A stretch of DNA of 64,000 nucleotides from the NCBI GenBank assembly GCA_016200045.1, contig JACQFN010000008.1, forward strand, positions 62,001-126,000. Reading direction: 5' to 3'. Of the stretch, positions 1 through 64,000 are shown in pieces; position 1 is the stretch's first letter; each line of letters opens with the position of its first letter. The translations under genes were made by a program, and so were the position numbers. A model generated the notes under the pieces. The model had not been told where the DNA came from, searched no databases, and was given only the letters and a program-made list of their open reading frames with translations. This DNA comes from Nitrososphaerota archaeon. Lineage in GTDB: Archaea; Thermoproteota; Nitrososphaeria; Nitrososphaerales; Gagatemarchaeaceae.

Positions 1-58
1 GGGCTTTGCCACCAGTTTGGGCCTGTCGTAAGATGAAAACAGGATAAGACCAACAGTA

Positions 59-535
59 ATGGAGATAAGCAGACATGCGGTCCCAACAAGAAACTGGTGG
101 ATAAGGCACGGCATGAAGACTTCAGGGTGGTTCGCCGTCATGGCTGTCATCGGCCTGACGGTCTTGACTGGGGCGTACTCGTATTACTCCCAGTCGGTTC
201 CGTCAGACTCTTTTGGATGCAGCTCACCTCAGGGCTATCTTACCATCGTCTCAGATGCGTCGGGATACAATGATAGTATAAACCAACCCCTGCCCTGGCC
301 GGTTATTACGGTTCAGAGGGGCAGCGTTGTGAACCTCTTCGTTTGCAACAACGACGGTTCTTCTGCCCACGGATTTGCCATCGACCACTACCTGGTTTCC
401 GGAGCCGCAATTGCTCCGGGGAGAAACTTCAGGGTGTCATTCGTAGCAGACCAAGCGGGGAACTTCACCATTTATTGTAACATCTTTTGCCCCGTCCACA
501 AGTTCATGGTCGGACGACTTGTTGTGAGTCCCTGA
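59..535 (+). CDS. Membrane-anchored cupredoxin with atypical CuA-like site
   Basis: A 158-residue protein with one N-terminal membrane segment (about residues 22-43) followed by a single cupredoxin domain facing outside. Copper ligands visible are His104 (in SAHGFAI) and the C-terminal cluster CNIFCPVHKFM with Cys140, Cys144, His147 and Met150. The two cysteines three residues apart are the mark of a binuclear CuA centre, but His follows after two residues instead of the usual three, so the site is one residue short of the oxidase and N2O-reductase consensus. It lies directly before the oxidase genes, so a role in electron delivery to, or copper loading of, the oxidase is an inference. A second possible start is the ATG at 113. 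Confidence 0.8.
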   Translation: MEISRHAVPTRNWWIRHGMKTSGWFAVMAVIGLTVLTGAYSYYSQSVPSDSFGCSSPQGYLTIVSDASGYNDSINQPLPWPVITVQRGSVVNLFVCNNDGSSAHGFAIDHYLVSGAAIAPGRNFRVSFVADQAGNFTIYCNIFCPVHKFMVGRLVVSP

Positions 536-678
536 CTCTGAAGGGTGCCGGATCGACGTGGTCCTTGCCATATGAATTGAGATGTGGAACGATCACGTCG
601 GGGCGATGGAGATTCTTTGTTGGGTTTTCTCAGGCGAAATCGGCCATCGTGTGGTTTCGTCGGTTGCGGTTCAAAGGG

Positions 679-690
679 AATAAATATCTT
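679..690 (+). promoter_or_regulatory. TATA box ahead of the oxidase operon
   Basis: The AT-rich stretch AATAAATATCTT lies about 26-35 bases before the ATG at 716. Archaeal transcription begins about 25 bases after the TATA centre, so the coxB mRNA is probably leaderless or nearly so. It would drive the chain 716-4577, whose genes overlap or sit within 10 bases of each other. Confidence 0.55.
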
Positions 691-715
691 TGGCAGATGG
701 CGGGGGTAGATTAGG

Positions 716-1372
716 ATGCTCGGGGTGTACCTAGCTACTGTCCCACCCACGGTGGGAATCTGGAGTTCGTTGTTCAATCTCTACAACGTGTTTGGCGCGA
801 TAGCCGCGATCCTTGTCATTTCCTACCTCGTATACAACGTGGTGAAGTACAGGAGGAGGGAAGGTCATGACGAGGCCGTAGAAGAGCGAGGGGAAGAGAA
901 AGTCAACTGGAGAAAGGTCCTCTTCACTTTGGCAATTACATCGTCGGTCCTTTTTGTGGTGGAATTACAGACCTTCAACTCAGTTCCCCTCATCGTACCC
1001 CCCCAGTCTTCAGACCCCCTGAATATCGGGGTCGTCGGTCACCAGTGGTCGTGGACGTTTGTCTACCCAAATGGTGATAGGTTGGTGGGGAACCTGACGG
1101 TGCCCGCGGGGAGGGTCGTCATTCTGAACATAACCTCCACCGACGTGACACATTCGTTTGCGATTACGGGGCTCGATGTCGCTGTGGACGCAAACGCTGG
1201 GAGGTACAATTCGTTGTGGTTCACAGCCCCAGACGCCGGTTCGACGTACACTATCAGGTGCAAGGAACTCTGCGGCGTAGGCCACGCGTTCATGACGGCG
1301 AAGATGACTGTGGTTGACCAAGCCACATTCAACGCTTGGATCCAATCAACGGGGGGCAAGCCAGGATCATGA
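716..1372 (+). CDS. coxB: Cytochrome c oxidase subunit II (CuA subunit)
   Basis: Subunit II of a heme-copper oxygen reductase, 218 residues. It has two N-terminal membrane helices (about residues 18-42 and 63-83), then the extracellular cupredoxin domain. The sequence HQWSWTFVYPNG is the aromatic electron-entry region, and the CuA ligands are His near residue 144 (VTHSFAI), Cys182, Cys186, His190 and Met193 in CKELCGVGHAFM, a full canonical site. No heme c motif (CxxCH) is present, so this is not the caa3 form and a copper protein is the likely donor. The stop overlaps the next start as ATGA, so translation is probably coupled to subunit I. Confidence 0.95.
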   Translation: MLGVYLATVPPTVGIWSSLFNLYNVFGAIAAILVISYLVYNVVKYRRREGHDEAVEERGEEKVNWRKVLFTLAITSSVLFVVELQTFNSVPLIVPPQSSDPLNIGVVGHQWSWTFVYPNGDRLVGNLTVPAGRVVILNITSTDVTHSFAITGLDVAVDANAGRYNSLWFTAPDAGSTYTIRCKELCGVGHAFMTAKMTVVDQATFNAWIQSTGGKPGS

Positions 1373-3819
1373 ACTCATGGCTGAGGAGATGGCTGTTCAC
1401 AACCTACCACAAGGACATCGGGCTTCTCTATTTCGTTACGTCCCTGTGGTTCGGCTTCATAGGGTCCATACTGGCCCTCTTGATCAGGACACAACTCTCC
1501 GTGCCCGGGAACACCCTTCTCTCTCCGGGCAGCTACGACCAGGCGGTGACAATGCACGGCCTGATAATGATCCTGTGGTTCCTCTCCCCCCTGGCCATCG
1601 GCCTGGCCAATTACTTCGTACCGACTCAGATCGGTGCCGCGGACCTGGCACTTCCAAGGCTGAACGCCCTCGGGTACTGGCTTTACCTTGCTGGGGGCCT
1701 GATGGCGGCGCTGGGGTTTTTCATGCCGGGAGGCAACGCAAACAGCGGCTGGACTTCCTACGCCCCCCTGTCCAGCGCTCAGTATAGCCCTGGCCCCGGC
1801 CCGACGTTCGCTTTCGCAGGCCTCATACTTCTAGCGGTGTCGATTACACTGGGGAGCGTCAATTTCCTGCTGACCATCGCCTACCTTAGGGCCCCGGGAA
1901 TGACATTCTCGAAGATGCCGATGTTCACCTGGTTCATCGCCTTCACAATGCTGCAGATGCTTCTAGCGTTTCCTACCCTGATTTCAGCGCTGCTGATGCT
2001 GATGGCTGACAGGGTGATAGGGACCTTCTACTTCACTTCATCATCAGGAGGCGCCCTGCTCTGGGATCAGCTGTTCTGGTTCTTTGGTCACCCCGAGGTC
2101 TACGTGGTCCTCCTTCCCGCTTTTGGGGTCGTCGCGGAAATACTTCCGGTGTTTTCTGGCCGGCACCTCGCGGAGAGAAAAGTAATCCTGGGTGCGACGG
2201 CGTTGATTGTCGTGCCTCTGAGCTATCTGGTTTGGACTCATCACATGTTCATAACCGGAATCAACTTGAGCACGCAAGAAGTCTACAGCGTCTCCACGCT
2301 GATCATTTCGCTACCGTTCGACCTAATCATTCTTGCGTTCATAGGCACAATGACCCGCGGTAGGATAAGCCTGAAGACGCCGATGCTCTTCGCAATAGGG
2401 TCAATCCTCCTCTTCATCATAGGCGGCATCACGGGGGTCTTTCTCTCATCGTTCGTCCTCGACGTGGTCTTCAGGGGGACCTACTATGTCGTCGCGCACT
2501 TCCACTACGTCATGGTGGGTGCTGCGATTTTCGGGCTCATCGGGGGGATATACTACTGGCTGCCGAAGATGACGGGCAGGATGTACAATGAGAGAGTAGG
2601 GAAGGTCCACTTCGTGCTCTCTTTCATCGGTTTCAACCTCCTGTACTTTCCGATGTTCTTCCTCATAGACATGCCGAGACGCTATTCGACATACCCGGCA
2701 GACGCCGGGTGGACTGGACTGAACCAGCTAGCAACCGTCGGAGCGTTCATCTTCGCACTTGCACAGATAGGACTGGTGTACAACCTGGTGTCGACCGTCC
2801 GAAGCGGCCCGATTGCTCCCCCCAATCCGTGGGGCGCCGAGACCCTTGAGTGGACATCCCCGGTCAGCGAGCAGCCGGTCTCCACTGGTCGGGACGACAA
2901 TCGTATGGGAGGGTCTGGGCTCTGGGACAGCCCTCTACGCGCTGTCCTGCCCATCGGTACTCCCCACCAGAATATCGGCTCGTCAACCGGACCCATCTTG
3001 GGGATGGGCGCAGGCGGAATGCCCGGAGGAGGGACGAAGGGGGACTACGCACACGGGGCGGAGCATCAGTCATCGAGGCCGGTCTCTCTCGGGCTGGCCG
3101 CGGTCGTCTCAGTCCTGGGGATAGGCCTGCTCCAGTATTGGTATGGACTCCCGGTCCTCTTCCTCGGGGGCGCGATTCTGGCATGGACGTTGGTTGGATG
3201 GGCGAGGGACGACCTACATGGAAGGTTCTCGATAGACGAATTGCTGGGCCAAAGGTGGCCATTCCACGAAACGGTGAAGCTGAAGCTTGGCATGTGGATA
3301 TTTCTTACCACGGAGGTAGTCGTCTTCGGGTCGATACTGGGGAGCTACCTCTTCATTCGGTCTCAAGTTCCCTACTGGCCGGCTCCGGGGTCAATCCACG
3401 ACATTCCGCTAGGGCTCACCAACACCTTGGTACTGCTGACGAGCAGTCTTACAGTGGTCGTCGCGGTCCACGCAATTAGGGAAGGAAATCAGAGGCTGCT
3501 GCTCGCCGGTCTCTGCAGTACATTCATTCTTGGCGCGGTGTTCATGGGAATAAAGGGGTCAGAGTGGTATCAGCTGTTCCACCTTGAGAACGCGTTCAAC
3601 TTCACAGCCGGCCTCCCAGCAAGCGTGTATTACTTCACGACAGGGCTTCACGGTGCCCACGTCCTGGCAGGAATGCTCGTCACGCTCTACTTGATCAAGA
3701 GGACGCTCAACGGGGGATTCTCGAAGGAGAACCACTTTGCAGTCGAAAACTTTGGGCTGTACTGGCACTTCGTCGACATCCTTTGGGTGTTCATCTTCCC
3801 GCTCTTCTACCTCATATGA
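1369..3819 (+). CDS. Cytochrome c oxidase subunit I-III fusion
   Basis: A single 816-residue protein in which the catalytic subunit I is followed by a subunit III domain. Subunit I shows the low-spin heme ligand His63 (MHGLIM), the CuB ligands His241 with the cross-linked Tyr (HPEVY), His290-His291, and the heme pair His377 and His379 (HFHYVM). The sequence NYFVPTQIGAADLALPRLN resembles the A-family D-channel loop. From about residue 600 the sequence becomes subunit III (WPFHETVKLKLGMWIFLTTE through HVLAGM). The glycine-rich cytoplasmic link lies near residues 530-570. I chose the ATG at 1369, which overlaps the coxB stop; a TTG at 1336 would extend it by 11 residues. Fusions of this kind are known in both archaea and bacteria. 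Confidence 0.95.
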   Translation: MNSWLRRWLFTTYHKDIGLLYFVTSLWFGFIGSILALLIRTQLSVPGNTLLSPGSYDQAVTMHGLIMILWFLSPLAIGLANYFVPTQIGAADLALPRLNALGYWLYLAGGLMAALGFFMPGGNANSGWTSYAPLSSAQYSPGPGPTFAFAGLILLAVSITLGSVNFLLTIAYLRAPGMTFSKMPMFTWFIAFTMLQMLLAFPTLISALLMLMADRVIGTFYFTSSSGGALLWDQLFWFFGHPEVYVVLLPAFGVVAEILPVFSGRHLAERKVILGATALIVVPLSYLVWTHHMFITGINLSTQEVYSVSTLIISLPFDLIILAFIGTMTRGRISLKTPMLFAIGSILLFIIGGITGVFLSSFVLDVVFRGTYYVVAHFHYVMVGAAIFGLIGGIYYWLPKMTGRMYNERVGKVHFVLSFIGFNLLYFPMFFLIDMPRRYSTYPADAGWTGLNQLATVGAFIFALAQIGLVYNLVSTVRSGPIAPPNPWGAETLEWTSPVSEQPVSTGRDDNRMGGSGLWDSPLRAVLPIGTPHQNIGSSTGPILGMGAGGMPGGGTKGDYAHGAEHQSSRPVSLGLAAVVSVLGIGLLQYWYGLPVLFLGGAILAWTLVGWARDDLHGRFSIDELLGQRWPFHETVKLKLGMWIFLTTEVVVFGSILGSYLFIRSQVPYWPAPGSIHDIPLGLTNTLVLLTSSLTVVVAVHAIREGNQRLLLAGLCSTFILGAVFMGIKGSEWYQLFHLENAFNFTAGLPASVYYFTTGLHGAHVLAGMLVTLYLIKRTLNGGFSKENHFAVENFGLYWHFVDILWVFIFPLFYLI

Positions 3820-3828
3820 AGTGATTCG

Positions 3829-4089
3829 ATGAAGATCGCAACAACGCTGATTGTCTGGGTCTACCTGGTGACCGCAACGATCTTGGAGGTGGTGATCTAT
3901 TCTGAATTCCCTGGCTCTACCCTGATTAATCTGAGCATCGGAATCCTCGCAGCGAGCAAGGCTGTTCTTATTGTAATGTACTACATGCACTTGAAGTACG
4001 AACCAAGGCCGATTCAGTACCTCATACTTCCCCCAACATTCTTGGTAGCGGTGTTGATCTTGACCCTGGTCTTTTCGGTCGGGCACTAG
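3829..4089 (+). CDS. Small oxidase subunit IV-like membrane protein
   Basis: An 86-residue protein with three predicted membrane helices. Its pattern (SKAVLIVMYYMHLKYEP in the second helix end) is typical of the prokaryotic cytochrome c oxidase subunit IV family, in which the conserved Met-His-Leu stretch lies near the membrane surface. It begins 9 bases after the I-III fusion and is followed after 8 bases by a blue copper protein, so it belongs to the same operon and complex. It has no redox cofactor ligands of its own; the family role is in assembly or stability. Confidence 0.85.
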   Translation: MKIATTLIVWVYLVTATILEVVIYSEFPGSTLINLSIGILAASKAVLIVMYYMHLKYEPRPIQYLILPPTFLVAVLILTLVFSVGH

Positions 4090-4097
4090 GTGTCGAT

Positions 4098-4577
4098 TTG
4101 GAAATCGAGTGGACCGATGAAGAAGGGGACAGCAAGCCGGGGAGGTTGACAGTGGCCGTCCTGCTCCTGATCGGAATTCTCGTCCCCGTCTTGATGGCGA
4201 CCTATTTGGTCTTCGACCTGACTCCGCCGTTCACGCCAGGATCGAACACGACCAACGGACAGCCGAGCGTAGTGGTCATTATCCCGGCGGGGGTGGGATC
4301 CAACCAGAGTCTCAACTACGAGCCGGCCACGCTGAGGGTGGTGATTGGCGTGAACAACACAATCAGGTGGACAGAGAGAGATCCCATACCGCACACCGTT
4401 ACCTCGCTCGATGTTCCCAGCGGTTCGAGCGGCTTCGATTCAGAGAACATGAACAAGGGAGACTCCTTCACTGTGATGTTGAGCACACCAGGTACATACC
4501 AATACGACTGCAAATACCACCCGGCGTGGATGAAGGGAACGATAGTGGTCTCTGCCCCCGCCTCTTCGAGCAGTTAG
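4098..4577 (+). CDS. Membrane-anchored plastocyanin-like blue copper protein
   Basis: A 159-residue type 1 copper protein with one membrane anchor at residues 15-38 and a cupredoxin domain. The ligands are the upstream His in PIPHTVTS and Cys, His and Met in YDCKYHPAWMKG, a short C-x2-H-x3-M loop as in halocyanins and thaumarchaeal plastocyanins. It is last in the oxidase operon and is the natural candidate to carry electrons to the CuA centre of CoxB in place of cytochrome c. The start used is TTG at 4098; the GTG at 4090 is out of frame. Confidence 0.88.
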   Translation: MEIEWTDEEGDSKPGRLTVAVLLLIGILVPVLMATYLVFDLTPPFTPGSNTTNGQPSVVVIIPAGVGSNQSLNYEPATLRVVIGVNNTIRWTERDPIPHTVTSLDVPSGSSGFDSENMNKGDSFTVMLSTPGTYQYDCKYHPAWMKGTIVVSAPASSSS

Positions 4578-4664
4578 AACCGATCAGGTCCTGGTGTCAT
4601 CCCAGCGTTTTCTTGGCGCGACTCTAGAACCTATATTAGTGCAGACTCAAGTTCCCAGAATCGC

Positions 4665-4751
4665 GGTGGGTTGGCGGAGCGGTTACGCGTGCGCCTGCAG
4701 TGGAACCCGTCAGTGAGCGCATTCACGAGGGTCCGAATCCCTCACCCACCT
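4665..4751 (+). tRNA. tRNA-Cys (GCA) with 15-base intron
   Basis: The acceptor strands 4665-4671 (GGTGGGT) and 4744-4750 (ACCCACC) pair fully. The D stem is 4674-4676 with 4686-4688, the anticodon stem 4690-4694 (TGCGC) with 4717-4721 (GCGCA), and the T arm 4727-4743 with loop TCCGAAT. The anticodon loop is 22 bases; removing 15 bases at 4701-4715 leaves CTGCAGA with anticodon GCA. The intron sits between positions 37 and 38, the standard archaeal site. Discriminator base U fits tRNA-Cys. CCA is not encoded. A TATA-like CTATATTA at 4631-4638 lies about 27 bases upstream. Intron borders were set by folding by eye. Confidence 0.85.
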
Positions 4752-4887
4752 CCTTGTTCAACCGTGACGGGCATGGTGTTCCTCCGGGTCCAAGTATCCT
4801 AATTGCGCTTTTGACAGAGACCCTCAGACGGCTGAGGACCCGCAAGCCAAATCCTTATGGGAACGGCCGCAAGCATTTTCGGTCGGT

Positions 4888-5799
4888 TTGGCTGGAGGCA
4901 ATACTCAGACCTGGTTGAGAGGCACACTCGTTTCCTTAGGTTCGCTCTTTAGGATTCCACGGAGCTCTCTGCTCGGCGCACTGGTCATAGGTGTCTCTAG
5001 TGCGTATTACTCGGTAGAGCAAGAGTTCATGCAGTTCGTGACGCCCGAGAGGGCCCGAATATTCCAGGTTCAGGCGGACCTTTACCTGCTTACACTGTTG
5101 CTTGGGGTACTTCTGATCACCTATGGCCTTGTCGGGCTCCTCACGAGCAAGATCAGGGCAATGAGGGGTCTCGGATCCATACCTCTTAGCCTGAGTTCGC
5201 TTGTGCCGCACCTGCTCTCGAATCGGAAATACTTCAGAGTCTTCGTTGTCTCTTCCATCGCATACGGCTTGTTCTACAGTCTGGTTACGAGCATCCTTGT
5301 CTATCAGCCGGCTCTGAAGTTCAGCGAAGCCTATGGCGTGGCGATACCCTCGGCGACGGTCACCCCATGCTGCGGGCCACCCCTGTTGGTACCTGTCGTT
5401 ACAGTCTATCTGACTGAGAATCTTGGGCTGCTCATAGTCCCGCTCACCGTTGTCTTGCTGTTGATCGTTTCCGTTCTGGTCGGTCTGAACCTTGCTATTT
5501 CCTTCTATGCCTATGACCACAGAGCAAGAAGCGGAGGCAGATGGTTGCTGGGTTTGGGTGGAGTGATCGGACTCTTCACGGGGTGCCCCACATGTGCGGG
5601 GCTGTTCTTCGCCACGATGGTGGGGGGGACGGGCGTGGCAGGCTTTGCCACCGTCCTTGCCTACTATCAGCCTCTGTTTGTAGGGGCGAGCATTCCCATC
5701 CTAGCTGTCACTCCCAGCCTTACGTCGAGGAACATCGCAAAGGTGTTCAAACAAGGATGCATAGTCGTCGACCAAAGCCCACGGGGACTCCTAGGCTGA
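4888..5799 (+). CDS. Polytopic membrane protein with TPCCGPP and GCPTCAG motifs
   Basis: About 303 residues and six or more membrane segments. Function not recognised. Two cysteine motifs stand out: Cys161-Cys162 in TPCCGPP and Cys233/Cys236 in GCPTCAG, both at the edge of hydrophobic segments. They could bind a metal or form a thiol pair. Position right after the copper oxidase operon makes copper handling or oxidase assembly a reasonable guess, but nothing in the sequence proves it. The start is TTG 4888; a TTG at 4915 is also possible. The gene has its own AT-rich promoter region near 4850-4860. Confidence 0.7.
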   Translation: MAGGNTQTWLRGTLVSLGSLFRIPRSSLLGALVIGVSSAYYSVEQEFMQFVTPERARIFQVQADLYLLTLLLGVLLITYGLVGLLTSKIRAMRGLGSIPLSLSSLVPHLLSNRKYFRVFVVSSIAYGLFYSLVTSILVYQPALKFSEAYGVAIPSATVTPCCGPPLLVPVVTVYLTENLGLLIVPLTVVLLLIVSVLVGLNLAISFYAYDHRARSGGRWLLGLGGVIGLFTGCPTCAGLFFATMVGGTGVAGFATVLAYYQPLFVGASIPILAVTPSLTSRNIAKVFKQGCIVVDQSPRGLLG

Positions 5800-5869
5800 G
5801 CTTGATTACTGTCAACTGGTGAGTCTCTAGGTCTTCCTCTCGACCTCGTGAGGCGAGTGTCCGGGAAGC

Positions 5870-8029
5870 CTAGACGAACAGGGCGAACATCACGATGGCC
5901 GTTACGAACACTATCGAAATGGTGTTCAGGACCTTGATCAGTGAATTTATCGCGGGCCCCGCCGTGTCCTTAAACGGGTCTCCTACCGTGTCCCCCATCA
6001 CAGCCGCCTGATGAGCGGGGCTGTTTCTCCCTCCGAACTGTCCCGTTTCGATGTACTTCTTGGCGTTGTCCCAGGCCGCCCCGCCGTTCGTCATCAGGAA
6101 CGCTAGGAACACGCCCGACACGACGCTCCCGATGAGCAGCCCTCCGAGCGCCAGAGGTCCCAAGAGGAAACCGACGATCAAAGGAGTCCCGACTGCAAGG
6201 GCAGCCGGCTTGGCCAGCTCTCTAATCGCGGCAGAAGTGCTTATGTCCACACACTTCGCGTAGTCGGGCTTCGCCGTCCCCTCCATGATCCCTGGGATCT
6301 CCTTGAACTGACGCCTGACTTCGTTGACCATCTTGAACGCCGCCTTCTGCACGGCCGCTATGAGGAAGCTCGAGAAGTAGAACGGTAGGAGCCCTCCGAT
6401 GAACAGGCCGATGACGACCCTGGGGTCGCTGAGGGTGAAGGAGAGTGAGCCTCCCTGGATCAGCCCATACTTGGTGAACAGGCCGTTTAGGCCGATCTGC
6501 CGGTTCACCTCGGACTGGAAAGCCTCGAAGATGGAGACTGCAGCCAGAGCCGCCGACATCACCGCGAAAGCCTTCGTCGTCGCCTTCGTGGTGTTCCCGA
6601 TCGCGTCGAGCTCGTCGGTGACCTTCCTGACGCTCTCGTCGAGCCCGGCCATCTGCACGATCCCGTTCGCGTTGTCGGTGATCGGCCCGAACGAATCGAT
6701 GGACATTATGATCCCAGTCAGTGAGAGCATTGACATCGTGGCTATCGCGGTGCTGTACACTCCCATGAGGAGGTTGTTCCCTGAGCCGACGTATCCGAGA
6801 TAGTAAGATGCTAGGATCGCGGCTACGAGGACGACAGCCGAAGGAGCGGTGCTCCTGAGCCCTGTCGAGAACCCGGCCAGGAAGTTTGTTGCCGCCCCTG
6901 TCTGGCTGGCAGTCGCTATGTCCCTTACGGGTCGGTAGTTGTATGAAGTGAAATAGTTCGCGACGTTCTCGATTACGACCACGACGACGACGCCAACGAT
7001 CGCGCTCCCGAACAGGTAGTAGCTGAACGATGCTCCGGAGAAGAGCGCCTGGCCGAGGAAGAAGTCGAGGACGACCGTCACGACCGCGGCTATGATCAGA
7101 GAAACGTTCAACGCCCCCAGCGGGTTGGACTTTATCGACGTCCTGATGTAGAAGCTCCCGATGATCGCGCCCCCGATGCCGGAGGCTCCCAGGAAGAGCG
7201 GGTAGAGTAGCAGCTGGTTGGAGCCTATGGCGGAGACGATCCCTGCCGGCAGGCCGATTGTCGCCCTGTCCAAGAATATCAGCGAGCCCAAGATTACCGC
7301 GGCTATGGCAGTCACGACGTAGGACTCGTAGACGTCAGCGCCCATCCCGGCACAGTCTCCTACGTTGTCTCCCACGTTGTCGGCTATGACAGCCGGGTTT
7401 CTCGGGTCGTCTTCGGGAATCCCTGCTTCAACTTTGCCCACGAGGTCGGCGCCCACGTCCGCCGCCTTCGTGTAGATCCCTCCCGAGACCCGCAGGAACA
7501 TCGCTATCAGCGAGGCCCCGAAACCGAGGCCTGCAATCGTCGCCGGGTTGGAGGCGACCGTGCCTCCGAAGGCGAGGTAGAAGACGGAGAGTCCGAGTAG
7601 GTCGAAACCAACTACGGTCATTCCCATGACTCCTCCGCCCCTGAACGACAGGGCGAGGGCCCCTCCGAGCCCGTTCCTGGCCGCCTGCGCCGTCCTTGAG
7701 CTAGTCCTGACTGTGACCGCCATCCCGATGTAACCTGCGAGGGCGGAAAGCGCGGAGCCGAGCGCGAAGCCGACGGCTGTAGCGCCGCCCGTGTTTCCGG
7801 GAAGGTCGATCAGTGCGAAGATGAGAATCGTGATGGCAACGGCGATAGGGGCAATGACCAGATATTCGCGCTTCAGGAACGCCCCGGCTCCCTGCTTCAC
7901 CGCGTCAGATATCTCGATCATCTTCGGGTTTCCGCGGTTCTGCCTCCTGAGATAGAACCAGAGCCCCAGAGCATACAGAAGCGCGAGGAATGAGACGCCG
8001 AGGGCGAGGTATCCTGATGAAAGCGACAA
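5870..8029 (-). CDS. hppA: Proton-pumping membrane pyrophosphatase, K+-independent type
   Basis: A 719-residue integral membrane pyrophosphatase that couples PPi hydrolysis to cation export, with about 16 helices. The substrate loop DNVGDNVGDCAGMGADVYES and the C-terminal GDTVGDPFKDTAGPAIN carry the Mg-PPi binding aspartates. In the diagnostic sequence GNTTKATTK, Lys482 and Thr485 replace the two alanine-type residues of potassium-dependent enzymes, which places it in the K+-independent H+-pumping class. The start is a TTG preceded by a TATA box about 27 bases upstream, so the message is probably leaderless. Confidence 0.95.
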   Translation of the reverse strand: MSLSSGYLALGVSFLALLYALGLWFYLRRQNRGNPKMIEISDAVKQGAGAFLKREYLVIAPIAVAITILIFALIDLPGNTGGATAVGFALGSALSALAGYIGMAVTVRTSSRTAQAARNGLGGALALSFRGGGVMGMTVVGFDLLGLSVFYLAFGGTVASNPATIAGLGFGASLIAMFLRVSGGIYTKAADVGADLVGKVEAGIPEDDPRNPAVIADNVGDNVGDCAGMGADVYESYVVTAIAAVILGSLIFLDRATIGLPAGIVSAIGSNQLLLYPLFLGASGIGGAIIGSFYIRTSIKSNPLGALNVSLIIAAVVTVVLDFFLGQALFSGASFSYYLFGSAIVGVVVVVVIENVANYFTSYNYRPVRDIATASQTGAATNFLAGFSTGLRSTAPSAVVLVAAILASYYLGYVGSGNNLLMGVYSTAIATMSMLSLTGIIMSIDSFGPITDNANGIVQMAGLDESVRKVTDELDAIGNTTKATTKAFAVMSAALAAVSIFEAFQSEVNRQIGLNGLFTKYGLIQGGSLSFTLSDPRVVIGLFIGGLLPFYFSSFLIAAVQKAAFKMVNEVRRQFKEIPGIMEGTAKPDYAKCVDISTSAAIRELAKPAALAVGTPLIVGFLLGPLALGGLLIGSVVSGVFLAFLMTNGGAAWDNAKKYIETGQFGGRNSPAHQAAVMGDTVGDPFKDTAGPAINSLIKVLNTISIVFVTAIVMFALFV

Positions 8030-8054
8030 GCGATTTGACGCGCCCCGGTTTTCG

Positions 8055-8063
8055 TTTTATAAG
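8055..8063 (-). promoter_or_regulatory. TATA box of the pyrophosphatase gene
   Basis: Read on the minus strand the box is CTTATAAAA, 26-34 bases before the TTG start at 8029. This spacing predicts a transcript starting at or within a few bases of the start codon. Confidence 0.6.
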
Positions 8064-8164
8064 CTTGATGGGGTCATGAGCGTCTCTCCTCGTCTCATCA
8101 GGCACGAATCGGGTATTCCGTGACTGACGGTTCAGCGTTAAATAACGTTCGCTAAAGAGTAGAT

Positions 8165-8563
8165 GTGAAAATGGGCGGACAAGCCTCTACCGAAATGTCA
8201 ACCGACAAGTCATGGATCAAGGAATGGGGCCGAAGACGCGTCTACGGATTCTTCTGGGTCTTCTCCCTGTTGGCAATCTCCAACACCGCTTTTTCAGAAA
8301 ACGACGAATTCCTCCATGTCATCGACGACTACGTCGACATTGTGCTCGCGATAGTCGCCATCATTCTAATCCTCGTATACTGGAAGAAGACCTCTACAAA
8401 ACAGCTCAAGATGCTCAACAACATGCTCGCGGTGCTCGCAGTGTTGCTCATCCTCATTACGATCTTCGCGTTCACCCAGGAAATCGACGACCCTGAAGAC
8501 TTCGGCAACGAGATACCAACCCTGTTCTTCGGCATATTCATGCTGATCAACAGGTTCATCTGA
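8165..8563 (+). CDS. Unknown small membrane protein
   Basis: A 132-residue protein not recognised by family. It has an amphipathic charged N terminus, then membrane segments at about residues 27-42, 56-72, 84-101 and a weak one near the C terminus. The loop between the last two is very acidic (QEIDDPEDFGNE). GTG 8165 and ATG 8171 are both possible starts; the TATA-like TTAAATAAC at 8138-8146 lies about 27-32 bases upstream and favours a leaderless message starting near the ATG. It is divergent from the pyrophosphatase gene, with 135 bases between the two starts. Confidence 0.7.
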   Translation: MKMGGQASTEMSTDKSWIKEWGRRRVYGFFWVFSLLAISNTAFSENDEFLHVIDDYVDIVLAIVAIILILVYWKKTSTKQLKMLNNMLAVLAVLLILITIFAFTQEIDDPEDFGNEIPTLFFGIFMLINRFI

Positions 8564-8690
8564 GACTTCAGAGCAGTCCTCGATAACCCGTGAGGGGTCT
8601 TCGCCCGAAGGGGGGAGATCCCTCCTCCCTTTTCTTCGGACCTCCCGCTGGTTTGGCAGAACCTTGCTCGGAAATCCGTAAGTACTCAGC

Positions 8691-9218
8691 ATGACGATTG
8701 TTGTCCAGTTGAAACCGAGACACCTGAGAATCGGTGCATCTTTGGTTCCGTTCGGGTTCCTGGTTGTCTTCTTCGTTCCAATCCTGTATGATTCAACTCT
8801 CTTCGCCTGTAGGAACCCCGCAGAGGCTTGCCCGAGCGACCCGTCAGGTCTGGAATCTTTGGGATTCCGGTTGTTCCACTGGGGTGGAACATACTCCCTA
8901 AACACCGGGTGGTCTGATCCGACCGGGGGTTATTCCGCCCCAGTCCTCGACAGCCTGACGTCGTTCGGAGTTCTGCTTACACTCGCATTCCCATTGATTG
9001 TGGCGTGCGCCGTTCTTCTGGCACCAGAAATCGTCAAGGTTTCGAAGATAGCAAGAGTCGGTTTCGTTATGTTCGGAGCGTTCGTTGTCTCATTGTCAAC
9101 TCTCTTCCTGTTCTCGATGATTCCCACGTTGGACCTCCTCGGGATAGCTCTCGCACCTACTGGAGTGTGGATGCTGGTCTACGGCCTCCGTATTCCGATT
9201 TTTCGCCCTCCCGAATAG
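8691..9218 (+). CDS. Unknown membrane protein, four helices
   Basis: A 175-residue protein with hydrophobic helices near residues 15-33, 90-110, 120-140 and 145-165. Between helices 1 and 2 is an external loop of about 50 residues with two cysteines (FACRNPAEACPSD) and a Gly/Ser/Tyr-rich stretch. I do not recognise the family. No partner gene is close; the pyrimidine-rich stretch before 8691 probably ends the previous transcript. Confidence 0.65.
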   Translation: MTIVVQLKPRHLRIGASLVPFGFLVVFFVPILYDSTLFACRNPAEACPSDPSGLESLGFRLFHWGGTYSLNTGWSDPTGGYSAPVLDSLTSFGVLLTLAFPLIVACAVLLAPEIVKVSKIARVGFVMFGAFVVSLSTLFLFSMIPTLDLLGIALAPTGVWMLVYGLRIPIFRPPE

Positions 9219-9333
9219 CCCCGAGCCGCCAGTCAAGGCGAGGGATTCCCCCAGTATTGAAGGCCGTAGCTTGGTGTGAACTCCGATAGTCTGGTCATCT
9301 TCTAGCGCTTCACATGCACTCTATTGGAGACGA

Positions 9334-10293
9334 CTACCCCTTAGCCTGCCTCTTTCGGCCCGTCATCGCATAGGAAACGATGAGCGGAAGGACAGTCGTT
9401 GCATCGGCATACAGAGTCGTGGTCTTCGCCTTGGACTTCACCTTCCCCCAGGAGACCGCCTCGCGGACCTGCGCCCCGCTGAGAGAGCCGTCGTACTCGA
9501 CCGCGGTCGTGACGTAGACCGCATAGTCGAGCCCTCCTCTGAACTGGTTCCACCAGAGCACGTGGTGCTTGCTGATCCCCCCGCCGATCACGAGGGCTCC
9601 GGTCTTGCCGGCGTCGGAAACGATGTCTGAAAGCCTCCTTTCGTCCCCGATAACGTCGACCCTAAAGTCGCGGTGGCTCTCCGCAAACAGCCAGATCTGG
9701 CTCCCGACCGCCCCGTCCATGATACCAGGGATGAACACTGGGACCTTCATCTTCTGGGCCCAGTAGAGAAGGGACATTGAGGACCCCAAATCGCGGCCGA
9801 TAGCGGCGGAGAGCTCCTCGGTCGTGACCGACTTCTTGCCTGCTCGGTAGAGGCCGTCGAGGAGAGGACGAACGCTCTTTTCAATCAAAGGGCCGTAGGA
9901 AGGCATCGGGACGAGGACATTTCCGAGCCTGTGGTATCCGGCTTCGTAGAGCTCTGCGTCGTTCATGCTGAAGCTCCCTTGATAGTAAGACGCCTTGGTC
10001 CTCGCTATGTCATGGTCGAGTGTTCCGCTGGCCGTGACGATCACATCCACGAGTCCCTCTCTTATCATGTCAATCAGGACGCCCCGCATCCCGGTCGCGA
10101 TGGGAGCGGCTGGAAAGGACAGGAATTTCACGCAGCCCTTCGTATCGGACATCACACGCAGAATCCTGGCAGCCTCTGACAGGTTCCTTGCCATGAACCC
10201 GCCACCCGCCCCCATACTGTCTACGAGGGCTTCGATGTCTGCGGAGCCAGAAACGTGGATGTCTTTGACCCTTACGAGATTTCTCGGCCCCAA
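9334..10293 (-). CDS. dys: Deoxyhypusine synthase
   Basis: A 319-residue enzyme that transfers the aminobutyl group of spermidine to a lysine of aIF5A, the first step of hypusine formation. NAD-binding and active-site segments are visible: TASGTLDHDIAR, PVFIPGIMDGAVGSQ, GALVIGGGISKHH, and EYDGSLSGAQVREAVSWGK with the catalytic Lys284 in SWGK. Length matches archaeal homologues. The TTG start at 10293 lies about 27 bases from a TATA-like GTTAAATTCC on the minus strand (10319-10327), consistent with a leaderless message. Confidence 0.95.
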   Translation of the reverse strand: MGPRNLVRVKDIHVSGSADIEALVDSMGAGGGFMARNLSEAARILRVMSDTKGCVKFLSFPAAPIATGMRGVLIDMIREGLVDVIVTASGTLDHDIARTKASYYQGSFSMNDAELYEAGYHRLGNVLVPMPSYGPLIEKSVRPLLDGLYRAGKKSVTTEELSAAIGRDLGSSMSLLYWAQKMKVPVFIPGIMDGAVGSQIWLFAESHRDFRVDVIGDERRLSDIVSDAGKTGALVIGGGISKHHVLWWNQFRGGLDYAVYVTTAVEYDGSLSGAQVREAVSWGKVKSKAKTTTLYADATTVLPLIVSYAMTGRKRQAKG

Positions 10294-10581
10294 CGTCAGG
10301 TCGCGGCCTCACTCTCGGAATTTAACTCTTGGGAGAAATGCTCGTTGTCTTGCTACTCTCACGGACAACGCTGGGCCAAGTGCGCTCATTGGAATGACAG
10401 CGTCCGATACCTACGGGTCCCGGAATGCTCTTGTTGCCGGACTTGGCCCCGTTTCAACGGGTTCCTTCCTGAATGGAATGAGAGGTCACAGATTTTGGCG
10501 ACGTCCCAATCCAAGGATTCTCGTATGGGTTCTGTTGATACGAGGGACTAGACGCTCTTCAAACCATCGTCTCACCTGCAT

Positions 10582-10899
10582 TCATTGTTGGGACTTGGGT
10601 CTCTGGGGTCTTTCGGTGGATTCCCTCCTGCGTAGGTTCGCCCCGCACCGAGCGCAGTATGCATGTCGCCCGTCGTTCATTGCCTGACAGGAGGGACAGA
10701 CTCCGACGTAACCGCCCCCTCCCAATTCGCCCGTAAGCACCAGACTTGCCACTGCCCCAGGAACTGCCATGATCAAACCAATTGCGATCAGGAGGACGAG
10801 AGGTCCGAGCTGCCAAGGAACCCTGATGGTCAAAACTACTGCCACCAATGACAAGATCAGCAATGCTCTGATGAGGAGGACTTTCCTGCCAGTAGTCAA
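10582..10899 (-). CDS. Two-helix membrane protein with C-terminal zinc ribbon
   Basis: A 105-residue protein: two adjacent membrane helices (about residues 8-25 and 31-57), then a zinc ribbon with CPSC and CARC knuckles about 13 residues apart, and a basic tail facing the cytoplasm. The zinc ribbon resembles those used as small sensor or docking domains; no function can be named. A decayed relative of the CARCGA end is present at 62877-62972. TTG start. Confidence 0.65.
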   Translation of the reverse strand: MTTGRKVLLIRALLILSLVAVVLTIRVPWQLGPLVLLIAIGLIMAVPGAVASLVLTGELGGGGYVGVCPSCQAMNDGRHAYCARCGANLRRRESTERPQRPKSQQ

Positions 10900-11321
10900 C
10901 TGTTAGGCATCGATTGGTCCTTCTTAGTTAAGATTTTGAAAACCCGTGAGAGAAGGAATCCTCATTCGGCATCTGTTGCGTTATGCGCACGGAATGAGCG
11001 CTTATCTTCCCATACGATGATTAGGGCCTCCGTTTCAGAACCCCACTGGTTGTGCGGACCCCCACTGTAGGTCGCTTTGACTGTGATGCCCCACAAAGTC
11101 TACCTTGAGTGTCACCGAGCACCTTTCCCGGGGGCATCGTGCACATGATTGGCTAGGAGAGCGAGCATCTTCGGGCACCGCTACTTGCCGACGTTAATGC
11201 GTCTGGTGGCAATTCGAAAGTTCAAGCATGTTCCGCTTGACCTGGGATCTTGAGAATGTGGCCGTGGGCAGAGACGAGCACCCCTGCACGTCTGGGTCAG
11301 GTCCTTCCTCAACCCGCGCCT
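10900..11321. other. Non-coding interval between zinc-ribbon and sedolisin genes
   Basis: There is no convincing gene on either strand in these 420 bases. A minus-strand TATA-like patch near 10921-10930 could serve the zinc-ribbon gene. The stretch at 11057-11080 faintly resembles the repeat family described at 35.7 and 36.6 kb, but not enough to call. Confidence 0.4.
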
Positions 11322-12731
11322 TCAGTCCCAGGGGGGAACTTCCATGGAGACCTGTTTAGGGGCCCCTCTTCGGTACAGCAACAGTGCCGCCGTGACGGCA
11401 ACCGCGACGCCAGCCGCAATCGCAAGGTTGAGAGCCGTGAAGGGATTCCATGGGCGGACGAACCCAGGGCACACGCCGGCGGTCTTCACCTGGGTCGACT
11501 GGGCCGAGCGTGTGGTCTGGGTAGTGGTGCTCTCGCCCGATGAGGTGTAGTTGAGCGCTGTATGAGGGGCGAAGTAGCGCAGGAGCTTCACGGCGTCGGG
11601 GCTTCCCAGCCCGGTCACGAAGTCCCACCCGGGAGATGCGCAGTAACCCGGGTCTGGCGCGAGGGGGCCCCCGACTACGCTGTTGCCGGAGACGACGTCG
11701 TGAAAGGCTGATGGGTCGGAGGAAGCAAACGCATAGAGCGACGGGTTGAGGAACCCGAGCCTGTGCCCCGCAGCCTGCTCGATGTCGGCAACGACCCCGG
11801 CGAAGGTCGGTGCGGCCACGCTCGTGCCACAATCGCCTTCCGGTGCTCCCTGCCAGAACGTTTCATAACGATCAGAGCAAGACGCAACAAGAGACACGTC
11901 GGGTATGTCCCTGTAGCCGTTCTTGGGCACACCGGGAGCGACCTGCCACACGGGCTGGGGAAAGATGTTGGCCGGTCCACCGCCGCTGTAGTTCCACCCA
12001 ATCTCGCCGTGGGTTCCGTCAGGCAAGGTGGCCAGCTCTGTGCCCCCGACAATAGTGAAGTATGGGCTGTAGGTGGGCATTAAGTAGAAAGGCGTATGCT
12101 TGGTCCAGACGGGACTGCCAGAATCCTCCGATGACGCGGTGTTGTTGGAGCCCCAGTCGCCAGAGGACGCAATCAATGTGATGTTTCTCGCCACGGAAGT
12201 GGAGAAGATTTCGTTGTATGACTCTACCAACTGTTCTGCTTCAGGCCCCCAGAACGGAACACCGAAGCTCATTGACACGATGTCAGCGAGGTTCTCGTTA
12301 ATGGTATAATTCACAGCATGCAGCAGACCGCGAGGCCCCGAGAGGACCAGTATGACCTTCGCGTCGGGAGCCATCGCGTGCACTAATTCGACATCGATGG
12401 TCGTCTCCCTCGTTGTATTGCTAGGTTCACTTACCGTCGTGAATCTGGAATCGAAGGGGGTAACTACGGTGACGTTGGTTTCCGGGAGGTCATTCCGTCG
12501 GTCGAACCCGAGGATATCGTTTCTGAAACTGCTGTCGATGAAGGCGGAGACTACAGCAATCGTCACCCCTTTTCCCGTGTATCCTGACTCTATGAGGGGC
12601 GCTACGCCGTAGTAGTCCTTTATGTCTGTCAGCGACAGTGCAATCCCGTCTTGAGAGAGTGCCCGGGGTGACGCAGTAAGCATCAGTACCGCGACAAGAA
12701 CTACGACTGGACGGTGTGTGAACAGGCTCAT
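11322..12731 (-). CDS. Membrane-anchored sedolisin (S53) protease
   Basis: A 469-residue secreted serine-carboxyl peptidase. It has a signal peptide (residues 1-26), a sedolisin catalytic domain with Glu109 and Asp113 (E-x3-D), oxyanion Asp192 (SSGD) and nucleophile Ser304 in GTSVAAP, a probable calcium site around DVVSG and PGWDFVTGLGSPD, a Ser/Thr-rich linker, and a C-terminal membrane helix (about residues 432-452) that would hold it on the outer face. Enzymes of this family work best at acid pH. No long pro-domain is present, unlike typical fungal and bacterial members. The ATG overlaps the stop of the RHS gene (ATGA), so the two are translationally coupled. Confidence 0.9.
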   Translation of the reverse strand: MSLFTHRPVVVLVAVLMLTASPRALSQDGIALSLTDIKDYYGVAPLIESGYTGKGVTIAVVSAFIDSSFRNDILGFDRRNDLPETNVTVVTPFDSRFTTVSEPSNTTRETTIDVELVHAMAPDAKVILVLSGPRGLLHAVNYTINENLADIVSMSFGVPFWGPEAEQLVESYNEIFSTSVARNITLIASSGDWGSNNTASSEDSGSPVWTKHTPFYLMPTYSPYFTIVGGTELATLPDGTHGEIGWNYSGGGPANIFPQPVWQVAPGVPKNGYRDIPDVSLVASCSDRYETFWQGAPEGDCGTSVAAPTFAGVVADIEQAAGHRLGFLNPSLYAFASSDPSAFHDVVSGNSVVGGPLAPDPGYCASPGWDFVTGLGSPDAVKLLRYFAPHTALNYTSSGESTTTQTTRSAQSTQVKTAGVCPGFVRPWNPFTALNLAIAAGVAVAVTAALLLYRRGAPKQVSMEVPPWD

Positions 12732-15700
12732 TTGCTCTCGTTACACTCTGTATAAACGCAGTGGGGAGCAACATTCGGTTGATAGTCTGTTTTCGCATAT
12801 CCATCTATGATAATGAGACTAAGTTTTCCTCCCCAAGCACTTCTGAATTGAAAGCTCGAGCTGGGTGGGGGTGAGTAGGACACTGTCTGAGAAGGGAGGC
12901 TGAGGCTCGTTGTGAACTCGTTCTCGAAGGCGAGTCCACCATCGACAACGGCACCAACCTTGGTTGAACCATCTTCCCCGCCGGAAGTGGTCGGCTGGTT
13001 CTCGGGGAAGGTCAATACGTCCACCTGCACGACCCCAGTTCCTCTTAGGATAAGGCTCCTAGAACAGCAGCCCCCTCCTGCCAGCGGGGACCACGATGAG
13101 TACTTTGAACCTGAAACCCATTTTATGCTTATTGAAGCAATGGGGTCGAGGAAATTGAAATACGCCTTTCCATATGGGGTCAGTCCAGATGTGGCTTTTG
13201 TTCCAATTGCGAACTCTCCCAGGAAGTGTATTCGGTACAGCAAGCCGTCGTATTGACTGCTCCACGTTCCTGTCAAAGTGGCTTCACCGGCCGTCAACGC
13301 AGGGCTAATTGCGGCTGAGGTGTACTCCACCCAGCGCCCATTCGGATCTACGAACTTCATCGGGTCGCTCCGGGCGTATTCATAGAGATTGGCACCCTGA
13401 GCGTCTCCCGGACTCCCGTTCAGGATGTCTTCTGTTACAAACCTGCCGATCCCTGCGTCGTAGTACCTCGCCCCGAAATAGTACAGGCCGGTGATGCTGT
13501 CGTAGGGCTTCCCGGTGTAGGTGAAGACTTCCGAGCCGGATGCTCCCGATTTGACTCCGTATGGGACGTAGTTCGAGCTGAATACCACCGTGACGGTGCT
13601 GGACATCACGAGCCTCGTGCTGCCAAGATGGTCGGCGTGCAAGTAGTAAGTGGAAGAACCCACCGTCTTCGCGACCTGCTGACCGTTGGCGTAAAAGCGC
13701 TTTGTGATGGTTCCGGAGGTCAAGTCCCTCTCATAGAGAGTGTTCAGTCCTTGATAGGCGTAGACGGTGGCGTTCGTCTCCACCTTCTTCACCCTAAATC
13801 CACCTGCATCGTAGAAGTTCTGCTGGACGGTCGCGTTGGAGTGTACGACGCTCGTCATTCTGTCTTCGTAGTCGTATGAGTAGGTCCACGAGGTACCGTC
13901 GTTCTTCGTGATCGTGTTCCCGTTGGCGTCGTAGGTGTAGGTCGTGCTCCCAGCGCTCGTGAGCCTGTTGAATGAGGCGTAGGCGTAGTTCGTCGTGGTC
14001 CCACCCTGCACCATCTTCACCCTGTTCCCCACCTGGTCGTACGAGTATGTAATCGTCCCCCAAGGGCCGGTGGTCGATGTCAGCCTGTCCAGCCAGTCAT
14101 ATCCATACGACTCAGTGTTCAGAGTCAGGACGTTCCCTGTTCCGTCGTACGTGTAGTTCAGGTCCATCTCGGTCGTGCTTCCGTATTTGTCCAGGATCCT
14201 CGTCGGCCGGTCCCTCGAATCGTAGGCGTATGTCTGCACCTCTCCGTCACCATAGGTGATCTTGCTCGTTCTGTCGTCGGCGGTGTAGGCGAGGGTCGCG
14301 AATGTTCCGACTTGCTTGAGCCTGTTGACGCCGTCGTAGGTCATCGAGAACATGTACCCGTCGGGATACTCGATGCTCAGTGGATTGCCGACGCCGTCGT
14401 ATGTATAGATCGTTGAATAAGCGGAACCCACGACCTCAGTCTCGTTGGTCGGCCTGTTCCTGGGGTCGTACGAGTAGTAGTCTGATGCCGAGGGGTTGAC
14501 AGCTGACTTCACGTTGCTGGCTGGGTCGTAGGTGTACGTCGCAGTCGAGGAGTCTGGATAGGTGACCGTGGTGAGCCGGTTCAGGGAGTCATAGGCATAG
14601 TTGATAGTGTTCCCCTTCGGGTCGGTCCCGCTGTGCAGGGTTCCGACACTGTCGTATGTCCTCGTCTCGGTGGTGGTGTCAGGGAACGTCGTAGTTGTCA
14701 ATCGATTCAGGTCGTCGTACTGGTAGGATGTCACCTGACTCTTCGCGTCGGTCATACTCCGAAGGTTCCCGCTGTAGTCGTACGAGTAGGACGTGAGGAA
14801 GTAGTTCGTCGTTGCGTTGTACTCCTTGACCGACGTTATGCGGCCGTTCCAGTCGTACGCGTAGACGGTCTTGTGCCCGTTCTCGTCGGTCGCGGTCTTC
14901 AGGTTCTTGACGTCGTCGTATGAAGCGGTCTGATAGGTTGTGTCTGGATTGGTGAGCTTGGTCTGCCTTCCGGAGGAATCATAGATGAAGGTGTACGTGT
15001 TTCCGGCCGCTGTGGTCTTTGTCGCCATCGCGTTGAGCCAGTTGTAGGTGTAGGTCTCCGAGGAGTAGACGCTGCTCCCGTTCCACCGCTCGAGCTTCGT
15101 CTGCCTTCCCAGCCCGTCGTAATACTGCTTGACGACGTTCCCGTCCTCGTCGGTGGCAGTGATGATCCTGTTGGTGTCATCATACGAATCCTGCTTGGTA
15201 GAACTTCCGCCTCCTATCGGAGGGTAGGTCGTCAGGGTCAGGCGCCCGAGGCCGTCGTACTGGTAGCTGGTCGCGTAACCGTTCGGGTCGGTCTGGGACA
15301 GGAGGAACCCCTTCGCAGAATCGTAGGTGTAGGTCGTAGTGACGTTCTGGGTCCCAGCCATGATGCTCTGCTTGGTAAGGTAGGCGGACTGGTACGTCGT
15401 GGAGTATCGGTAGTAGGTCGTCCTTCCCAAAGCGTCAGTCTTCGACAGCACGTTGCCGTATCTGTCGTTCGTGTAGTTGGCGTAGAGCGGGGTCCCGCTG
15501 TGAATCCGTTTCTGCCCCAGCAGGTTGCCCTTAGCGTCGTACTTGTAGTACGTCTGCATCTGGGGAGACCCCGAGCCGTTCTGATACGCGCACTGGCCCA
15601 GGAGGGCGCCGTGGATGTTGGACGAGATCGACTGGGAGTAGAACGAGGCGGTACACCCCGAGCTCCCGAAGGAGTTCGACGAGTCTGTGTTGGCGTATGA

Positions 15701-18276
15701 GTACCATGTCTGCTGCCCGATGTTGTCCCTGCCGTACTTCAGGTTCCCCCAGCTGTCGTAGTCACTCTGAGAGTAGGCCAGCGTCAGACCCGTGGGCGTG
15801 ACGTCGGAGTACAGCGACGAGACCTGGGCGGCCGAGATGGCCTGGTTGTAGACCCTCGGGTCGTCGATCCTTCCGTTGAAGTAGTAGTTGCTCCCCCAGG
15901 TCTTCCCTATCTGGAAGGCGGATGCCTGCTGGTGGACGATGCTCCCGGTCTGGGACTTCGTCGCCCCGGTCTGGACCCCGTTCTTGTAGAAGACGACGTG
16001 GGCCCCGTCGTATATCGCAGCGATGTGGTACCATGTGTTCAATGAAAGGGCTGTGAAGGAGTCGGAAATGACGTTCACGACCGAGGCGCCGTTCCAGAAG
16101 ACGAAGTAGATCAGGGTCCTTGCGTTGTTTATCAGCATCCTGTACTGGAGCGAGCTCGTGCTGTCCTTCCCTTCGACCTGGCAGAAGTTGTGGTTCGGCC
16201 CATCGCAATCGCCGCCGACGTAGATCCAGGCCGACATCGAGATGGCTGTCCCGGTCACGTCGAGGGACGTCTTGGCCCCGGAGAAGGAGACGTATTGCGA
16301 GGCACCGTTGAACTGCAGGCAGCTCCCGTACTTGCAGTCCGCCCCAGTCTTCCAGGTCGGAGAGGCCTGAAGGGTTCCCGTGTTCCCACCGTTCCCGCTC
16401 TGGTCGTACAGGGAGTTGCCTTGGTTCTCGTCGAGTGGCCAGTAGCCCACGAGGGCGGGGTCGAGGGTCTTCGTCTGATTGATACGGCCCTTCGAATCGT
16501 AGTCGGACTCAATTGTTCGTATGACCAAACCACTTGGATTCTTCTGGTACTCTTTCATTTTATTGGCGGTGCTTTGGAAGTTTATGTTGTCGTATCCTTG
16601 CGTGCTGACTCCGTCGGAGATGGTGCTGTTTGACCAGACCATATTGCCGTTCAGGGCGTTGTAGGAAATGCTCGAGGTGAGTGAGATTGAGGTCGGGGAA
16701 GAGTATAGGTTCCGGGAGGTCACGTAGTAGGTCTTCACATCGGTCCCCACCAGCGAATTCCCGTAGGTGTAGGTGCTCTTTCCGCTGGTCGGATAAAGTA
16801 CGGCGCTGACGAGCCAGCTGTTGATGCCCGTGTTGTATTGATAGGTAGTGACCCTGCCCAACGGGTCCGTTGCCGTGGACAGTTTGCCGCTGGAGTAGGC
16901 ATAGCTCCATGTCCTCCCGCCAGAAGTCATGGAGGTGAGGTGGTTGCTGCCGTCGTAGCCGAAGGTGACGGTACGACTGGCTGTGTCTGTAATCGACGAG
17001 ATGTAGTTGTTTGTGCCGTAGCTGAACGAGATGGTGTTGTTCCCGGTGTGGTCTACAATCGAAGTGAGCCGCTTCGAGGAGTCGAACTGGTACTGGGTTC
17101 CGGAAGGCATGTAGAGCGTGTAGGTCCCGCCCGAACCGACGAGCTTGAAGTCAACGGCTCCGTGGTATTCGAAGGTGCCGCTCACCCATTGGTACAGGTA
17201 CGCCTGTCCGTCTGTCAGATGGAGGTAGTTCGTCCCCATCCATGGGAAGTTCAGGGACCATCTGTAGCCGAGGTTGGATAGGGTGTAGTTGTCGTACTGG
17301 AACGGCGCGGTCGACAGGAACCCGTAGGGAGTCGAGAACACCCTGGTCACCTCGAGGTCCATCCCCCGCCCTGGGAGCTGGAGGTCGCCCTGCTTGATCG
17401 ACAGGAGGCCGTTGCCGGGCGAGATGTACTCAACTAGGTGGGCGAAGTAGGACTCGTACGGCGAGACCCCCGGCCTGCTCCACGACTTCGAGGTCGACGC
17501 CGAAGCGGGGACTACCACCGGGAAGGCCGCGAACTTGAGGTTGAACGGGCTCCCGCCGCTGACCCACGCTGCGCCGAAGAAGTTGTTCGAAATCACGGTC
17601 GCGTCCATCGTCGTGTAGCTGAGGGCCTCCGACGTGCTCATGGTGGAAGGCGCCCCCCAGGTGACGCCTGAGTCGAGCGAGGTGGCGTACGCGACCTTGT
17701 TCGAGTTGATGAAGAAGGAGACGGATAGAAGGGACACCCCGTCCGTGCTCACCGTCGATGTGAGCTCCGAGGTAGCCGAGTAGACCAGGACTGGGGAGGA
17801 CCAGGAGCCTGTGCTGTACGCGTACTTCTGGTCGTAGACGCCGGAGAACTGGCCGGGGCTGCAGCCGCTCAGGCACTCGCTCCCCGCGAAGTGCACGGTG
17901 TCCCCTATGGCAACGACCCCGGCCGTCCCGAGGCCTGCGTATGAAGTGGAGACGCTGTCGGCCACCCAAGACGAACCGGACCATCTCTTCAGGTACAGGT
18001 GGTCGTAGACGCCGGGCTGGCCGACAAGCGCGACCTTCCCGGCGGTGAGAGGAACGAGCTTCGCGTTCAGGTAGTTGGTGAGGCCGTACACCGAACGGGT
18101 CCACGACCCGCCGGACGGCTTCTCGTACACCTGGCCGTAGAGCGTCGAGGTATCAATGCAGGGGCTCGCGCTGCAGTACTGTTCGAAGAGCCATTCGTTC
18201 CCATTCGTGTCGAAGGTTATCGAGGTCCCGCCCTCGGCGTCGTACCCGCTGATCGAGGAGGACGACTCGGTCCCCA
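12728..18276 (-). CDS. RHS/YD-repeat surface protein, main part (after frameshift)
   Basis: About 1850 residues in this frame. The order is: an N-terminal region continuing the ORF at 18217-19386; a conserved unit around residues 340-620 of the fragment; a LamG-like lectin domain (starting VGYWPLDENQGNSLYDQSG, about 15780-16450); more than twenty YD repeats of the form GxxTxYxYDxxGRLT; then the RHS core with YLHADHLGSTRLVMS and GLYYFGARYYDAGIGRF (13410-13630). After DPNGRW a tail of about 200 residues without resemblance to the repeats follows, where RHS proteins usually carry a variable domain. YD repeats form a hollow shell in bacterial Tc/RHS proteins. Its frame joins the upstream part only if one base is added in the run of C at 18272-18275. 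Confidence 0.85.
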
Positions 18277-19386
18277 GGAAATGGTCCCGGCCCCGAGAGT
18301 GCCGGAGCGGTAGTAGACGGTCTGTGAGCCCTGGTCGTTGCAGGGTGACATGATCGCATAGTAGGCGGTGGTGGCGGAAAGGTAGAACGAGGCGCATTCG
18401 GCGCTGGTGGCGGTGCTCCCAGTCGAAATGGTGTACTCGGATGACCACGTGGTCCAGTCAGGGCTGGACCTGTAGCCGAAGTGCGTCCCGTCGTAGTAGA
18501 AGAGCCAGTCGTAGCCGTTCGCGTAAAAGAGTCTTCCCTGGTAGCCGTTGGCCAGGCCCCACTGTTGAGCCGTCCCGACTATGACCGGGTCGATGAAGAA
18601 GCTCTGCCCGACCGAGTAGGAAAGCACACCGGCTGCGGCATCGTACTCGGGGTTCATCGCGAGGCTGTCGTTCCAGTCGAACCCCAGCGTCTGCCCGGGC
18701 CGGCTTCCGAACCAAGCCGCGCTGGAATCAAGGGCCGTGGGTCTGGTCTTGAGACCGATGGAGAGTGTCCCGGAGCCTTTCAGACCCCAGCTGGCGCTGC
18801 CGAGTATCTCGAGCCTCAGGCCTGCGGGTTGGCAATCCTGACGTCGGACGGAGAAGGCCTCGGTAACGTTCGCCAGAACTAGTGGTCCCCACGTAATCAG
18901 CGTGGTCAGATAGGCGACGGTGCTGTTTGCAAAGAGTTTCGTCTTGGCAACTCCGCCGGAAAGCCCGCTCAAACCGGAGAGGACGAGCCTGTTGCCAGCA
19001 TTGTCGGTGGCTAGGAGAGTACCGTTGAGGAAGAGGACGTACTTCTGGGTGAAGTTGGGGCCAGCTGGCGATCCCTGGAACAGCAGACTGGGGATGCTCT
19101 CGCTCATGGTCCAGTTGCCTGACCTCGGGGTGAGGGCTTCATTCTGCGTAGTTGGGGGATTGCACTTCAGCGAGAGGGTGGAGTTCCATGTGTTGGTGTA
19201 GCTCACCGTGCCGGGCGGGAGTGGTTGACCGTCAGGCTGCTGAACCGTCGCAGCGTTGTTCGCAGCGGCAAGCGTAATCGGAATCAGGTTCAGGTAGGGC
19301 GACAGAAGCAGAAACAGAAGAATCAAGGCGGCGAGCCTCTCAATGCGACCGACGGATTCGTGCCTACGCACTATCCCGCCGCCCAC
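18217..19386 (-). CDS. RHS surface protein, N-terminal part with signal peptide
   Basis: This frame encodes a signal peptide (RIERLAALILLFLLLSPYLN...) and about 330 residues of secreted beta-rich sequence, then runs into the wrong frame at 18272-18275 and stops at 18217. The sequence before the break (GAGTISWG) reads straight on into TESSSSISGYDAEGG in the other frame, so the two ORFs are one gene of about 2200 residues. I place the start at GTG 19386 because the minus-strand TATA-like GCTTATTAG at 19401-19409 lies only some 20 bases before it; GTG 19371 is the alternative, and the ATG at 19461 lies upstream of that box. A matching AATAAG box occurs at 19513-19521. Confidence 0.7.
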   Translation of the reverse strand: MGGGIVRRHESVGRIERLAALILLFLLLSPYLNLIPITLAAANNAATVQQPDGQPLPPGTVSYTNTWNSTLSLKCNPPTTQNEALTPRSGNWTMSESIPSLLFQGSPAGPNFTQKYVLFLNGTLLATDNAGNRLVLSGLSGLSGGVAKTKLFANSTVAYLTTLITWGPLVLANVTEAFSVRRQDCQPAGLRLEILGSASWGLKGSGTLSIGLKTRPTALDSSAAWFGSRPGQTLGFDWNDSLAMNPEYDAAAGVLSYSVGQSFFIDPVIVGTAQQWGLANGYQGRLFYANGYDWLFYYDGTHFGYRSSPDWTTWSSEYTISTGSTATSAECASFYLSATTAYYAIMSPCNDQGSQTVYYRSGTLGAGTISWGPSRPPRSAGTTPRAGPR

Positions 19387-19835
19387 TAATGCACAGTGTT
19401 CGACTAATAAGCTCGTGACGGGCCTCGAGTTGACGCTCCCCCAGAAGCAATTCATGGGCAAGTCCTCGTCGCTCCAACATCTCTGTCATCATCGTCGTCT
19501 ATGCGTCCTGGACTAATAAGCCAGGGGCGATGACTGAGCATTGCTGCTGGGGAGGGACGTCACAGATTCTGTTTGTTGACATTGGTGGAACAGCTTGGAT
19601 GTCCCCAGGCGGTTCCGTATTGCCCCCGCAAGCGTTGGGGATCAGAGTGGCTTGACGCATCGTGAGCGGCTCAATAACCAGGATTTGGCGGGGAAATTGA
19701 CCCGGTCTTGGTCCCCTAACCTGCGATACCCCTCAGGCAGGGGGAATCTACGATAAGGCAGGACACAGGACTTCCTTGGGAGCCACTCAGTACGATGGAA
19801 GGCATTTCGCTTTTGGGCTCGAGATATTTATTCGG

Positions 19836-19902
19836 GTGTGGGCCCTACAGGAATCGAACCCGACCTGGTAGGGAACCTGTGCGGGCCCGACGGGACCCGG
19901 AC
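19836..19902 (-). repeat. tRNA-3'-end-like composite repeat, copy A
   Basis: On the minus strand this reads as two tRNA-tail-like pieces in tandem. The first ends CCCGTCGGGCCCGC; the second contains a T arm with the canonical loop TTCGATT followed by TAGGGCCCA. It matches copy B at 29677-29743 over its length (shared TCCGGGT-CCGTCGGGC and CAGGTCGGG-TCGA-TCC). It starts 45 bases after the stop of the gene at 19947-20468. There is no D arm or anticodon arm, so it is not a functional tRNA. The rest of the 485-base gap (19462-19946) holds no gene I can support. Confidence 0.6.
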
Positions 19903-19946
19903 TGAAATCGGGACCAGAAGTCGTACCGTTTGATTTGTCGTGTTTG

Positions 19947-20468
19947 TTACTCAGGGCGGCGCGTCCAAGCCTTCGCACCTGCAATGACCTCGCCGATTCG
20001 CCTGTAGACCAATTCCTTCGGTGTCAGGTACAGGCTCTGATCCTGGTGACCAGCCATAATGGCGACCTTCAACTCCTCCTTCAGCTTCACAAACGACTCG
20101 AGGCGCAGCCCGACTGCCTCCTGTTTTCTCCATCCCTCCTCGGCTGCCCGTTCAGTGGCCTCCGCATCCTTCGGATCTACTTCAATTCTTATGAGCTGGT
20201 ACCCTTCTCCCGGAGCCTTTGGGGGGAACGCCAACACCCAAATTTCGTTTTTGGGGTCATGGTATTCTTCAAGGACACCAGACATCATGTACCTCTGATG
20301 TAGTCCCTCTGGAGGGACCACCTGGCTCAGTCCCTCTGCCATCCACAACCTGAGCGCCTCAAGAGCCCGCAGTTCGCACGCAGCGCCGAACCCCTCCAGA
20401 AGAGAGAGGGTCCTCCTCGTCTCTTCGAAGAGTCCGGCCGCCTTCCTACTGGGCGCGCCTGCCTGCAA
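19947..20468 (-). CDS. Unknown protein paired with HTH/coiled-coil gene
   Basis: About 173 residues, mostly helical and charged, with a central beta-rich stretch (NEIWVLAFPPKAPGEGYQLI). Family not recognised. It overlaps the end of the upstream gene by about 20 bases if it starts at TTG 20468; an ATG at 20549 would overlap by 104 bases and would add residues that merely shadow the upstream gene. The tight pairing suggests the two products work together. Confidence 0.55.
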   Translation of the reverse strand: MQAGAPSRKAAGLFEETRRTLSLLEGFGAACELRALEALRLWMAEGLSQVVPPEGLHQRYMMSGVLEEYHDPKNEIWVLAFPPKAPGEGYQLIRIEVDPKDAEATERAAEEGWRKQEAVGLRLESFVKLKEELKVAIMAGHQDQSLYLTPKELVYRRIGEVIAGAKAWTRRPE

Positions 20469-21732
20469 GTCTGACCTCCCCTGCCAAGATGCTGTGCAGT
20501 TCGCGCACAAGCCTTCTCGTCTCCGGGGTGAAGTCACGCGGGTTCGCATCTAAGTGGGACTTGAATCCTGCTATGATTGCCAGGAGAGTCTTGGCGACTT
20601 CGCTTGGCGGAAGAGGAGACTTCGGATTCTCGGTCAGGGAAGCTATGACGGCAATCGGTTTAGTCTTTTCGAGTTGATCTTCGATCTTCCTCATATGACT
20701 CTCCAAGACAAGGAGGGCAGACTGAATTGCACCTTCCTCTTCCTTCAGCCTTTCGATTCCCCCAAGGAGGGTTTCCTTCCTGCCTTCGAGGTCGTCGATC
20801 TCCTCCGCTCGCCCCTCCATCATGCGCTCGTGTAGCTTCTTCTGGTCTTCCTCCAGTTGCTTCCAATCGTAGACTTGGCCCTTCTTCAGCTTCAGCTGCT
20901 CTTCGATTCCGCCAATCTCGCCCTCCAAAGTGTCCAGCTTGTCCGATGCGGTCTTGATTTGCTCCTCGAGCTTCCCCTTCTGTCTCGTCAAGGTGACCAT
21001 GGCCTCCTCGCCCGTCCTGTAGTGCTCGATCATGTCCGCGAGCAATACCGCTGCCTTCGATGGGTCGAGTCCCTTTTTCTGAAGCTCCGAGCCGAGGACC
21101 TCTGCCGCATGGGAGGAGAAACCGAGCTCGTCGAGCTTCAGGTTTCGGTCGATGAATGCCTGAAGCCTTTGAGCGGTCAGGTTGTGCTTGTCCAGCTCCT
21201 CTTTCAGGGGGGTTAGCTCGTGAAGCACGCCCAACGAATCTTCGAGGGTCTCCTTCTCTTCTCGCAATCGTTCATTCCCTCCCCTCAATAGCTCTGCTTC
21301 GGCCGTCTTCTCAGCGAAATCACTCAGGACAGCTTGGTACGTCTTTCCTTCCCTCTCCTCGATCTCCTTGAGCTTCAGCGCGTACACAAGGGCTTCGCCC
21401 GCCCTGTTTCCGTATTTCTCCACTAAGGCGATGAACGATGGCAATTTGTGAAGAGGCACCCCAAGGGTGTCCAGTCTCTCTGCGTAGCCTATGCCCTTCA
21501 GGACCTCAGGGCCCGCTCCTCCTTCCTCTCCCGAGTCTCTGTCCGCCTCGTCCATCCATTCGTTGAACTTCTTCAGGGCGAGCGCGTGTCCTATGCTGAC
21601 GGTGCTCTTTCCCCTGTTCAATAGCTTGGCAGTTTCGACTACACCGTGCCCTTCGACGTCAACCAAGGTGAGGTATTTCTTCTGAAGCTCGGTCAGGGGG
21701 GAGCGTTCTATGAGCGTTCTATCCAGTTTCAT
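20446..21732 (-). CDS. HTH-coiled-coil protein
   Basis: A 428-residue protein. Residues 10-60 look like a helix-turn-helix of the sigma-region-4 or LuxR type (ELQKKYLTLVDVEGHGVVET, then KLLNRGKSTVSIGHAL). A long coiled coil follows from about residue 130 to 370, rich in Glu, Lys and Leu heptads, with a helical C-terminal domain. The arrangement suggests a DNA-bound structural or partition-like protein rather than an enzyme. Proteins of this build are seen in accessory regions of archaeal genomes, which fits its company here, but no exact function can be given. A TATA-like stretch lies just upstream at 21760-21770. Confidence 0.65.
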   Translation of the reverse strand: MKLDRTLIERSPLTELQKKYLTLVDVEGHGVVETAKLLNRGKSTVSIGHALALKKFNEWMDEADRDSGEEGGAGPEVLKGIGYAERLDTLGVPLHKLPSFIALVEKYGNRAGEALVYALKLKEIEEREGKTYQAVLSDFAEKTAEAELLRGGNERLREEKETLEDSLGVLHELTPLKEELDKHNLTAQRLQAFIDRNLKLDELGFSSHAAEVLGSELQKKGLDPSKAAVLLADMIEHYRTGEEAMVTLTRQKGKLEEQIKTASDKLDTLEGEIGGIEEQLKLKKGQVYDWKQLEEDQKKLHERMMEGRAEEIDDLEGRKETLLGGIERLKEEEGAIQSALLVLESHMRKIEDQLEKTKPIAVIASLTENPKSPLPPSEVAKTLLAIIAGFKSHLDANPRDFTPETRRLVRELHSILAGEVRLAGRRAQ

Positions 21733-21995
21733 GGAGTTTGACAGAGTTCTACTTGTGGCCTATTATGCTTATTCTCGGAGACACGTCCGGCCCCTCCCCC
21801 GAAGGTCGCAGTCGGCTGTTTCCAGGCTTTTTTCGCGCAGAGGACCCGCTCCGACGAGCGGAGCGGTCTGGCAGGGAGAGAACGGGCCCGCAAGTTCTTC
21901 TCTAGGTCATCTCGCAGTCATCTGAAGAAGCTGTGCCGTCTCCTATAGGCTAGCCTATCACAGGAAGGTTCAAATCAAACAGGGTTTGACTCCTC

Positions 21996-22511
21996 GTGAA
22001 TCAGCAGATGACTTCGCTGCTCTGCCCGCTCTGCGGGAAAAACACGAGCCTGAAGAACTACCGCCCCGACTCGTTCGACCTGGACATCTACGTCCAGGAC
22101 TTCAGGGGCCTCGGTCGGGGGAAGGGGTTTGCGTCGCTCGGAAGACGGTCTATCCTCCATGATCGAACTGCCCTCGTTCCGCTTGCGAACCGGATCCTCG
22201 ACCTTGTGGAGCTCCTGCATGACGAGGGGCACATCGACGATTCAGAACTCCGCGAACGGCTCTGGCCATGGGAGGCCTCTGAAGAGGACAATCAGGACAA
22301 TTCGGCAGAGGAGCTGGGGGCCATCAAGGCATGGCGAGAGGACGCACTGCGGGGCATAGGGGAGATGGCCGACGAGGCATACGAAGCCGCCGGAATCGAA
22401 GACAGGGAGGAGGAAGAGGACGGCATCGAGGATATGCGGAACGGCGTGCACATGCTAATAGATGAGGTTCAGGCGTTGAGGGCTAAGGTCGAGGACCTTG
22501 AGTCGGGCTGA
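21996..22511 (+). CDS. Zinc-ribbon protein with acidic coiled-coil tail
   Basis: A 171-residue protein beginning with a CPLCGK knuckle, then a conserved-looking stretch (YVQDFRGLGRGKGFASLGRR) and a very acidic helical C-terminal half. Only one clear CxxC is present, so the zinc site may be shared in a dimer. The glycine-rich GRGKGF segment recalls small proteins found in archaeal mobile elements; the role is unknown. ATG 22002 is also possible. It is divergent from the coiled-coil gene. Confidence 0.6.
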   Translation: MNQQMTSLLCPLCGKNTSLKNYRPDSFDLDIYVQDFRGLGRGKGFASLGRRSILHDRTALVPLANRILDLVELLHDEGHIDDSELRERLWPWEASEEDNQDNSAEELGAIKAWREDALRGIGEMADEAYEAAGIEDREEEEDGIEDMRNGVHMLIDEVQALRAKVEDLESG

Positions 22512-22586
22512 GACAATACAGGAGATTGGCTCGATGCTCCGAAAAGACCCAGAAAGATTAATCTAGGGAGTCGACCATGGAACCTT

Positions 22587-22946
22587 GTGCCTCTGAGATG
22601 GCTTAACACCAAGGACGCCCAACGACGGACTGGGACGGGTGCCTCGCAGCCTGATGTTATTCCCCGAGGCGTTCCGGTTCCCAAGGGGCCGCCAGAGGAT
22701 GACTCCATCAAGGCGCCATCGAAGGAGAGGCCGGTAGAGGGTTTCCAAGCGACTGTGAAAGTGACCAAGAGAGGCTGGACAATGACTCCTAAGACTGGGA
22801 GCGGCTTCGCTGAAGAATTGGAGAAGACGAGAGAGCTGGGGCCGGACAGCCGTGAATTCTTTCTCTCACACATTGAAACGCCAGACCCGGATTTTTCGGA
22901 CAGGCTGAACGCCCTCAGAAAAAAGAAGAAATTGAGCCGAAGGTAA
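22587..22946 (+). CDS. Small basic protein, unknown
   Basis: A 119-residue, mostly disordered protein with a proline-rich first half and a Lys/Arg-rich end (LRKKKKLSRR). No family recognised. The GTG start at 22587 is about 25 bases after a TATA-like AGATTAATC (22556-22564), which supports a real leaderless gene. It may be a nucleic-acid binding product of the small accessory cluster. Confidence 0.45.
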   Translation: MPLRWLNTKDAQRRTGTGASQPDVIPRGVPVPKGPPEDDSIKAPSKERPVEGFQATVKVTKRGWTMTPKTGSGFAEELEKTRELGPDSREFFLSHIETPDPDFSDRLNALRKKKKLSRR

Positions 22947-23088
22947 ACCCCCCCGGGATTCTTTCTTCAATCCTGACCAATTAGGTGAGTCGCCGTGCGG
23001 AGTCCTTTGCTCGGAATGCACTAGCGAAATCCGCCCTTCAATTGGGCTGAGGATGCCGAATCCGAGTTTATCGACGCCGCAGTGCCGT

Positions 23089-23637
23089 TCACGGTTGAGC
23101 CAACAAGAGCATTAGCTTCTCTGCGGAGGCGTAGTTCTCAGTCCAATCGATGACATTGCCCTTCGGTGGGACTTCTAAGAGGCGAACAATCTTCCTAGCA
23201 GCTTCGGCGGGAACTGCTCTTGTCGTGTCGAATTCACTTACCCTCCCCTTCCCGAATGTGCCGTAGGAGTCCGAGAGGACGACCCCGATCAATTCCGCTT
23301 CCACGTTCGAGTGCACTTTGGCCGGTGGATACCCCCTCGCCAACAGCCTCTTCTTCAAGACCTTGGGGTCGCATCTGAGGACGACCACCCGTCGCACCGC
23401 GGCAGGGTCGAGCACATAAGGAGCAAGGTGTCCGTAGACGACGGCAGCGTCCCGAAGGGCACTCTTCAACGATGCCTTCAATCTCCCTGTGTCGACGGCG
23501 CCTCTTGAGATCAGACCCCGCGATGATGCGAGCCCGTCCAGCGGGAAGCAAGGGACCCCGAGGGCAGACGCGACCAAGGGTGCGACGGTCTTCTTCCCAG
23601 TGCCTGGGGTTCCAGTGATTGCAACTAGAGGGGGCAA
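23089..23637 (-). CDS. AK6/Fap7-type adenylate kinase
   Basis: A 182-residue P-loop NMP kinase. Walker A is GTPGTGKKT (residues 9-17), and the CDPKVLKKRLLARGYPPAKVHSN region matches the LID segment of the AK6/Fap7 family, which acts as ATPase and adenylate kinase in the last steps of small-subunit ribosome maturation in archaea and eukaryotes. The usual EN-EAE signature appears as SNVEAE. It starts 4 bases after the stop of a small membrane protein gene and is probably co-transcribed with it. Confidence 0.9.
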   Translation of the reverse strand: MPPLVAITGTPGTGKKTVAPLVASALGVPCFPLDGLASSRGLISRGAVDTGRLKASLKSALRDAAVVYGHLAPYVLDPAAVRRVVVLRCDPKVLKKRLLARGYPPAKVHSNVEAELIGVVLSDSYGTFGKGRVSEFDTTRAVPAEAARKIVRLLEVPPKGNVIDWTENYASAEKLMLLLAQP

Positions 23638-23641
23638 TCGA

Positions 23642-23908
23642 CTATTGAGCGACGGAGAGGGCTAGGAAGTAGAGGGGGGCGAGGACTACCGGAGCGACCA
23701 CCAGCACCCAGAACACGGTGAGAAGGACGTTGTCGATAAGTTTCTCAAGCGGGGAGCCCTCCTTTAGGAGGGAGACTAGCTTCGAAAGCTTCCTCTCCCT
23801 TAACGCCTCAAAGATCGACTTCAGCGTCTCTGTGAGAGAAGAAAGGATCGACCTACCTATTTTTGCGACGGGCGCAATCAACGAGCGGAAAGATTTCGAC
23901 CAGGCCAC
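23642..23908 (-). CDS. Small membrane protein upstream of AK6
   Basis: An 88-residue protein with a basic amphipathic N-terminal half (about residues 1-55) and one C-terminal membrane helix or hairpin (residues 59-85). Family not recognised. It precedes the AK6 gene by only 4 bases, so the pair forms an operon, but the sequence gives no hint of a link in function. Confidence 0.6.
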   Translation of the reverse strand: MAWSKSFRSLIAPVAKIGRSILSSLTETLKSIFEALRERKLSKLVSLLKEGSPLEKLIDNVLLTVFWVLVVAPVVLAPLYFLALSVAQ

Positions 23909-23940
23909 GCATCAGCCGGGGTCGAGGGAATGTATTAGTC

Positions 23941-24492
23941 TTAACCCCGCGCGGTCTGCTCTGCCCGCTTCAGCTTGGTCTGGAAGTGGGCCCTGAACTT
24001 CGTGAGCTTCGGGGCGATTACCGCCTGGCAATAGGGCTGAGAGGAGTTCCGCCTGTAGTAGTCCCTGTGGTAGTCCTCGGCCGGATAGAACCCAACCAGC
24101 GGGACGACCTGGGTGACTATCGGATTCCGAAAGACCTTCTCGGAGGTCAATTCTCGGACCATCGACTCCGCTTCCTTCTTCTGCTCCTCGTCGTGGTAGA
24201 ATATGACCGAGCGGTACTGCGACCCGACATCGGCCCCCTGCCTGTTCGGCGTGGTCGGGTCGTGGGTGGAGAAGAACACCTCGAGGAGCTCCCTGTAGGA
24301 GATAGTCGCGGGGTCGAACGTGATCTGAGCCACCTCGGCATGGCCCGTCTCATCGGTGCAGACCTGCTCGTAGGTGGGGTTGGGGACGGAACCCCCGGAG
24401 TAGCCTGGCTCGACCTTCGCGACCCCCATCAGTTCGCTGAAGACAGCTTCCGAGCACCAGAAGCATCCGCTTCCCATTGTGGCTTTGTTCAA
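23941..24492 (-). CDS. msrA: Peptide methionine sulfoxide reductase MsrA
   Basis: A 183-residue reductase that repairs methionine-S-sulfoxide. The active site GSGCFWC carries the nucleophilic cysteine, followed by [16 protein letters not shown] with a probable resolving cysteine and [12 protein letters not shown], all standard for the family; [13 protein letters not shown] also matches. I chose the TTG at 24492 ([12 protein letters not shown]) because homologues begin just ahead of this motif. The ATG at 24477 would remove five residues, and the longer upstream frame overlaps another gene. Confidence 0.93.
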
Positions 24493-24575
24493 TTCTGTCG
24501 ACGATCCTCGGCTGCGTCCGCTCGGATTAAAGGATACAGGTCCCTCCTCGGGTTCTGTCCCATTTGGTCCGTAGG

Positions 24576-24818
24576 TCAATTCGCTGACCCGCTCCGCGTG
24601 GTCCTCGGTCGGCGGAATGTGAAGACCAGGACGAGCAAAGACACCAAGGCGAGAGACGCTCCAACCCATTCGAATGGCACGATGTAAAACGGAATGCATG
24701 ATGACCCACCGAGGATGCCAAGGTGGTCGAGACAGAAAAATGAAAGCCCATAGTAGAGCATCGCCAGCCCAAGGGACAGACTCCCCAATACGGCAAGCCT
24801 GACTCTTTTGAATTTCAA
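24576..24818 (-). CDS. Small two-helix membrane protein
   Basis: An 80-residue protein with helices at about residues 8-28 and 45-66, an external loop with two cysteines ([19 protein letters not shown]), and a basic C terminus. The positive-inside pattern and the loop cysteines (possible disulfide) support a real gene. It starts (TTG) over the stop of the transposase remnant upstream. Function unknown. Confidence 0.5.
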
Positions 24819-24955
24819 TTCTCTCGCTCCTCTCTTCTAACTGTGCTCCGTAATAGGGTGAGCCACTTGTTCTCTCCCTCAACGATGATTCCCGCTCTCT
24901 CTGCTGGAGTCTGCACCTCTAATGATTGGTGTGGCTTGACGAAGCTATGGTGAAT
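24815..24955 (-). pseudogene. Transposase C-terminal remnant
   Basis: Forty-six residues read [20 protein letters not shown] and on to GENKWLTLL. This is the typical tail of an archaeal DDE transposase, in which HHNFVRPH is followed by KTPAE-AGI and GENKW. The upstream catalytic region with its aspartates is missing, so only the end of an old insertion sequence remains. It overlaps neither terminal repeats nor target duplications that I can see. It lies between the S9 peptidase and the small membrane gene. Confidence 0.6.
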
Positions 24956-25080
24956 CCTCGCCCCATCTGCGAGAGCCGCGCCGGCGTCGACGAGCTGAAC
25001 CACCCCCTTGAGTTCAAGTGCTTCGATCAGGACCGCGAGTTCGCCGTCAGCGGCAGAGAGGGTCCGTCCAACGACCGCAC

Positions 25081-27012
25081 CTATGCCCGCTTGCTCTTGA
25101 GGTGCGTGTCGAACCATCGTATGTAATGGTTCAGCCTGGCTATCCTGTGCTTCGGCTTCCCGGTCCGGGAGAGGTCGTGGCTTTCCCCTGGGAACAGCAC
25201 GAGCTCAGCCTCTCTCCCGAGCTCCTTGAGCGCACTGAAGAACTGAAGCCCCTCGACCATCCAGCACCGGTAGTCCTCCATCGAATGAACGAGCATCAGC
25301 GGGGTCTTGACGTTCTGTACGTAGGTGAGGGGGGAATCGTTGGAGAGTTTCTCGTCGGCGTTCCAGGGGTCACCTCCGATCTGGTCCCGCGTGAAGTAGG
25401 GGCCGATGTCCGACGTTCCCCAGAAGCTTGTCCAGTTCGAGATGCTCCTGTCCGTCACGGCGGCGCGGAACCGGTCGGTGTGGCCGATTGCCCAGTTGGT
25501 CATGAACCCTCCGTAGGACCCCCCAGCGATAGCCACCCGGGCTCCGTCCAGCCTCGGGTTCGTCTTCAAGACGTGGTCGAGCCCCTCCATGAGGTCGTCG
25601 TAGTCCCTGGTGCCGTACCTTCCCCTGATGTCGGCGAATTTCTCGGAGTATCCGTCGCTCCCCCTCGGGTTCATGTACACGACGCAGTACCCGGCCCCGG
25701 CGAACGCCTGGAATTCGTGCATGTACGAGAACCCGAACGCGGTCTTGGGGCCTCCGTGTACGTAGAGGATGACCGGGACCTTCGCCCTTTTGGACCGCGG
25801 CACCATCGTCCACCCCTCGACGGTCTCTCCGTCGGTCGCCTTGAATGCGAAACGCCTTGGCGCGACTATCGATAGCTCCTTCCCGACCCCGGCGTTCAGG
25901 GACGTGAGTTTCCTCTCCTTCGACCCCTTGAAGTAGAGCTCCTCGGGGTGCCGGTCGTCCATCGCCACGAACGCCACCGCGCCGTCGTGGACGTCATAGC
26001 CTTCGACGCTGCGATCTCCTCCGACCACGAGGGCCGGCTCTCCCCCCGGCTTCAGGAGGTAGAGGTGCACCGACCCCCCGTCCGCCTGCAGGAAATAGAT
26101 CCCCTCCTTCTCCCAGACGATGTTGACAGGGCCGTGGTCCTTGGCACGAGCGTCGGTGTTCAGCCCGTTCGACTTGTTCCTGTCGACGCTCTCCAGCCTG
26201 GCCAGCCCCCCGCCACCCGCTGAGACCCCCCACACGCTGACGTGGGAGGCGAAGCCGGCGGGAAAGTCGTCCCCGACGAACGCGACCCTGGAATCGTCCG
26301 GGCTCCAGGCTGGGGACCCTATCTCCAGGTTGGAGCGGGTCAGTTTCTTCGCCCTCTTGGAGTGCAGGTCGAGGACGAACAGGTCCGAGACGTACGGCCT
26401 GGCGTCGTCGGTCGAAGCAGCGTACGCCACCTTCTTGCCGTCGTTGGAAACGCCGAAGTCGGAGAGTTCTATTGACCCTTTCGTGAGCTGGACCACCTTC
26501 CCCGACTGCACGTCGACGTTGAAGAGGTGCTTGCGCTTGTTGTGGACAAACCCAAGCCCGTTGAACCAGAACGTCCTGCGCGTGATTACCTTCACGTCGT
26601 CCTTTTCCTTCTTCACGACGCTTGAGATGAAATACACTGACCTTGAATCAGGGGACCACTTTGCCGCACCAATCCCTTCCTCCTTTTTCAGGACCAGACG
26701 GGCCTCGCCCCCTGCCGACGATATTACGTAGAGCGCGTTCCCCTTTTCGTCCTTGCCGAAGTTCCTCTTGGACTGGAACAGGATCCATTTGCCGTCAGGG
26801 GACCAGGACGGGTCGAGGTCCTTCCCCCCCGAGGTGAACGGAATCAGCCTGCCGCTTCTTACGTCGGCTACCCGGACCTCTGTCTCGTAGGTGTCGTCCG
26901 AAATATTCGCCTTTCGGACGGAGAACACCACCTTCTTCCCGTCGGGGGAGAAGCTCGGGGCCGAGAGGAGAGAATACAGTGCGAAGTCCGCTGGCCTTAC
27001 CGGGCGTCCCAA
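25081..27012 (-). CDS. S9-family oligopeptidase (acylaminoacyl-peptidase type)
   Basis: A 643-residue cytoplasmic serine peptidase. The N-terminal two thirds form a beta-propeller with WSPDGKW/WSPDSR repeats; the C-terminal alpha/beta hydrolase carries Ser499 in GGSYGGFMTNW, Asp580 in SMEDYRC and His612 in GESHDLSR. There is no signal peptide, so it probably trims short peptides in the cytoplasm. The family also includes dipeptidyl peptidases, so substrate cannot be fixed. It is divergent from the Ftr1-like gene, with an AT-rich stretch at 27040-27066 between them. Confidence 0.92.
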   Translation of the reverse strand: MGRPVRPADFALYSLLSAPSFSPDGKKVVFSVRKANISDDTYETEVRVADVRSGRLIPFTSGGKDLDPSWSPDGKWILFQSKRNFGKDEKGNALYVISSAGGEARLVLKKEEGIGAAKWSPDSRSVYFISSVVKKEKDDVKVITRRTFWFNGLGFVHNKRKHLFNVDVQSGKVVQLTKGSIELSDFGVSNDGKKVAYAASTDDARPYVSDLFVLDLHSKRAKKLTRSNLEIGSPAWSPDDSRVAFVGDDFPAGFASHVSVWGVSAGGGGLARLESVDRNKSNGLNTDARAKDHGPVNIVWEKEGIYFLQADGGSVHLYLLKPGGEPALVVGGDRSVEGYDVHDGAVAFVAMDDRHPEELYFKGSKERKLTSLNAGVGKELSIVAPRRFAFKATDGETVEGWTMVPRSKRAKVPVILYVHGGPKTAFGFSYMHEFQAFAGAGYCVVYMNPRGSDGYSEKFADIRGRYGTRDYDDLMEGLDHVLKTNPRLDGARVAIAGGSYGGFMTNWAIGHTDRFRAAVTDRSISNWTSFWGTSDIGPYFTRDQIGGDPWNADEKLSNDSPLTYVQNVKTPLMLVHSMEDYRCWMVEGLQFFSALKELGREAELVLFPGESHDLSRTGKPKHRIARLNHYIRWFDTHLKSKRA

Positions 27013-27094
27013 GGACGAATCGGCCGCGCGGGATTTCTTTTATCCTTTCCTTTTGTAAGGGATAATACCGCGCCCAGGGGTCCGGGGCAAGAAC

Positions 27095-27756
27095 TTGTCG
27101 GACGGAGTTGTGATACTTGGCTCCTTCCTGCTGGCATTCAAGGCGGTGCTGATTGAAGGCAGCGAGGTAGCCATCCTTTCGGTCGCCACGGTAGGCAGCT
27201 CGGTAGGAGCAACGTGTTGCTGGGGGTCCTGGCTGGGTTCGTGGCTTCGGTAATGCTATTCCTCGGGGTAAGGCAGGCCTTTCTCTTCCTGCCGGTGTCG
27301 CTGATAAGCGTCGGGACCGGCCTCGTCATCCTTTACTTCTCCCACAGGTTTCTTAGCGGATTCAAGCGGTACTATTTCGGGAAGAAGTCGTTCAGAGCCA
27401 AGATGGAGAAGCTCGAAGGTGAAGTGATTCAGGGGGACGCCGAAAAGTACGGAGAGGACAGGCCATCGGTGATTCCTCTTTCTCTCCTCAACTCGCTGCC
27501 GGTCTTCTCAATAACCCTCACGGAAGGGTTCGAGGCAAGCCTCGTCCTCGCAGCTGCCGGAGCCTTCAATCTTGAGTGGACCGTCATCGGGGCCCTCGCC
27601 AGCATCGCGCTCTTGGTGGTCGTATCCGCGGTCTCGTACGAGTACCTACTGAGGGTCCCCCGATGGGGGCTGGACCTGGTGGCAGGCCTGGTGCTCCTGT
27701 CTTTCGGCGCCTACTTCCTGATCACCGGGGCCGTCGAGCTGTTCCTTCCTCCTTAG
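27095..27756 (+). pseudogene. Ftr1-like membrane permease, frameshifted
   Basis: Two reading frames together give a seven-helix membrane protein with two ExxE motifs: EGSE in the first helix (KAVLIEGSEVAIL, frame starting TTG 27095 or GTG 27110) and EGFE (ITLTEGFEASLVL) in the second half (frame 27214-27756). These recall the REGLE motifs of the iron permease Ftr1. The frame changes near 27200-27214, where one missing base would join VGSS to NVLLGVLAG. The second frame could start at GTG 27214 on its own but would lack the first motif. It is either a sequencing error or a recently broken gene. Confidence 0.7.
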
Positions 27757-27770
27757 GAAGGGTCCGCGGT

Positions 27771-29501
27771 TCAGGTGAAGGTCTTGAGGACCGAGGCCAG
27801 CTCCTTGGAATAGCCTTCGATGTTGCCAGCCCCCAGGTCCCATGCGACCCCAGCTGCCCGGAAGAGCTCCGGGAGGGGCCGCGAACCCCCTAAGGAGAGA
27901 GCGCCCTTGTACGCCTCGATCGCTCCGGTGGGGTCTCCTCTGTAACGGAGCCATATGCCAAGGGCGCCGAGGTTCGCTATCCCGTACTCTATGTAGTAGA
28001 GTGGAAACTGGAAGAGATGGAGCTGCCTTTGCCACCTGAAGCGGAGGGACCTGTCGAACCCCTCGTAGCTCTCCATCCCCGAGAACCGCCTGAAGATCCT
28101 TGCCCATGCCTCTGACCTCTCCTCGTGGGTGTGCGAGGGGTGCGTGTAGACCCAGTGCTGGTACGCGTCGATGGTCGCGACCCACGTGAACAGTTTGATT
28201 GACTGGATAACTTCGGTCTTGTTTGAGCGCTTGGCCTCGTCGGGGCCATAGAAGACCCCTTCAAGGTGTTCGCCTCCCATCAGTTCCATCGAGGTCGACG
28301 CCACTTCGGCGAACTCGGTGGGCAGGTTCTGGCCCGAGTTGTAGAAGGGCAGGCCAGCCGCCCGCATCAGGAAACTGTGCGAGCTGTGCCCGGATTCGTG
28401 GAGAAGGGTCCTGACGTCGTTGTCCCTCTTTGCGGCGTTCATGAATATGAAGGGAAGCCGCACCTCGGAGAAATCGTCTTGGTATCCCCCCGGAGCCTTC
28501 CCCTTCCTGCTCTCCAGGTCGAGGAGCTCTAGCTCGACCATCCTGGAAAAGAAGCCGGAGAGCTGCGGGTCTACCCTTCCTATTACCTTCGAACACCCGG
28601 CGACAAGCTCCGAGACGTCGTTGAAGGGCGAGAGGGGAGGGCGGCCCTCGGGGTCGACGTGGATGTCCCAGGGCATGAGCCTGTCGACCCCCATCTTCTC
28701 CAGCCGTTCCTCGTCGATCTTCCCGCTCAGCGGGACGAAGTACTTCTCCACCGCGTCGTGGAACCTGGAGCAGTCCTCGGGGGTGTAGTCGAACCTGTTC
28801 CTCTGCCTGAACGCGTACCGAACGTAGTTGTCGAACCCTGCGTTCCTCGCCGCCTGGTCGCGGAGGCGGACCATCCCGTCGTAGATCAAGTCGAGCTTCT
28901 CGCTGTCGGCGAGGAGCCGGTCCTGTGTCATTCGCCAAGCCTGCTCTCGCACTCCCCTGTCGGTCTCCTCAAGGAACCTGGACATCTGCTGGATTGTCCG
29001 CTCCTCGCCGCGAAAAGTGACCGTCATCGCTCCGATGGTGCTCTGGTACTGCTCGGCCAGCTCGGCGTCCTTCCTCTCCAGCTCCACGTTCTCTTCTCTG
29101 AATATCGAGGCGGCCGTCTCCCTCACCCTGTCCGTCGTTCTGTAGGATTCACCCGGGAGTTCCCTTCGGGGGGATGCGCCCACGTATTTCTTCAGCAGGT
29201 CGAAGCTCGCGAGCTTGATCTTGGGCTCCATGTCCCGTATGTAGGAAAGGTATGCCTGTCGGTACTCCGCGTCGTCGGTCTGCCTCGTGTTATTGACGAA
29301 CGCCAGGGTCTTCCTCTCGTAAATGACTGCGTTCAACTCGTCTTCATCGGCCATCCATCCCTCCAGGTCGTCCCTCGTCCTGAGATCCCTCTCGTTCAGT
29401 GATTGGAATTGCCGCGAGAGCTCCTCCCAGGTGAAGGCCATTCCCGCCGGAACGAATTTCCGCGGAAACTCTCTAGGGAGCTTCGTGTAGTCGAAGACCA
29501 C
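27771..29501 (-). CDS. pepF: Oligoendopeptidase F-type M3 metallopeptidase
   Basis: A 576-residue zinc peptidase of family M3. The zinc site is His368-Glu369-x2-His372 in LLHESGHSSHSF, and the third ligand lies in the helix EFAEVASTSMELM about 25 residues on. The N-terminal helical domain and the conserved end (WQRQLHLFQFPLYYIEYGIA) match oligoendopeptidase F, which cleaves cytoplasmic peptides of 7-17 residues. No signal sequence. GTG start. The convergent Ftr1-like gene ends 14 bases away. Confidence 0.93.
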   Translation of the reverse strand: MVFDYTKLPREFPRKFVPAGMAFTWEELSRQFQSLNERDLRTRDDLEGWMADEDELNAVIYERKTLAFVNNTRQTDDAEYRQAYLSYIRDMEPKIKLASFDLLKKYVGASPRRELPGESYRTTDRVRETAASIFREENVELERKDAELAEQYQSTIGAMTVTFRGEERTIQQMSRFLEETDRGVREQAWRMTQDRLLADSEKLDLIYDGMVRLRDQAARNAGFDNYVRYAFRQRNRFDYTPEDCSRFHDAVEKYFVPLSGKIDEERLEKMGVDRLMPWDIHVDPEGRPPLSPFNDVSELVAGCSKVIGRVDPQLSGFFSRMVELELLDLESRKGKAPGGYQDDFSEVRLPFIFMNAAKRDNDVRTLLHESGHSSHSFLMRAAGLPFYNSGQNLPTEFAEVASTSMELMGGEHLEGVFYGPDEAKRSNKTEVIQSIKLFTWVATIDAYQHWVYTHPSHTHEERSEAWARIFRRFSGMESYEGFDRSLRFRWQRQLHLFQFPLYYIEYGIANLGALGIWLRYRGDPTGAIEAYKGALSLGGSRPLPELFRAAGVAWDLGAGNIEGYSKELASVLKTFT

Positions 29502-29676
29502 GTCAGTCCACGATGTCGTTCACGATCGTCGATTACTTATGCTTCTTCCCGACCCGACTCCTAGGAAGGCCGACCCTCCTCAATCGGACTTCAGAGGGAA
29601 CTGATCCCGTGGAATTGATGCCACGGCCGGGAATATTAATCCTCGGGTGCAAGTTCCCGGCGGTACCAATGCCCTA

Positions 29677-29743
29677 GGTGAAATTGTTTAGGGATTCGAC
29701 CCCGACCTGCATCGGAGTGTTAGGAGCCCGACGGAACCCGGAG
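29677..29743 (-). repeat. tRNA-3'-end-like composite repeat, copy B
   Basis: This is homologous to copy A (19836-19902), again with two tRNA-tail-like pieces on the minus strand, more decayed: the T loop reads GTCGAAT and the final acceptor part is lost. It begins 176 bases after the stop of the Hint-domain gene. The rest of the 417-base gap (29502-29918) shows no gene. Confidence 0.55.
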
Positions 29744-29918
29744 CATTTTTGTCGCTAAAATCGGTTACGGTTCAACGGGTTCGATACCAAATGGAATTGA
29801 ACGTGAACTGGCCTCTGTCATGAATCGGCAGCGTCCACTTTGAGCCCGGTCATTTCCCGGCACCATCCGATGGTGGGTCCAAGAAACCCAATTGACAAAC
29901 CCAGATCAAAGCCACTTC

Positions 29919-30509
29919 CTATTTCGGACAGGGACACAACAAGTTGGCGATGTAATTGTTCCCGTTTGTGGTTCGCAAATCGAAGACCACGAAGTCCCCC
30001 GTGAGGACCTGCAGGCTCGTTATCGTCACCCAGGATTTTGACGCAGGTTCGTACAGTTGCATCCCGACCTTGAGTTGGCCGATGTCAATGTTCCTTTGGG
30101 TGCCGTTTTGCATCCTAGCATAGATCAGTTGCTCACCCAAACCACTGATGCGAAGCGTGCCGTTATTGATGTCCAAGACTTTGTGGACCAGTAGAGCCTT
30201 GTTGCTGGCAACGGTGGTCGTGGACAATGATCCGGTCCTCGTGTTGTAAGAAAGCACATGGTCCCCCGCCTTCAGGTTCTGCACAGGCGCCTGAGTACCG
30301 TTGGCAAGGGTGATCAGGGTCCCGTTCAGGACACAACCGCCACCGCCACCGCCCCCACTGTTTGAATAGAAGTAGGCTGTGATTGTTCCAGGTCCCTTTA
30401 TCGTTGCCGTGGTCCCCGAGCTTTGTGGGTTTGCAAAGGTAATCAAACTGGTGCTAGAACCCCAAGAAGAGAACGTGTAACCACTGGCTTGCGTGGCTGA
30501 AATCCACAC
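29919..30509 (-). CDS. Surface protein, C-terminal part with Hint domain
   Basis: This frame continues the protein at 30443-32143. After a beta-rich repeat (GSNIWYGAGSAVWISATQASGYTF) and a run of seven glycines comes a Hint (hedgehog/intein) fold: it begins with the nucleophile Cys in GCVLNGTLITLANG, followed by VQNLKAGDHVLSYN, and ends FDLRTTNGNNYIAN. The block-B TxxH motif is not seen and there is no C-extein, since only six residues follow NYIAN. Autocleavage as in hedgehog proteins, giving a modified N-terminal part, is possible but not assured. The first residues in this frame shadow the upstream one; the true join is near 30560. Confidence 0.7.
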   Translation of the reverse strand: MWISATQASGYTFSSWGSSTSLITFANPQSSGTTATIKGPGTITAYFYSNSGGGGGGGCVLNGTLITLANGTQAPVQNLKAGDHVLSYNTRTGSLSTTTVASNKALLVHKVLDINNGTLRISGLGEQLIYARMQNGTQRNIDIGQLKVGMQLYEPASKSWVTITSLQVLTGDFVVFDLRTTNGNNYIANLLCPCPK

Positions 30510-32143
30510 TGCTGACCCGGCCCCATACCAGATGTTACTTCCAGAGGGCGAAGAGTTGACCCGCTGCCCGCTGGGCTAACAGCGTACGAGACCTGATAGC
30601 TCGAGGTCACCAGTTTGGCTCCCATCAGAGGAACATGGCCACTTAGTCCGTTGGAAAGCGAATAATAAGCCGTCCCCACTGATGCGTCGAAGTCAGTCTT
30701 TGTCCTCAGTGGGCTGTCGAATCCTACTGACGCTCGAGTATCCGAAACTGATGTGCTTGTTAATCCCCCGGCGAGAGACAGGGCCATCCAAGCCGGGATT
30801 GCTAAGCCACCTGAAGCCCAAGACAAGATTGCGCCGATGTCAATCCCAACATTGATCCATTGTGTGTTTGACTGTGCGTAGGTGCCCACTAAACTGTCAC
30901 TCTGGACATAATTCAGAGGCCCGGACAAGGGATTTCCCTGCCCCGTTACGGTTTCATACATGACAGACGGATAATACGATTGGACGTTACTTATCCACGG
31001 AGGCAGTCCGGTTTGGGACCCCCCCTGGACTGTGCCCCCGCTAGTGAGCACATTGACGACCCCGACGTCATATTGTTGGTTTCCTGTATCACTGTTTATT
31101 ACACAAAAGGCCTCACAAAAGTATTCTTCGAACTCCTCGCCTTCAACTTGGCCCAAGAAATAGATGTAGGTTGAACCAATGGTGCCTGGGGATATCCCGG
31201 ACGACCAGATTCCACCTGAAGTCACCGTGTTGGACCATGACGCACTCCCGGCCTGATAGGTAATTTGATTCTGTGAAGCGCTGCTGAGTTGAGCTCCAGT
31301 GACAAGTCCCACATTTAGCGAAGATGTGCTACTGGAAGTTATTGATTCGGCCAATGTTCCATAGGCGAGACTCCCTGATGGGACAGTAAGCCAGACAGTC
31401 CCCACCTTTCCGCACGTGGTGGTGCTGGTGCATGTGCTAGGGTATACGACATCCGTGGTTGTTATGGGTTTCCAGTAATAGCAAAAGAGGTAGGTCTGAG
31501 TGCATGGAAAGGCAGCACAGTCGCCTGTGCAAGGCGTAGGTAAACTGTTGCTGTTTGCGTGAGGACTCCAAGTGTTCGATTCTGACGCCGATGTCTCGCT
31601 AGTTGACCAACTTCCAATCGCTCCAGAAGAAGCTTCAATCGGTAAATTCAGATTCCTAGAAAGGTCAAGCCTACCAAATGCTCTTGCCAGCTTATTTGAA
31701 GTGCCATCGAGAGCCGTCAGGGGAACGGAAGTTTGGTTAAAGTGTTGTCCCGTCGAGTCGACGTAAGTTAGGAATATGAGAATGTTTGGATGACTGTAGG
31801 CATATTCGGCGCCTTTGACCTCCTTCCAAGAGTCAGCGAGGTGGCGCGCTACCGTCAGGTTCGAGAATGTTGCCTGACCACTCCTATTGGTTATTGCCGA
31901 AAACACTTGAGTGAACCCGTAACCCTCAGATTGAGGGGCCGGAACAAAGCCTTGGGCGGTGACATCGGCCAAGGGGGATTGATGCTGATCTGTCACTTGC
32001 AGACTGATACCTACGACGGAGCCTGGAGGTGGTTGGCCCTGATTGGACCAATTGGTGAAGACGGAATTCGGTACGCCCGTCTGGAACAAAAGAAGAAGAG
32101 CCGCAACAACGAAGAGTTTATTCGACCCGTCTGCCGAACTCAC
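30443..32143 (-). CDS. Surface protein, N-terminal part
   Basis: About 520 residues of secreted, Ser/Thr/Gly-rich sequence after an N-terminal hydrophobic segment (residues 8-22). It includes an Ig-like or carboxypeptidase-regulatory-like segment (GISLQVTDQHQSPLADVT), several cysteine pairs (PCTGDCAAFPCTQTYLFC) and a hydrophobic stretch (IGAILSWASGGLAIPAWMAL). The family is unknown. Sense is lost after YAVSPAGSG at about 30560, where adding one base to the run of three C restores the frame at 29919-30509, so the two form one gene of about 720 residues. Confidence 0.65.
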   Translation of the reverse strand: MSSADGSNKLFVVAALLLLFQTGVPNSVFTNWSNQGQPPPGSVVGISLQVTDQHQSPLADVTAQGFVPAPQSEGYGFTQVFSAITNRSGQATFSNLTVARHLADSWKEVKGAEYAYSHPNILIFLTYVDSTGQHFNQTSVPLTALDGTSNKLARAFGRLDLSRNLNLPIEASSGAIGSWSTSETSASESNTWSPHANSNSLPTPCTGDCAAFPCTQTYLFCYYWKPITTTDVVYPSTCTSTTTCGKVGTVWLTVPSGSLAYGTLAESITSSSTSSLNVGLVTGAQLSSASQNQITYQAGSASWSNTVTSGGIWSSGISPGTIGSTYIYFLGQVEGEEFEEYFCEAFCVINSDTGNQQYDVGVVNVLTSGGTVQGGSQTGLPPWISNVQSYYPSVMYETVTGQGNPLSGPLNYVQSDSLVGTYAQSNTQWINVGIDIGAILSWASGGLAIPAWMALSLAGGLTSTSVSDTRASVGFDSPLRTKTDFDASVGTAYYSLSNGLSGHVPLMGAKLVTSSYQVSYAVSPAGSGSTLRPLEVTSGMGPGQQCGFQPRKPVVTRSLLGVLAPV

Positions 32144-32178
32144 GACTTCACATGATAATTTCCTCTCATATTTAGTGC

Positions 32179-33513
32179 TTATCCAAGACTCTTTCCATTG
32201 ACACCGTAGAGGGTAGACCCATCAGAGAACACGAGGAACTCGCTGGCAACTCCCAGCGCATAATAGCCCGGTAATGACGGATCGGTCCATGGTGGTGACA
32301 CCCAAGGTCGGTACTGTCTGTACCATCCTGCGCGACCGTCCGTCGCATTCACGATCGCAAAGGCACCGCTGTACAGAGTACCACTCGAATAATACAGATG
32401 GCTGTTGTCCTCCTCCAGAAATACCCAGCCATCAGACAATGGGATCAAGGAGATTGCATTGATTGACGACTCGTTCTGAACTAAGAAGGACCAAAGGGGA
32501 CTTCCGTCTTTGGAATAGGCGACAACTCCAACATTGTTTGAGACCATTAGCTTGTCCTGGATTACACTGACCACGTCTGCCGAACCAAACGTCTGCACGA
32601 CGGCATGGGCACTGAAATTGGTCACAAGCTCTCGGTCTGTCAGCCTTACCCCGTATACTCTGGGGTAATTCATCGTTCTTTCGAGGTAGTAAAAGGTTCT
32701 GTTCATGAAGGGAGAGCTAAGTGAGAGAATTGAACAACAGCTTTCAGGCACCCCACTCCCCGGCAAGAAGCCTTCGTACCCAATAGTCCCGTTTGTCATT
32801 AGCTCGACCAAGTAGATCCTTGATTGGTCAGACACTGCCAAAGTGAGCCCTTGCGAATCCGCCTGCAATCCAGGTTCGAAGTTGGCCCAGCCATTCTTCC
32901 CCGGGACCAAGATGGACCTCTCCCAAGCACGTGATCCGTCAATCATTGAAACAGATTCTACGGATAGGACTGTGGAGTTTGCCGGTTGCCCGGAATAGGC
33001 GACCCCGCCCAGAAATAGTGTTCCTCGAAAGCTAGTCGCGAATATGCTGAAAGCAAACCCCCCCGGGATGGGTTCGGTGAAGGTCGAGACCACCCTCCCA
33101 ATCCGTGCATCAAGAGTGGTTGTCCGCAATTCAGAAAGGCTTCCGTTTTGAGTATAGCCTACGAAATGAATCATGCCATCATCATAAAACAGGTTCGTAT
33201 AGAGCGAACAGAGGCCAGACGTATGGATAGAATCCGATGACCACAGCAGAGAGCCGTTCGGTGCCCCTATGGCTACGATTTGATAGGTGCAGTTGCTTTG
33301 ACCAACCGAAACAGGAGTCAAGGACCTGAGGGAGTATACGACTCCGTGCCCCACTAAAGTCTTCAGCTGCACTTGGCCCTTCGGGAGTCGTACCTCCCAG
33401 GCAACTGGGAAGGGAGGAGCTCTCGAATTGATTAACGCGAAGTACGATTCAAGAGGAACTACGATTGTAACTCCCAAGACCAGAGCTAACACAAGAAGGG
33501 TCCGTTTCTTCAT
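32179..33513 (-). CDS. Secreted PQQ-like beta-propeller protein
   Basis: A 444-residue protein with an N-terminal signal or anchor (residues 5-27) and repeats of about 50-60 residues containing GSLLW, GSRAW and DGSPLWSF-type turns, as in PQQ-dehydrogenase-like propellers. No quinone or metal ligands typical of the enzymes stand out, so a structural or binding role at the cell surface is more likely. It ends 35 bases before the surface protein gene begins on the same strand (order on the minus strand: this gene, then the Hint protein). Confidence 0.7.
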   Translation of the reverse strand: MKKRTLLVLALVLGVTIVVPLESYFALINSRAPPFPVAWEVRLPKGQVQLKTLVGHGVVYSLRSLTPVSVGQSNCTYQIVAIGAPNGSLLWSSDSIHTSGLCSLYTNLFYDDGMIHFVGYTQNGSLSELRTTTLDARIGRVVSTFTEPIPGGFAFSIFATSFRGTLFLGGVAYSGQPANSTVLSVESVSMIDGSRAWERSILVPGKNGWANFEPGLQADSQGLTLAVSDQSRIYLVELMTNGTIGYEGFLPGSGVPESCCSILSLSSPFMNRTFYYLERTMNYPRVYGVRLTDRELVTNFSAHAVVQTFGSADVVSVIQDKLMVSNNVGVVAYSKDGSPLWSFLVQNESSINAISLIPLSDGWVFLEEDNSHLYYSSGTLYSGAFAIVNATDGRAGWYRQYRPWVSPPWTDPSLPGYYALGVASEFLVFSDGSTLYGVNGKSLG

Positions 33514-33996
33514 CCGTTCGAATTAATGCCCTCCTTCGTGAAGTGCAATCAAGAACGATTCAACTCTTAGGCGTTCTACTGTAGATTCTTCATTCAAAGT
33601 CCTTTCTTCCTCTTATCCAGTCGAGTCCTCAGGCGACCGTATGAAAGCTTTCTCTCTAAAGACTCAGCATCTGGGATCTTGTAATCCTTCGTGACTAATA
33701 TTCCGCCACGTATGCCGCATCCGTCATGTTCTCATTCATGACCAGAAGTCGGGTTAGAGTGAACATGCGTTCACCCTCATTCCTGAGTCCTCTGCCAGAG
33801 CGATGGCCGAGGATACCTCAAGCTGGTGGAACGAACGATAGCCGAGGCTTACACCCAAATCCTAAAAATCAAATCCTTTACTTTCTAGAAAGCCATGAAG
33901 GGAACCAGTGAGGTCCTTGCGTCCTGATCCCGGGCGAGATTTCGACGAGGTGGTGGAATGCCCCCCAATGCCATGTCCCAGGTTCGGAACCGGTGG

Positions 33997-34066
33997 GACC
34001 CGGTTGGAAGACCGTGTCAGAGGTGGATTTGAATCTAGGTGATCCCAGTTTGAAAACCGTGCTAGA
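33997..34066 (-). repeat. tRNA-like and direct-repeat region, copy C
   Basis: Two imperfect direct repeats of about 26 bases (33997-34022 and 34041-34066; shared core GAAxACCGTG) flank a segment that on the minus strand reads as a tRNA T arm with loop TTCAAAT (CCTAGATTCAAATCCACC). A second tRNA-tail-like piece, GGGTCCCACCGG, lies at 33985-34000. The block starts about 75 bases after the PIN gene stop. The rest of the 628-base gap 33514-34141 has no gene I can support. Confidence 0.5.
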
Positions 34067-34141
34067 TTTCGGTCCAAACCCCAAGAGGTTTGGGACACCG
34101 CGATGGGTAAAAGGTTCAAACCTTCATCACATCGAGCTTCT

Positions 34142-34519
34142 TCATACCACGTATTCCACGCCGCTCAGACCCCGGAAAGTCTTGTCTCCTGTCAGGAATC
34201 TAATCGCCAACTTTCGAGAGAGGAAGTATCCGAGGGCGTCAGCGTAGGAAATATTGCGACCTGCCCGCTTGAGTTCTAGTCTGGTCTTCATAGAACCGGC
34301 TATGTCCTCCAGCCCGAAGTCGATGAGGTACTTGGAGAACGTGTCCAAGATGTCGGACGCTGCCTTGGAGTCGAACTGCTCCAGAGACCGATAGAATACT
34401 TCTAGCAGGTTGAGTTTCGTCAGGACGCCGTCGTTCTTCTCGAAATACTCTTTGTAGGCTTGGTTACCGCTTGTGAACGCTAGAACCGCGTAGCTGTCGT
34501 AGAAGAAGCGAGCTGGCAT
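34142..34519 (-). CDS. PIN-domain toxin (VapC-like)
   Basis: A 125-residue PIN-fold ribonuclease with the four acidic positions of the family: Asp8 (FYDSYA), Glu40 (NLLEVFY), Asp94 (SYADALGY) and Asp112 (LTGDKTF). These bind Mg2+ and cut RNA, in VapC proteins usually tRNA. It starts directly after the AbrB-type gene (no gap), the standard antitoxin-toxin order. The pair is in accessory DNA next to repeats, so it may stabilise an integrated region. Confidence 0.9.
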   Translation of the reverse strand: MPARFFYDSYAVLAFTSGNQAYKEYFEKNDGVLTKLNLLEVFYRSLEQFDSKAASDILDTFSKYLIDFGLEDIAGSMKTRLELKRAGRNISYADALGYFLSRKLAIRFLTGDKTFRGLSGVEYVV

Positions 34520-34726
34520 TCAGCGCCAGTCCTTCCTCATGGCGTCTTTCTGAGATTGCAGGTCCTTGAACGGGTATCTTCCGAAGAGGCGTTCTATCTC
34601 CACGGCCTTCCTTACCGATATCTCGACGATCTCGCCCTCCCTCAGCCCTTCTTTCTCGACGATTTCTTTAGGGACGACTACGCCATAGGAGTTTCCCCAC
34701 TTCTTCAGCTTGGATTTGGCCTGCAT
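34520..34726 (-). CDS. AbrB-type antitoxin
   Basis: A 68-residue protein. Residues 1-45 form an AbrB/MazE swapped-hairpin DNA-binding domain (KLKKWGNSYGVVVPKEIVEK and EGEIVEISVRK), and the C-terminal arm (LFGRYPFKDLQSQKDAMRKD) would wrap the PIN toxin. It is expected to repress its own promoter; a perfect palindrome lies one base ahead of its ATG. Confidence 0.88.
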   Translation of the reverse strand: MQAKSKLKKWGNSYGVVVPKEIVEKEGLREGEIVEISVRKAVEIERLFGRYPFKDLQSQKDAMRKDWR

Positions 34727-34727
34727 G

Positions 34728-34743
34728 GTTATACATGTATAAC
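34728..34743 (-). promoter_or_regulatory. 16-base perfect palindrome, likely antitoxin operator
   Basis: GTTATACATGTATAAC is a perfect inverted repeat ending one base before the antitoxin ATG. An AT-rich box, ATTTATTA on the minus strand at about 34753-34760, lies some 27-34 bases from the start codon, so the palindrome covers the predicted transcription start. Binding of the AbrB dimer there would block initiation. The operator role is inferred from position. Confidence 0.65.
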
Positions 34744-34977
34744 TTCCTGCTAATAAATCTTCTAGTGAAGCTCACAATCTTGCGGTCGCCGGGACGACCG
34801 AACTACATGTAGGTCGGAAATTCTGCCCAATCAAGGTTCTTTTTCGTTCGGAGCCGCAGTCTCTAAAACCCTGCATGTAGTGTGGGAGGTAGGACCAAGA
34901 GTATCAAGAAGAGCAAAAAGGAACCTTTCTCCGCTTAAATAACGGCCGGTTAACGCGACCGGCTCGACGCCTCTAAC

Positions 34978-35460
34978 ATGCAAGGCTCCTCCTCTGAGGT
35001 CGCTCCAAACTCTCCCGTGGCTAAAACAAAGAAACCAAGGGCCCGATTGATCGCCATGGGCTTGGGCATTGTTGAAGGAGGGTACTTCGGTTTCTATCAC
35101 GGATACAACGAAGCGGTACAGGGAAGCGTTGCAACACCAGCTCCTCTTGTCCCATTCTGTGCAGTCCAGCCCCCGGGAAACTGTTCTCCTGCAATCTCAC
35201 TGATGCCCACATTCTTCCTTGCTGGTAGTATTACGATTCTAATTACCATCGCATTCTTGGCTTGGTTGGTGTTGTTTTTCTGGAGGGCTCCCACAACCTC
35301 TCTGAGGGCTCCGTTGGTCCTCTTTCTCTTTTCGGTGGTCTTACTGCTTTCCGGAGGGGGTGGCCTTGGGCCCGTTCTGGGATGGATTGGCTCAGCAGTT
35401 GCGACCCGTGGAGCTATACTTGCAAGACGAGCGGAGCCTTCTGTCCAATCAAGCTCGTAA
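34978..35460 (+). CDS. Membrane protein of unknown function
   Basis: A 160-residue protein with a basic N terminus and membrane segments at about residues 25-42 (weak), 77-98 and 108-135. The external loop contains two cysteines (PFCAVQPPGNCSP). No family recognised. A TATA-like TTAAATAAC at 34936-34944 lies about 35 bases upstream, which supports transcription. Confidence 0.55.
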   Translation: MQGSSSEVAPNSPVAKTKKPRARLIAMGLGIVEGGYFGFYHGYNEAVQGSVATPAPLVPFCAVQPPGNCSPAISLMPTFFLAGSITILITIAFLAWLVLFFWRAPTTSLRAPLVLFLFSVVLLLSGGGGLGPVLGWIGSAVATRGAILARRAEPSVQSSS

Positions 35461-35690
35461 GGTCGCGTGCGCGAACCAAACAGCGGCGCCATGCCCTTTC
35501 TTGGGAATCCGTTATTAGGCCCCTTTCAGAAGTGGGTCGAAGTCTCCTGATTTTGACGACGTTTCTCATGTAGATTCCTATGCGGACCCTGGGACTTCCA
35601 CCCGAGTTTCTCCCAAGAAAGCTGCCAAAATGGAAATGGCTAGATTTGCGGCTCTATTGATGAGCAGAGGTCAAATTGGGGTATTACTAG

Positions 35691-35737
35691 GCGGGCCCGG
35701 TGGGGTCCGCCCCTAAGCAGGTCCGGAAAGTGGATCC
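35691..35737 (-). repeat. 47-base tRNA-tail-like repeat, copy D
   Basis: This is the same as copy E (36584-36630) at 42 of 47 positions by hand alignment. On the minus strand it ends CCCACCGGGCCCGC, exactly the acceptor end also present at 44828-44841 beside the integrase. The other half carries GGTCCGGAAAGTGGAT on the plus strand, shared with copy H. It starts 93 bases after the stop of the small secreted protein gene at 35830. The remaining bases of 35461-35829 hold no gene. Confidence 0.75.
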
Positions 35738-35829
35738 TAAAACAAGCTTGAGTCAACCTTGTCCTTGATTCACTCCTCTTTGGCATCCTAGGATATCGTC
35801 TCTTAATCCGAAATGGGGTTCCTTCGCGG

Positions 35830-36210
35830 TTATTCTGTGCCGAGAGTGATGTTCGCGCATGGCGAACCGCACTGGTTGACCACGTGGAATACGGTGTCGA
35901 TTGCAGGCTCTGTGGTGACCCATTTGGTGTGGTTTGTTAGGATGAGCACTACTGTGAGGTTATGAGACTGAAAGAGACAAGTGACATGGCCTCCGAGTAC
36001 TGCTGTGACTGCTACATTCCACTGAACTTGTTTGCCTGAGGCTGAAGAGAAGCAAGATCCGTCTCCGGTCCCACTACTCGTGCTTTTGGATTGCCCAGAT
36101 GCGCCCAACCATGACCCAAGGAATACAAAGCCCATTGCACCGACTACGACCACGATGGTCACCAGCAGAGCAACGGCCGTTCTTCCTATTGCTCTGCGCC
36201 TCGTTAACAT
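35830..36210 (-). CDS. Small secreted or membrane-anchored protein
   Basis: A 126-residue protein with an N-terminal membrane anchor (residues 12-34) and an extracellular beta-rich part with four cysteines, likely two disulfides. No family recognised. It is one of several single-gene units coding secreted proteins that are followed by a tRNA-tail-like repeat. Confidence 0.55.
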   Translation of the reverse strand: MLTRRRAIGRTAVALLVTIVVVVGAMGFVFLGSWLGASGQSKSTSSGTGDGSCFSSASGKQVQWNVAVTAVLGGHVTCLFQSHNLTVVLILTNHTKWVTTEPAIDTVFHVVNQCGSPCANITLGTE

Positions 36211-36583
36211 GTAGTACCTGTGTTTGGAATGGCTTCTTGCGATTAGTACTTTGTCCGAACGGGATATGCTGTCCTCTGCATGTCAGTACCTTGTAACGTG
36301 AGAATGTCTGGTTCTAACGTTCAGAAGGTTTGTTCTATGCGCTACAATTTGACACTTCTCGAAGAGGGTGATGAGGTTGTCCGCCTTCAAGGCTCGGTCC
36401 TGTCGTTGTGCCTTGGGGATATGTGACTGACATGCAAATTCTGCGTGTTTTCCCGGTTTGGAATGGTCCAACTCCAGGGCTTTGAAAAGTTGATTTCATG
36501 GTAGGAAGGACGTGGATCAATGACAATAGGTGTTCTATCTTGATAGCTCATTGCCTGTAGGCGTGCCTGTCTTTTGAGAGCAA
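36211..36583. other. Non-coding interval
   Basis: I see no supportable gene here. Short frames on both strands lack promoters and protein-like composition. It separates the small secreted protein gene from repeat copy E. Confidence 0.4.
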
Positions 36584-36630
36584 GCGGGCCCGGTGGGGTC
36601 CGCCCCCAAACAGGTCCGAATAGTGGATTC
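36584..36630 (-). repeat. 47-base tRNA-tail-like repeat, copy E
   Basis: This is the partner of copy D with 5 differences in 47. Two direct copies of GGTCCG lie 17 bases apart within it. It starts 67 bases after the stop of the kelch-protein gene fragment at 36697. Confidence 0.75.
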
Positions 36631-36696
36631 TCGGCATTCTAAATGCTAGGTATCAGAACCAGCTGCCAAGCCGCTGGCAACGCCCAAAGACAGAGA

Positions 36697-36966
36697 TTAG
36701 GAATTGACTTTACCCGAGGGCTCTCCCTTCGAGAGTGGCATCGGCGCCTGCCTCGTCCATCGCTTGAGGAGTAAGGCAATCACGACCGCCACGACTACCA
36801 GGGCAGGAATCAAGATCCAAAGGAGTGGAGGCGAAGTGGTTGTCGTGGAGGAGGAAGATGCGGTCGATGTCTCGGAGGTGGTTGCAGTCGTAGAGGCAGC
36901 CGCTTGGTATCTGAAAGACGTAAGCTCGGCCGTGCCCACGAACCCTGTATCGACCGTTGTCCTCAC
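36697..36966 (-). CDS. C-terminal anchor part of the kelch-like surface protein
   Basis: Eighty-nine residues: a beta-strand-rich start (RTTVDTGFVGTAELTSFRYQ), a Ser/Thr-rich stalk of about 25 residues, one membrane helix (LLWILIPALVVVAVVIALLL) and a basic tail, the standard end of an archaeal surface protein. It starts over the stop of the kelch frame (ATGA). One base change near 36970-36985 would fuse AAEVA directly to PVRVRTTVDTGF, so this is probably the lost C terminus of that protein and not a separate gene. Coupled re-initiation is the alternative. Confidence 0.65.
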   Translation of the reverse strand: MRTTVDTGFVGTAELTSFRYQAAASTTATTSETSTASSSSTTTTSPPLLWILIPALVVVAVVIALLLKRWTRQAPMPLSKGEPSGKVNS

Positions 36967-38732
36967 ACGTACAGGAGCGCCACCTCTGCAGCCCAGAAGC
37001 TTTGTGTTTGGCTCGAACTACCCATAGGATATTCCAAGTAAGTCTGGGCGAGAAGACCTCCATCGTAAGAATAGAAGCTGGTCAAGAAGGAGCCACTTCC
37101 AGTCTCTGCAACGCCATTGTAAGTCAAGACTCCATTGAATGTGAGAGTTTTCAGAACGGGAAGCGTCGTGAAGTTGCCGGCGGCAACGGTAATGGATTCT
37201 GGGCTTTCAACCATGAATCGCACGCAGGCTGGCTGTGTGTAGTTCTCGGCCGAATTGTATCGCACCGCAACGACAGTCGCCGATTCCCATGAATCTCCGG
37301 CCGTTAGCGGCCATCGCATTTGTTGGGGTGGACTGTAAGTTTCCGCGGCAATAAGTTGAAACCCGGAAAAGTTGAAACCAAGCGTGGACTTTACAACAGA
37401 GAGGTCCGATTTCTGCTGCCATCCGTCACCCAACAAGGTGACTGTAGTGCCCTCGATTGTCAGGTTGTACAATAGTTTCAGCCTGTATGTCTCGTAGCTG
37501 TTCCCGTTTACCGCAATCGTGTCGGTTCCCACGACCTCGATTCTGCTTGTACCGGAACCGTCATGTGAGGGTCCGCCAGTCGTGTCAGGCAGGGTGACGC
37601 TAAACGAGTATTCCCAGAAGTCTCCCACGGTCCATTGAGGCACATTTGAGGCCGCTTGCGTTGATGCCTCTTTGCACGCCGCGGTAGCCGATGTTGTGGT
37701 TTCTGATGAGAACGGCACTATCTGGGCATAGTAGACAACATCTGTGCTGCCGTTATCAGCACTTCCTCCGACACAATAGATGTAACCAGATAATAATACA
37801 CATGACTGGTAGCGTATGTTAGTAAGATAACCGGTAGTGCTGGTCCATGATGATACCCCCGATGACGAAAGGGAGGCGTAGTAGACAGCATTCGTAAGAG
37901 TGTAAGCATTTTCACTATTGTATCCTCCTACGCAGTAGATGTATCCACCTGATGCTACGCACGACTGAGCGTCAATGGTAATAGGGTAGGCGGTAGTGCT
38001 GGTCCACGTTGACACTCCAGATGATGAAAGCTGAGCATAGTAGACGGAATCCAAGTAACCTGTACCAGAATATCCTCCTACGCAGTAGATGTATCCACCT
38101 GATGCTACGCACGACTGGCCGACTTCAGTACTTGGATAGTCAGTAGTGCTAGTCCATGATCCTACTCCAGAGGATGAAATAGGGGCGTAATAGACTGAAT
38201 TTGTGTAGTTCTTACCATTGTAGCCCCCGACGCAGTAGATGTATCCAGATGATATTACACAAGACTGACCGGATACAGTACTTGGATAGCTGGTCGTGGT
38301 GGTCCATGATGACACTCCAGAGGATGAAAGGGAGCCATAATAGCTAGTGTTTATTGTTGATGAACTGCCTTGCCCTGTAACAAATTCTCCTCCGACGCAG
38401 TAGATGTATCCACTTGACGCCGCACATGACAGGCTGGATAGGGCAGTAGGATAGCCGGTAGTGCTGGTCCATGATGGCACTCCAGAGGATGAAAGTGAAG
38501 AGTAGTAGACAGCGTTTGTGGCGTTGGCTTCAGTAGCTCCTCCGACACAGTAGATGTATCCAGATGATACCACGCATGACTGAGCGTATATGTTGGTTGG
38601 ATACTTAGCCGCGGACCCCCACGAGCCAACAGACTCGGCACTGACTGGCTGAAGAGGTACGAATGAAGTAAATACAAGAGTTATCGTAGCCAGAATGAGT
38701 GTAGTCGCAATCCTACTTGCAACAGTCTTCAA
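36963..38732 (-). CDS. Kelch-like repeat surface protein
   Basis: A 589-residue protein: signal peptide (to about residue 32), then six tandem repeats of about 50-58 residues, each with QSCV-SSGYIYCVGG and VYYA-LSSSGV-SWTSTT-YP. The YCVGG turn and six-blade count suggest a kelch-type propeller with one disulfide per blade. After residue 350 comes a separate domain (VPQWTVGDFWEYSFSVTLPD onward). The DNA repeats are very alike, with identical runs of more than 40 bases between 37922-37964 and 38075-38117, pointing to recent repeat expansion or exchange. Confidence 0.8.
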   Translation of the reverse strand: MKTVASRIATTLILATITLVFTSFVPLQPVSAESVGSWGSAAKYPTNIYAQSCVVSSGYIYCVGGATEANATNAVYYSSLSSSGVPSWTSTTGYPTALSSLSCAASSGYIYCVGGEFVTGQGSSSTINTSYYGSLSSSGVSSWTTTTSYPSTVSGQSCVISSGYIYCVGGYNGKNYTNSVYYAPISSSGVGSWTSTTDYPSTEVGQSCVASGGYIYCVGGYSGTGYLDSVYYAQLSSSGVSTWTSTTAYPITIDAQSCVASGGYIYCVGGYNSENAYTLTNAVYYASLSSSGVSSWTSTTGYLTNIRYQSCVLLSGYIYCVGGSADNGSTDVVYYAQIVPFSSETTTSATAACKEASTQAASNVPQWTVGDFWEYSFSVTLPDTTGGPSHDGSGTSRIEVVGTDTIAVNGNSYETYRLKLLYNLTIEGTTVTLLGDGWQQKSDLSVVKSTLGFNFSGFQLIAAETYSPPQQMRWPLTAGDSWESATVVAVRYNSAENYTQPACVRFMVESPESITVAAGNFTTLPVLKTLTFNGVLTYNGVAETGSGSFLTSFYSYDGGLLAQTYLEYPMGSSSQTQSFWAAEVALLYV

Positions 38733-38835
38733 GTTCCTTCTTCGAAGGTCGCCTTGATTATATATCCTTGGTAGACCGTGGCATTCTTAGGATAAGAGCA
38801 GACGCTCATGCCTCCTACATGAGGTATCGGATTCC

Positions 38836-38881
38836 GCGGCCTGGAGGGGTCCGCCCCCAAGTGGATTCAATTAGTGGATTC
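38836..38881 (-). repeat. tRNA-tail-like repeat, copy F
   Basis: A diverged member of the D/E family: GGGGTCCGCCCCCAA and TTAGTGGATTC are kept, while the GGGCCCGG core has changed. It lies upstream of the kelch gene and of the gene at 39154, so unlike the others it does not follow a minus-strand stop. The rest of the gap 38733-39144 contains only a TATA-like CTTTTAAGC at 39121-39129 for the next gene. Confidence 0.6.
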
Positions 38882-39153
38882 TGGATAGTCAACGCGAATG
38901 GAAATTCCGGCGACCGCATACTTTGAACACGATATGTTAGGTTGGAACCTAACCACCCCTAAAGCCGTCTTGTGAGCTGAAGACTCGGTGTTTGGTTGGG
39001 TCTCCAAAATAGCCCAATACGATTACGTTCCGTTTGATGCTTCACCCATTAGACTTACACCGTACTCGAGAACGGAATCTGGAATGACAAGGACGGCCGA
39101 AGGGGAGGGTCCTGCCAAGTCCTTTTAAGCTGCGGTAAATCCACATGTTTCAA

Positions 39154-39789
39154 ATGAGTTTGTTTGGCAAGAAGATAGTTGGCCTGGAGCCGCTATGCAG
39201 TTATTATCAGAGCCTCGGCATCGATGCCGCCATACTCCCAGAAGATAGCCCCGAAAATATTGTGGAGCACGGGGTTTTCAAGCATGACAACGGCTACATT
39301 AAGGTAAAAGGCCGGAACTTTGACCTCGTCACGATGCGGATGAGCATAAGGGGTATTGGGGGGAGTGGTGTGAGCATGGGAGGGGTTCCCCTCGCCTCCA
39401 AAACCAAGATACCATTCGAATATCACCACATCGTAAGAAGGGACCCATCAGCAAACGAGGGGTCGTTCAAGGCGAAGCTTGAGAAGAAGACCAAGGGGCT
39501 AATCAGCAAGGAGATAGTGGATGTAGCTTGGGAAGGGGGTCATCTGGCAACTACGCTTGACGCCAATGCGGAGATGAAGAAGACTATCATGAACTTCGTT
39601 ACTCGAGAGGACGGCTTGAAGGTTGAACCCGATAGGGACAATAGATGTGTGAGGGTCATATTCACTAGGCCCTCGAAGATTGAAGCTGGCTTGCTGGAAG
39701 GGTTCAGGTTCGACAGATCCCTGCTGCCGGAGGGGGCAGTCGAGGTGATCGACAACATAGCAGAGACTTTGCGCCAGATTCCGGCATAG
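39154..39789 (+). CDS. Unknown cytoplasmic protein
   Basis: About 211 residues, soluble, with alternating strand and helix. Central glycine-rich MSIRGIGGSGVSMGGVPLAS is followed by KIPFEYHHIV. No family recognised. The TATA-like box at 39121-39129 predicts a transcript starting near 39150, which favours the ATG at 39154 over the one at 39145. It lies at the left edge of the integrated element and could be part of it. Confidence 0.55.
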   Translation: MSLFGKKIVGLEPLCSYYQSLGIDAAILPEDSPENIVEHGVFKHDNGYIKVKGRNFDLVTMRMSIRGIGGSGVSMGGVPLASKTKIPFEYHHIVRRDPSANEGSFKAKLEKKTKGLISKEIVDVAWEGGHLATTLDANAEMKKTIMNFVTREDGLKVEPDRDNRCVRVIFTRPSKIEAGLLEGFRFDRSLLPEGAVEVIDNIAETLRQIPA

Positions 39790-40023
39790 GGAGATTTGTT
39801 TGTCCTTAGAGCTTCCGACTTACGCCTAGCATTTTGGGTCAAACTCCCACCCCCCCCGCACATTAGTTTCACCCAACCCTTGCCAACTCGTTCAATGAAT
39901 GAAATTGATATGGTGAAAGCGCAGTCTTTCGGCGAAGAGGGGAAAAGAGGTTCGGGTGACTAACCAAGGCTGAAGTCCCGACGACCGCACAATTTCTTTT
40001 TCCGAAAGTCCTTACCAAGTGAC

Positions 40024-41787
40024 CTACTGATGGTCGCTACTGAGGTGCCTAGTCCAGACCTCTGGGAAACGGTGCCAGGAGTCGTGAATCATGCAATGCA
40101 GCCACCGCCTTCCGTTCGCCTCCTTCGCTTCATCGACTAGCTCGGAGTGCATGGGCTCGGGAAGCCGACCTTCCACCTTCAGGAGAAGGTCCCCAGTGGT
40201 ATTTCGTGGAACATGTGGAACATCTGGAACAGAATCGGCTAACCGGGCAACCTGTCTGATTTGTTCCACTTGTTCCATTTGTTCCACATTCTGCGTCTGG
40301 ACAGCATCCTTCTCTCTAACCCGTAAGACTTCACGCAGCTTCTTCGGGTCGTAACTTGGAACGAAATCATAGAGCCGTCCGTCCAGTCTGTCGAATGAAA
40401 CCCAGATTGGTCTGTAAGCCCTGGGGCCGATGCGGATCCTCGCAGGACAAAGTTCGGACGTCAGCTGGAGACTGTGAATGTTCCTTCTGAGCTCCTTGGC
40501 CTTCCAGTTCAGATCCTGCTCCATGTCCGATGTCTGCAGGGGAACGACGTACTCGTCCTTCTCGCCTTTGAAACGCTCCTTCCCGATGTAGTATTTCCCG
40601 TTGTGGCTGTCGATCAGGCCCTCGTCTATCTTGTTCCAGAGGTAGCCGAGAATCACGCCATCGGGCGACAGGGCCTTGACCTCTCGCCGTCTGCTCTCCA
40701 GGGAGGTTATGATTTCGTTGAAGTTGGACCAGTACGCTGGCTCGAGCTTCGAGATTGCCTGCAAGGGAAGGATTGCAGCTGTGAGCCTGTGGTCCCTGAC
40801 TTCTCGAATCCTGAATCTCCTGTCAATTGATACCTTGTCCCAGTGCATCAGCCGGAGGTAGAGGAGCATGCACTGCAGCTCGATTCCTCGTTCAATCCAC
40901 TCGGGGAGTTCCTCAGTCGGGATAGGGTTCTGCGACTTCTCGCAGTAGTGGGGAAGGCTCCGGTCCTCGGTGGCGTTGTCCTCCCAGGGCCTCCTCTGCG
41001 AGACGATGGTAAGGCCGAAATTCCCGAAGACGTCGTTAAACCTCGGGGTATCGGTGCTCTGCCTCGAGTAAGGGACCCCATAGGACCGGCAGTTGAGATA
41101 CTTCATAACTTCCGCTGTCTCGCCTGATCCATGGAAGTCTGCTTCCGACATGCAGAGCGTCCCCTTCCATTGGTCCAGGGGACGATAGAGCGAAGGGGCC
41201 CTCGTCGTCGCAACGTCGTAAAAGGGGCGGTACGAATTGAGCCGCAATCCGTTCATCAGTCTATCTTTTCCTCCGCCGCTCATGCCCCTGCACGGAATGA
41301 TCGGGGCGAACTGCCCCATGCCCGGAATCTTCAGCCTCGGGTCAGGGAAGTACCTGTCAAGGAACCAGGACGATTGGGTTATTCCCACCAGGAACTTGAT
41401 CTCAGCGACTTCGCCGGGCGAAGCATCGTAAATGTCCAAGGCGAGCCTGCAACCCTCTGCATAGGCTTCCCCGAATGTCGCCTTCTTGTAACCATCGGGA
41501 AGAAGGACCAGCCGTTCGGTGAGGGTCCTGTTGACGAGTGGCTTGTAGACCTTCTCGGTGATCTCTCCGCTGAAATCGTCCCGCAATTCGATCCTGATTT
41601 CCTCTTGACGCGTGATCTCCTCGGAGTCGAGTCGCCTCGCCAGATACCAGGCTCGATTGAAGACGGGGGAGTAGACCTGCTCGGCAATTAGCTGCGGGGT
41701 TATTACGACTGGCGTGTATTCTACATGTTCTTCGGTTTCCTTTTCCTCCTCAACTTCTTCAGCCTCCAATTCTTCACGCCCAGTCAT
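40024..41787 (-). CDS. P-loop ATPase of the integrated element
   Basis: A 587-residue protein. It has a Walker A-like GMSGGGKDRL (residues about 170-180) and a Walker B-like GTLCMSEADFH some 40 residues on, then an arginine-rich stretch that could hold an arginine finger (VSQRRPWEDNATEDRSLPHY). The build resembles DnaB/RecA-like or DUF-type helicase-primase ATPases of archaeal plasmids. The C-terminal third has a short coiled coil (QTQNVEQMEQVEQIRQVARL). A role in replication of the element is an inference. It is last in a chain of four overlapping genes (42222 down to 40024). Confidence 0.65.
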   Translation of the reverse strand: MTGREELEAEEVEEEKETEEHVEYTPVVITPQLIAEQVYSPVFNRAWYLARRLDSEEITRQEEIRIELRDDFSGEITEKVYKPLVNRTLTERLVLLPDGYKKATFGEAYAEGCRLALDIYDASPGEVAEIKFLVGITQSSWFLDRYFPDPRLKIPGMGQFAPIIPCRGMSGGGKDRLMNGLRLNSYRPFYDVATTRAPSLYRPLDQWKGTLCMSEADFHGSGETAEVMKYLNCRSYGVPYSRQSTDTPRFNDVFGNFGLTIVSQRRPWEDNATEDRSLPHYCEKSQNPIPTEELPEWIERGIELQCMLLYLRLMHWDKVSIDRRFRIREVRDHRLTAAILPLQAISKLEPAYWSNFNEIITSLESRRREVKALSPDGVILGYLWNKIDEGLIDSHNGKYYIGKERFKGEKDEYVVPLQTSDMEQDLNWKAKELRRNIHSLQLTSELCPARIRIGPRAYRPIWVSFDRLDGRLYDFVPSYDPKKLREVLRVREKDAVQTQNVEQMEQVEQIRQVARLADSVPDVPHVPRNTTGDLLLKVEGRLPEPMHSELVDEAKEANGRRWLHCMIHDSWHRFPEVWTRHLSSDHQ

Positions 41788-41954
41788 CAGTCATCACCCC
41801 GAGGGTTCGAGACTTCTGATAATCCCAGCTCGGCATCGAGGTACGCCAGGGCGATCTTCCTGACTTTCGACAGTTCCTCGGGCGACAGTGGGACGGCGAG
41901 GGAGGCCATCAGTACACGAAGACAGAGGTCAATCTTCTCCAGCATGTCGGTCAT
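41787..41954 (-). CDS. Small helical protein of the element operon
   Basis: A 55-residue protein starting ATG 41954 (MTDMLEKIDLCLRVLMASLA). It is two predicted helices, acidic. The stop and the ATPase start overlap by one base (TGATG), and its ATG overlaps the stop of the 30-residue gene before it (ATGA). Function unknown; the coupling suggests a small partner of the ATPase. Confidence 0.6.
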   Translation of the reverse strand: MTDMLEKIDLCLRVLMASLAVPLSPEELSKVRKIALAYLDAELGLSEVSNPRGDD

Positions 41955-42043
41955 TCGGGGACCTCCTCCGCCTCTGGTTCGACCTGGACTTTTCGCAGGA
42001 TCTCTTCGACCTTCTCGATCAGGGAAAGGATGCGGTCGCTCAA
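41951..42043 (-). CDS. 30-residue coiled-coil peptide
   Basis: TTG start overlapping the AbrB stop (TTGA) and stop overlapping the next ATG (ATGA). It encodes LSDRILSLIEKVEEILRKVQ then VEPEAEEVPE: one amphipathic leucine-rich helix. Two exact overlaps and the heptad pattern argue that it is translated, although its size makes this uncertain. Confidence 0.5.
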   Translation of the reverse strand: MSDRILSLIEKVEEILRKVQVEPEAEEVPE

Positions 42044-42222
42044 GCAGACGCACCACGGCTCTTGTCGATGGGCTCGATCAGAACGTCATGCTCGCTTGTG
42101 CTGATTTTCACGTAGTCACCCGACTCCAATCCCGCCTCGACGAGAACCTCTTGGGGAATCACAACTACAGTCGATTTGTAGTCTCTTCCTCCCACCTTGT
42201 ACAGCCGTCTTATGTAGAACAT
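42040..42222 (-). CDS. AbrB-family regulator of the element
   Basis: Sixty residues with the AbrB swapped-hairpin pattern (GRDYKSTVVVIPQEVLVEAG, then ESGDYVKIS). The frame is open to an ATG at 42246, but the palindromic TATA box at 42248-42259 would put transcription start near 42225, so I take the ATG at 42222. It is first in a four-gene chain and probably regulates it. Confidence 0.8.
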   Translation of the reverse strand: MFYIRRLYKVGGRDYKSTVVVIPQEVLVEAGLESGDYVKISTSEHDVLIEPIDKSRGASA

Positions 42223-42247
42223 TTCAATCCGAACCATATTGACCAAT

Positions 42248-42259
42248 GCTATATATAGC
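42248..42259. promoter_or_regulatory. Palindromic divergent promoter
   Basis: GCTATATATAGC is a perfect 12-base palindrome and a TATA box in both directions. It lies 26 bases before the AbrB start on the minus strand and 37 bases before the winged-helix start on the plus strand. A second partial copy, AACTATAGC, follows at 42266-42274. One site may thus set expression of both regulators. Confidence 0.6.
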
Positions 42260-42295
42260 AGCTAGAACTATAGCCAGACCTGAGAATTAGGGTAT

Positions 42296-42883
42296 ATGGT
42301 AAAACGGAGCTCACGCGAGGTACGGAAGGACTCTGTAGAGGCGAATGTCCTCAGATATCTTGCCAACAACGGAAAGGCCTCTCAGTATTCCATCAGCCGG
42401 GCTTTGGGGAAATTCTACCCATCGGTTCACCTTGCTATTACGGGTCTGGCTTCCAAAGGCATGGTGGCGGTAATTGAAAAGACGAAGAGTCGGACGAACA
42501 CCATCAAGAACCTCTACGCCATAACAGACCGGGGCTACTGGATGTCCTGTTCTCTTATCGGCCCAGGCGCAGACCCTGACAGGATCCTAGAATCCAACCC
42601 TCATCTTCCGAAAGAGTGCAAGGCAATCGCTGAGGCTTGGAAGGTGGCTCCAGAACTCTATGCGAGATGGTTAGGACTGGCTGCAAGTCAGATTACTTCC
42701 ACAGATCCTCGGAAGGTGATGAGGGAAGCGATTACCATACTGATTCCGATGATAGCAGGAATGCCAGAAGGTCAGCAGGATGAAGCCCGTAGAATCATAC
42801 TGTCAGCTCCAGAGTCGAAGGCTCTGCTTCGAGCTACGATTGAAGAGGCCAAGAGTCTTCTCGCCGACTTTGACAAACCGTAA
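42296..42883 (+). CDS. Winged-helix regulator of the element
   Basis: A 195-residue protein with an N-terminal winged helix (residues 15-75; VLRYLANNGKASQYSISRAL and HLAITGLASKGMVAVIEKTK) of the MarR/PadR-like class, then an all-helical C-terminal domain of about 115 residues without a recognised ligand. Transcribed away from the AbrB operon. Likely controls element genes. Confidence 0.75.
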   Translation: MVKRSSREVRKDSVEANVLRYLANNGKASQYSISRALGKFYPSVHLAITGLASKGMVAVIEKTKSRTNTIKNLYAITDRGYWMSCSLIGPGADPDRILESNPHLPKECKAIAEAWKVAPELYARWLGLAASQITSTDPRKVMREAITILIPMIAGMPEGQQDEARRIILSAPESKALLRATIEEAKSLLADFDKP

Positions 42884-43082
42884 CCTGTTACACCCTTCGT
42901 TCTATTTACTTCTTATCCGTACTCCGCCTGCCTGACTTGCTGTCTGACCTGTTCGTCTTGTCTCTCGTTTCATTACCCCATACCCGCAGGACTTCCAACC
43001 ATCTCCACCAATGGCCCCTCCGCCGCTGTCACACTGTCACCTTCGCCCCGCCAATAGAGAAGGGAGTGACAATTCGAGTGTG

Positions 43083-43625
43083 TCAGTCGTAGTCTATCTG
43101 TTGACCTTCGCTGTCGAAGTGTGGGTTGGTGATCCTCTCCCAGCCTAGTTCCTTGTTCTCCTCTAGCCACACTGGAGTGTCCAGGTCCCAGATCACGAGC
43201 TCCGTATCTCCGCTGTCGTCGTTGAGTCTCTGTGAGGTCGCGTACGCCTGGAAGGTCTTTGGGTTGAGCAGTACGTGCTCCGCCACCCCGTTCCTCTGGT
43301 TGATGACGGTCAGTATCAGCATATATGCACCATTCGTCAGCGCGTAGTTGATCTCGGCAATCACCTCCCTCCGGTATATCGTTCTTCCAGACGCATAGGA
43401 GTGTTTCCCCTCAGGGCCGTATCTTTGGCTCGAGGGCACGAGAAAGAAGGTCTTCACGGAGACGACGGCTGGAGGTACTACCTCTGCAATGGGAAGCACG
43501 ATGTCCGGCTGGTTGTGGCCCCAACCGACTTGGACCTCGTATCCTTCCGCCGCCCACGCTTCAGCGACCCTGTTCTGCCATATGTTGCCGGCGGCCAGCG
43601 CGTCGTACCCCGAAGGCTTACCCAA
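43083..43625 (-). CDS. Nuclease-like protein of the element
   Basis: A 180-residue protein with features of the PD-(D/E)xK fold: a helix with Glu (NRVAEAWAAEGYEVQVG), then QPDIVLP, a strand ending VVSVKTFF. The Asp of PDIV and the Lys of SVK are in place, but the acidic residue before Lys is Ser, so activity is uncertain. It could be a resolvase-like or restriction-type enzyme. Its ATG lies 8 bases inside the end of the integrase gene, so the two are co-translated. Confidence 0.5.
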   Translation of the reverse strand: MGKPSGYDALAAGNIWQNRVAEAWAAEGYEVQVGWGHNQPDIVLPIAEVVPPAVVSVKTFFLVPSSQRYGPEGKHSYASGRTIYRREVIAEINYALTNGAYMLILTVINQRNGVAEHVLLNPKTFQAYATSQRLNDDSGDTELVIWDLDTPVWLEENKELGWERITNPHFDSEGQQIDYD

Positions 43626-44784
43626 TCTTGCTCCCCCGTTTCCTTCTGAGATTCTCCAGCTCCTCCTTCCTCAGCTTCTTGACCTCCCTCAACAGGGGAA
43701 GCGCCTCTCGCATAGCCTCTTCGAGGACCTTGACCCGTGCTTTCAGGTCCTCTACGTCCTCCGTCTTCTGGAGCCCTACCTTCTCGAGTATTGTGAGGTC
43801 AGGCAGCGCCTTAGCGTAATCCTTCAGAAGTTCGCCCTCGCTGGGCCTGTAGTAGTTCTCGTTAAGCCCTGTGTCGTGCCCCAACAGGATCTCCACGTGG
43901 AGGCTCTTCATGTGCCTCTCGCAGACGCTCTTGAAGAACTTCCTGAAACCGTGGTCGGCCTGGAACTCGTGCCTCTTCTTCCCCTTCTCGAGGGGCTTCC
44001 GTATCCCGGTCCCCTTGAGGGCGTCCTCTATCATCCGCTTCACGCCAGTGCTTTTGAGACGCTTCGGGAGATGGGGTTCCCCCTTTCCCAGCTTGTCGGG
44101 GTGGAAGAGGTCCCGAAGGACGGGGGAGTCGCCAGACATTCTCTCGCCGTGACTCTTCCTGAATTGTGTGTACTCGTCCAAAGCATTGTAAGCTTCGGGC
44201 GTAAGGAAGCTGTAGTATTCATCAGGTGTGCCAGCGTAGACCCTGATCTTGGCAGCGACCAACTGGCCGTTCTTCTCTATCTTCTCGATGTCCTTCCAGC
44301 GGAGGTAGTCGAAAGCCCCCAGGCGCATGCCCGACGAAAGCATCAGGAGAGCTGAGGGCTTAATCCGCCTGTCTGGGTAGCCGAGAATCTGTTTGATTTC
44401 CTCGACCGTCGGGATCCTGTCCTGGCCGTAGCTCCTCCCCCTGGGGATTCGCCTGGAAATCTTCTTCCAGTTCAGAATGATATCGTTCATCTCGCAGAAG
44501 AGTTTGATGGGTTTGAAGAAGTTCGGGACGGTCGATTCCGAGATTTCCTTCCGCTCCGCCCTCTCCTTCTGCTTCCGCATGTAGTCGTTGATGACCAGGG
44601 TGGCCCACTGGTTGTCTGCCTTCGCCCTCGTCGCAAAGTTCCGCGCCCGGGTCCTGAGGTCAGGACCCTTCGTCTCTATCGTTCGGAAGAAAAGGTCCAG
44701 CCTCTTCTCGTACCTGTCCTTGGTGATTGGAGAGTGAATCGCCTCGAAGAACTCTGTCAACGGCTCTACTTCCAGTGCTTGCAC
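43618..44784 (-). CDS. Tyrosine recombinase / integrase
   Basis: A 388-residue site-specific recombinase. The catalytic set is present: Arg154 (SGMRLGAFDYL), His278-x2-Arg281 (DHGFRKFF), His303 (LLGHDTG) and Tyr311 or Tyr312 (NENYYRPSEGEL). The N-terminal 110 residues form the helical core-binding domain. A C-terminal coiled coil and basic tail follow. The gene starts 44 bases from a tRNA 3'-end fragment at 44828, the usual place for an integrase beside its attachment site. Confidence 0.92.
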   Translation of the reverse strand: MQALEVEPLTEFFEAIHSPITKDRYEKRLDLFFRTIETKGPDLRTRARNFATRAKADNQWATLVINDYMRKQKERAERKEISESTVPNFFKPIKLFCEMNDIILNWKKISRRIPRGRSYGQDRIPTVEEIKQILGYPDRRIKPSALLMLSSGMRLGAFDYLRWKDIEKIEKNGQLVAAKIRVYAGTPDEYYSFLTPEAYNALDEYTQFRKSHGERMSGDSPVLRDLFHPDKLGKGEPHLPKRLKSTGVKRMIEDALKGTGIRKPLEKGKKRHEFQADHGFRKFFKSVCERHMKSLHVEILLGHDTGLNENYYRPSEGELLKDYAKALPDLTILEKVGLQKTEDVEDLKARVKVLEEAMREALPLLREVKKLRKEELENLRRKRGSKIG

Positions 44785-44827
44785 GTCTGTTCTATTTATG
44801 GAATCCTATTTAAGAACCTGAATAGGT

Positions 44828-44851
44828 GCGGGCCCGGTGGGATTCGAACCT
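44828..44851 (-). repeat. tRNA 3'-end fragment, probable attachment site (copy G)
   Basis: On the minus strand this reads GGTTCGAATCCCACCGGGCC followed by CGC: a T loop TTCGAAT plus acceptor strand. No matching 5' acceptor, D arm or anticodon arm lies upstream, so only the 3' end of a tRNA is present. The last 14 bases are identical to those of repeats D and E. Together with the adjacent integrase it is best read as an att site or scar. Confidence 0.65.
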
Positions 44852-44960
44852 GAAGTCGGATGCCTCCCTGGGAATCTAGTACGGACGCAAATGCCCTGCT
44901 CCTCGGTGTTCAATGCCCCTGTGATTTTCGCACTCTTCGGACTGTCTCATGTGACAGGCC

Positions 44961-45035
44961 TGCCCCGGGCGAGATTTGAACTCGCGTCGCTACCTCGAGA
45001 GGGTAACATGCTTGACCGGGCTACACCACCGGGGC
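44961..45035 (-). tRNA. tRNA-Glu (CTC)
   Basis: This is a complete cloverleaf on the minus strand: acceptor GCCCCGG/CCGGGGC with discriminator A, D arm GTGTAGCCCGGTCAAGC, anticodon loop CTCTCGA giving CTC, T arm with loop TTCAAAT. No intron, no encoded CCA. It stands intact between the tRNA fragment and the membrane protein gene. Confidence 0.92.
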
Positions 45036-45058
45036 GCGAGTGGCCGCCCTTTTCCGCG

Positions 45059-46171
45059 TCAAAATAAGCTTTGGCGGGTGAGGGCTTGAGAGGAAGTTAA
45101 GATGCGCAAGAAGACCGCGATCATTCTGGACAGCAAGATCGCAGTGACCGAAAGAATAATCGCAGCGAACCGACCGAACACGACGGTGTCGAAGGGCCAC
45201 GTCGGCGTCTTCGAAAGCCTCTCCCGCCGTATCTGCAGCAACTGGACGTCCCTCATGCTCCTGAGGAGGTCGATCTCCCTTTCAGCGCCGTGGTCCAGGG
45301 CAGACAGCCTGGCGAACTCTGCATAGAGCTCCCCCTCTTTCCGTCTCTTCGTGTCGAGCATCCTCCTGTGGATGCTGTTCAGGGGAAGGACGAACATCAC
45401 CCCGCTTAGAACGGCCAACACGACAAGGGCCGCAAGAGATGTGGGGTCCGGTGTGGGGGTGAGCATTATCCCCGAAGAGCTGAGGCCGATCACGCTCATG
45501 TACGCGAGGAAGAGCGAAAAAGAAGTCGAACCGATTGGCCTCAGACCCAGCATGAGGTCGGATTCGTCTGAGGTCAGGACGAGCGGTTCCTTCCCAAGCT
45601 TGTAAAGACCCCATAGCGCCCGGAAGTAGACCCAGATGAACTCGGAGAATATGACGCTCACGATCAGGTTGCTGTAGATCTGATAGACGACAGAGAAAGG
45701 GCCCTGGACGAGCCCGGCCTGCAGTAGAAGGTAAGGAATCGAGATCAGGGTGATGATGGCCGTGAGTATCAGGACTGGGCGGATGCTGTATATGCCCGAG
45801 AAGTACTTCGACATTCCTTCGCTTCCTTCGGGCGAAAGCTTGACGAGACCCGACTCGTAGCCCAGAATCCTTCTCTTAATGAACCTTGGCAGGAAGAACA
45901 CCACGAAGAGGGTAAGGAGCCAGGCAGACTGAGTTAGCACGCCCAGGAAGGTCGAGATGGTGTAACCCGTACCGAATGCGGCTATGTTGAATGTCAAGGC
46001 GAAGGCTCTGTCAACGTTCCCGGTGTCGGCGAGGAAGGAGAAAAATTGCAGAGGCGGGCCGATCAGCACCGCGAGGACCAAGCAAGCAGCCCAGTATGGG
46101 AGTGGTATCAGGCCGGCCAGGCGTTCGACAAGGGTAAGCTTGCCAGGGGTAGGGACCGTCGGCGAAACCAA
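45059..46171 (-). CDS. Large polytopic membrane protein, unknown
   Basis: About 370 residues with seven or eight membrane helices, a short cytoplasmic loop after helix 3 (PRFIKRRILGYESGLVKLSP) and a charged coiled-coil-like segment (residues 265-325) before the last helices. Family not recognised. The frame is open to GTG 46192, but the TATA box GTTTATATT at about 46197-46206 on the minus strand would start transcription near 46173, so the TTG at 46171 is the better start. Confidence 0.65.
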   Translation of the reverse strand: MVSPTVPTPGKLTLVERLAGLIPLPYWAACLVLAVLIGPPLQFFSFLADTGNVDRAFALTFNIAAFGTGYTISTFLGVLTQSAWLLTLFVVFFLPRFIKRRILGYESGLVKLSPEGSEGMSKYFSGIYSIRPVLILTAIITLISIPYLLLQAGLVQGPFSVVYQIYSNLIVSVIFSEFIWVYFRALWGLYKLGKEPLVLTSDESDLMLGLRPIGSTSFSLFLAYMSVIGLSSSGIMLTPTPDPTSLAALVVLAVLSGVMFVLPLNSIHRRMLDTKRRKEGELYAEFARLSALDHGAEREIDLLRSMRDVQLLQIRRERLSKTPTWPFDTVVFGRFAAIILSVTAILLSRMIAVFLRILTSSQALTRQSLF

Positions 46172-46230
46172 GGATGGCGCGGCCTGCGGCACATCAAATA
46201 TAAACGGCGACTCAGCCGACTGGGTCCAAG

Positions 46231-46458
46231 CTACGCGTTCTGCTTCAGCACGGACTTCGCGGCCAGCTTGATGTCCGAGGGCTTGACCGTCTTTCTTCCG
46301 GCGTGTGCCGCGAGCTCCACCGCCGCTTTCGAAATCTGAAGGCCGAGGGACTCCAGCTCCGTCCTGAGTTCCATGGCGGCGTCGTCCCCGACCCTCTCGG
46401 CACCGGCCTTCTTGATTACCCTGTAGACAGCCGCTAGGCCGAACTCCGAACTGGACAT
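46231..46458 (-). CDS. Archaeal histone
   Basis: Seventy-five residues forming one histone fold: helix 1 ([18 protein letters not shown]), long helix 2 ([20 protein letters not shown]), loop with [12 protein letters not shown] and helix 3. The R-x-TVKxxDIxLA signature places the DNA-binding loop. The frame extends upstream to 46551, but the TATA-like TTTTTTAATAC at 46482-46492 on the minus strand marks a leaderless start at ATG 46458. No N- or C-terminal tail. Confidence 0.93.
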
Positions 46459-46659
46459 CGGTTCAAACGTAGGACGGGGCGTATTAAAAAACCTTTGGCA
46501 GGAATTACCACTACAACGGCTCCTTTTCGGTCTCTCTGAGCGTTCATTCACCCCTATTCTCGAAATAAGAAGAAAAATCGAAGTAAGAGGCCCCTGCGTC
46601 GCACTTTGGGACTTCCGTAGGACGTGTGGGCTGAAATATCGCTGAAGGGAGGCTCAGCC

Positions 46660-47397
46660 GTGCGTTTCGTCGATTCGCATGTTCACCTGAGCCACTACGA
46701 CGGTCCGGAGTCGGTGGCCGGGTTCGCCCGACTGACGGACACGTTGCTGTCGGCCGTCAGCATCGACAGGAACACTTCGATCGAGACACTCTCGATGGTC
46801 AAGCGGTGGCCGCATGAGGTCCTGGGGTTCGTCGGGGTGCACCCTTCGGAAGCAGGAAGGTCACCTGGCCTGGAGTGGCTCCCTGCCGCTCTGGAGGAGT
46901 CTCACGGGCTTGGCGAGGTCGGGCTCGACCCAGGATATGGGCCTGGGTCCCCTGTTGCTACGCAGGACGTCGTGTTCCAACGCCAGTTGGCCCTGGTCGA
47001 AGGCTCAGGGAAGCCAATCCAGGTCCACTCGCGGGGAGCGGTACGGAGGTCCCTCGATGCCGTCGAGTCTTTCACTCTTGGCCCCGTCCTCTTCCACTGG
47101 TTTGAGGGGGAAGAGCTCCTTTCCGAGGTGATGGACAGGGGGATCTTCGTGTCCTTGGGCCCCGCGCTGCTCCGCTCCAGGAAGCTTGAACGGATCGCCA
47201 GGGCATGCGACCGCGGCCTGCTGCTGACCGAGACTGACGGGCCCGTCACCTACAGGCAACTGGGAGGAGCGCAGGGCCCCTGCCTCGTCCCATCCGTTGT
47301 GTTCAGGCTCGCCGAGGTTCTGGGGGAGGGGTTCGAGGAAACGAGGCAGATGGTCGCAGAAAATGCGGCGAGATACCTCGGTCCCAAGAAAGGTTAA
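46660..47397 (+). CDS. TatD-family metal-dependent hydrolase
   Basis: A 245-residue TIM-barrel hydrolase of the TatD/DNase family. Metal ligands: DSHVHL (HxH), Glu in GLGEVGLD, His in IQVHSRG, His in LFHWFEG and Asp in LLTETDGP. Family members act as 3'-5' exonucleases or in tRNA/RNA or D-amino acid quality control. The GTG at 46660 directly precedes the motif and has a GGGAGG ribosome site seven bases upstream, unlike the leaderless genes around it; the GTG at 46624 is less likely. Confidence 0.88.
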   Translation: MRFVDSHVHLSHYDGPESVAGFARLTDTLLSAVSIDRNTSIETLSMVKRWPHEVLGFVGVHPSEAGRSPGLEWLPAALEESHGLGEVGLDPGYGPGSPVATQDVVFQRQLALVEGSGKPIQVHSRGAVRRSLDAVESFTLGPVLFHWFEGEELLSEVMDRGIFVSLGPALLRSRKLERIARACDRGLLLTETDGPVTYRQLGGAQGPCLVPSVVFRLAEVLGEGFEETRQMVAENAARYLGPKKG

Positions 47398-47425
47398 ACG
47401 CGAGTCAACTCGGGGCTTTTCCCAA

Positions 47426-47638
47426 TTGGACAGGACAAGAAGGCTCGCAGAAATCTTGCTGGAACGACACCCAGAGTCGTTCGGCCCAGACTATGCGAAG
47501 AACAAGGTCGCCTTGCGAGACCTAGCGCTCATTCCGTCCAAACAACTGAGGAACCACATCGCCGGATACCTGGCCAATGCTCTGAAGGAAGACACCGAAG
47601 AGACCGAAACAACCCAAACAGAAGAGCAGGCCGAGTAA
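47426..47638 (+). CDS. rps17e: Ribosomal protein eS17
   Basis: A 70-residue small-subunit protein. The sequence RRLAEILLERHPESFGPDYA and NKVALRDLALIPSKQLRNHI fits the eS17 family, with the IAGY motif following. The TTG at 47426 gives the normal length; the acidic, glutamine-rich C-terminal extension (KEDTEETETTQTEEQAE) is unusual. It ends 4 bases before the next gene. Confidence 0.9.
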   Translation: MDRTRRLAEILLERHPESFGPDYAKNKVALRDLALIPSKQLRNHIAGYLANALKEDTEETETTQTEEQAE

Positions 47639-47642
47639 CTCC

Positions 47643-48455
47643 ATGTCCCACGAGGGAGAGGTGAAGGTGACCGTCAGACAAGTCTCGTCGCTCCTCCCGC
47701 ACGAAGAGACGATCGGCGAGCAAGTCGATCAGGTGGCCCTCGACATCGAGCGCTCGGGGGTGCAGAGGGACCCGGTCATAGTCGATTCGGACAGGGGGGT
47801 GGTCCTTGACGGGATGCACAGGATCGCCGCGTTCAGGAAGCTCGGGTTTCAGGAGGTCGTCTGCAGCCCTGTCGACTACTCCTCGTCTTCCATAGGACTC
47901 CATCGTTGGGCAAGGGCGTACGCGGGAGAGGCTGCAAAGTTCATCGAGGTCGCAAGAAGCGCAGGATTCTGGTCATCCAAGAGCGTCACGAAGGCCCTGT
48001 CGTCTCTTGATCGAAGAGAGCATCCTGCGCTCGTGATGACAGGGGGGGAATGCCTCGTCCCCAGAGAAGGCGCGACCCTCGCAGAAGGCCTGTCGATGGT
48101 AAGAAGGTTGGACGAGGCGTCGTCGACGTCGGGATGGAGAAGGTCCTTTGTCCCCGAGGACGAAATCGACGCCCCGCTCAATGACGGCGCCATGGTGCTC
48201 TTGTTACAAAGACTTGGGAAACAGGACGTCGTCAGGGCCGCAGTCTCTGGCCAGCTTTTCCCGTGCAAGACTTCTCTCCACACGATCGAACGGAGGCCCG
48301 TCGGGGTCAACTTCCCGGTGGCCGAGCTCGGGGGTGGTGCCGAGTCGGCCCTGAGGGCCCGCCTCAGCAAGGCCAGACGAAGGCTGCTTCCGGCGAACTC
48401 GGTCTACGAAGGAAGAAGGTATAAGGAAAGCCTGATGGTCCTCGACTTCAGATGA
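47643..48455 (+). CDS. ParB/SerK-like protein
   Basis: A 270-residue protein with an N-terminal ParB/sulfiredoxin-like domain: SSLLPHEETIGEQVDQVALD, PVIVDSDRGVVLDGMHRIAA and FRKLGF. The DGMHR motif is the phosphate-binding turn. Archaeal proteins of this type include the ADP-dependent free serine kinase SerK. The C-terminal half has no clear helix-turn-helix, which speaks against a partition ParB. It overlaps the SAMP-like gene by 4 bases. Serine kinase is a suggestion; a regulatory role is the alternative. Confidence 0.7.
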   Translation: MSHEGEVKVTVRQVSSLLPHEETIGEQVDQVALDIERSGVQRDPVIVDSDRGVVLDGMHRIAAFRKLGFQEVVCSPVDYSSSSIGLHRWARAYAGEAAKFIEVARSAGFWSSKSVTKALSSLDRREHPALVMTGGECLVPREGATLAEGLSMVRRLDEASSTSGWRRSFVPEDEIDAPLNDGAMVLLLQRLGKQDVVRAAVSGQLFPCKTSLHTIERRPVGVNFPVAELGGGAESALRARLSKARRRLLPANSVYEGRRYKESLMVLDFR

Positions 48456-48709
48456 TTACCATCCGCCTGGTCGGACACATCAGGACGAGCGTCGGGAGGA
48501 GCGTCGTCGAGCTTGACGAGGCGTCAGTCGGTGCCGCCGAGCTAGTCAGGAGGGTCGGGGCCATGTCTAGCCTGGCGGACCCGGGGTTCACAGTCTTCAA
48601 TACTCTCGTCATGGTTGAGGACGGGGAGGCCTTTGTCCCGACGTCCGACAAGAAGGCGATTGTGTCGGGTCAGAGCGTCGTCTTGATCCCGTTTTCCCAT
48701 GGCGGCTGA
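48452..48709 (+). CDS. Ubiquitin-like SAMP/MoaD-type protein
   Basis: An 85-residue beta-grasp protein ending in the diglycine SHGG that is activated by E1-like enzymes in MoaD, ThiS, Urm1 and archaeal SAMPs. It could serve as sulfur carrier for tRNA thiolation or molybdopterin, or be attached to proteins. Its start overlaps the previous stop, and its end overlaps the Cgi121 gene by 11 bases, so it is in one operon with tRNA-modification genes; that makes a Urm1-like role in tRNA thiolation attractive. Confidence 0.85.
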   Translation: MITIRLVGHIRTSVGRSVVELDEASVGAAELVRRVGAMSSLADPGFTVFNTLVMVEDGEAFVPTSDKKAIVSGQSVVLIPFSHGG

Positions 48710-49145
48710 CATGCGTTTCCAAGTGCGATGCTTCGAAGTGATGTCCCGGGGGGACCCGGCGGAGCTCAGGGAAACGAGAGGGTCGGGTGGGCGGGTCCTG
48801 GTTCAGACGGTGAAGGCAGACGCCGGTCGGAATGAGTTCTTTTTCGAAATGCTGGCCGCGCAGACATTTGCGGCGATGGAGTCTGGACGGCTACTCGCGC
48901 GAAAGCCGGAGGTCGACCTCTTGCTTCGTATCGCTGGGACCAATCAGATCACCGAGGCGGTGGAGCGGGTGGGGGCCAAGCGCGGCGAACGATACATTGC
49001 GGTATTCGCAGGTCCTCGAGCCGGGATTGGGATGTTCGCGCGGGCCTTGGGGAGCGCAGGCAGAAGGCTGTCGAGGAACCCCCTGAACGCCGAGGAGCTC
49101 GACCGGATCGAGCGAGCTGCCCTCCTTAACCTTTCGAAGTACTAG
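48699..49145 (+). CDS. cgi121: KEOPS complex subunit Cgi121
   Basis: A 148-residue protein with the family core NEFFFEMLAAQTFAAMESGR, LLARKPEVDLLLRIAGTNQI and AVERVGAK. Cgi121 binds tRNA and helps the KEOPS complex make t6A at position 37. Here it lies three genes from Sua5, the enzyme for the preceding step, and next to Tan1. A start at ATG 48711 is also possible. Confidence 0.9.
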   Translation: MAADMRFQVRCFEVMSRGDPAELRETRGSGGRVLVQTVKADAGRNEFFFEMLAAQTFAAMESGRLLARKPEVDLLLRIAGTNQITEAVERVGAKRGERYIAVFAGPRAGIGMFARALGSAGRRLSRNPLNAEELDRIERAALLNLSKY

Positions 49146-49654
49146 ACCGCTCTCTTCAGTTTCGGGACGCTGAGGATGTCACGGGGAGCTAGGACTGATA
49201 TCCCTGTGTACTCGCCGAAAATCTGCAGGAGGATTATCTTGTCCGGTGAATCGAGGCTGACCTTCCTGTCGACGACGTCGGCGATCGCGTCGATGAGTTC
49301 CTTGTCGCTGTAGGGGGAGTCTCGCGCTTCGATGGTGATCCGGAAGGTCTCGGTGGACGAAATTGACGGAGCGAGGTCTTTGACCGCCTTGGAGATCTGG
49401 TCTAACTTGGTATCGACCACTCCGTCTACGGGAATCACGCGCATGATGAACCGGACCTTAAAGGGCTCGGCCCTGATGAAGTCAGAAAGGAAAGCAACTA
49501 GCGCCTTCGGGTTCTCGGCCTCCACCTCCAGGATGCCGTCGTACGCTGACCTTTCCACAGAGAACTTTCTGACCCCCGAAAGCAGGGCAATCTCCTTGAA
49601 CTCTGCGGATGCTCGTGCCTCTAGCCCTTTTGCAGAGGTCACAACCAGGTTCAC
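49142..49654 (-). CDS. THUMP-domain protein, Tan1-like
   Basis: A 170-residue THUMP-domain protein (LEARASAEFKEIALLSGVRK, ETFRITIEARDSPYSDKELI, LLQIFGEYTGISVL). Tan1 homologues aid acetylation of cytidine 12 in tRNA-Ser and -Leu by presenting tRNA to the acetyltransferase. There is no catalytic domain, as expected. Its end overlaps the convergent Cgi121 gene by 4 bases, and Sua5 lies 4 bases upstream. Confidence 0.88.
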   Translation of the reverse strand: MNLVVTSAKGLEARASAEFKEIALLSGVRKFSVERSAYDGILEVEAENPKALVAFLSDFIRAEPFKVRFIMRVIPVDGVVDTKLDQISKAVKDLAPSISSTETFRITIEARDSPYSDKELIDAIADVVDRKVSLDSPDKIILLQIFGEYTGISVLAPRDILSVPKLKRAV

Positions 49655-49658
49655 TTTC

Positions 49659-50264
49659 TCAGTCCTTCACCCCGACCTTCCCCCGCCTTAAAACGATGAT
49701 TTTCTCACCGACGACCTTGACGACGGTCGAGGGGGGGCCGTCGAGCCTTCCCCCGTCGAGTATCAGGTCCACCAAGTCTCCCATCCTTCGGAGGGCGGAG
49801 AGGGCGGTCCTGCAGGGAGGTTCTCCGGAGACGTTGGCACTTGTCCCGGTGAGCAGGCCTCCGCAGCTCCTTATCAGCGCTCGGCACATCCTTGAATCTG
49901 GGACCCTGACCCCGACGCTTTCCGTGCCCTGGTGGATTCCCTCCGCCAGTTCAGCCTTCATCGGTGCGACGATCGTTAGGGGGCCGGGCCAGTGTCGGTG
50001 TGCGAGCAGGCGTGCGGTCTTGCCAAGCGTGACCAGGGCCTCTGCCGAATCGAAGCCGTCGCACAGAACGGGAATAGGGCTTCCCCCGCTTCTTCTCTTT
50101 GCCGACAGGAGCCTCTCCGTGGCCCGGCCGTCTCGCGGGTCGCAGCCAAGTCCATAGAGCGTGTCCGTCGGAAAGACGATCAACCCGCCATGCTTCACGA
50201 TCCTCGAGGCAATCGTGATGCCTCGATCGTCGAATTTCATCACCTTGGTACCCAACGCTTTCAC
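49659..50264 (-). CDS. sua5: Threonylcarbamoyl-AMP synthase (Sua5/YrdC)
   Basis: A 201-residue YrdC-domain enzyme that makes threonylcarbamoyl-AMP from threonine, bicarbonate and ATP for t6A. Motifs seen: GGLIVFPTDTLYGLGCDPRD, SAKRRSGGSPIPVL, HWPGPLTIV, GVRVPD and LLTGTSANVSGEP. The C-terminal Sua5 domain is absent, so it is the short YrdC form. GTG start lies about 20-25 bases from the TATA box CTATTAAAG at 50282-50290, suggesting a leaderless message. Confidence 0.93.
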   Translation of the reverse strand: MKALGTKVMKFDDRGITIASRIVKHGGLIVFPTDTLYGLGCDPRDGRATERLLSAKRRSGGSPIPVLCDGFDSAEALVTLGKTARLLAHRHWPGPLTIVAPMKAELAEGIHQGTESVGVRVPDSRMCRALIRSCGGLLTGTSANVSGEPPCRTALSALRRMGDLVDLILDGGRLDGPPSTVVKVVGEKIIVLRRGKVGVKD

Positions 50265-50280
50265 TTCGCTTCACCGAGAG

Positions 50281-50296
50281 CTTTAATAGGATAATT
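50281..50296. promoter_or_regulatory. Divergent AT-rich promoter between Sua5 and acidic peptide
   Basis: CTTTAATAGGATAATT contains a TATA box on each strand. It lies 17-26 bases before the Sua5 GTG on the minus strand and about 22-37 bases before the ATG at 50318 on the plus strand. Confidence 0.5.
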
Positions 50297-50317
50297 GGAA
50301 TCGCGCTGCCCGTTCAA

Positions 50318-50410
50318 ATGTCTGAAGAGGACCAAGAACTCGACGAGGACTTGGACGAAGACTTGGACGAAGACGGTTGGGAAGAGGACTCGGACGAGGA
50401 CGGGTTCTAG
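50318..50410 (+). CDS. Highly acidic 30-residue peptide
   Basis: It encodes MSEEDQELDEDLDEDLDEDG then WEEDSDEDGF: 20 of 30 residues are Asp or Glu, with a repeated LDED unit, one Trp and a C-terminal Phe. An ATG at the expected distance from a TATA box and clean codons make it a likely real gene. Such acidic peptides can mimic nucleic acid or bind basic proteins; the histone gene is 3.9 kb away, but a link is speculation. Confidence 0.55.
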   Translation: MSEEDQELDEDLDEDLDEDGWEEDSDEDGF

Positions 50411-50479
50411 CCAACTTCTCCCCATTCAGAGCAAGAACTGCGACGACCCTTTTAGAGACCATCGGCCGCCCCGGTCGCG

Positions 50480-51154
50480 GTGGTGGGTCTGGGAGTTCTC
50501 ATCCTGAACCTGAAGAATTACGCAAAGGTGCTCGGTGACGGGGCAGTCGAGCTCGCCTTGGAGGCGGAGCGGGTCGCCGGACGGACCAAGGTCGAAATAA
50601 TCGTCGCACCTCCCACTCCCACGCTCGCCCTGGTCGCCTCATGCGTGAAGGTCCCGGTGTTCAGCCAGTCGGTCGGTCCTGCCTGGGGGGAAAAGTCGAC
50701 CGGAGCGGTCGTCCCTGAGGCGGTCAAGGCAGCGGGTGCGAGGGGGACCCTGATGAACCACAGCGAGGCGAGGATGACGGCAAGTGAGATCCGGAAGGCG
50801 ATCCCAGAGGTCCACCGGCTCGGGCTGAGGGTGTGCCTGTGCGCCGAGACCACTTCGGAAGTCACGAGGTTCGCTCGCCTCGGGGCAGAGTTCATCGCAA
50901 TAGAGCCTCCAGAGCTCATCGGGTCCGGGGTCCCGGTCTCGATGAACAGGCCCGAACTGGTGACGGGGGCCGTTTCTGCGGCTACTCGTGCCGGGTTCAG
51001 GGGCCGCATTCTATGCGGGGCGGGAATATTGTCGGGTAAGGATGTCAGGAGGGCGGTGGAGCTCGGGGCCGACGGGGTCCTTGTGTCCAGCAGCGTGGTG
51101 GGGGCCCGTGATTGGGGGGCGAAGATTCTGGAGCTCGCCGGTCCTCTGAAGTGA
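50480..51154 (+). CDS. tpiA: Triosephosphate isomerase (archaeal type)
   Basis: A 224-residue TIM of the short archaeal form. The active site is Asn10-Lys12 (NLKNY), His94 (LMNHSEAR) and Glu142 (AIEPPELIG); GAGILSG and GVLVSSSVV form the phosphate cradle. It interconverts dihydroxyacetone phosphate and glyceraldehyde 3-phosphate. FBPase and aldolase lie within 3 kb. The start GTG 50480 (or GTG 50483) is about 25 bases from a CTTTTAGAG box. Confidence 0.95.
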   Translation: MVGLGVLILNLKNYAKVLGDGAVELALEAERVAGRTKVEIIVAPPTPTLALVASCVKVPVFSQSVGPAWGEKSTGAVVPEAVKAAGARGTLMNHSEARMTASEIRKAIPEVHRLGLRVCLCAETTSEVTRFARLGAEFIAIEPPELIGSGVPVSMNRPELVTGAVSAATRAGFRGRILCGAGILSGKDVRRAVELGADGVLVSSSVVGARDWGAKILELAGPLK

Positions 51155-51198
51155 TTGAGTTCGTCAAGCGTATATAGGATACGAAAAGTGGCGAAGCA

Positions 51199-52479
51199 AT
51201 GAATCGGACAGCGGTGGCAAGACAGTCGAGCCAAGACAAACCCAACCCGTTTGACAGCGCTCTCGAGCAGCTGAGGATAGCAGCTGAGCATCTGAAGCTC
51301 GAAGACGGCATCCACCAGATACTGATGCACCCGAAAAGGGAGGTCACGGTCTCGCTCCCCGTTAGGCTGGATACGGGCGAGACGCACGTGTTCACCGGGT
51401 ACAGAGTGCAGTACAGCGACGCAAGGGGCCCGTCCAAAGGAGGAATAAGGTACCATCCGAACGTCAGCTTGGACGAGGTGAAAGCCCTCGCCGCCTGGAT
51501 GACTTGGAAGTGCAGCATAGCTGACATCCCGTTCGGGGGAGCGAAGGGGGGGGTCATCTGCAATCCAAAGAAGATGTCTCAGGGCGAGCTGGAAAGGATG
51601 ACCCGTAGGTACACCGCAGCGATCGCGGACTTCATCGGGCCGTACAGAGACATACCCGCACCCGACGTCTACACCAACGCGCAGGTCATGGCCTGGATAG
51701 TGGACACTTACAGCACCCTGAAGGGGTACATGGTCCCTGAGGTGGTCACAGGAAAGCCTGTCTCCCTGGGCGGGTCGCTCGGAAGGGACAAGGCGACCGG
51801 GAGGGGGGCGGCCTTCTGCACTGTCGAGGCAGCGAAGGTGAAGAAGTTGAGCCTGAAGAACGCGACCTACGCCGTCGAAGGGTTCGGGAACGCCGGGGCA
51901 AACTACGCCGAGATACTCCAGGGTTACGGGTCGAAGCTGATTGCGGCCAGCGATTCGAAGGGAGGGGTGACCAATAGGAACGGGATGGACGCCATGAAGC
52001 TGGTCGCCCACAAAGAGAGGACCGGGTCTGTTGTAGGGTTCCCTGGGTCCCAACCGGTAACGGACCGAGAGTTGCTGCAGCTGGACGTGGATATTCTGTG
52101 CCCGGCGGCCCTCGAAAATACAATCACGCCCGACATCGCGAAGGGGGTCAGGGCGAAGGTCATTACAGAGTGCGCCAACGGCCCTACCACTCCCGAGGCT
52201 GACAAGGTTATCGATTCCAACGGCGTGTTCCTCGTCCCTGACATCCTGGCGAACTCCGGAGGGGTCATCGTGTCATACCTGGAGTGGGTCCAGAATCTGG
52301 ACAGGGTGAGGTGGACCGAGGAAGAAGTCAATTCCAAGCTCGAGCACAAGATAAATGGAGCCTTCGCAGATGTTTACCAGACATCACAGAAGCACGGGAC
52401 GTCGATGAGGACGGCGGGCCTCATGGTGGGAGTAGGGAGGGTCGCGGACGCGATCAGGACCCTCGGAATTTTCCCTTAG
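51199..52479 (+). CDS. gdhA: Glutamate dehydrogenase
   Basis: A 426-residue GDH linking 2-oxoglutarate and ammonium to glutamate. The N-terminal domain shows SKGGIRYHP, WMTWKCSIADIPFGGAKGGV with the catalytic lysines, and DIPAPDVYTN; the Rossmann part shows EGFGNAGANYAEIL, where the residue after the last glycine does not clearly fix NAD or NADP. Length is typical of the hexameric archaeal enzymes. A TATATAGGATA box at 51170-51180 lies about 25 bases before the ATG. Confidence 0.96.
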   Translation: MNRTAVARQSSQDKPNPFDSALEQLRIAAEHLKLEDGIHQILMHPKREVTVSLPVRLDTGETHVFTGYRVQYSDARGPSKGGIRYHPNVSLDEVKALAAWMTWKCSIADIPFGGAKGGVICNPKKMSQGELERMTRRYTAAIADFIGPYRDIPAPDVYTNAQVMAWIVDTYSTLKGYMVPEVVTGKPVSLGGSLGRDKATGRGAAFCTVEAAKVKKLSLKNATYAVEGFGNAGANYAEILQGYGSKLIAASDSKGGVTNRNGMDAMKLVAHKERTGSVVGFPGSQPVTDRELLQLDVDILCPAALENTITPDIAKGVRAKVITECANGPTTPEADKVIDSNGVFLVPDILANSGGVIVSYLEWVQNLDRVRWTEEEVNSKLEHKINGAFADVYQTSQKHGTSMRTAGLMVGVGRVADAIRTLGIFP

Positions 52480-52485
52480 ACTCCG

Positions 52486-53382
52486 CTATCCGGTCCCAGA
52501 AAACACCGACTCCAGTTCCCTGACGAGGCCTGCGCTGCCTATGTAGACAGGGGAAGTCGCTGACAAGGAGTCGGGCTCGACGTCGAGTATGCTCCCCCCT
52601 CCGCTGGAAGCGTAACCTCCGGCCTGCTCGTTGATGAACGCCATCGGAGCCGTCTCGAAGAGGACCCTGAGCTTCCCTCGAGGCTTGACTGTCGTCTCCG
52701 GGTACGAGAATATTCCGCCCCGCGCGAGCACCTGGTTGTAGTCACCCACGAAGGTGCCGCAATAACGGATTCTCATCCCCCTCTCCTCAAGGGAGTCCAC
52801 GAATCGCCTGACGCGAGGGGTCCAGTCTTTCTTCGCGCCGCCCACTCCATAGACTTCCGGCTTCTCGGGGAGCTTCAGGTCGATCCCCGTGAGCTCGAAG
52901 CCAAGCGTTGGCCCATCCTTGACCGCCGCGAACCTGTGTACCCCCTTTCCGTATGTAAGAGTCAGTGTGATCATGTTGCCGTACGTCACGTACACCGCCC
53001 CGACCAGGCTCCTCCCGGAGCACGGAAGCGGCTTGTTGTAGAAGCCGAAGATGCTCCCCAGCGGGTTGTTCGTTTCTACGTTGGAGCTCCCATCCAGCGG
53101 GTCCATGGCGACGCCGATCTTCCCTTTTCCTTTCATCGCGTCGGACATTTCCTCGGACGCGACCTCCCCTGCAGCTCCGGTCGAAAGGATGGCTTCCGCA
53201 AACTCGTCGTTGGAGAACACGTCGATCGCCTTCTGAACCTCCCCCGATGGATTCACCGCCTCGAGGACCCCAGATTTCCTGGGAATGTTCTCCCAGACCG
53301 TCAGGCTGGCCGTGGCTATCGAGGACGTGAGCGCCGCGAGGTCTTCCGGGGCGTTGAGCCGAAGGAACTCATCCAGCTTCAT
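52486..53382 (-). CDS. fbp: Fructose-1,6-bisphosphatase, class I
   Basis: A 298-residue class I FBPase: Asp94-Pro-Leu-Asp97-Gly-Ser-Ser-Asn is the metal-binding signature, preceded by ASEEM and followed by GSIFGFYNK, GDYNQVLARGGIFSYP and a C-terminal acidic metal ligand (FETAPMAFINEQAGG). Most archaea use the class V bifunctional aldolase/phosphatase, so class I is less common and may have come from bacteria. The frame is open to 54195, but upstream sequence only shadows the aldolase gene; ATG 53382 gives the family length. Confidence 0.93.
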   Translation of the reverse strand: MKLDEFLRLNAPEDLAALTSSIATASLTVWENIPRKSGVLEAVNPSGEVQKAIDVFSNDEFAEAILSTGAAGEVASEEMSDAMKGKGKIGVAMDPLDGSSNVETNNPLGSIFGFYNKPLPCSGRSLVGAVYVTYGNMITLTLTYGKGVHRFAAVKDGPTLGFELTGIDLKLPEKPEVYGVGGAKKDWTPRVRRFVDSLEERGMRIRYCGTFVGDYNQVLARGGIFSYPETTVKPRGKLRVLFETAPMAFINEQAGGYASSGGGSILDVEPDSLSATSPVYIGSAGLVRELESVFSGTG

Positions 53383-53490
53383 GAAACGAGAGCCATTGTG
53401 GGGTGCGTCTTTTAGGCGTGATGGTGGTTCGATGGGAATCTGGCCCATTTCGCCAAATATCGTTAAATAACGTCGTAAGGGATTCGTCTC

Positions 53491-54243
53491 GTGAAACAGG
53501 ACAGGATGGGGCCTTTCCTCAAGGAAGGAAAGAGCGTCCTGCTCGCGTACGACCAGGGTCTGGAGCACGGCCCGTCGGTCGACTTTGACGACAGAAACGT
53601 CGACCCGAGGTTTGTCATGGAACTTGCGGCCAAGGGCAAGTTCAACGGGGTGGTCTTCCAGAAGGGGGTCGCGGAGAGGTTCTACGACGGAAGGTTGCCC
53701 CTCATTGTCAAGCTGAACGGGAAGACGAGCCTTCCGAAGGGAGAGCCTGTCTCGAGACAGGTCTGTTCGGTCGACCACGCGATCTCGATTGGCGCAAAAG
53801 GTGTTGGATACACCATCTACCTGGGAAGCGGCTTCGAGTCGGAGATGTTCTCTGAATTCGGCAGGATCCAGGAACAGGCCCATCAGAGGGGGATCGCCGC
53901 GATTGCTTGGATATACCCGCGCGGGGGAGCGGTGGCGAACGACTCCACGAAGGAAGTCGTCGCATATGCCGCTAGGGCAGGTCTCGAGCTCGGGGCAGAC
54001 GCTGTGAAGATCAAGTACACGGGGGACCCCGACTCGTTTTCGTGGGCGGTACGGTCGGCGGCCGGGATGAAGGTATTCATGTCCGGGGGCCCGAAAGCCC
54101 CTACTGACGACGCTTTCCTGGAACAGGTGAGGGGGGTCATGAAGGGTGGGGGGACCGGGGTAGCAGTGGGAAGGAACGTCTGGCAGAACGCCCACCCGGC
54201 CGCCATGGCTGAAAAGGTCAGGGCGGCAGTATTCGGTTCGTAA
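53491..54243 (+). CDS. Fructose-bisphosphate aldolase, class I DhnA type
   Basis: A 250-residue Schiff-base aldolase of the archaeal DhnA family. The lysine in DAVKIKYTGDP (Lys175) is the expected Schiff-base residue; YDQGLEHGP and the phosphate-binding MSGGPKAP and GVAVGRNVWQ are conserved. The enzyme condenses triose phosphates for gluconeogenesis, the substrate of the divergent FBPase gene. GTG start about 25 bases after the TATA box GTTAAATAAC (53463-53472). Confidence 0.94.
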   Translation: MKQDRMGPFLKEGKSVLLAYDQGLEHGPSVDFDDRNVDPRFVMELAAKGKFNGVVFQKGVAERFYDGRLPLIVKLNGKTSLPKGEPVSRQVCSVDHAISIGAKGVGYTIYLGSGFESEMFSEFGRIQEQAHQRGIAAIAWIYPRGGAVANDSTKEVVAYAARAGLELGADAVKIKYTGDPDSFSWAVRSAAGMKVFMSGGPKAPTDDAFLEQVRGVMKGGGTGVAVGRNVWQNAHPAAMAEKVRAAVFGS

Positions 54244-54310
54244 GACACGCGGACATGACTCATGGCCTTGCCCTGGCTTCGGCCGGTCAGAGTAAAAGGA
54301 TTGGATTGGA

Positions 54311-54742
54311 CTAGGATGAGACCGTCTTGACTACTCTCTGTTCGAAGACGCTGCCGATCGTCTCTCGGTTGAGTATTCTCATGCGATACTCTGAAGCTAG
54401 GGCGAGAGCCCCAGGTGTCGGTTTGCCTTGGGACACGAGGAAAGCGGACACCCCAGTATCGTATTCTTTGATGTAGGTCTTCAGGACCTCTATCTCCTTC
54501 ACCGAATCATACAGGTCGAACGCGTAATTGCGAGAGCCGTCGGATGCCAAGAAGCTGAATTTATGCTCGACCCCGGAATGCCCTCTCACCACCGGGGGCT
54601 TCACATTGGTCATCCCAGCCTTACTTGCTCCTACTTCTAAGGCGACTGCCTCAAGGCTCATGCTAAGTATAGCGGTTCCAATTGGATAATTATACTTTGC
54701 TACCATTTTGTTCACCCAGCGCTCTAGTTCCGTGCATCTCAT
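54311..54742 (-). CDS. Unknown protein, possibly nuclease-like
   Basis: A 143-residue soluble protein. The middle (HSGVEHKFSFLASDGSRNYA and FDLYDSVKEIEVLKTYIKEY) has strand-strand-helix order and acidic residues faintly like a restriction-endonuclease fold with a distant DxE arrangement, but no clear catalytic lysine motif. An alternative start is ATG 54706. I do not assign a function. Confidence 0.5.
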   Translation of the reverse strand: MRCTELERWVNKMVAKYNYPIGTAILSMSLEAVALEVGASKAGMTNVKPPVVRGHSGVEHKFSFLASDGSRNYAFDLYDSVKEIEVLKTYIKEYDTGVSAFLVSQGKPTPGALALASEYRMRILNRETIGSVFEQRVVKTVSS

Positions 54743-54783
54743 CAGGTCAGGCCGGGAATCGCGGCGGCAGAGGAAGCCGCCGG

Positions 54784-56751
54784 TCAGGCTCCGGCCAGTC
54801 CGAGTCTTCTCAGTAGGTCGAGGTAGCGGGGGTCAGTTCTGAAGCCGTCCAGCGACTCGTTGCTCTTGAGGTAGAAGAGGTCGAATTCTTTCTGCTCGTA
54901 GGACCGTTCCAGCCATTCGAACCCCCTCTCCGCCTGCCCGAGGAAGAAGTAGAGGTCGGCGACGAACCTGACCGCGTTGTAGGTCTTTCCCACATGAGCC
55001 TCGAGCTCCGGCAACAGCTTTTCGACCGTCCTCTTGTCTTCTCCCAGGTATGCCACAATTGCGTCTGCGGTGACCTGCGCAAACGGAAACGACGCCTTCG
55101 CAAGCTCGGCCCCCCGGTCGACCTCTCGCCTTGCCTCGTCCAGCATGTTGAGCCTCCCGTAGAACCAGGCGAGCTCGAAGTGCATCCCCGCGTTCCCCGG
55201 ACTGAGTTCGACCCCCCTCTTGGCGAAACCCAGACCGGCTGCGTAGTCCCTCTTGGCCTCGTACAGGAAAGTGTGGACGAGGCTCGCGATCTGGGAGAAC
55301 GGGTCAAGCTCCACAGCCTTCTCGATATGCTGCCGAGCCTCGTCCCACCTTAGCTCCGCGATGAGCAGCTGGGCGTACCACTGGTGCGCGCTGGTGTAGC
55401 TCGGCTTCAGTTCGGTCGCCTTCCGGAATTCCGTCTCGGCCATCCTCAGGTCGTGGTCGCTGAAGGCCTCCAACCCGCGGGAGGCGTGAGCCTCCGCAAG
55501 TTGCGGGTCTAGTTCCAGGGCCTTCGCTACCATCTCCTTGGCCTTCTCGTTGTTTCCTGGTGGATCCACCCCCCAGTTGTTGATCAAGACGCGATAGCAG
55601 TCGGCCAACCCGACGTACCCGAGGGCGAAGTTCGGGTCCTCCTTGACTGCGCTCTTGAAGTAGTCGATGGCAGTCGTTACGTCCTCGAGCGCCCGTTTGT
55701 TCCAGTGGTACCTCCCCTTCAGATATAGGGTGTAGGCCTCGCTGCTGTTGGTGGGGCGGCTCTCCAGCTTGACGCTGGTGTGGGGAAGGATCTTCACCTT
55801 GAGGGCTTCCGCGACCAGCTTGGCGATATCGCTCTGGATCTCGAGGACGTCCTCGAGTCCCCTGTCGTAGCTTTCTGCCCACATGTGCCTGTCGCGTATG
55901 GCGTCGATCATCTGAACGGTGACGCGGACCTTGTTTCCGGCCTTCCGGACGCTCCCCTCGAGAACGGTCCCGACTCCCAGCTCTCTTGAGATTTCCCGGA
56001 CTGGCTTTTGGCCCTTCTTGTACCCCATGACTGAAGTGCGCGAGATCACGCCAATCTCTTCGATCTTGGAGATCGTCGAAATGAGCTCCTCGGTCATCCC
56101 GTCGGCCAGGTAATCGTCGCCGGGGTCTGGGCCCATGTTCGCGAACGGAAGGACAGCAAGTGTCCTGGTCGCCCTCGGCCTGAGTTCCGGTCCCCGGCTA
56201 CGCTCTGTCAGAAGGTCGAGCCGGTACACTTCGATGGGGATTGACACGTTCTTGAGGTCTGGAGCCTCGAGGCGAGAGAAGGCGAACGGAACTTTGTTCC
56301 TGACCTGGTCGTACACCTGCTGGGAGATACAGGTCCCTCCGTCTTCCGCCAAAGGCTCTATGCGTGACGCGATGTTGACGGCGTCGCCGTACACGTCTCC
56401 GGCCTCGCTGACCACGTCCCCGACGTGAATGCCAATTCTGACGTTGAGCGCCTTCTTCTTGCCGGCGTTGAGCTTGCGAAGCTCTCCCTCGATTTCGGCA
56501 GCGCACTCGGTCGCGGCCAGGGCGCTCGCGAATTCAACGAGGAAAGAGTCCCCCATCGTCTTTACTTCCCTACCCGCATGTTTCGAGAAGATTGGCCGGA
56601 CGAGCGTCCTGTGCTCTCTCAGCAGCTCCAGGGCGCCCGACTCGTCCTCCTGAGCCATGGCGGTATAGCCGACGATGTCAGTAAACATTATCGCGGCGAG
56701 TCTCCGGTCGCCTTCAGGCATTTTAGGGCGGTCGCTCTCGGAGAGATTCAC
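54784..56751 (-). CDS. Nucleotidyl cyclase-TPR protein (copy 1)
   Basis: A 655-residue protein with a class III cyclase domain (residues 15-165), a TolB-like N-terminal-type segment (residues 195-310) and TPR repeats to the end. Catalytic residues are all present: Asp25 and Asp68 for metal, Lys64 for the base (EVKTMGDSF), Asp123, Asn126 and Arg130 (YGDAVNIASR). Lys and Asp at the specificity positions favour ATP, so cAMP is the likely product. This architecture is common in soil bacteria such as rhizobia and rare in archaea, so transfer is plausible. No membrane segment. Confidence 0.9.
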   Translation of the reverse strand: MNLSESDRPKMPEGDRRLAAIMFTDIVGYTAMAQEDESGALELLREHRTLVRPIFSKHAGREVKTMGDSFLVEFASALAATECAAEIEGELRKLNAGKKKALNVRIGIHVGDVVSEAGDVYGDAVNIASRIEPLAEDGGTCISQQVYDQVRNKVPFAFSRLEAPDLKNVSIPIEVYRLDLLTERSRGPELRPRATRTLAVLPFANMGPDPGDDYLADGMTEELISTISKIEEIGVISRTSVMGYKKGQKPVREISRELGVGTVLEGSVRKAGNKVRVTVQMIDAIRDRHMWAESYDRGLEDVLEIQSDIAKLVAEALKVKILPHTSVKLESRPTNSSEAYTLYLKGRYHWNKRALEDVTTAIDYFKSAVKEDPNFALGYVGLADCYRVLINNWGVDPPGNNEKAKEMVAKALELDPQLAEAHASRGLEAFSDHDLRMAETEFRKATELKPSYTSAHQWYAQLLIAELRWDEARQHIEKAVELDPFSQIASLVHTFLYEAKRDYAAGLGFAKRGVELSPGNAGMHFELAWFYGRLNMLDEARREVDRGAELAKASFPFAQVTADAIVAYLGEDKRTVEKLLPELEAHVGKTYNAVRFVADLYFFLGQAERGFEWLERSYEQKEFDLFYLKSNESLDGFRTDPRYLDLLRRLGLAGA

Positions 56752-56824
56752 GTGTTAAAACGGGTTGCGATGGCGGCACAAGAGCCCGGTTCACACGTCG
56801 ACTCAATTCGAACGAGGGGTCGGG

Positions 56825-57217
56825 TCAGGTCCCTATAACAATCGCAGTGCCGGCGAGGTCGGGGACTGGAATGTCGCCGCACACCGTCATCCCCTTGACC
56901 GTCACGTTCTGTGCATCCACCCAATTGCCGCCCTTCCAGTACCTCATCTTCCTGCCCTGCTTGGGGGAATCGGGTGTGATACAGGCCCACGCAATGCCGT
57001 CGTCGATTCCGACAATCTTGATGTCGAAATACCCTATCGCATCAGGGCCCATGGGATGGGTCCCCGCTGGGTTGGCGGCGCCGAAGACCTGTGTCGTAAC
57101 CGTAATCATCTTTCCATTCTGGTAGGAGTTCCTTACCTTCCCTGAAATCCTAGTTGTTCGGTGGTCAAACGACGCGCCACCTCCCGCGACTTGTGCAGTC
57201 GAGGTCTCGGAAGCCAA
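56825..57217 (-). CDS. Unknown protein sharing a domain with the surface protein at 58.1 kb
   Basis: A 130-residue protein. Its C-terminal 70 residues (GIAWACITPDSPKQGRKMRY onward, ending MTVCGDIPVPDLAGTAI) align with residues of the neighbour 58067-59431 (ARVCISSPRVTQGMAGGMQY ... VLCGDVPVSALTGTPL). Both have the cysteine pair and the CGD-PV--L-GT end. It lacks an obvious signal peptide in this frame; the ORF may be a truncated copy of the surface-protein domain. Confidence 0.6.
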   Translation of the reverse strand: MASETSTAQVAGGGASFDHRTTRISGKVRNSYQNGKMITVTTQVFGAANPAGTHPMGPDAIGYFDIKIVGIDDGIAWACITPDSPKQGRKMRYWKGGNWVDAQNVTVKGMTVCGDIPVPDLAGTAIVIGT

Positions 57218-57388
57218 CGCGGCTAGTGCCTCGAGACCTTTAGTTAAGGGATTTCCAATGTCTGTGCGACGCCTGACTATCGAGGTCCGCGCACCCTGTG
57301 CCCATCATACTACAAATTAATCCCCTTCTGGGACGGCTGGCAGAGGGAAAATCGAACGACGGGGGACGAGCCGAACGAGCTCAGTAGG

Positions 57389-58102
57389 ATGCTTGAGGAG
57401 ACAAAGGAATACTATCGCCAAAGGGCGGCGCAGTACTCAGATTGGGCCAATAGGACGGGCAACTATGAAGGTGGTTCCGAACCCGATGAATCCTGGTTCT
57501 CAGAGGCAAGGACTGTCATCGAAGCCCTCGAAGCCGCGAGACTTGATGGCGACGTGCTTGAGGTCGCATGCGGGACGGGGATCTGGACGGATGTGTTGGT
57601 GAAGAATGCGAATTCGGTGACCGCTCTCGACTCTTCTCAGGAAATGATCGAGCGGAGCAAGGCGAGGCTCAAAGCGAATCCCAAGGTCAGGTTCGTTCTC
57701 GCTGACTTTTACGGTTGGCTTCCCGACATGGCCTACGACGCGGTGACTTTCTCCTTCTGGATATCGCACGTGCCAAGCTGGAAGCTTGACGAATTCGCAT
57801 CCAAGGTCTCCAAGTGTCTGAAGCCGGAGGGGAGGGTCTTCTTCGTGGACCAGCGGAGGGAAGCAATGAAGTACGAGACGCTCGACCGACCGGGCGGGGA
57901 AGTCGCGACCAGGACCCTGGACGACGGGAGGCAGTTCAAGGTGGTGAAGCACTTCTACTCGTCCGAGGAGATCGGAGAGTGCTTCATGAGGAGCGGAATA
58001 AGGGTCAGGGTCATGAACACCCCAACCCATTTCTTCTATGCAAGCGGCCAGAAACTTCCTGAGGCGCTACCTTCTTCTGCGCAGGATGACCATAGACGCT
58101 AG
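57389..58102 (+). CDS. SAM-dependent methyltransferase
   Basis: A 237-residue class I methyltransferase. Motif I is DVLEVACGTGIWT (residues 54-66), followed by VTALDSSQEMIERSKARL with the acidic residue for the SAM ribose, and FVLADFYGWLP as motif III. The substrate is not evident; the similarity is to small-molecule methyltransferases of the UbiE/methyltransf_11/25 kind. It ends 36 bases inside the convergent surface-protein gene. Confidence 0.85.
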   Translation: MLEETKEYYRQRAAQYSDWANRTGNYEGGSEPDESWFSEARTVIEALEAARLDGDVLEVACGTGIWTDVLVKNANSVTALDSSQEMIERSKARLKANPKVRFVLADFYGWLPDMAYDAVTFSFWISHVPSWKLDEFASKVSKCLKPEGRVFFVDQRREAMKYETLDRPGGEVATRTLDDGRQFKVVKHFYSSEEIGECFMRSGIRVRVMNTPTHFFYASGQKLPEALPSSAQDDHRR

Positions 58103-59431
58103 CCCTGCAATCACGAGGGCGACTCCTACCCCAAGGTAAGCCGGATTTCCCGTCCAAGCAGTCGCGGGAACTGTGGTGGACAAGCCCTCGCTGGTGGCAG
58201 TTGGAGGGCCGCTCGACTCTGAAGAACGCCCCGAGTTCGGAGCCGTCGTTTCTGAGTGGAAGGTCGTCGTAGGCTGAGGCGTCTCCGAGGGGGTTCCGGC
58301 TCCGAGCGGCGTCCCTGTCAGGGCGGAGACCGGGACGTCGCCGCAGAGAACTATGACCGACGAAATCGAGGCTGATAACGTGCCGTTGGGGGGGTAAGTG
58401 TTGGTCCGGGTGAACTGGGATATTGCCTGATCGGCGGCGAAGACCCAGATGGTGCCATTCCAGTATTGCATCCCGCCAGCCATTCCCTGCGTCACGCGGG
58501 GGCTCGAAATGCAGACGCGGGCTGTTCCCGTGGATATCCCGTTTATCATGAGGTCATAGAATATCGCGGAGGACACGTTCAGGGCCCCCAGGCCGCTGGG
58601 TGCGGCGGTCGTCTGGTTCTGGGAAATCACCGCTACGTTCGTGCCTGATGCCCCGGTGATCGTAACTGACACGCCTGTGCCCACCGTCTGGTCGACGGTC
58701 GTGCCAGAGGAACTTATGTTGTAGATCCCCACCCAGGTATGGCACCCGTCGTAGCTGAAGCAGGGCGCACTCCCGATGAATGTGCCGGAATTGGTGAACG
58801 TTCCGTTGTATTGGTTGTCGTTCCCGAACTGACCTCGGTTGAATATTGTTCCTTCGTTGACCACGGTGCCTGCGTCTACGAAGTTGTAGTTGTTGACGAC
58901 CTCCCCTCCTTCGCGGTTTTCAAAGACGCCGAGTCCGTTGTAAGGGAGAGTCATGAAGTAGCTCCCGACGGGGATGACGATCACGCCGTAGTTTATGATT
59001 GTGCCATAGTCGCAGATTGAACCTCCCTTCAACGTGCCGTTGTTGACAAGCGTGCTGTAGACGCAGAGCACTGCAGCGTTCGCGTTGCCTTGGCTCTGCA
59101 TTACTACCGTGACCCCTGCGTCAATAACCAATTCGTCTATCGCGAATCCCGAACAGCCACCCGAAGTGGACGCGATGCAGACCGTTGGACCGAAGTTGGC
59201 TTGGGGCACCACAGTGCAGGTCGAGGAGGTGGCGTCCCAGGCCGTGCCGTTGACTCCTGGCCCGGAAAGGTACGCCTGGCAGTTTGTCGACCCGTTGGAT
59301 GTGCTCAGCTCGAGGGCCGAAGTCGCATTCGCTCTTCCCGGAACGTGCTGAATCGAGGCTAATGCGGCGCAGACCAACAAGAAGGCGACCAGGGAGGAGC
59401 TAGAGTGTCTTGTGAATACGGCCCCGCGCAT
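58067..59431 (-). CDS. Membrane-anchored surface protein
   Basis: A 454-residue protein with signal peptide (residues 11-36), a stretch of repeating NNGTL/NYGVI/NEGTI/NRGQF units (residues 130-215) that looks like a small right-handed beta-helix, the CGD-PV domain shared with 56825-57217 (residues 285-385), a Ser/Thr-rich stalk and a C-terminal helix with RRRR stop-transfer. Function not recognised; adhesion or envelope structure is a guess. Confidence 0.75.
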   Translation of the reverse strand: MRGAVFTRHSSSSLVAFLLVCAALASIQHVPGRANATSALELSTSNGSTNCQAYLSGPGVNGTAWDATSSTCTVVPQANFGPTVCIASTSGGCSGFAIDELVIDAGVTVVMQSQGNANAAVLCVYSTLVNNGTLKGGSICDYGTIINYGVIVIPVGSYFMTLPYNGLGVFENREGGEVVNNYNFVDAGTVVNEGTIFNRGQFGNDNQYNGTFTNSGTFIGSAPCFSYDGCHTWVGIYNISSSGTTVDQTVGTGVSVTITGASGTNVAVISQNQTTAAPSGLGALNVSSAIFYDLMINGISTGTARVCISSPRVTQGMAGGMQYWNGTIWVFAADQAISQFTRTNTYPPNGTLSASISSVIVLCGDVPVSALTGTPLGAGTPSETPQPTTTFHSETTAPNSGRSSESSGPPTATSEGLSTTVPATAWTGNPAYLGVGVALVIAGLASMVILRRRR

Positions 59432-59493
59432 TTTACATCTGCTCGCTCAGCAGGATTCGCGTGCTATAAGGCTGCGACCTGTTAAGGGTCCGT

Positions 59494-61461
59494 CTACTCC
59501 TGCGGGACTGCTGGTGAAGGCTGCGACAGCCCCATCTTCCTAACCAGCGCCAGGTACCTTGGCTCGCCCCGGATGTTATCGAACGCCGGATCGACCGTCG
59601 TCCACGGGAGGTATCCAGCGCGCTCGCCGTAGGCCCTTTCGAGCCATTCGAGGGCCGCCTCTTTGTCGCCGAGCACTGCGTGGACTCCGGCCAAAATTGT
59701 CGAACGGACGTGACCGTCACCTCCCGGCTTCTGCAACGCCTCGAGGAGCCTCCTTGCCTCTTCGTGCTTCCCGGCCTTGACGTAGGCGTACGCAAGGTCG
59801 GTCTGGAAGGATCCCCCCATCTCCATCGCCCGCTTCACCTCTGCCAGTCCTTGCTCTAAGAGTCCCTGCTGAATGTGGACCATGCCGAGATTGTCGAGAT
59901 AAAGCGAGGCGCTCGGGTCGAGCTCATACGCGTCCTTCAGAAGCGTCGCAGCCTTCTCGTATTCCCCGAGGATGAGGCACCAGGTCCCGGCGCTCCCCGA
60001 GGTGTGTACGGAGAGAGGGTCCAAGCGCAACTCTCGGTCTATCGCCTCTTGGGCGTCTCGCATCCTTCCCTGCAATATATACAGGCCCGGGAGCCAGAAG
60101 TATGCCTCAGAAAGGCTCGGGCTGAGTTCGATCGCCTTCTCGAGCTCTGCCACGGCACCCTTGAAGTCATAGCTGTTCATGAGCGGGCCCGCAAGGGCGG
60201 CATGAGCCTCCGCAACCCCCCGGTCGAGCTCCAAGGCCTTCCTCGCATAGGTCTCCGCGTTCTGATAGGCCTCCTCCGGGGGTAGCAGTTCAAGTCCGGC
60301 CAGACTCGAATACGCTGTCGACAGACTGCAGTACGCCAGCACGTATCGTGGGTCCAGCGCGAGCGCCTTTTCGAAACAGCCGATTGCAGTCCTGAGGGAA
60401 CCCTCGTCCATGCGCCAAAGGTTGGCTTTTCCTTTCAAGTAGAGCGTGTGGGCCTCCACGCTCTGCGTTCCTCCCTTCTCGATTCGCTCCCTATCCTCAT
60501 CTGTCAGCTTGATCTGAAGGGAAGAGGCGACCTTCTCAGCGACCTCAGTCTGTACCGCGAAGATGTCCTCAAGGTCTCTGTCAAAGCTCTCTGCCCAGAG
60601 GTGTCTGTCGCTCCCCGCGTCGACGAGCTGGACCGTGATCCTCACCCGGTTCCCTGCCTTCCTGACGCTTCCCTCTAGGAGCGTGCCGACCTTGAGCTCG
60701 TTCGCTATCTCTGAAGCCCTTCTGTCCTTGTTCCTGTACCCCATCACTGAAGTTCTGGATATGACGCTCAGTTCGGGTACCCTAGAGACCCGCGTGATGA
60801 TTTCCTCGGTCATCCCGTCTGCCAAGTAGCCGTCGGTCGGATCAGGACTGAAGTTGGCAAACGGAAGGATCGCGATTCTCTTCCTGTCAAGCACGGTTGT
60901 GCTGAGTTCGCTCCCCTCGGATTTGTCCCACGGGAGGACCACCTTGTAGACCTCAACCGGCGTGCTCAGGCTCTTCAGAATCTTGGACCCTACGCTTACC
61001 AGCGGCAGCTCGAACTTGTTCTGCACTTGGTCGTAGACCTGACGCGTCATGCAGACTCCTCCAACTTCCGCGAGGGGTTCGATCCTCGAGGCGACATTCA
61101 CCGCATCACCCGAGATATCGCCTTGAGACTCCACCACGTCGCCCAAGTGGATCCCCACTCTGAGCTGGATTCTGCGTCCCTCAGGCAAGGAGTAGTCTAA
61201 CTCCCTGATTGCCCTCTGGATGTCGTAGGCGCATCTGACGGCGTCCAGAGCGCTGGGGAATTCCACGAGGAAGGCATCGCCCATCGTCTTCACTTCCCTT
61301 CCGCTGTGCCGGGAGAGGATTGGCCTGATTACCTGACGCTGCTCGTCGACCATTGTGAGAGATATCGATTCGTTCCTCTGAGCCAGCGACGCGTAGCCGA
61401 CCATGTCCGTGAACATGATGGCTGCGAGCCTTCGCGTTCCCTGGGACAACCTATCTCTCAA
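59494..61461 (-). CDS. Nucleotidyl cyclase-TPR protein (copy 2)
   Basis: A paralogue of the protein at 54784-56751 with identical length (655) and order: cyclase (residues 5-160), TolB-like segment, TPR. Active-site residues are intact: Asp19, Lys58, Asp62, Asp119, Asn122 and Arg126. Shared segments such as FADGMTEE-type YLADGMTEEIITRVS and ISRTSVMGYRNK show common descent, though the TPR parts differ widely. Predicted adenylate cyclase with a protein-binding tail. Confidence 0.9.
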   Translation of the reverse strand: MRDRLSQGTRRLAAIMFTDMVGYASLAQRNESISLTMVDEQRQVIRPILSRHSGREVKTMGDAFLVEFPSALDAVRCAYDIQRAIRELDYSLPEGRRIQLRVGIHLGDVVESQGDISGDAVNVASRIEPLAEVGGVCMTRQVYDQVQNKFELPLVSVGSKILKSLSTPVEVYKVVLPWDKSEGSELSTTVLDRKRIAILPFANFSPDPTDGYLADGMTEEIITRVSRVPELSVISRTSVMGYRNKDRRASEIANELKVGTLLEGSVRKAGNRVRITVQLVDAGSDRHLWAESFDRDLEDIFAVQTEVAEKVASSLQIKLTDEDRERIEKGGTQSVEAHTLYLKGKANLWRMDEGSLRTAIGCFEKALALDPRYVLAYCSLSTAYSSLAGLELLPPEEAYQNAETYARKALELDRGVAEAHAALAGPLMNSYDFKGAVAELEKAIELSPSLSEAYFWLPGLYILQGRMRDAQEAIDRELRLDPLSVHTSGSAGTWCLILGEYEKAATLLKDAYELDPSASLYLDNLGMVHIQQGLLEQGLAEVKRAMEMGGSFQTDLAYAYVKAGKHEEARRLLEALQKPGGDGHVRSTILAGVHAVLGDKEAALEWLERAYGERAGYLPWTTVDPAFDNIRGEPRYLALVRKMGLSQPSPAVPQE

Positions 61462-61637
61462 GTTGCATAGGTGATGAGGATAAATCCATTGTGGGGGTCA
61501 GGATGCTTGAGACTGGCGTGGATTCCAAACGAGCTGACTTGTCGCAATGGCCCTTGCTGGGCCTGTGTGGGGAAGGCCACTGACCGGCTGTCCTAGCGGC
61601 AAACTATGAGGATTCGTGCGATCTTCTGAATCGGGGG

Positions 61638-61928
61638 TCAGCTAGGCCCTGAAGCTTCGTAGGTCTCGCGGAAGTTCCCTGTAGGCGATAACTTGCCGGC
61701 CTGAGCCAGAATCGTGTTGCCATCGCCGCTGACCAACGTGACCCGTAGAAGGGTGACGAGTGACCCGAAGCCGCCGATTGGCTTCGTCGAACCACCCAGG
61801 GTCGCCTTGCATCCCTGGTATGTGGCGCCTCCGAAGTCCGCGAGCGGTAGCCCCATGTCGGAGACAGCGCATGCGGCCATGCTGGGAGTCTCACCGTTCC
61901 CTGGTCCAGTAGTTGCGGCTCTCATCAA
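61638..61928 (-). pseudogene. Truncated G1-peptidase-like copy
   Basis: Ninety-six residues matching the last third of the G1 peptidase directly upstream (ADFGGATYQGCKATLGGSTK against ANFGTVSFTGCSATVGGTSA). The segment equivalent to the catalytic AECIAERPS reads AACAVSDMG, so the catalytic Glu is lost, and the signal peptide and first two thirds are missing. It begins 57 bases after the stop of the intact gene; a decayed tandem duplicate is the simplest reading. Confidence 0.65.
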
Positions 61929-61984
61929 TTAGCTGACTGCGGAGAATTCATTTGACTTCGCGGCATTTGTGCACCGTCAGAGGC

Positions 61985-62719
61985 CTAGTTGGAGCCTTTC
62001 CACGTTACGGTGAAAGCACCACTGGTCATGGCAGAGGTCGCGGCGAGCAGCCTGCCCGAGCGTCCCACCATGTCAATCGCAGTATTTCCAGAGAAGACGT
62101 TGAAGACCGCCGAAGTACCACCGACGGTCGCAGAGCAGCCAGTGAAGCTCACGGTCCCGAAATTGGCAAGTTTTGTGATGCTCCCTCCTATCGACGGTCT
62201 TTCGGCTATGCACTCAGCGGAAGACCTCGCAGCTCCGCTCACAGTCCCGCTCTTCGTGAAAGATTGTCCTGTCGTGCCGTCTTGGATAGTCAAGGTGAAA
62301 ACCCCACCGGAGTACGAAGTCGTGGCTGAGAATGCGTCGCCCGGGTTTACTGCGAATCCAGAAATCGTAACGGAAGCCGCGGGGTAAAATTCATACCAGG
62401 CCGAGTAGCTGGCCAACCCACCGGAACACAAAGCAAGGGTCCCGGTCTGCTCGACGGTACCGGAATTCGCGCCGTCGATGCCAACCCAAAACGCCGCATA
62501 CGAACTCCCGCCCGAGCATGTCACCGCAGGTTGAGTCCATGAACCTGTGGCTCTGGTGACGCTTCCGCTGGACGCCAACACGGCGTAACCGCTCCAGTTC
62601 AGGCTCTTTGAGTTGAAACTCAGGTTCCTGTCATTTGAAAGCGGGGCCGCGAAGGCGACCGGAGAAACGAAGAGCGTGAGAGTCAGGAGAACCACTGCCA
62701 CAACTGCTCGGGACTGCAA
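61985..62719 (-). CDS. Secreted glutamic peptidase, family G1 (eqolisin-like)
   Basis: About 244 residues: signal peptide, then one beta-sandwich domain. SLNWSGYAVL, GSWTQPAV, AAFWVGIDG and YSAWYEFYPA are family marks. The catalytic pair is Gln in TVEQTGTLAL and Glu in SSAECIAERPS. G1 enzymes act at strongly acid pH. The frame is open to GTG 62740, but the TATA-like CCTTAATATTC on the minus strand at 62742-62752 would start transcription near 62720, so TTG 62719 is favoured. Confidence 0.88.
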   Translation of the reverse strand: MQSRAVVAVVLLTLTLFVSPVAFAAPLSNDRNLSFNSKSLNWSGYAVLASSGSVTRATGSWTQPAVTCSGGSSYAAFWVGIDGANSGTVEQTGTLALCSGGLASYSAWYEFYPAASVTISGFAVNPGDAFSATTSYSGGVFTLTIQDGTTGQSFTKSGTVSGAARSSAECIAERPSIGGSITKLANFGTVSFTGCSATVGGTSAVFNVFSGNTAIDMVGRSGRLLAATSAMTSGAFTVTWKGSN

Positions 62720-62876
62720 CCAGGATGCCTCGCATACCACCGAATATTAAGGCTTCTCTTGGCTTTGGTTCTGTCGCGCAGGTCGGGACGGCGGCCTGAA
62801 AGGGCCTCCTCGACTACTCTCGCACCTTTCTGTTGGTGTGACGGATTCGAACTTTTCGGATCATCGTCACCTGGTA

Positions 62877-62972
62877 TCACTCTTGGGACTCAGATCTCTT
62901 GATGGATTCCGTGCGCAGTTGCGCCCCACATCGAGCGCAACAGGCATACCGCCAAGAGCAGGCGGTCTGCAT
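62877..62972 (-). pseudogene. Zinc-ribbon remnant
   Basis: A 31-codon frame ending CCARCGAQLRTES... closely resembles the C-terminal knuckle of the zinc-ribbon membrane protein at 10582-10899 (YCARCGANLRRREST). The DNA is also alike over about 60 bases (GTGCGCAGTTGCGCCCCACA here against TGCGTAGGTTCGCCCCGCAC there). The membrane helices and a clean first CxxC are absent, so this is a fragment. Confidence 0.45.
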
Positions 62973-63104
62973 TTGATGTGCTACTTCAGGTTTGTATCCG
63001 ATGCACAGTGTCTTGTGAGAGGTTAGCCCGGCTACGCTATCGCATGTTAATGCTAATTCGTCTCAGTGTCTCTCGGCCGAGATTCAGGCAACTTCAACCG
63101 GATA

Positions 63105-63148
63105 GGCCCGGTAGGAACCAAACTTGAATGGGTCCGGAAAGTGGATTC
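63105..63148 (-). repeat. tRNA-tail-like repeat, copy H
   Basis: It shares GGCCCGGT and the 3' part GGGTCCGGAAAGTGGATTC with copies D and E, nearly 27 kb away. It starts 110 bases after the stop of the secreted protein gene at 63259. The rest of the gap 62741-63258 holds only the zinc-ribbon remnant. Confidence 0.65.
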
Positions 63149-63258
63149 TTTGCCGAGGCAAGCCCTGCGTATCTCGGAAAGAGCCGAAGATGAGCCGCGT
63201 TGTCATCAAAGGAGTTTTTCCTGCAATAAGCGGATTGAGGAGAAATCCGGACCTACTA

Positions 63259-63705
63259 TTAGGCTGTGACGTGCACGGTCACGGTGACATCACTGCCGTG
63301 GCTATTCGGCGCGTCTATAGTCGCGTAAATCCACACAACCCAAGGCCCAGGACCAGAACAACCGGGGGCAAAGGCATAATATGTGTCGACCCCGATCGTT
63401 ACGCTGTAATCATGGGGGAGCGTAACACTGCACCACTCTTGGAATCTGGCTACGTCATGTGATGAGGTTATTGTCACTGTAACCGAACCGCAGGTCGTCG
63501 TTGTACACACTATACCACTGCTGTAGTACGTGTATTTGTGACCGTTGTTGATTCCAACGTAGCCATGTGCGGTGGTGTGACTCGCGTAGGCAGGAGGCAC
63601 GGCCGCGAAGGCAAGTCCCAGAACGGAGCAAATCATCAAAGAAGCCTTCGCCACGGACGAGCCGTTCATCCATCTGCGGTCCCTGGAACCAAGGACAGAC
63701 TTCAT
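63259..63705 (-). CDS. Small secreted protein
   Basis: About 148 residues with a signal peptide (ASLMICSVLGLAFAAVPPAYA) and a beta-sandwich-like mature part with four cysteines, rich in Thr, Ser and His (SHTTAHGYVG). No family recognised. ATG 63705 fits a TATA-like CCTTAAG on the minus strand near 63750; ATG 63669 would give a shorter, more normal signal peptide. Confidence 0.6.
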   Translation of the reverse strand: MKSVLGSRDRRWMNGSSVAKASLMICSVLGLAFAAVPPAYASHTTAHGYVGINNGHKYTYYSSGIVCTTTTCGSVTVTITSSHDVARFQEWCSVTLPHDYSVTIGVDTYYAFAPGCSGPGPWVVWIYATIDAPNSHGSDVTVTVHVTA

Positions 63706-63750
63706 GCCATTAGTGAACGTGGGAAAACTAGATAGTGATTTTTGCGGCAC

Positions 63751-64000
63751 TTAAGGGGGGGAAATCAAGTCGAGAGACGCAAGCGAGGGCTCGTCGAAGT
63801 CTCGATTTACATTCAGGGTATGGCATGCCACTGGAATCAAAGAAACTCTCCGACTCGCACCCTTTATTAACGTAGGAGGATGAAGATAGGCGTTTCCTTA
63901 TTGCGGAAACATCGAGCTCTCGTGTGCTTCGAAAAAGGGTATTAGAACAGGGACGGCAAGGAGAAGTGGCCTAAGGAATAGAATGTTCCTGGATGAGAAT
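63751..64000. other. End of window, possible promoter
   Basis: A TATA-like CTTTATTAACG (63860-63870) is followed by AGGAGG and an ATG at 63880 that opens only 21 codons. An ATG at 63983 runs off the window and may begin a gene. Nothing firmer can be said. Confidence 0.3.

Follow-up and report, generated by a model that had tools for sequence, protein, structure and literature searches.

Hint chemistry outside inteins has mostly been described for animals and bacteria, and among the titles and abstract openings listed by literature searches, none described Hint domains on archaeal surface proteins. B-type BIL domains are described as carrying all intein motifs except the C-terminal one, and class 3 inteins as having a Cys in place of the Asp at block F position 4 (PMC7765530). 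Hedgehog proteins use only the first step (PMC7664689); a sterol recognition region follows their Hint domain, mutation of the TXXH motif compromises the first step, and Cys400 seems to pair with Cys258 (PMC4695875). PT-HINT domains are reported to sit just before a toxin domain (PMC3482391). Inteins that lack the block B His and still splice have been described (PMC7664689, PMC7765530). With Gly at residue -1, a model intein is reported to need this His for its N-S shift, whereas large or bulky residues at -1 compensate for the loss of the His (PMC6333167).

The window analysed here is a stretch of 64,000 nucleotides from a Nitrososphaerota archaeon (assembly GCA_016200045.1, contig JACQFN010000008.1, positions 62,001 to 126,000). 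On its minus strand, the frame running from 30572 to the stop codon at 29919-29921 translates as ...SNSGGGGGGGCVLNGTLITLANG...LRISGLGEQLIYAR...GDFVVFDLRTTNGNNYIANLLCPCPK* and encodes, in this order, a divergent InlB B-repeat domain, seven glycines, a Cys and 137 more residues ending NNYIANLLCPCPK (Table 1).

Table 1. Features of the Hint locus, given in positions of the window.
Feature	Position	Strand	Basis or remark
Host surface protein ORF, 566 aa, N-terminal hydrophobic signal-like segment, no Pfam domain	30443..32143	-	
Zone of frame change between surface-protein frame and Hint frame	30555..30590	-	Hint frame opens at 30572
Divergent InlB B-repeat domain (Flg_new_2), between surface protein and Gly linker	30369..30527	-	PF18998, 27.5 bits, cut-off 23.6
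Seven-glycine linker directly before Cys1	30336..30356	-	Translation
Hint domain, Cys1 to last residue, 138 aa	29922..30335	-	Translation, AlphaFold, PDB fold matches; stop at 29919-29921
Cys1 (TGT), model residue 6, opposite hedgehog 258 and RecA intein 1	30333..30335	-	VIA-align ranges start 6..258 and 6..1
Block B equivalent LRISGLGEQLIYA, Gln at the His place, Ser (or Leu, by alignment) at the Thr place	30117..30155	-	Alignments
Block F Asp (D of VVFDLRT)	29979..29981	-	Invariant in 21/21 aligned domains
NNYIAN, block F end	29943..29960	-	Alignment with inteins (HNFMANCLVIHN) and viral Hint domains
LLCPCPK tail in the block G place, no His-Asn, two Cys	29922..29942	-	Translation

Pfam searches of the window gave no Hint model past its cut-off (best, Intein_splicing with 17.0 against 35.8 bits; Hint with 15.1 against 29.7 bits), such a cut-off being a criterion of the library and not of biology; the relatives likewise stayed below the cut-offs, and NCBIfam returned nothing useful for the window. 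The Hint assignment therefore relies on structure and on relatives. The AlphaFold model of the window domain, built from a ten-row alignment, reached a mean pLDDT of 82.3 and a pTM of 0.73. Foldseek searches of the PDB with this model returned 55 matches at E <= 0.001, and an intein, BIL or hedgehog domain was found in all 50 of those listed. Alignments with VIA-align gave a Z of 17.5 to BIL 6y75 (2.1 A over 133 residues), 16.7 to hedgehog 1at0 (2.1 A over 129 residues), 16.4 to RecA intein 2in8 (2.0 A over 125 residues) and 16.5 to BIL 2lwy. A Ser-type relative (L078) gave a better model (pLDDT 90.0, pTM 0.83), with Z of 18.9 (BIL2, 6y75), 17.6 (1at0) and 17.6 (RecA intein), and its Ser8 fell at the residue-1 place of hedgehog and of the RecA intein in VIA-align. 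Given these matches and the place of the window Cys opposite the hedgehog and intein nucleophiles, the window domain is, as modelled, a Hint fold. The proposal of the first-pass annotation that the Cys behind seven glycines opens a hedgehog/intein-like fold is thus borne out by the structure prediction which it had suggested as a check.

In the model, the block B equivalent comprises strands 67-70 and 75-79 and the loop between them. The fold had been proposed to end with NNYIAN and almost nothing after it; only a 7-residue tail does follow, and NNYIAN itself is the end of block F. The corresponding pattern in true inteins and viral Hint domains is HNF.ANG, with THNFMANCLVIHN as the counterpart in the intein L013, from a genome of the window's genus. 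Because of this correspondence to the end of block F, the reading of NNYIAN as a catalytic intein-type terminal Asn was rejected. Block G (V-H-N) is missing and the protein stops 7 residues past NNYIAN.

Genome searches covered the window's phylum. A collection of archaeal relatives, which had also been proposed as a check (for proteins with the variant block B), reached 27 loci in total, in soil Bathyarchaeia and two Nitrososphaeria genomes; 19 of these have intact Hint frames and 8 are broken or headless (the window copy, cut off from its host; L002, L093, L094, L099, L104 and L106; and the second copy of genome G908). A profile search of the Bathyarchaeia family f72 gave 23 places in 13 of 21 genomes, after two intein-type places (L095 and L096) had been dropped from the 25 listed, and 5 of the 23 are broken. 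Named records of this family are the soil Bathyarchaeota MAGs BA_21, BA_22, BA_23 and BA_25, their soil origin being taken from depth labels such as 40cm. L093, L094, L099, L104 and L106 are headless C-terminal Hint fragments of f72, some lying just behind a protein frame that ends earlier, and are perhaps scars of C-terminal swapping. G908, a further genome of the window's class, carries two Hint copies in tandem, of which the intact one shares 48% identity with the window domain.

Single-sequence searches were less productive. Among 400 genomes of the window's order, 13 gave a match at E 0.01; outside the window's own genome, the loci taken from them contained TxxH-like matches and resembled inteins, although L040 and a few more were unclear. 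A sample of 200 genomes of the phylum yielded the window's own genome only. No relative was found among viral contigs, nor among plasmids and phages (best E 0.06 and 0.006, respectively). Other queries gave no match (A1 and A5 against viral contigs, the L103 protein against plasmids) or weak matches only (L078 against phages, best E 0.01). Viral matches were rejected as clade members, having proved on inspection to be ordinary Hint or intein-like domains, and some of them were used as outgroup. Members of the clade may also exist in archaeal phyla beyond the one searched, such as the Thermoplasmatota. True inteins with TxxH are numerous in varied genes of the window's genus and order (L003, L004, L006, L007, L014, L016 and others).

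Residue counts were made on 21 alignable domains, namely 19 aligned members (mean pairwise identity 43%) and the two of G908; the fragments L093, L094, L099, L104, L106 and L002 were left out, L093 being kept in the tree. Position 1 is Ser in 17 domains and Cys in 4, and both residue -1 (Gly) and the block F Asp are identical in 21/21; one Bathyarchaeia family provides 18 of the 21 sequences, so that this conservation partly reflects shared descent. The block B His and the His-Asn ends were counted by eye on alignments. His occurs at the block B place in none of the 21 (Gln in 14, Met in 3, Leu in 2, Phe and Glu in 1 each), and the terminal His-Asn of block G is equally absent (0/21). The usual TxxH, which had not been seen in the window, is thus lacking throughout the clade. 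The partner of the block B Thr depends on the alignment, being L71 (window) or N (L078) with MAFFT and, with gaps, D or its neighbour with HMMER, and the His is missing either way. In the Ser clade, an Asp stands just before the block B loop in 17/17, and in the HMMER alignment this Asp stands opposite the Thr of block B. In 15 of the 19 members, a His occurs four residues ahead of the block F Asp; the window lacks it, and so it cannot be a general substitute for the block B His. The window also lacks the Gly that follows YIAN in 18 of the 19 members.

A FastTree phylogeny with six viral Hint domains as outgroup placed the archaeal domains in one clade (support 0.999), within which a Ser clade (0.998) and a clade of the window, G908 and L093 (0.949) were recovered. 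The first Cys is kept in both G908 copies, its loss in close homologues having been named as a point to check, and where another residue is found, in more distant relatives, it is only Ser, never a non-nucleophile. Ser is encoded by AGY in all 17 cases, a single base away from the Cys codons TGY, and both Cys codons examined are TGY, a pattern consistent with one Cys-Ser change. The G908 host (Cys1) is homologous to the host of the Bathyarchaeia locus L111 (Ser1) with E 2.7e-8; given this shared ectodomain, position 1 has changed only between two nucleophiles. dN/dS was 0.07-0.17 in the three of nine pairs with computable dS. Judging from these alignments and the tree, the window domain is a member of a distinct archaeal Hint clade on secreted-looking proteins, in which the nucleophile is kept and the block B His is lost.

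The same counts bear on the possibility that the domain is an intein or an A-type BIL, excising or cleaving at both ends. The fold would allow it, and three RHS hosts have sequence on both sides of the domain. The criteria of these classes gave the following results: the TxxH of class 1 inteins is absent, and the window protein, ending LLCPCPK*, has no terminal Asn, Gln or Asp with a C-extein nucleophile and no downstream extein; block F position 4 is Asp in 21/21 and not the Cys of class 3 inteins; and the conserved C-terminal His-Asn of A-type BILs occurs in 0/21. Moreover, 32 of 33 other loci from the same searches show a TxxH-like match, a figure obtained with a loose pattern over the whole frame, in which at least two matches are probably due to chance and some loci are the same place fetched twice. 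For the clade this reading was considered extremely improbable, and for the window copy it is contradicted by the window sequence.

The ORFs 29919-30509 and 30443-32143 overlap in different frames, with the switch near 30572, at the start of the InlB B-repeat domain. The window copy may thus be broken, as its frame is shifted against that of the host; the break itself may be real or may stem from an error in the assembly. A -1 slippery site was rejected as its cause after inspection by eye, which revealed no typical heptamer. The claim that the Hint domain ends a surface protein holds, with the correction that the frames of host and Hint differ.

Decay of a horizontally acquired window copy, a reading compatible with all others, was given roughly even odds. 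The frame is broken between host and Hint, the host surface protein has no relative among the 60 other genomes searched, and no true copy of host or Hint was found in these 60 relatives, 30 of them of the same genus; the nearest relatives belong to another family of its class and to another class. The gene sits on the margin of a region whose GC content (0.49-0.54 in 30-40 kb of the window) is lower than that of 25-29 kb (0.60-0.63). The same genome also holds a second, headless C-terminal half of the same Hint type (L002, G000:C10:70826-70996, plus strand), with no recognisable N-terminal half upstream in three forward frames. Against decay, the Hint frame is intact over 138 codons and retains Cys1, Gly -1 and the Asp of block F; an assembly error of a single base would account for the broken frame. 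The low-GC stretch (30000-40000) contains several secreted-looking proteins. A protein with Kelch repeats (PF24681, E 1.6e-43) is encoded at 36963-38732; its N-terminus bears a hydrophobic segment, and its gene includes a 150-base tandem repeat at 37921-38343.

Across the clade, a hydrophobic signal-like segment was detected within the first 85 residues in 11 of 18 host frames, and also in the window host; several of the other frames are cut or partial. The ectodomains vary (Ig-like or fibronectin-like, matrixin-type protease, PPC domain, BNR-like repeats, RHS repeats), and most relatives have a linker rich in Gly ahead of position 1. The types of Hint domain do not follow the types of host, as the domain of L087, inside an RHS protein, is nearest to that of L077, which lies at the C-terminus of its host. 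No membrane-like segment was found past the ectodomain in hosts with a C-terminal Hint domain, save a borderline one over the linker in L110. In L115, L120 and L122, the Hint domain lies inside an RHS-repeat region, with linkers on both sides and about 130 to 640 residues after it. The RHS-repeat host of L120 also has a match to an LHH-type nuclease, far downstream of the Hint domain. Comparison of neighbouring genes showed no widely recurring partner other than the Hint proteins themselves, and a neighbour gene as conserved partner was rejected on this ground. In G908, a gene for a protein of about 150 aa follows each tandem Hint copy (L142, 5617-6078 and 6943-7398, minus strand); the two proteins have an N-terminal hydrophobic segment and are 60% identical to each other, and the one tested had no Pfam match above cut-off. 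This small membrane-protein gene was rejected as a general companion, since among the window and the loci compared it was present only behind the G908 copies.

The preferred reading, to which a probability of about 0.5 was given, is that of a C-terminal autoprocessing module which performs only the first acyl-shift step, like a B-type BIL or the hedgehog Hint domain, with altered catalysis. The fixed nucleophile, Gly -1 and block F Asp, together with the missing blocks B and G, fit the first Hint step at most. After export, the horseshoe fold would present the bond between Gly and Cys (or Ser), where the flexible Gly-rich linker ends, to attack by the side chain of residue 1 in an N-S or N-O acyl shift. 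The resulting (thio)ester could be opened by water, an amine or another nucleophile at the cell surface; the Hint domain would be shed, and the poly-Gly C-terminus of the surface protein would be left either bare or newly attached. No second cleavage and no splicing would take place, because block G is gone. As the block B pair is replaced (T by D or S, H mostly by Q), activation would have to be supplied by the block F Asp, strain and other residues. Bond cutting, its activation and the acceptor are steps that we infer. Inteins that splice without the block B His provide a precedent for such altered catalysis. Counting against activity, residue -1 is always Gly and the block B Thr is lost along with the His. 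Ser, found at position 1 in most members, is a weaker nucleophile than Cys.

The main competitor, a somewhat less likely one, is a catalytically dead Hint domain, with an unreactive Cys or Ser at position 1, whose fold would persist at the C-terminus for a structural role, for anchoring or for binding a partner. The block B His and block G are missing from every domain counted, Gly at -1 is the very case in which the block B His is reported as essential (PMC6333167), and in three RHS hosts the domain is internal, flanked by linkers between repeats, a place that a folded spacer could equally well fill. Decay is frequent among the loci as well; with 8 of 27 broken, and 5 of 23 in f72, the module appears to be often dispensable. 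On the other hand, the block F Asp is invariant, and there is no known reason for a dead domain to hold a nucleophile at residue 1 and the preceding Gly in 21/21. Solved C1A inteins are folded, according to their PDB entry titles, so that residue 1 is not needed for the fold. The conserved nucleophile was weighed slightly above the loss of the block B His, and the active reading is therefore favoured over the dead module.

A more specific form of the active module, in which the block-B-less Hint domain would be a built-in transferase, was judged unlikely: (thio)esters of the Gly-rich tail would attach to the archaeal envelope, or close on an upstream Cys as a reactive thioester ring. If true, such a module would take the place of the C-terminal anchors that its host proteins do not show, and its catalysis would dispense with the block B His. 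A Cys lies 4-14 residues before position 1 in 13 of 18 hosts, against a background of 20% in the same proteins (naive P 2e-6, inflated by treating related hosts as independent; the window and the two G908 copies were left out). The window copy has no Cys in this place, but two in its tail.

That the surface protein is passed to a membrane lipid in the manner of hedgehog was regarded as very unlikely; the first-pass annotation had held a link to a lipid or another molecule to be conceivable. Such a transfer has in its favour the same fold with the nucleophile at the same place as in hedgehog, and secreted-looking hosts with no predicted C-terminal membrane segment, for which another form of surface attachment would be useful. 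However, proteins with a C-terminal Hint domain end no more than about a dozen residues past block F, with no extra lipid-recognition region, TxxH is absent, and no neighbour gene is conserved. In the window, nothing after the Hint domain could recognise a lipid and both TxxH residues that promote the acyl shift are gone, which speaks against that claim.

The clade is of more interest than the single window gene. If active, it would offer archaeal secreted proteins a route of self-processing, and a natural test of the acyl shift with no block B His and Gly at -1, a combination reported to fail in a model intein (PMC6333167). If dead, it would be a case of the Hint fold kept as a plain module, in which the persistence of a nucleophile at residue 1 would need explaining.

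Compared with known systems, the clade resembles PT-HINT in that its Hint domains occur on secreted RHS proteins, one of them (L120) with the nuclease match noted above; it differs in that the Hint domain is C-terminal, with nothing after it in the window, or lies inside the RHS-repeat region. Inteins of the Tko CDC21-1 type are likewise naturally active with no block B His (PMC7765530), but they splice and have a bulky Leu at -1 (PMC6333167). The profile search of the PDB also matched the Pho CDC21-1 intein 6rpq (E 4.9e-7), which reads TPTHP at block B. The hedgehog Hog domain (1at0) has in common with the clade the fold (Z 16.7 and 17.6), a nucleophile after Gly and a secreted host, whereas TxxH and the sterol recognition region are absent from the window and the clade. 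The second Cys of the window tail falls at about position 399 of 1at0, beside hedgehog Cys400 (extrapolated from model residue 137 opposite 1at0 395), a likeness to be taken as a lead only, since the pLDDT of the tail is below 50. Tetrahymena BUBL BIL2 (6y75, 6tmm) is the best structural match (Z 17.5 for the window, 18.9 for L078) and the best sequence-profile match in the PDB (E 2.6e-8); it reads NHRF at block B, where the archaeal clade has no His, and its entry title, C1A-N143A, implies an Asn at position 143 of the native domain. By analogy, the archaeal domains may work like a B-type BIL or the first step of hedgehog. With B-type BILs they share the Hint fold (2lwy, Z 16.5), a nucleophile at residue 1, the lack of a C-terminal motif and variable secreted hosts, and they differ from them in their archaeal hosts and in having also lost the block B His (21/21), blocks A and F being kept.

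What the first reader, a model, noticed from the sequence alone, without database searches (positions are those of the whole stretch)
35691..36630. A 47-base tRNA-tail-like repeat follows separate secreted-protein genes
Copies D (35691-35737) and E (36584-36630) match at 42 of 47 positions, and F (38836-38881) and H (63105-63148) are diverged members. On the minus strand D and E end CCCACCGGGCCCGC, the acceptor end also seen in the tRNA fragment beside the integrase at 44828. D, E and H lie 67-110 bases after the stop of a minus-strand gene for a secreted or surface protein. Two readings are possible: recombination sites that mark gene cassettes (an integron-like capture system using tRNA-derived sites), or tRNA-like 3'-UTR structures recognised by tRNase Z or RNase P to form mRNA ends. 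Neither has been shown; the shared sequence and placement are seen directly.
Basis: partly seen in the sequence, partly recalled or inferred. Interest (0 to 1): 0.75.

Follow-up and report, generated by a model that had tools for sequence, protein, structure and literature searches.

The report
tRNA-tail recombination sites ending gene cassettes
In a soil and groundwater group of archaea, small genes are strung one after another behind tRNA genes, each ending in the same 47-base site that carries a copy of the tRNA tail, which looks like a home-grown counterpart of the bacterial integrons that capture and shuffle genes.

Summary
The repeat is real. D and E match at 42 of 47 positions (shuffled best 25-30), and a fifth copy lies beyond the window, 0.9 kb behind a tRNA-Arg(CCG) gene. 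The left part of the site is an arm; the right part is the 3' end of tRNA-Arg. Related Thaumarchaeota (19 of 400 genomes of the order, mostly one family) carry it in arrays. Behind tRNA-Arg genes every site points the same way (19 to 0; none in shuffles), while cassette genes run both ways, so this is not an mRNA 3' end. Related genomes show empty sites, insertions exactly at the tRNA end, a 955-bp cassette present or absent between two others, and a swapped cassette order. Site tails usually copy the local tRNA's variant letters. Two tyrosine-integrase families sit behind such tails, and their elements end in the same arms. Best reading: D, E, F and H are attR-type sites of tRNA-targeting integrative elements, shared by ~1-kb cassettes without integrase (often PIN toxins), probably mobilised in trans. 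It works like an integron but is not one: no IntI was found and no folded attC. Recombination itself was not shown; decay of larger elements is the main rival.

The parts
35691..35737 (-). Site D, type 1 (arm GGATCCACTTTCCGGACC... + tail CCCACCGGGCCCGC); end of the E-D cassette
   Evidence: profile hit 51.0 bits; 42/47 to E
36584..36630 (-). Site E, type 1; end of the F-E cassette. Downstream 192 bp match a segment that starts at a tRNA tail on contig C17
   Evidence: 58.7 bits; C17 match 85% over 196 columns, boundary at the tail
38836..38881 (-). Site F, diverged type 1; probable right end (attR) of the integrase-bearing element
   Evidence: 41.1 bits
63105..63148 (-). Site H, diverged type 1; lies about 2.8 kb behind tRNA-Gln, where synteny with genome G017 breaks at the tRNA-Gln end
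   Evidence: 40.1 bits; synteny break
44828..44854 (-). tRNA tail (attL-like) 58 bp before the integrase
43618..44784 (-). 388-aa tyrosine integrase (int388)
   Evidence: PHROG integrase E 2e-7, Pfam Phage_integrase E 9e-4, below cut-off; many of its nearest homologues start 58-117 bp behind tRNA 3' ends
38836..44841 (-). Integrase-bearing element between tail and site F (int388, 180-aa, 587-aa and plus-strand ORFs)
36584..38835 (-). Cassette F-E: Kelch-repeat surface protein (36963-38732; C-terminal membrane anchor in another frame at 36697-36966)
   Evidence: Kelch E 1.6e-43; ORFs
35691..36583 (-). Cassette E-D: 126-aa protein with N-terminal hydrophobic segment (35830-36210)
   Evidence: no family match
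29369..44960 (-). Island of about 15 kb between tRNA-Glu and the conserved anchor region; relatives G017 and G024 have the anchor within 0.8-1.0 kb of tRNA-Glu
   Evidence: start approximate
44961..45035 (-). tRNA-Glu(CTC), upstream border of the island

Best explanation
D, E, F and H are attachment sites (attR type) for tyrosine integrases that use the 3' end of tRNA-Arg and tRNAs with the same tail as their target. A circular element carrying arm + tail recombines within the shared tail CCC(A/T)CCGGGCCCG. The tRNA gene stays whole, the new DNA begins directly behind it, and the arm + tail ends up at the far end. Repeated insertion gives an array: tRNA, cassette, site, cassette, site. Larger elements carry the integrase right behind the tail. 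Most units are about 1 kb, carry one or two genes and no integrase, and have the same arms as the integrase elements, so they are probably moved in trans. In the window, int388 with its tail, then F, the Kelch cassette, E, the 126-aa cassette and D form such an array behind tRNA-Glu. Shown: sites, orientation, empty and filled loci, swapped order, arm sharing with integrase elements. Inferred: recombination activity, circular intermediate, mobilisation in trans.
For: Sites cluster behind tRNA-Arg genes, all in the tRNA's direction: 19 to 0 in 306 kb, 0 in 5 dinucleotide shuffles. At tRNA-Arg(TCG) the genomes match up to the tRNA end; the downstream anchor starts at +28 to 30 in 4 genomes (empty) and at +239, +607, +1254, +1553, +1918 in others. 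At tRNA-Arg(CCG), cassettes A and B abut in G023; in G008 a 955-bp PIN cassette lies between them with a site copy at each end; G017 has the order B-A. Site tails often carry the local tRNA's variant: CCCTCC in G003 and G002, CCCATC in G012 and G145. G003: tRNA-Arg(GCG), an int388 relative (62%) 59 bp behind it, and 14.5 kb on a type-1 site with an exact 16-bp copy of the tail. The 446-aa integrase family (catalytic R, R, H, Y conserved in 17 sequences) sits behind tRNA-Arg in several genomes; its elements in G114 and G057 end in a type-3 arm that integrase-less units also have. 41 units, median 996 bp, 38 of them up to 2.5 kb. A KaiC-type cassette recurs in G010 (three times) and G183.
Against: No recombination or circular form was observed. 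Type 2 sites have no integrase assigned. The link type 1 - int388 rests on two elements, in one of which (the window) the ends are inferred. The window array hangs on a tail fragment behind tRNA-Glu, not on a whole tRNA-Arg. Some arrays (G183:C2, G003:C1) have no tRNA recognised nearby. Several filled loci end in decayed sites or none. Tail matching is imperfect (1 of 3 sites in G021; G114 has A in the tRNA and T in the far tail). Genomes are mostly metagenome bins; some share identical contigs.
Confidence: 0.8

Rival explanations
1. Accretion and decay: ordinary integrase-bearing elements inserted one after another at the same tRNA and later lost most of their DNA, so the sites are scars and the small genes are leftovers that do not move as units.
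For: Tandem integration and integrase loss are known in archaea (PMC8371274, PMC6563490). Integrase remnants lie behind tRNA-Arg(CCG) in G006, G013, G014, G016 and G130. Several sites are decayed.
Against: A 955-bp unit with one PIN gene is cleanly present or absent between cassettes A and B; order A-B / B-A; 38 of 41 units are at most 2.5 kb, with intact one- or two-gene content; integrase remnants were seen at tRNA-proximal positions, not inside the small site-ended units.
Confidence: 0.25
2. tRNA-like 3'-UTR elements that are cut by tRNase Z or RNase P to form mRNA ends.
For: D, E and H lie 67-110 bases behind the stop of a same-strand ORF; the tail resembles a tRNA 3' end.
Against: Genes in cassettes run in both directions while sites keep the tRNA's direction; F follows no same-strand gene; folding is not better than shuffles; covariation term near zero; tail letters follow the nearby tRNA.
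Confidence: 0.03
3. Non-autonomous transposon or IS end (MITE-like) with a target preference for tRNA tails.
For: Conserved arm at one end; some cassettes also share a start, e.g. TATGAAATAGCTCAGAATG.
Against: Insertion is exact at the tRNA 3' end with a 13-16-bp tail copy taken from the local tRNA, and tyrosine integrases, not transposases, sit at the same tails.
Confidence: 0.04
4. Cassette order and presence changed by ordinary homologous recombination between repeated sites rather than by an integrase.
For: Sites are repeats of about 47 bp; module exchange by homologous recombination is proposed for archaeal elements (PMC8371274).
Against: Does not explain first insertion at empty tRNA ends or the arm sharing with integrase elements.
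Confidence: 0.15

Closest known systems
Integrons, including archaeal integrons (Ghaly 2022, PMC9668308)
   Same: Arrays of small cassettes, each ending in one recombination site, anchored at one place, often with toxin-antitoxin genes, shuffled order
   Different: The window integrase is not IntI by the curated model; the site is arm + tRNA tail, not a folded attC; the anchor is a tRNA gene, not attI; more than one integrase family uses the same tail
Integrated mobile elements of Thaumarchaeota, tRNA-targeting, incl. cryptic integrated elements (Krupovic 2019, PMC6563490)
   Same: Tyrosine integrases, tRNA 3' end as target, short att repeats (median 17 bp)
   Different: Those elements are 2.6-98 kb (cryptic class) with an integrase; here most units are about 1 kb without integrase, in arrays with conserved arms. 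That paper lists integrons among classes not detected in thaumarchaea
Tycheposons of Prochlorococcus (recalled from memory; not read here)
   Same: tRNA-anchored tyrosine-recombinase elements with cargo, partial tRNA at the far end
   Different: Bacterial, larger; conserved-arm cassette arrays are not recalled for them
Integrative satellites and mobilizable elements
   Same: Units without integrase that depend on a helper
   Different: Here the unit is one or two genes and forms ordered arrays

Membership tests
Integron | IntI integrase with its extra domain | tested here: not met
   int388 reaches NCBIfam integron integrase only at 15.8 bits against a cut-off of 265; int446 no match. Only these two integrases were scanned against that model
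Integron | attC sites that fold as single strands | tested here: not met
   RNA parameters only: folding no better than shuffles, covariation term 0.02
Integron | Array of cassettes each ending in one site, in one direction | tested here: met
Integron | Cassette gain, loss and reordering | tested here: met
   between species, not within strains
tRNA-targeting tyrosine-integrase element | Integrase with tyrosine-recombinase residues | tested here: met
   int446 family R158, R289, H316, Y324; int388 by PHROG and weak Pfam match
tRNA-targeting tyrosine-integrase element | Direct repeat of the tRNA 3' end at both ends | tested here: met
   G003 16 bp exact at 14.5 kb; G114 at 3.4 kb with 1 mismatch
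tRNA-targeting tyrosine-integrase element | Empty site in relatives | tested here: met
   tRNA-Arg(TCG) in G023, G109, G090, G162
tRNA-targeting tyrosine-integrase element | Own integrase in each unit | tested here: not met
   small cassettes carry none; they can only be non-autonomous relatives
Any site-specific recombination system | Recombination activity | not testable with these tools
   needs an assay

The most novel reading that the evidence does not exclude
An integron-equivalent that arose independently in archaea: tRNA genes serve as the insertion point, the site is arm + tRNA tail, and one-gene cassettes are captured and shuffled by integrases of resident or passing elements, with several integrase families sharing the same tail.
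Probability: 0.4. Interest if true: 0.87.

Novelty: new variant of a known kind. Interest (0 to 1): 0.74.

Why it matters
It would give archaea a gene-capture and shuffling platform built from ordinary tRNA-targeting integrases, show how an integron-like system can arise from satellite elements, and explain part of the small-gene turnover behind tRNA genes. It also gives clear markers (three site types) for finding such cassettes in soil and groundwater archaea.

Tried and rejected
RNA-structure reading: tested and not supported. Rfam and ARAGORN find only tRNA-Glu in the window. Viral contigs: no exact site, no relative of int388; phage records: no int388 match; plasmids: no match to the cassettes. 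Structure prediction of int388 from one sequence was useless (mean pLDDT 40). Solved structures: no usable relative. Universal Xer-like recombinase as the common enzyme: no Phage_integrase match in the 100% complete genome G016, which has an array, though a divergent relative of both integrases is there. Window side genes 30443-33513 have no relative in the genus, so they could not place the island end; tRNA-Glu synteny did.

Full report
What was claimed and whether it is there. D and E are identical at 42 of 47 positions; F and H are the next best matches in the window at 32 of 47, above the 25-30 of shuffled windows. A profile finds these four and one more copy (L2) at contig C12:132816-132866 with strong E-values. 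The tail CCCACCGGGCCCGC at 44828 next to an integrase is also there.

Where the tail comes from. L2 lies 0.9 kb behind tRNA-Arg(CCG) on the same strand, after an antitoxin/PIN pair. The right part of the site is the 3' end of that kind of tRNA; the left part, GAATCCACTTTC.GAACC..., is a separate arm. An alignment of 14 copies from seven genomes, two of them from other families, keeps both parts. The organism is probably a Thaumarchaeota archaeon: named records with the site are soil and groundwater MAGs of that phylum. In 400 genomes of the order, 19 have a hit below E 1e-6, 15 of them in the window's family (counted by hand from the table).

Not an RNA end. The sites are on the tRNA's strand in 19 of 19 cases in 29 non-redundant stretches behind tRNA-Arg (306 kb); shuffles give none. 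Genes between sites run both ways, for example the PIN and methyltransferase genes of G106. F follows no same-strand gene. Folding is no better than shuffles and there is essentially no covariation.

Insertion at the tRNA end. Most genomes of the genus have both tRNA-Arg(CCG) and tRNA-Arg(TCG). At the TCG gene the genomes align up to the last bases of the tRNA; the next shared region begins at +28 to 30 in G023, G109, G090 and G162, and at +239 to +1918 in G014, G013, G008, G024 and G016. At the CCG gene, cassette A (coiled-coil protein) and cassette B (PIN) abut in G023; in G008 a 955-bp cassette with a PIN gene (PIN_3) lies exactly between them with a site at both ends; the A/B junction of G023 is a hybrid of the two sites. 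G017 has B before A. The first cassette of G023 resembles the last of G109. A KaiC-type ATPase cassette occurs twice behind tRNA-Arg(TCG) of G010, once on another contig of G010 and once in G183.

Tail follows the local tRNA. Where the tRNA has CCCTCC or CCCATC instead of CCCACC, the sites behind it tend to have the same letters (G003, G002, G012, G145; G021 1 of 3), although the search would have accepted CCCACC. This is what integration with the tRNA end as target predicts, because the far tail is the old tRNA tail.

The integrases. int388 (43618-44784) starts 58 bp behind the tail at 44828. Many of its nearest relatives in the order start 58-117 bp behind tRNA 3' ends such as tRNA-Arg(GCG), Arg(UCU), Arg(CCU) and Lys. 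In G003 the relative at tRNA-Arg(GCG) belongs to an element whose far end, 14.5 kb on, is a type-1 site with a 16-bp exact copy of the tail, T variant included. So the type-1 arm is the right end of that integrase's element. In the window the next type-1 site after int388 is F. A second family (446 aa, own contig C17 behind tRNA-Arg(UCU); G114 behind tRNA-Arg(TCG)) has the tyrosine-recombinase residues and ends in another arm, type 3 (GATTCGCTTA..TAAGCGCAT + tail), also found on units without a detected integrase. A third arm, type 2, is an inverted repeat TTCGAACCCAT..ATGGGTTCGAA before the tail; no integrase is assigned to it.

The window array. Relatives G017 and G024 have the conserved downstream region within 1 kb of tRNA-Glu(CTC); the window has about 15 kb there, with tail, int388, F, Kelch cassette, E, 126-aa cassette and D, then about 6 kb without a recognised site. 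The stretch behind E (192 bp) matches a stretch on contig C17 that also begins at a tail. H is in a second island, behind tRNA-Gln, where synteny with G017 breaks at the tRNA end.

Cassettes. 41 units bounded by sites or tRNA ends have a median of 996 bp, 38 are at most 2.5 kb (boundaries curated by hand). At least 12 carry PIN proteins; others carry KaiC ATPase, adenylate cyclase with TPR, methyltransferase, MOSC, SnoaL-like and Kelch proteins.

Known or new. Tandem integration at tRNA genes and loss of integrase genes are known in archaea (PMC8371274, PMC6563490); integrons with IntI and attC are known in some archaea (PMC9668308), but the thaumarchaeal survey found none. No paper found here describes tRNA-anchored arrays of small cassettes with shared arms (the library lacks most subscription journals). 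Shown here: sites, direction, insertion points, arm sharing. Inferred: activity, circles, mobilisation in trans. Main caveat: metagenome bins, some with identical contigs in several bins, which were removed by hand for the statistics.

Noticed in passing
window 36697-38732: The Kelch surface protein seems split: the 589-aa frame ends at 36963 and a membrane-anchor segment continues in another frame to 36697; a frameshift or an assembly error.
   Followed up: no
L007:7480-9801 (outside the window): The 773-aa ATP-grasp gene behind the tRNA-Arg array has an in-frame insert of about 1 kb relative to the 423-aa version of G017; the insert reads like an intein.
   Followed up: no
window 54784-56751 and 59494-61461: Two adenylate cyclase-TPR proteins (655 aa); relatives of the same family directly follow sites in G183, G003 and G020.
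   Followed up: partly
L321 (G193) 12917, 14285, 16640: Three tandem copies of CCTTCGGGCCCGTTTTAACTGTCAG (last one a base shorter) behind an int388-type element at tRNA-Arg(GCG), in another family: possibly the same kind of array.
   Followed up: no
L032 (C17) 473-4049: Integrase behind tRNA-Arg(UCU) followed by an adenine-specific DNA methyltransferase-like protein (distant match to a defence-system methyltransferase), near the contig end.
   Followed up: no
window 34142-34740: Small PIN-like ORF (125 aa) with an AbrB-like stretch upstream, in the part of the island behind D.
   Followed up: no
bins G008/G009/G174, G008/G090/G162, G006/G014: Stretches of 5-12 kb that are 99.9-100% identical occur in bins counted as different species: shared or misbinned contigs.
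   Followed up: partly
cassette starts, e.g. L110, L111, L112, L116: Many type-2 cassettes begin with a shared motif GTTATGAAATAGCTCAGAATGAACTCTGTT just behind the tail, perhaps the second arm.
   Followed up: partly
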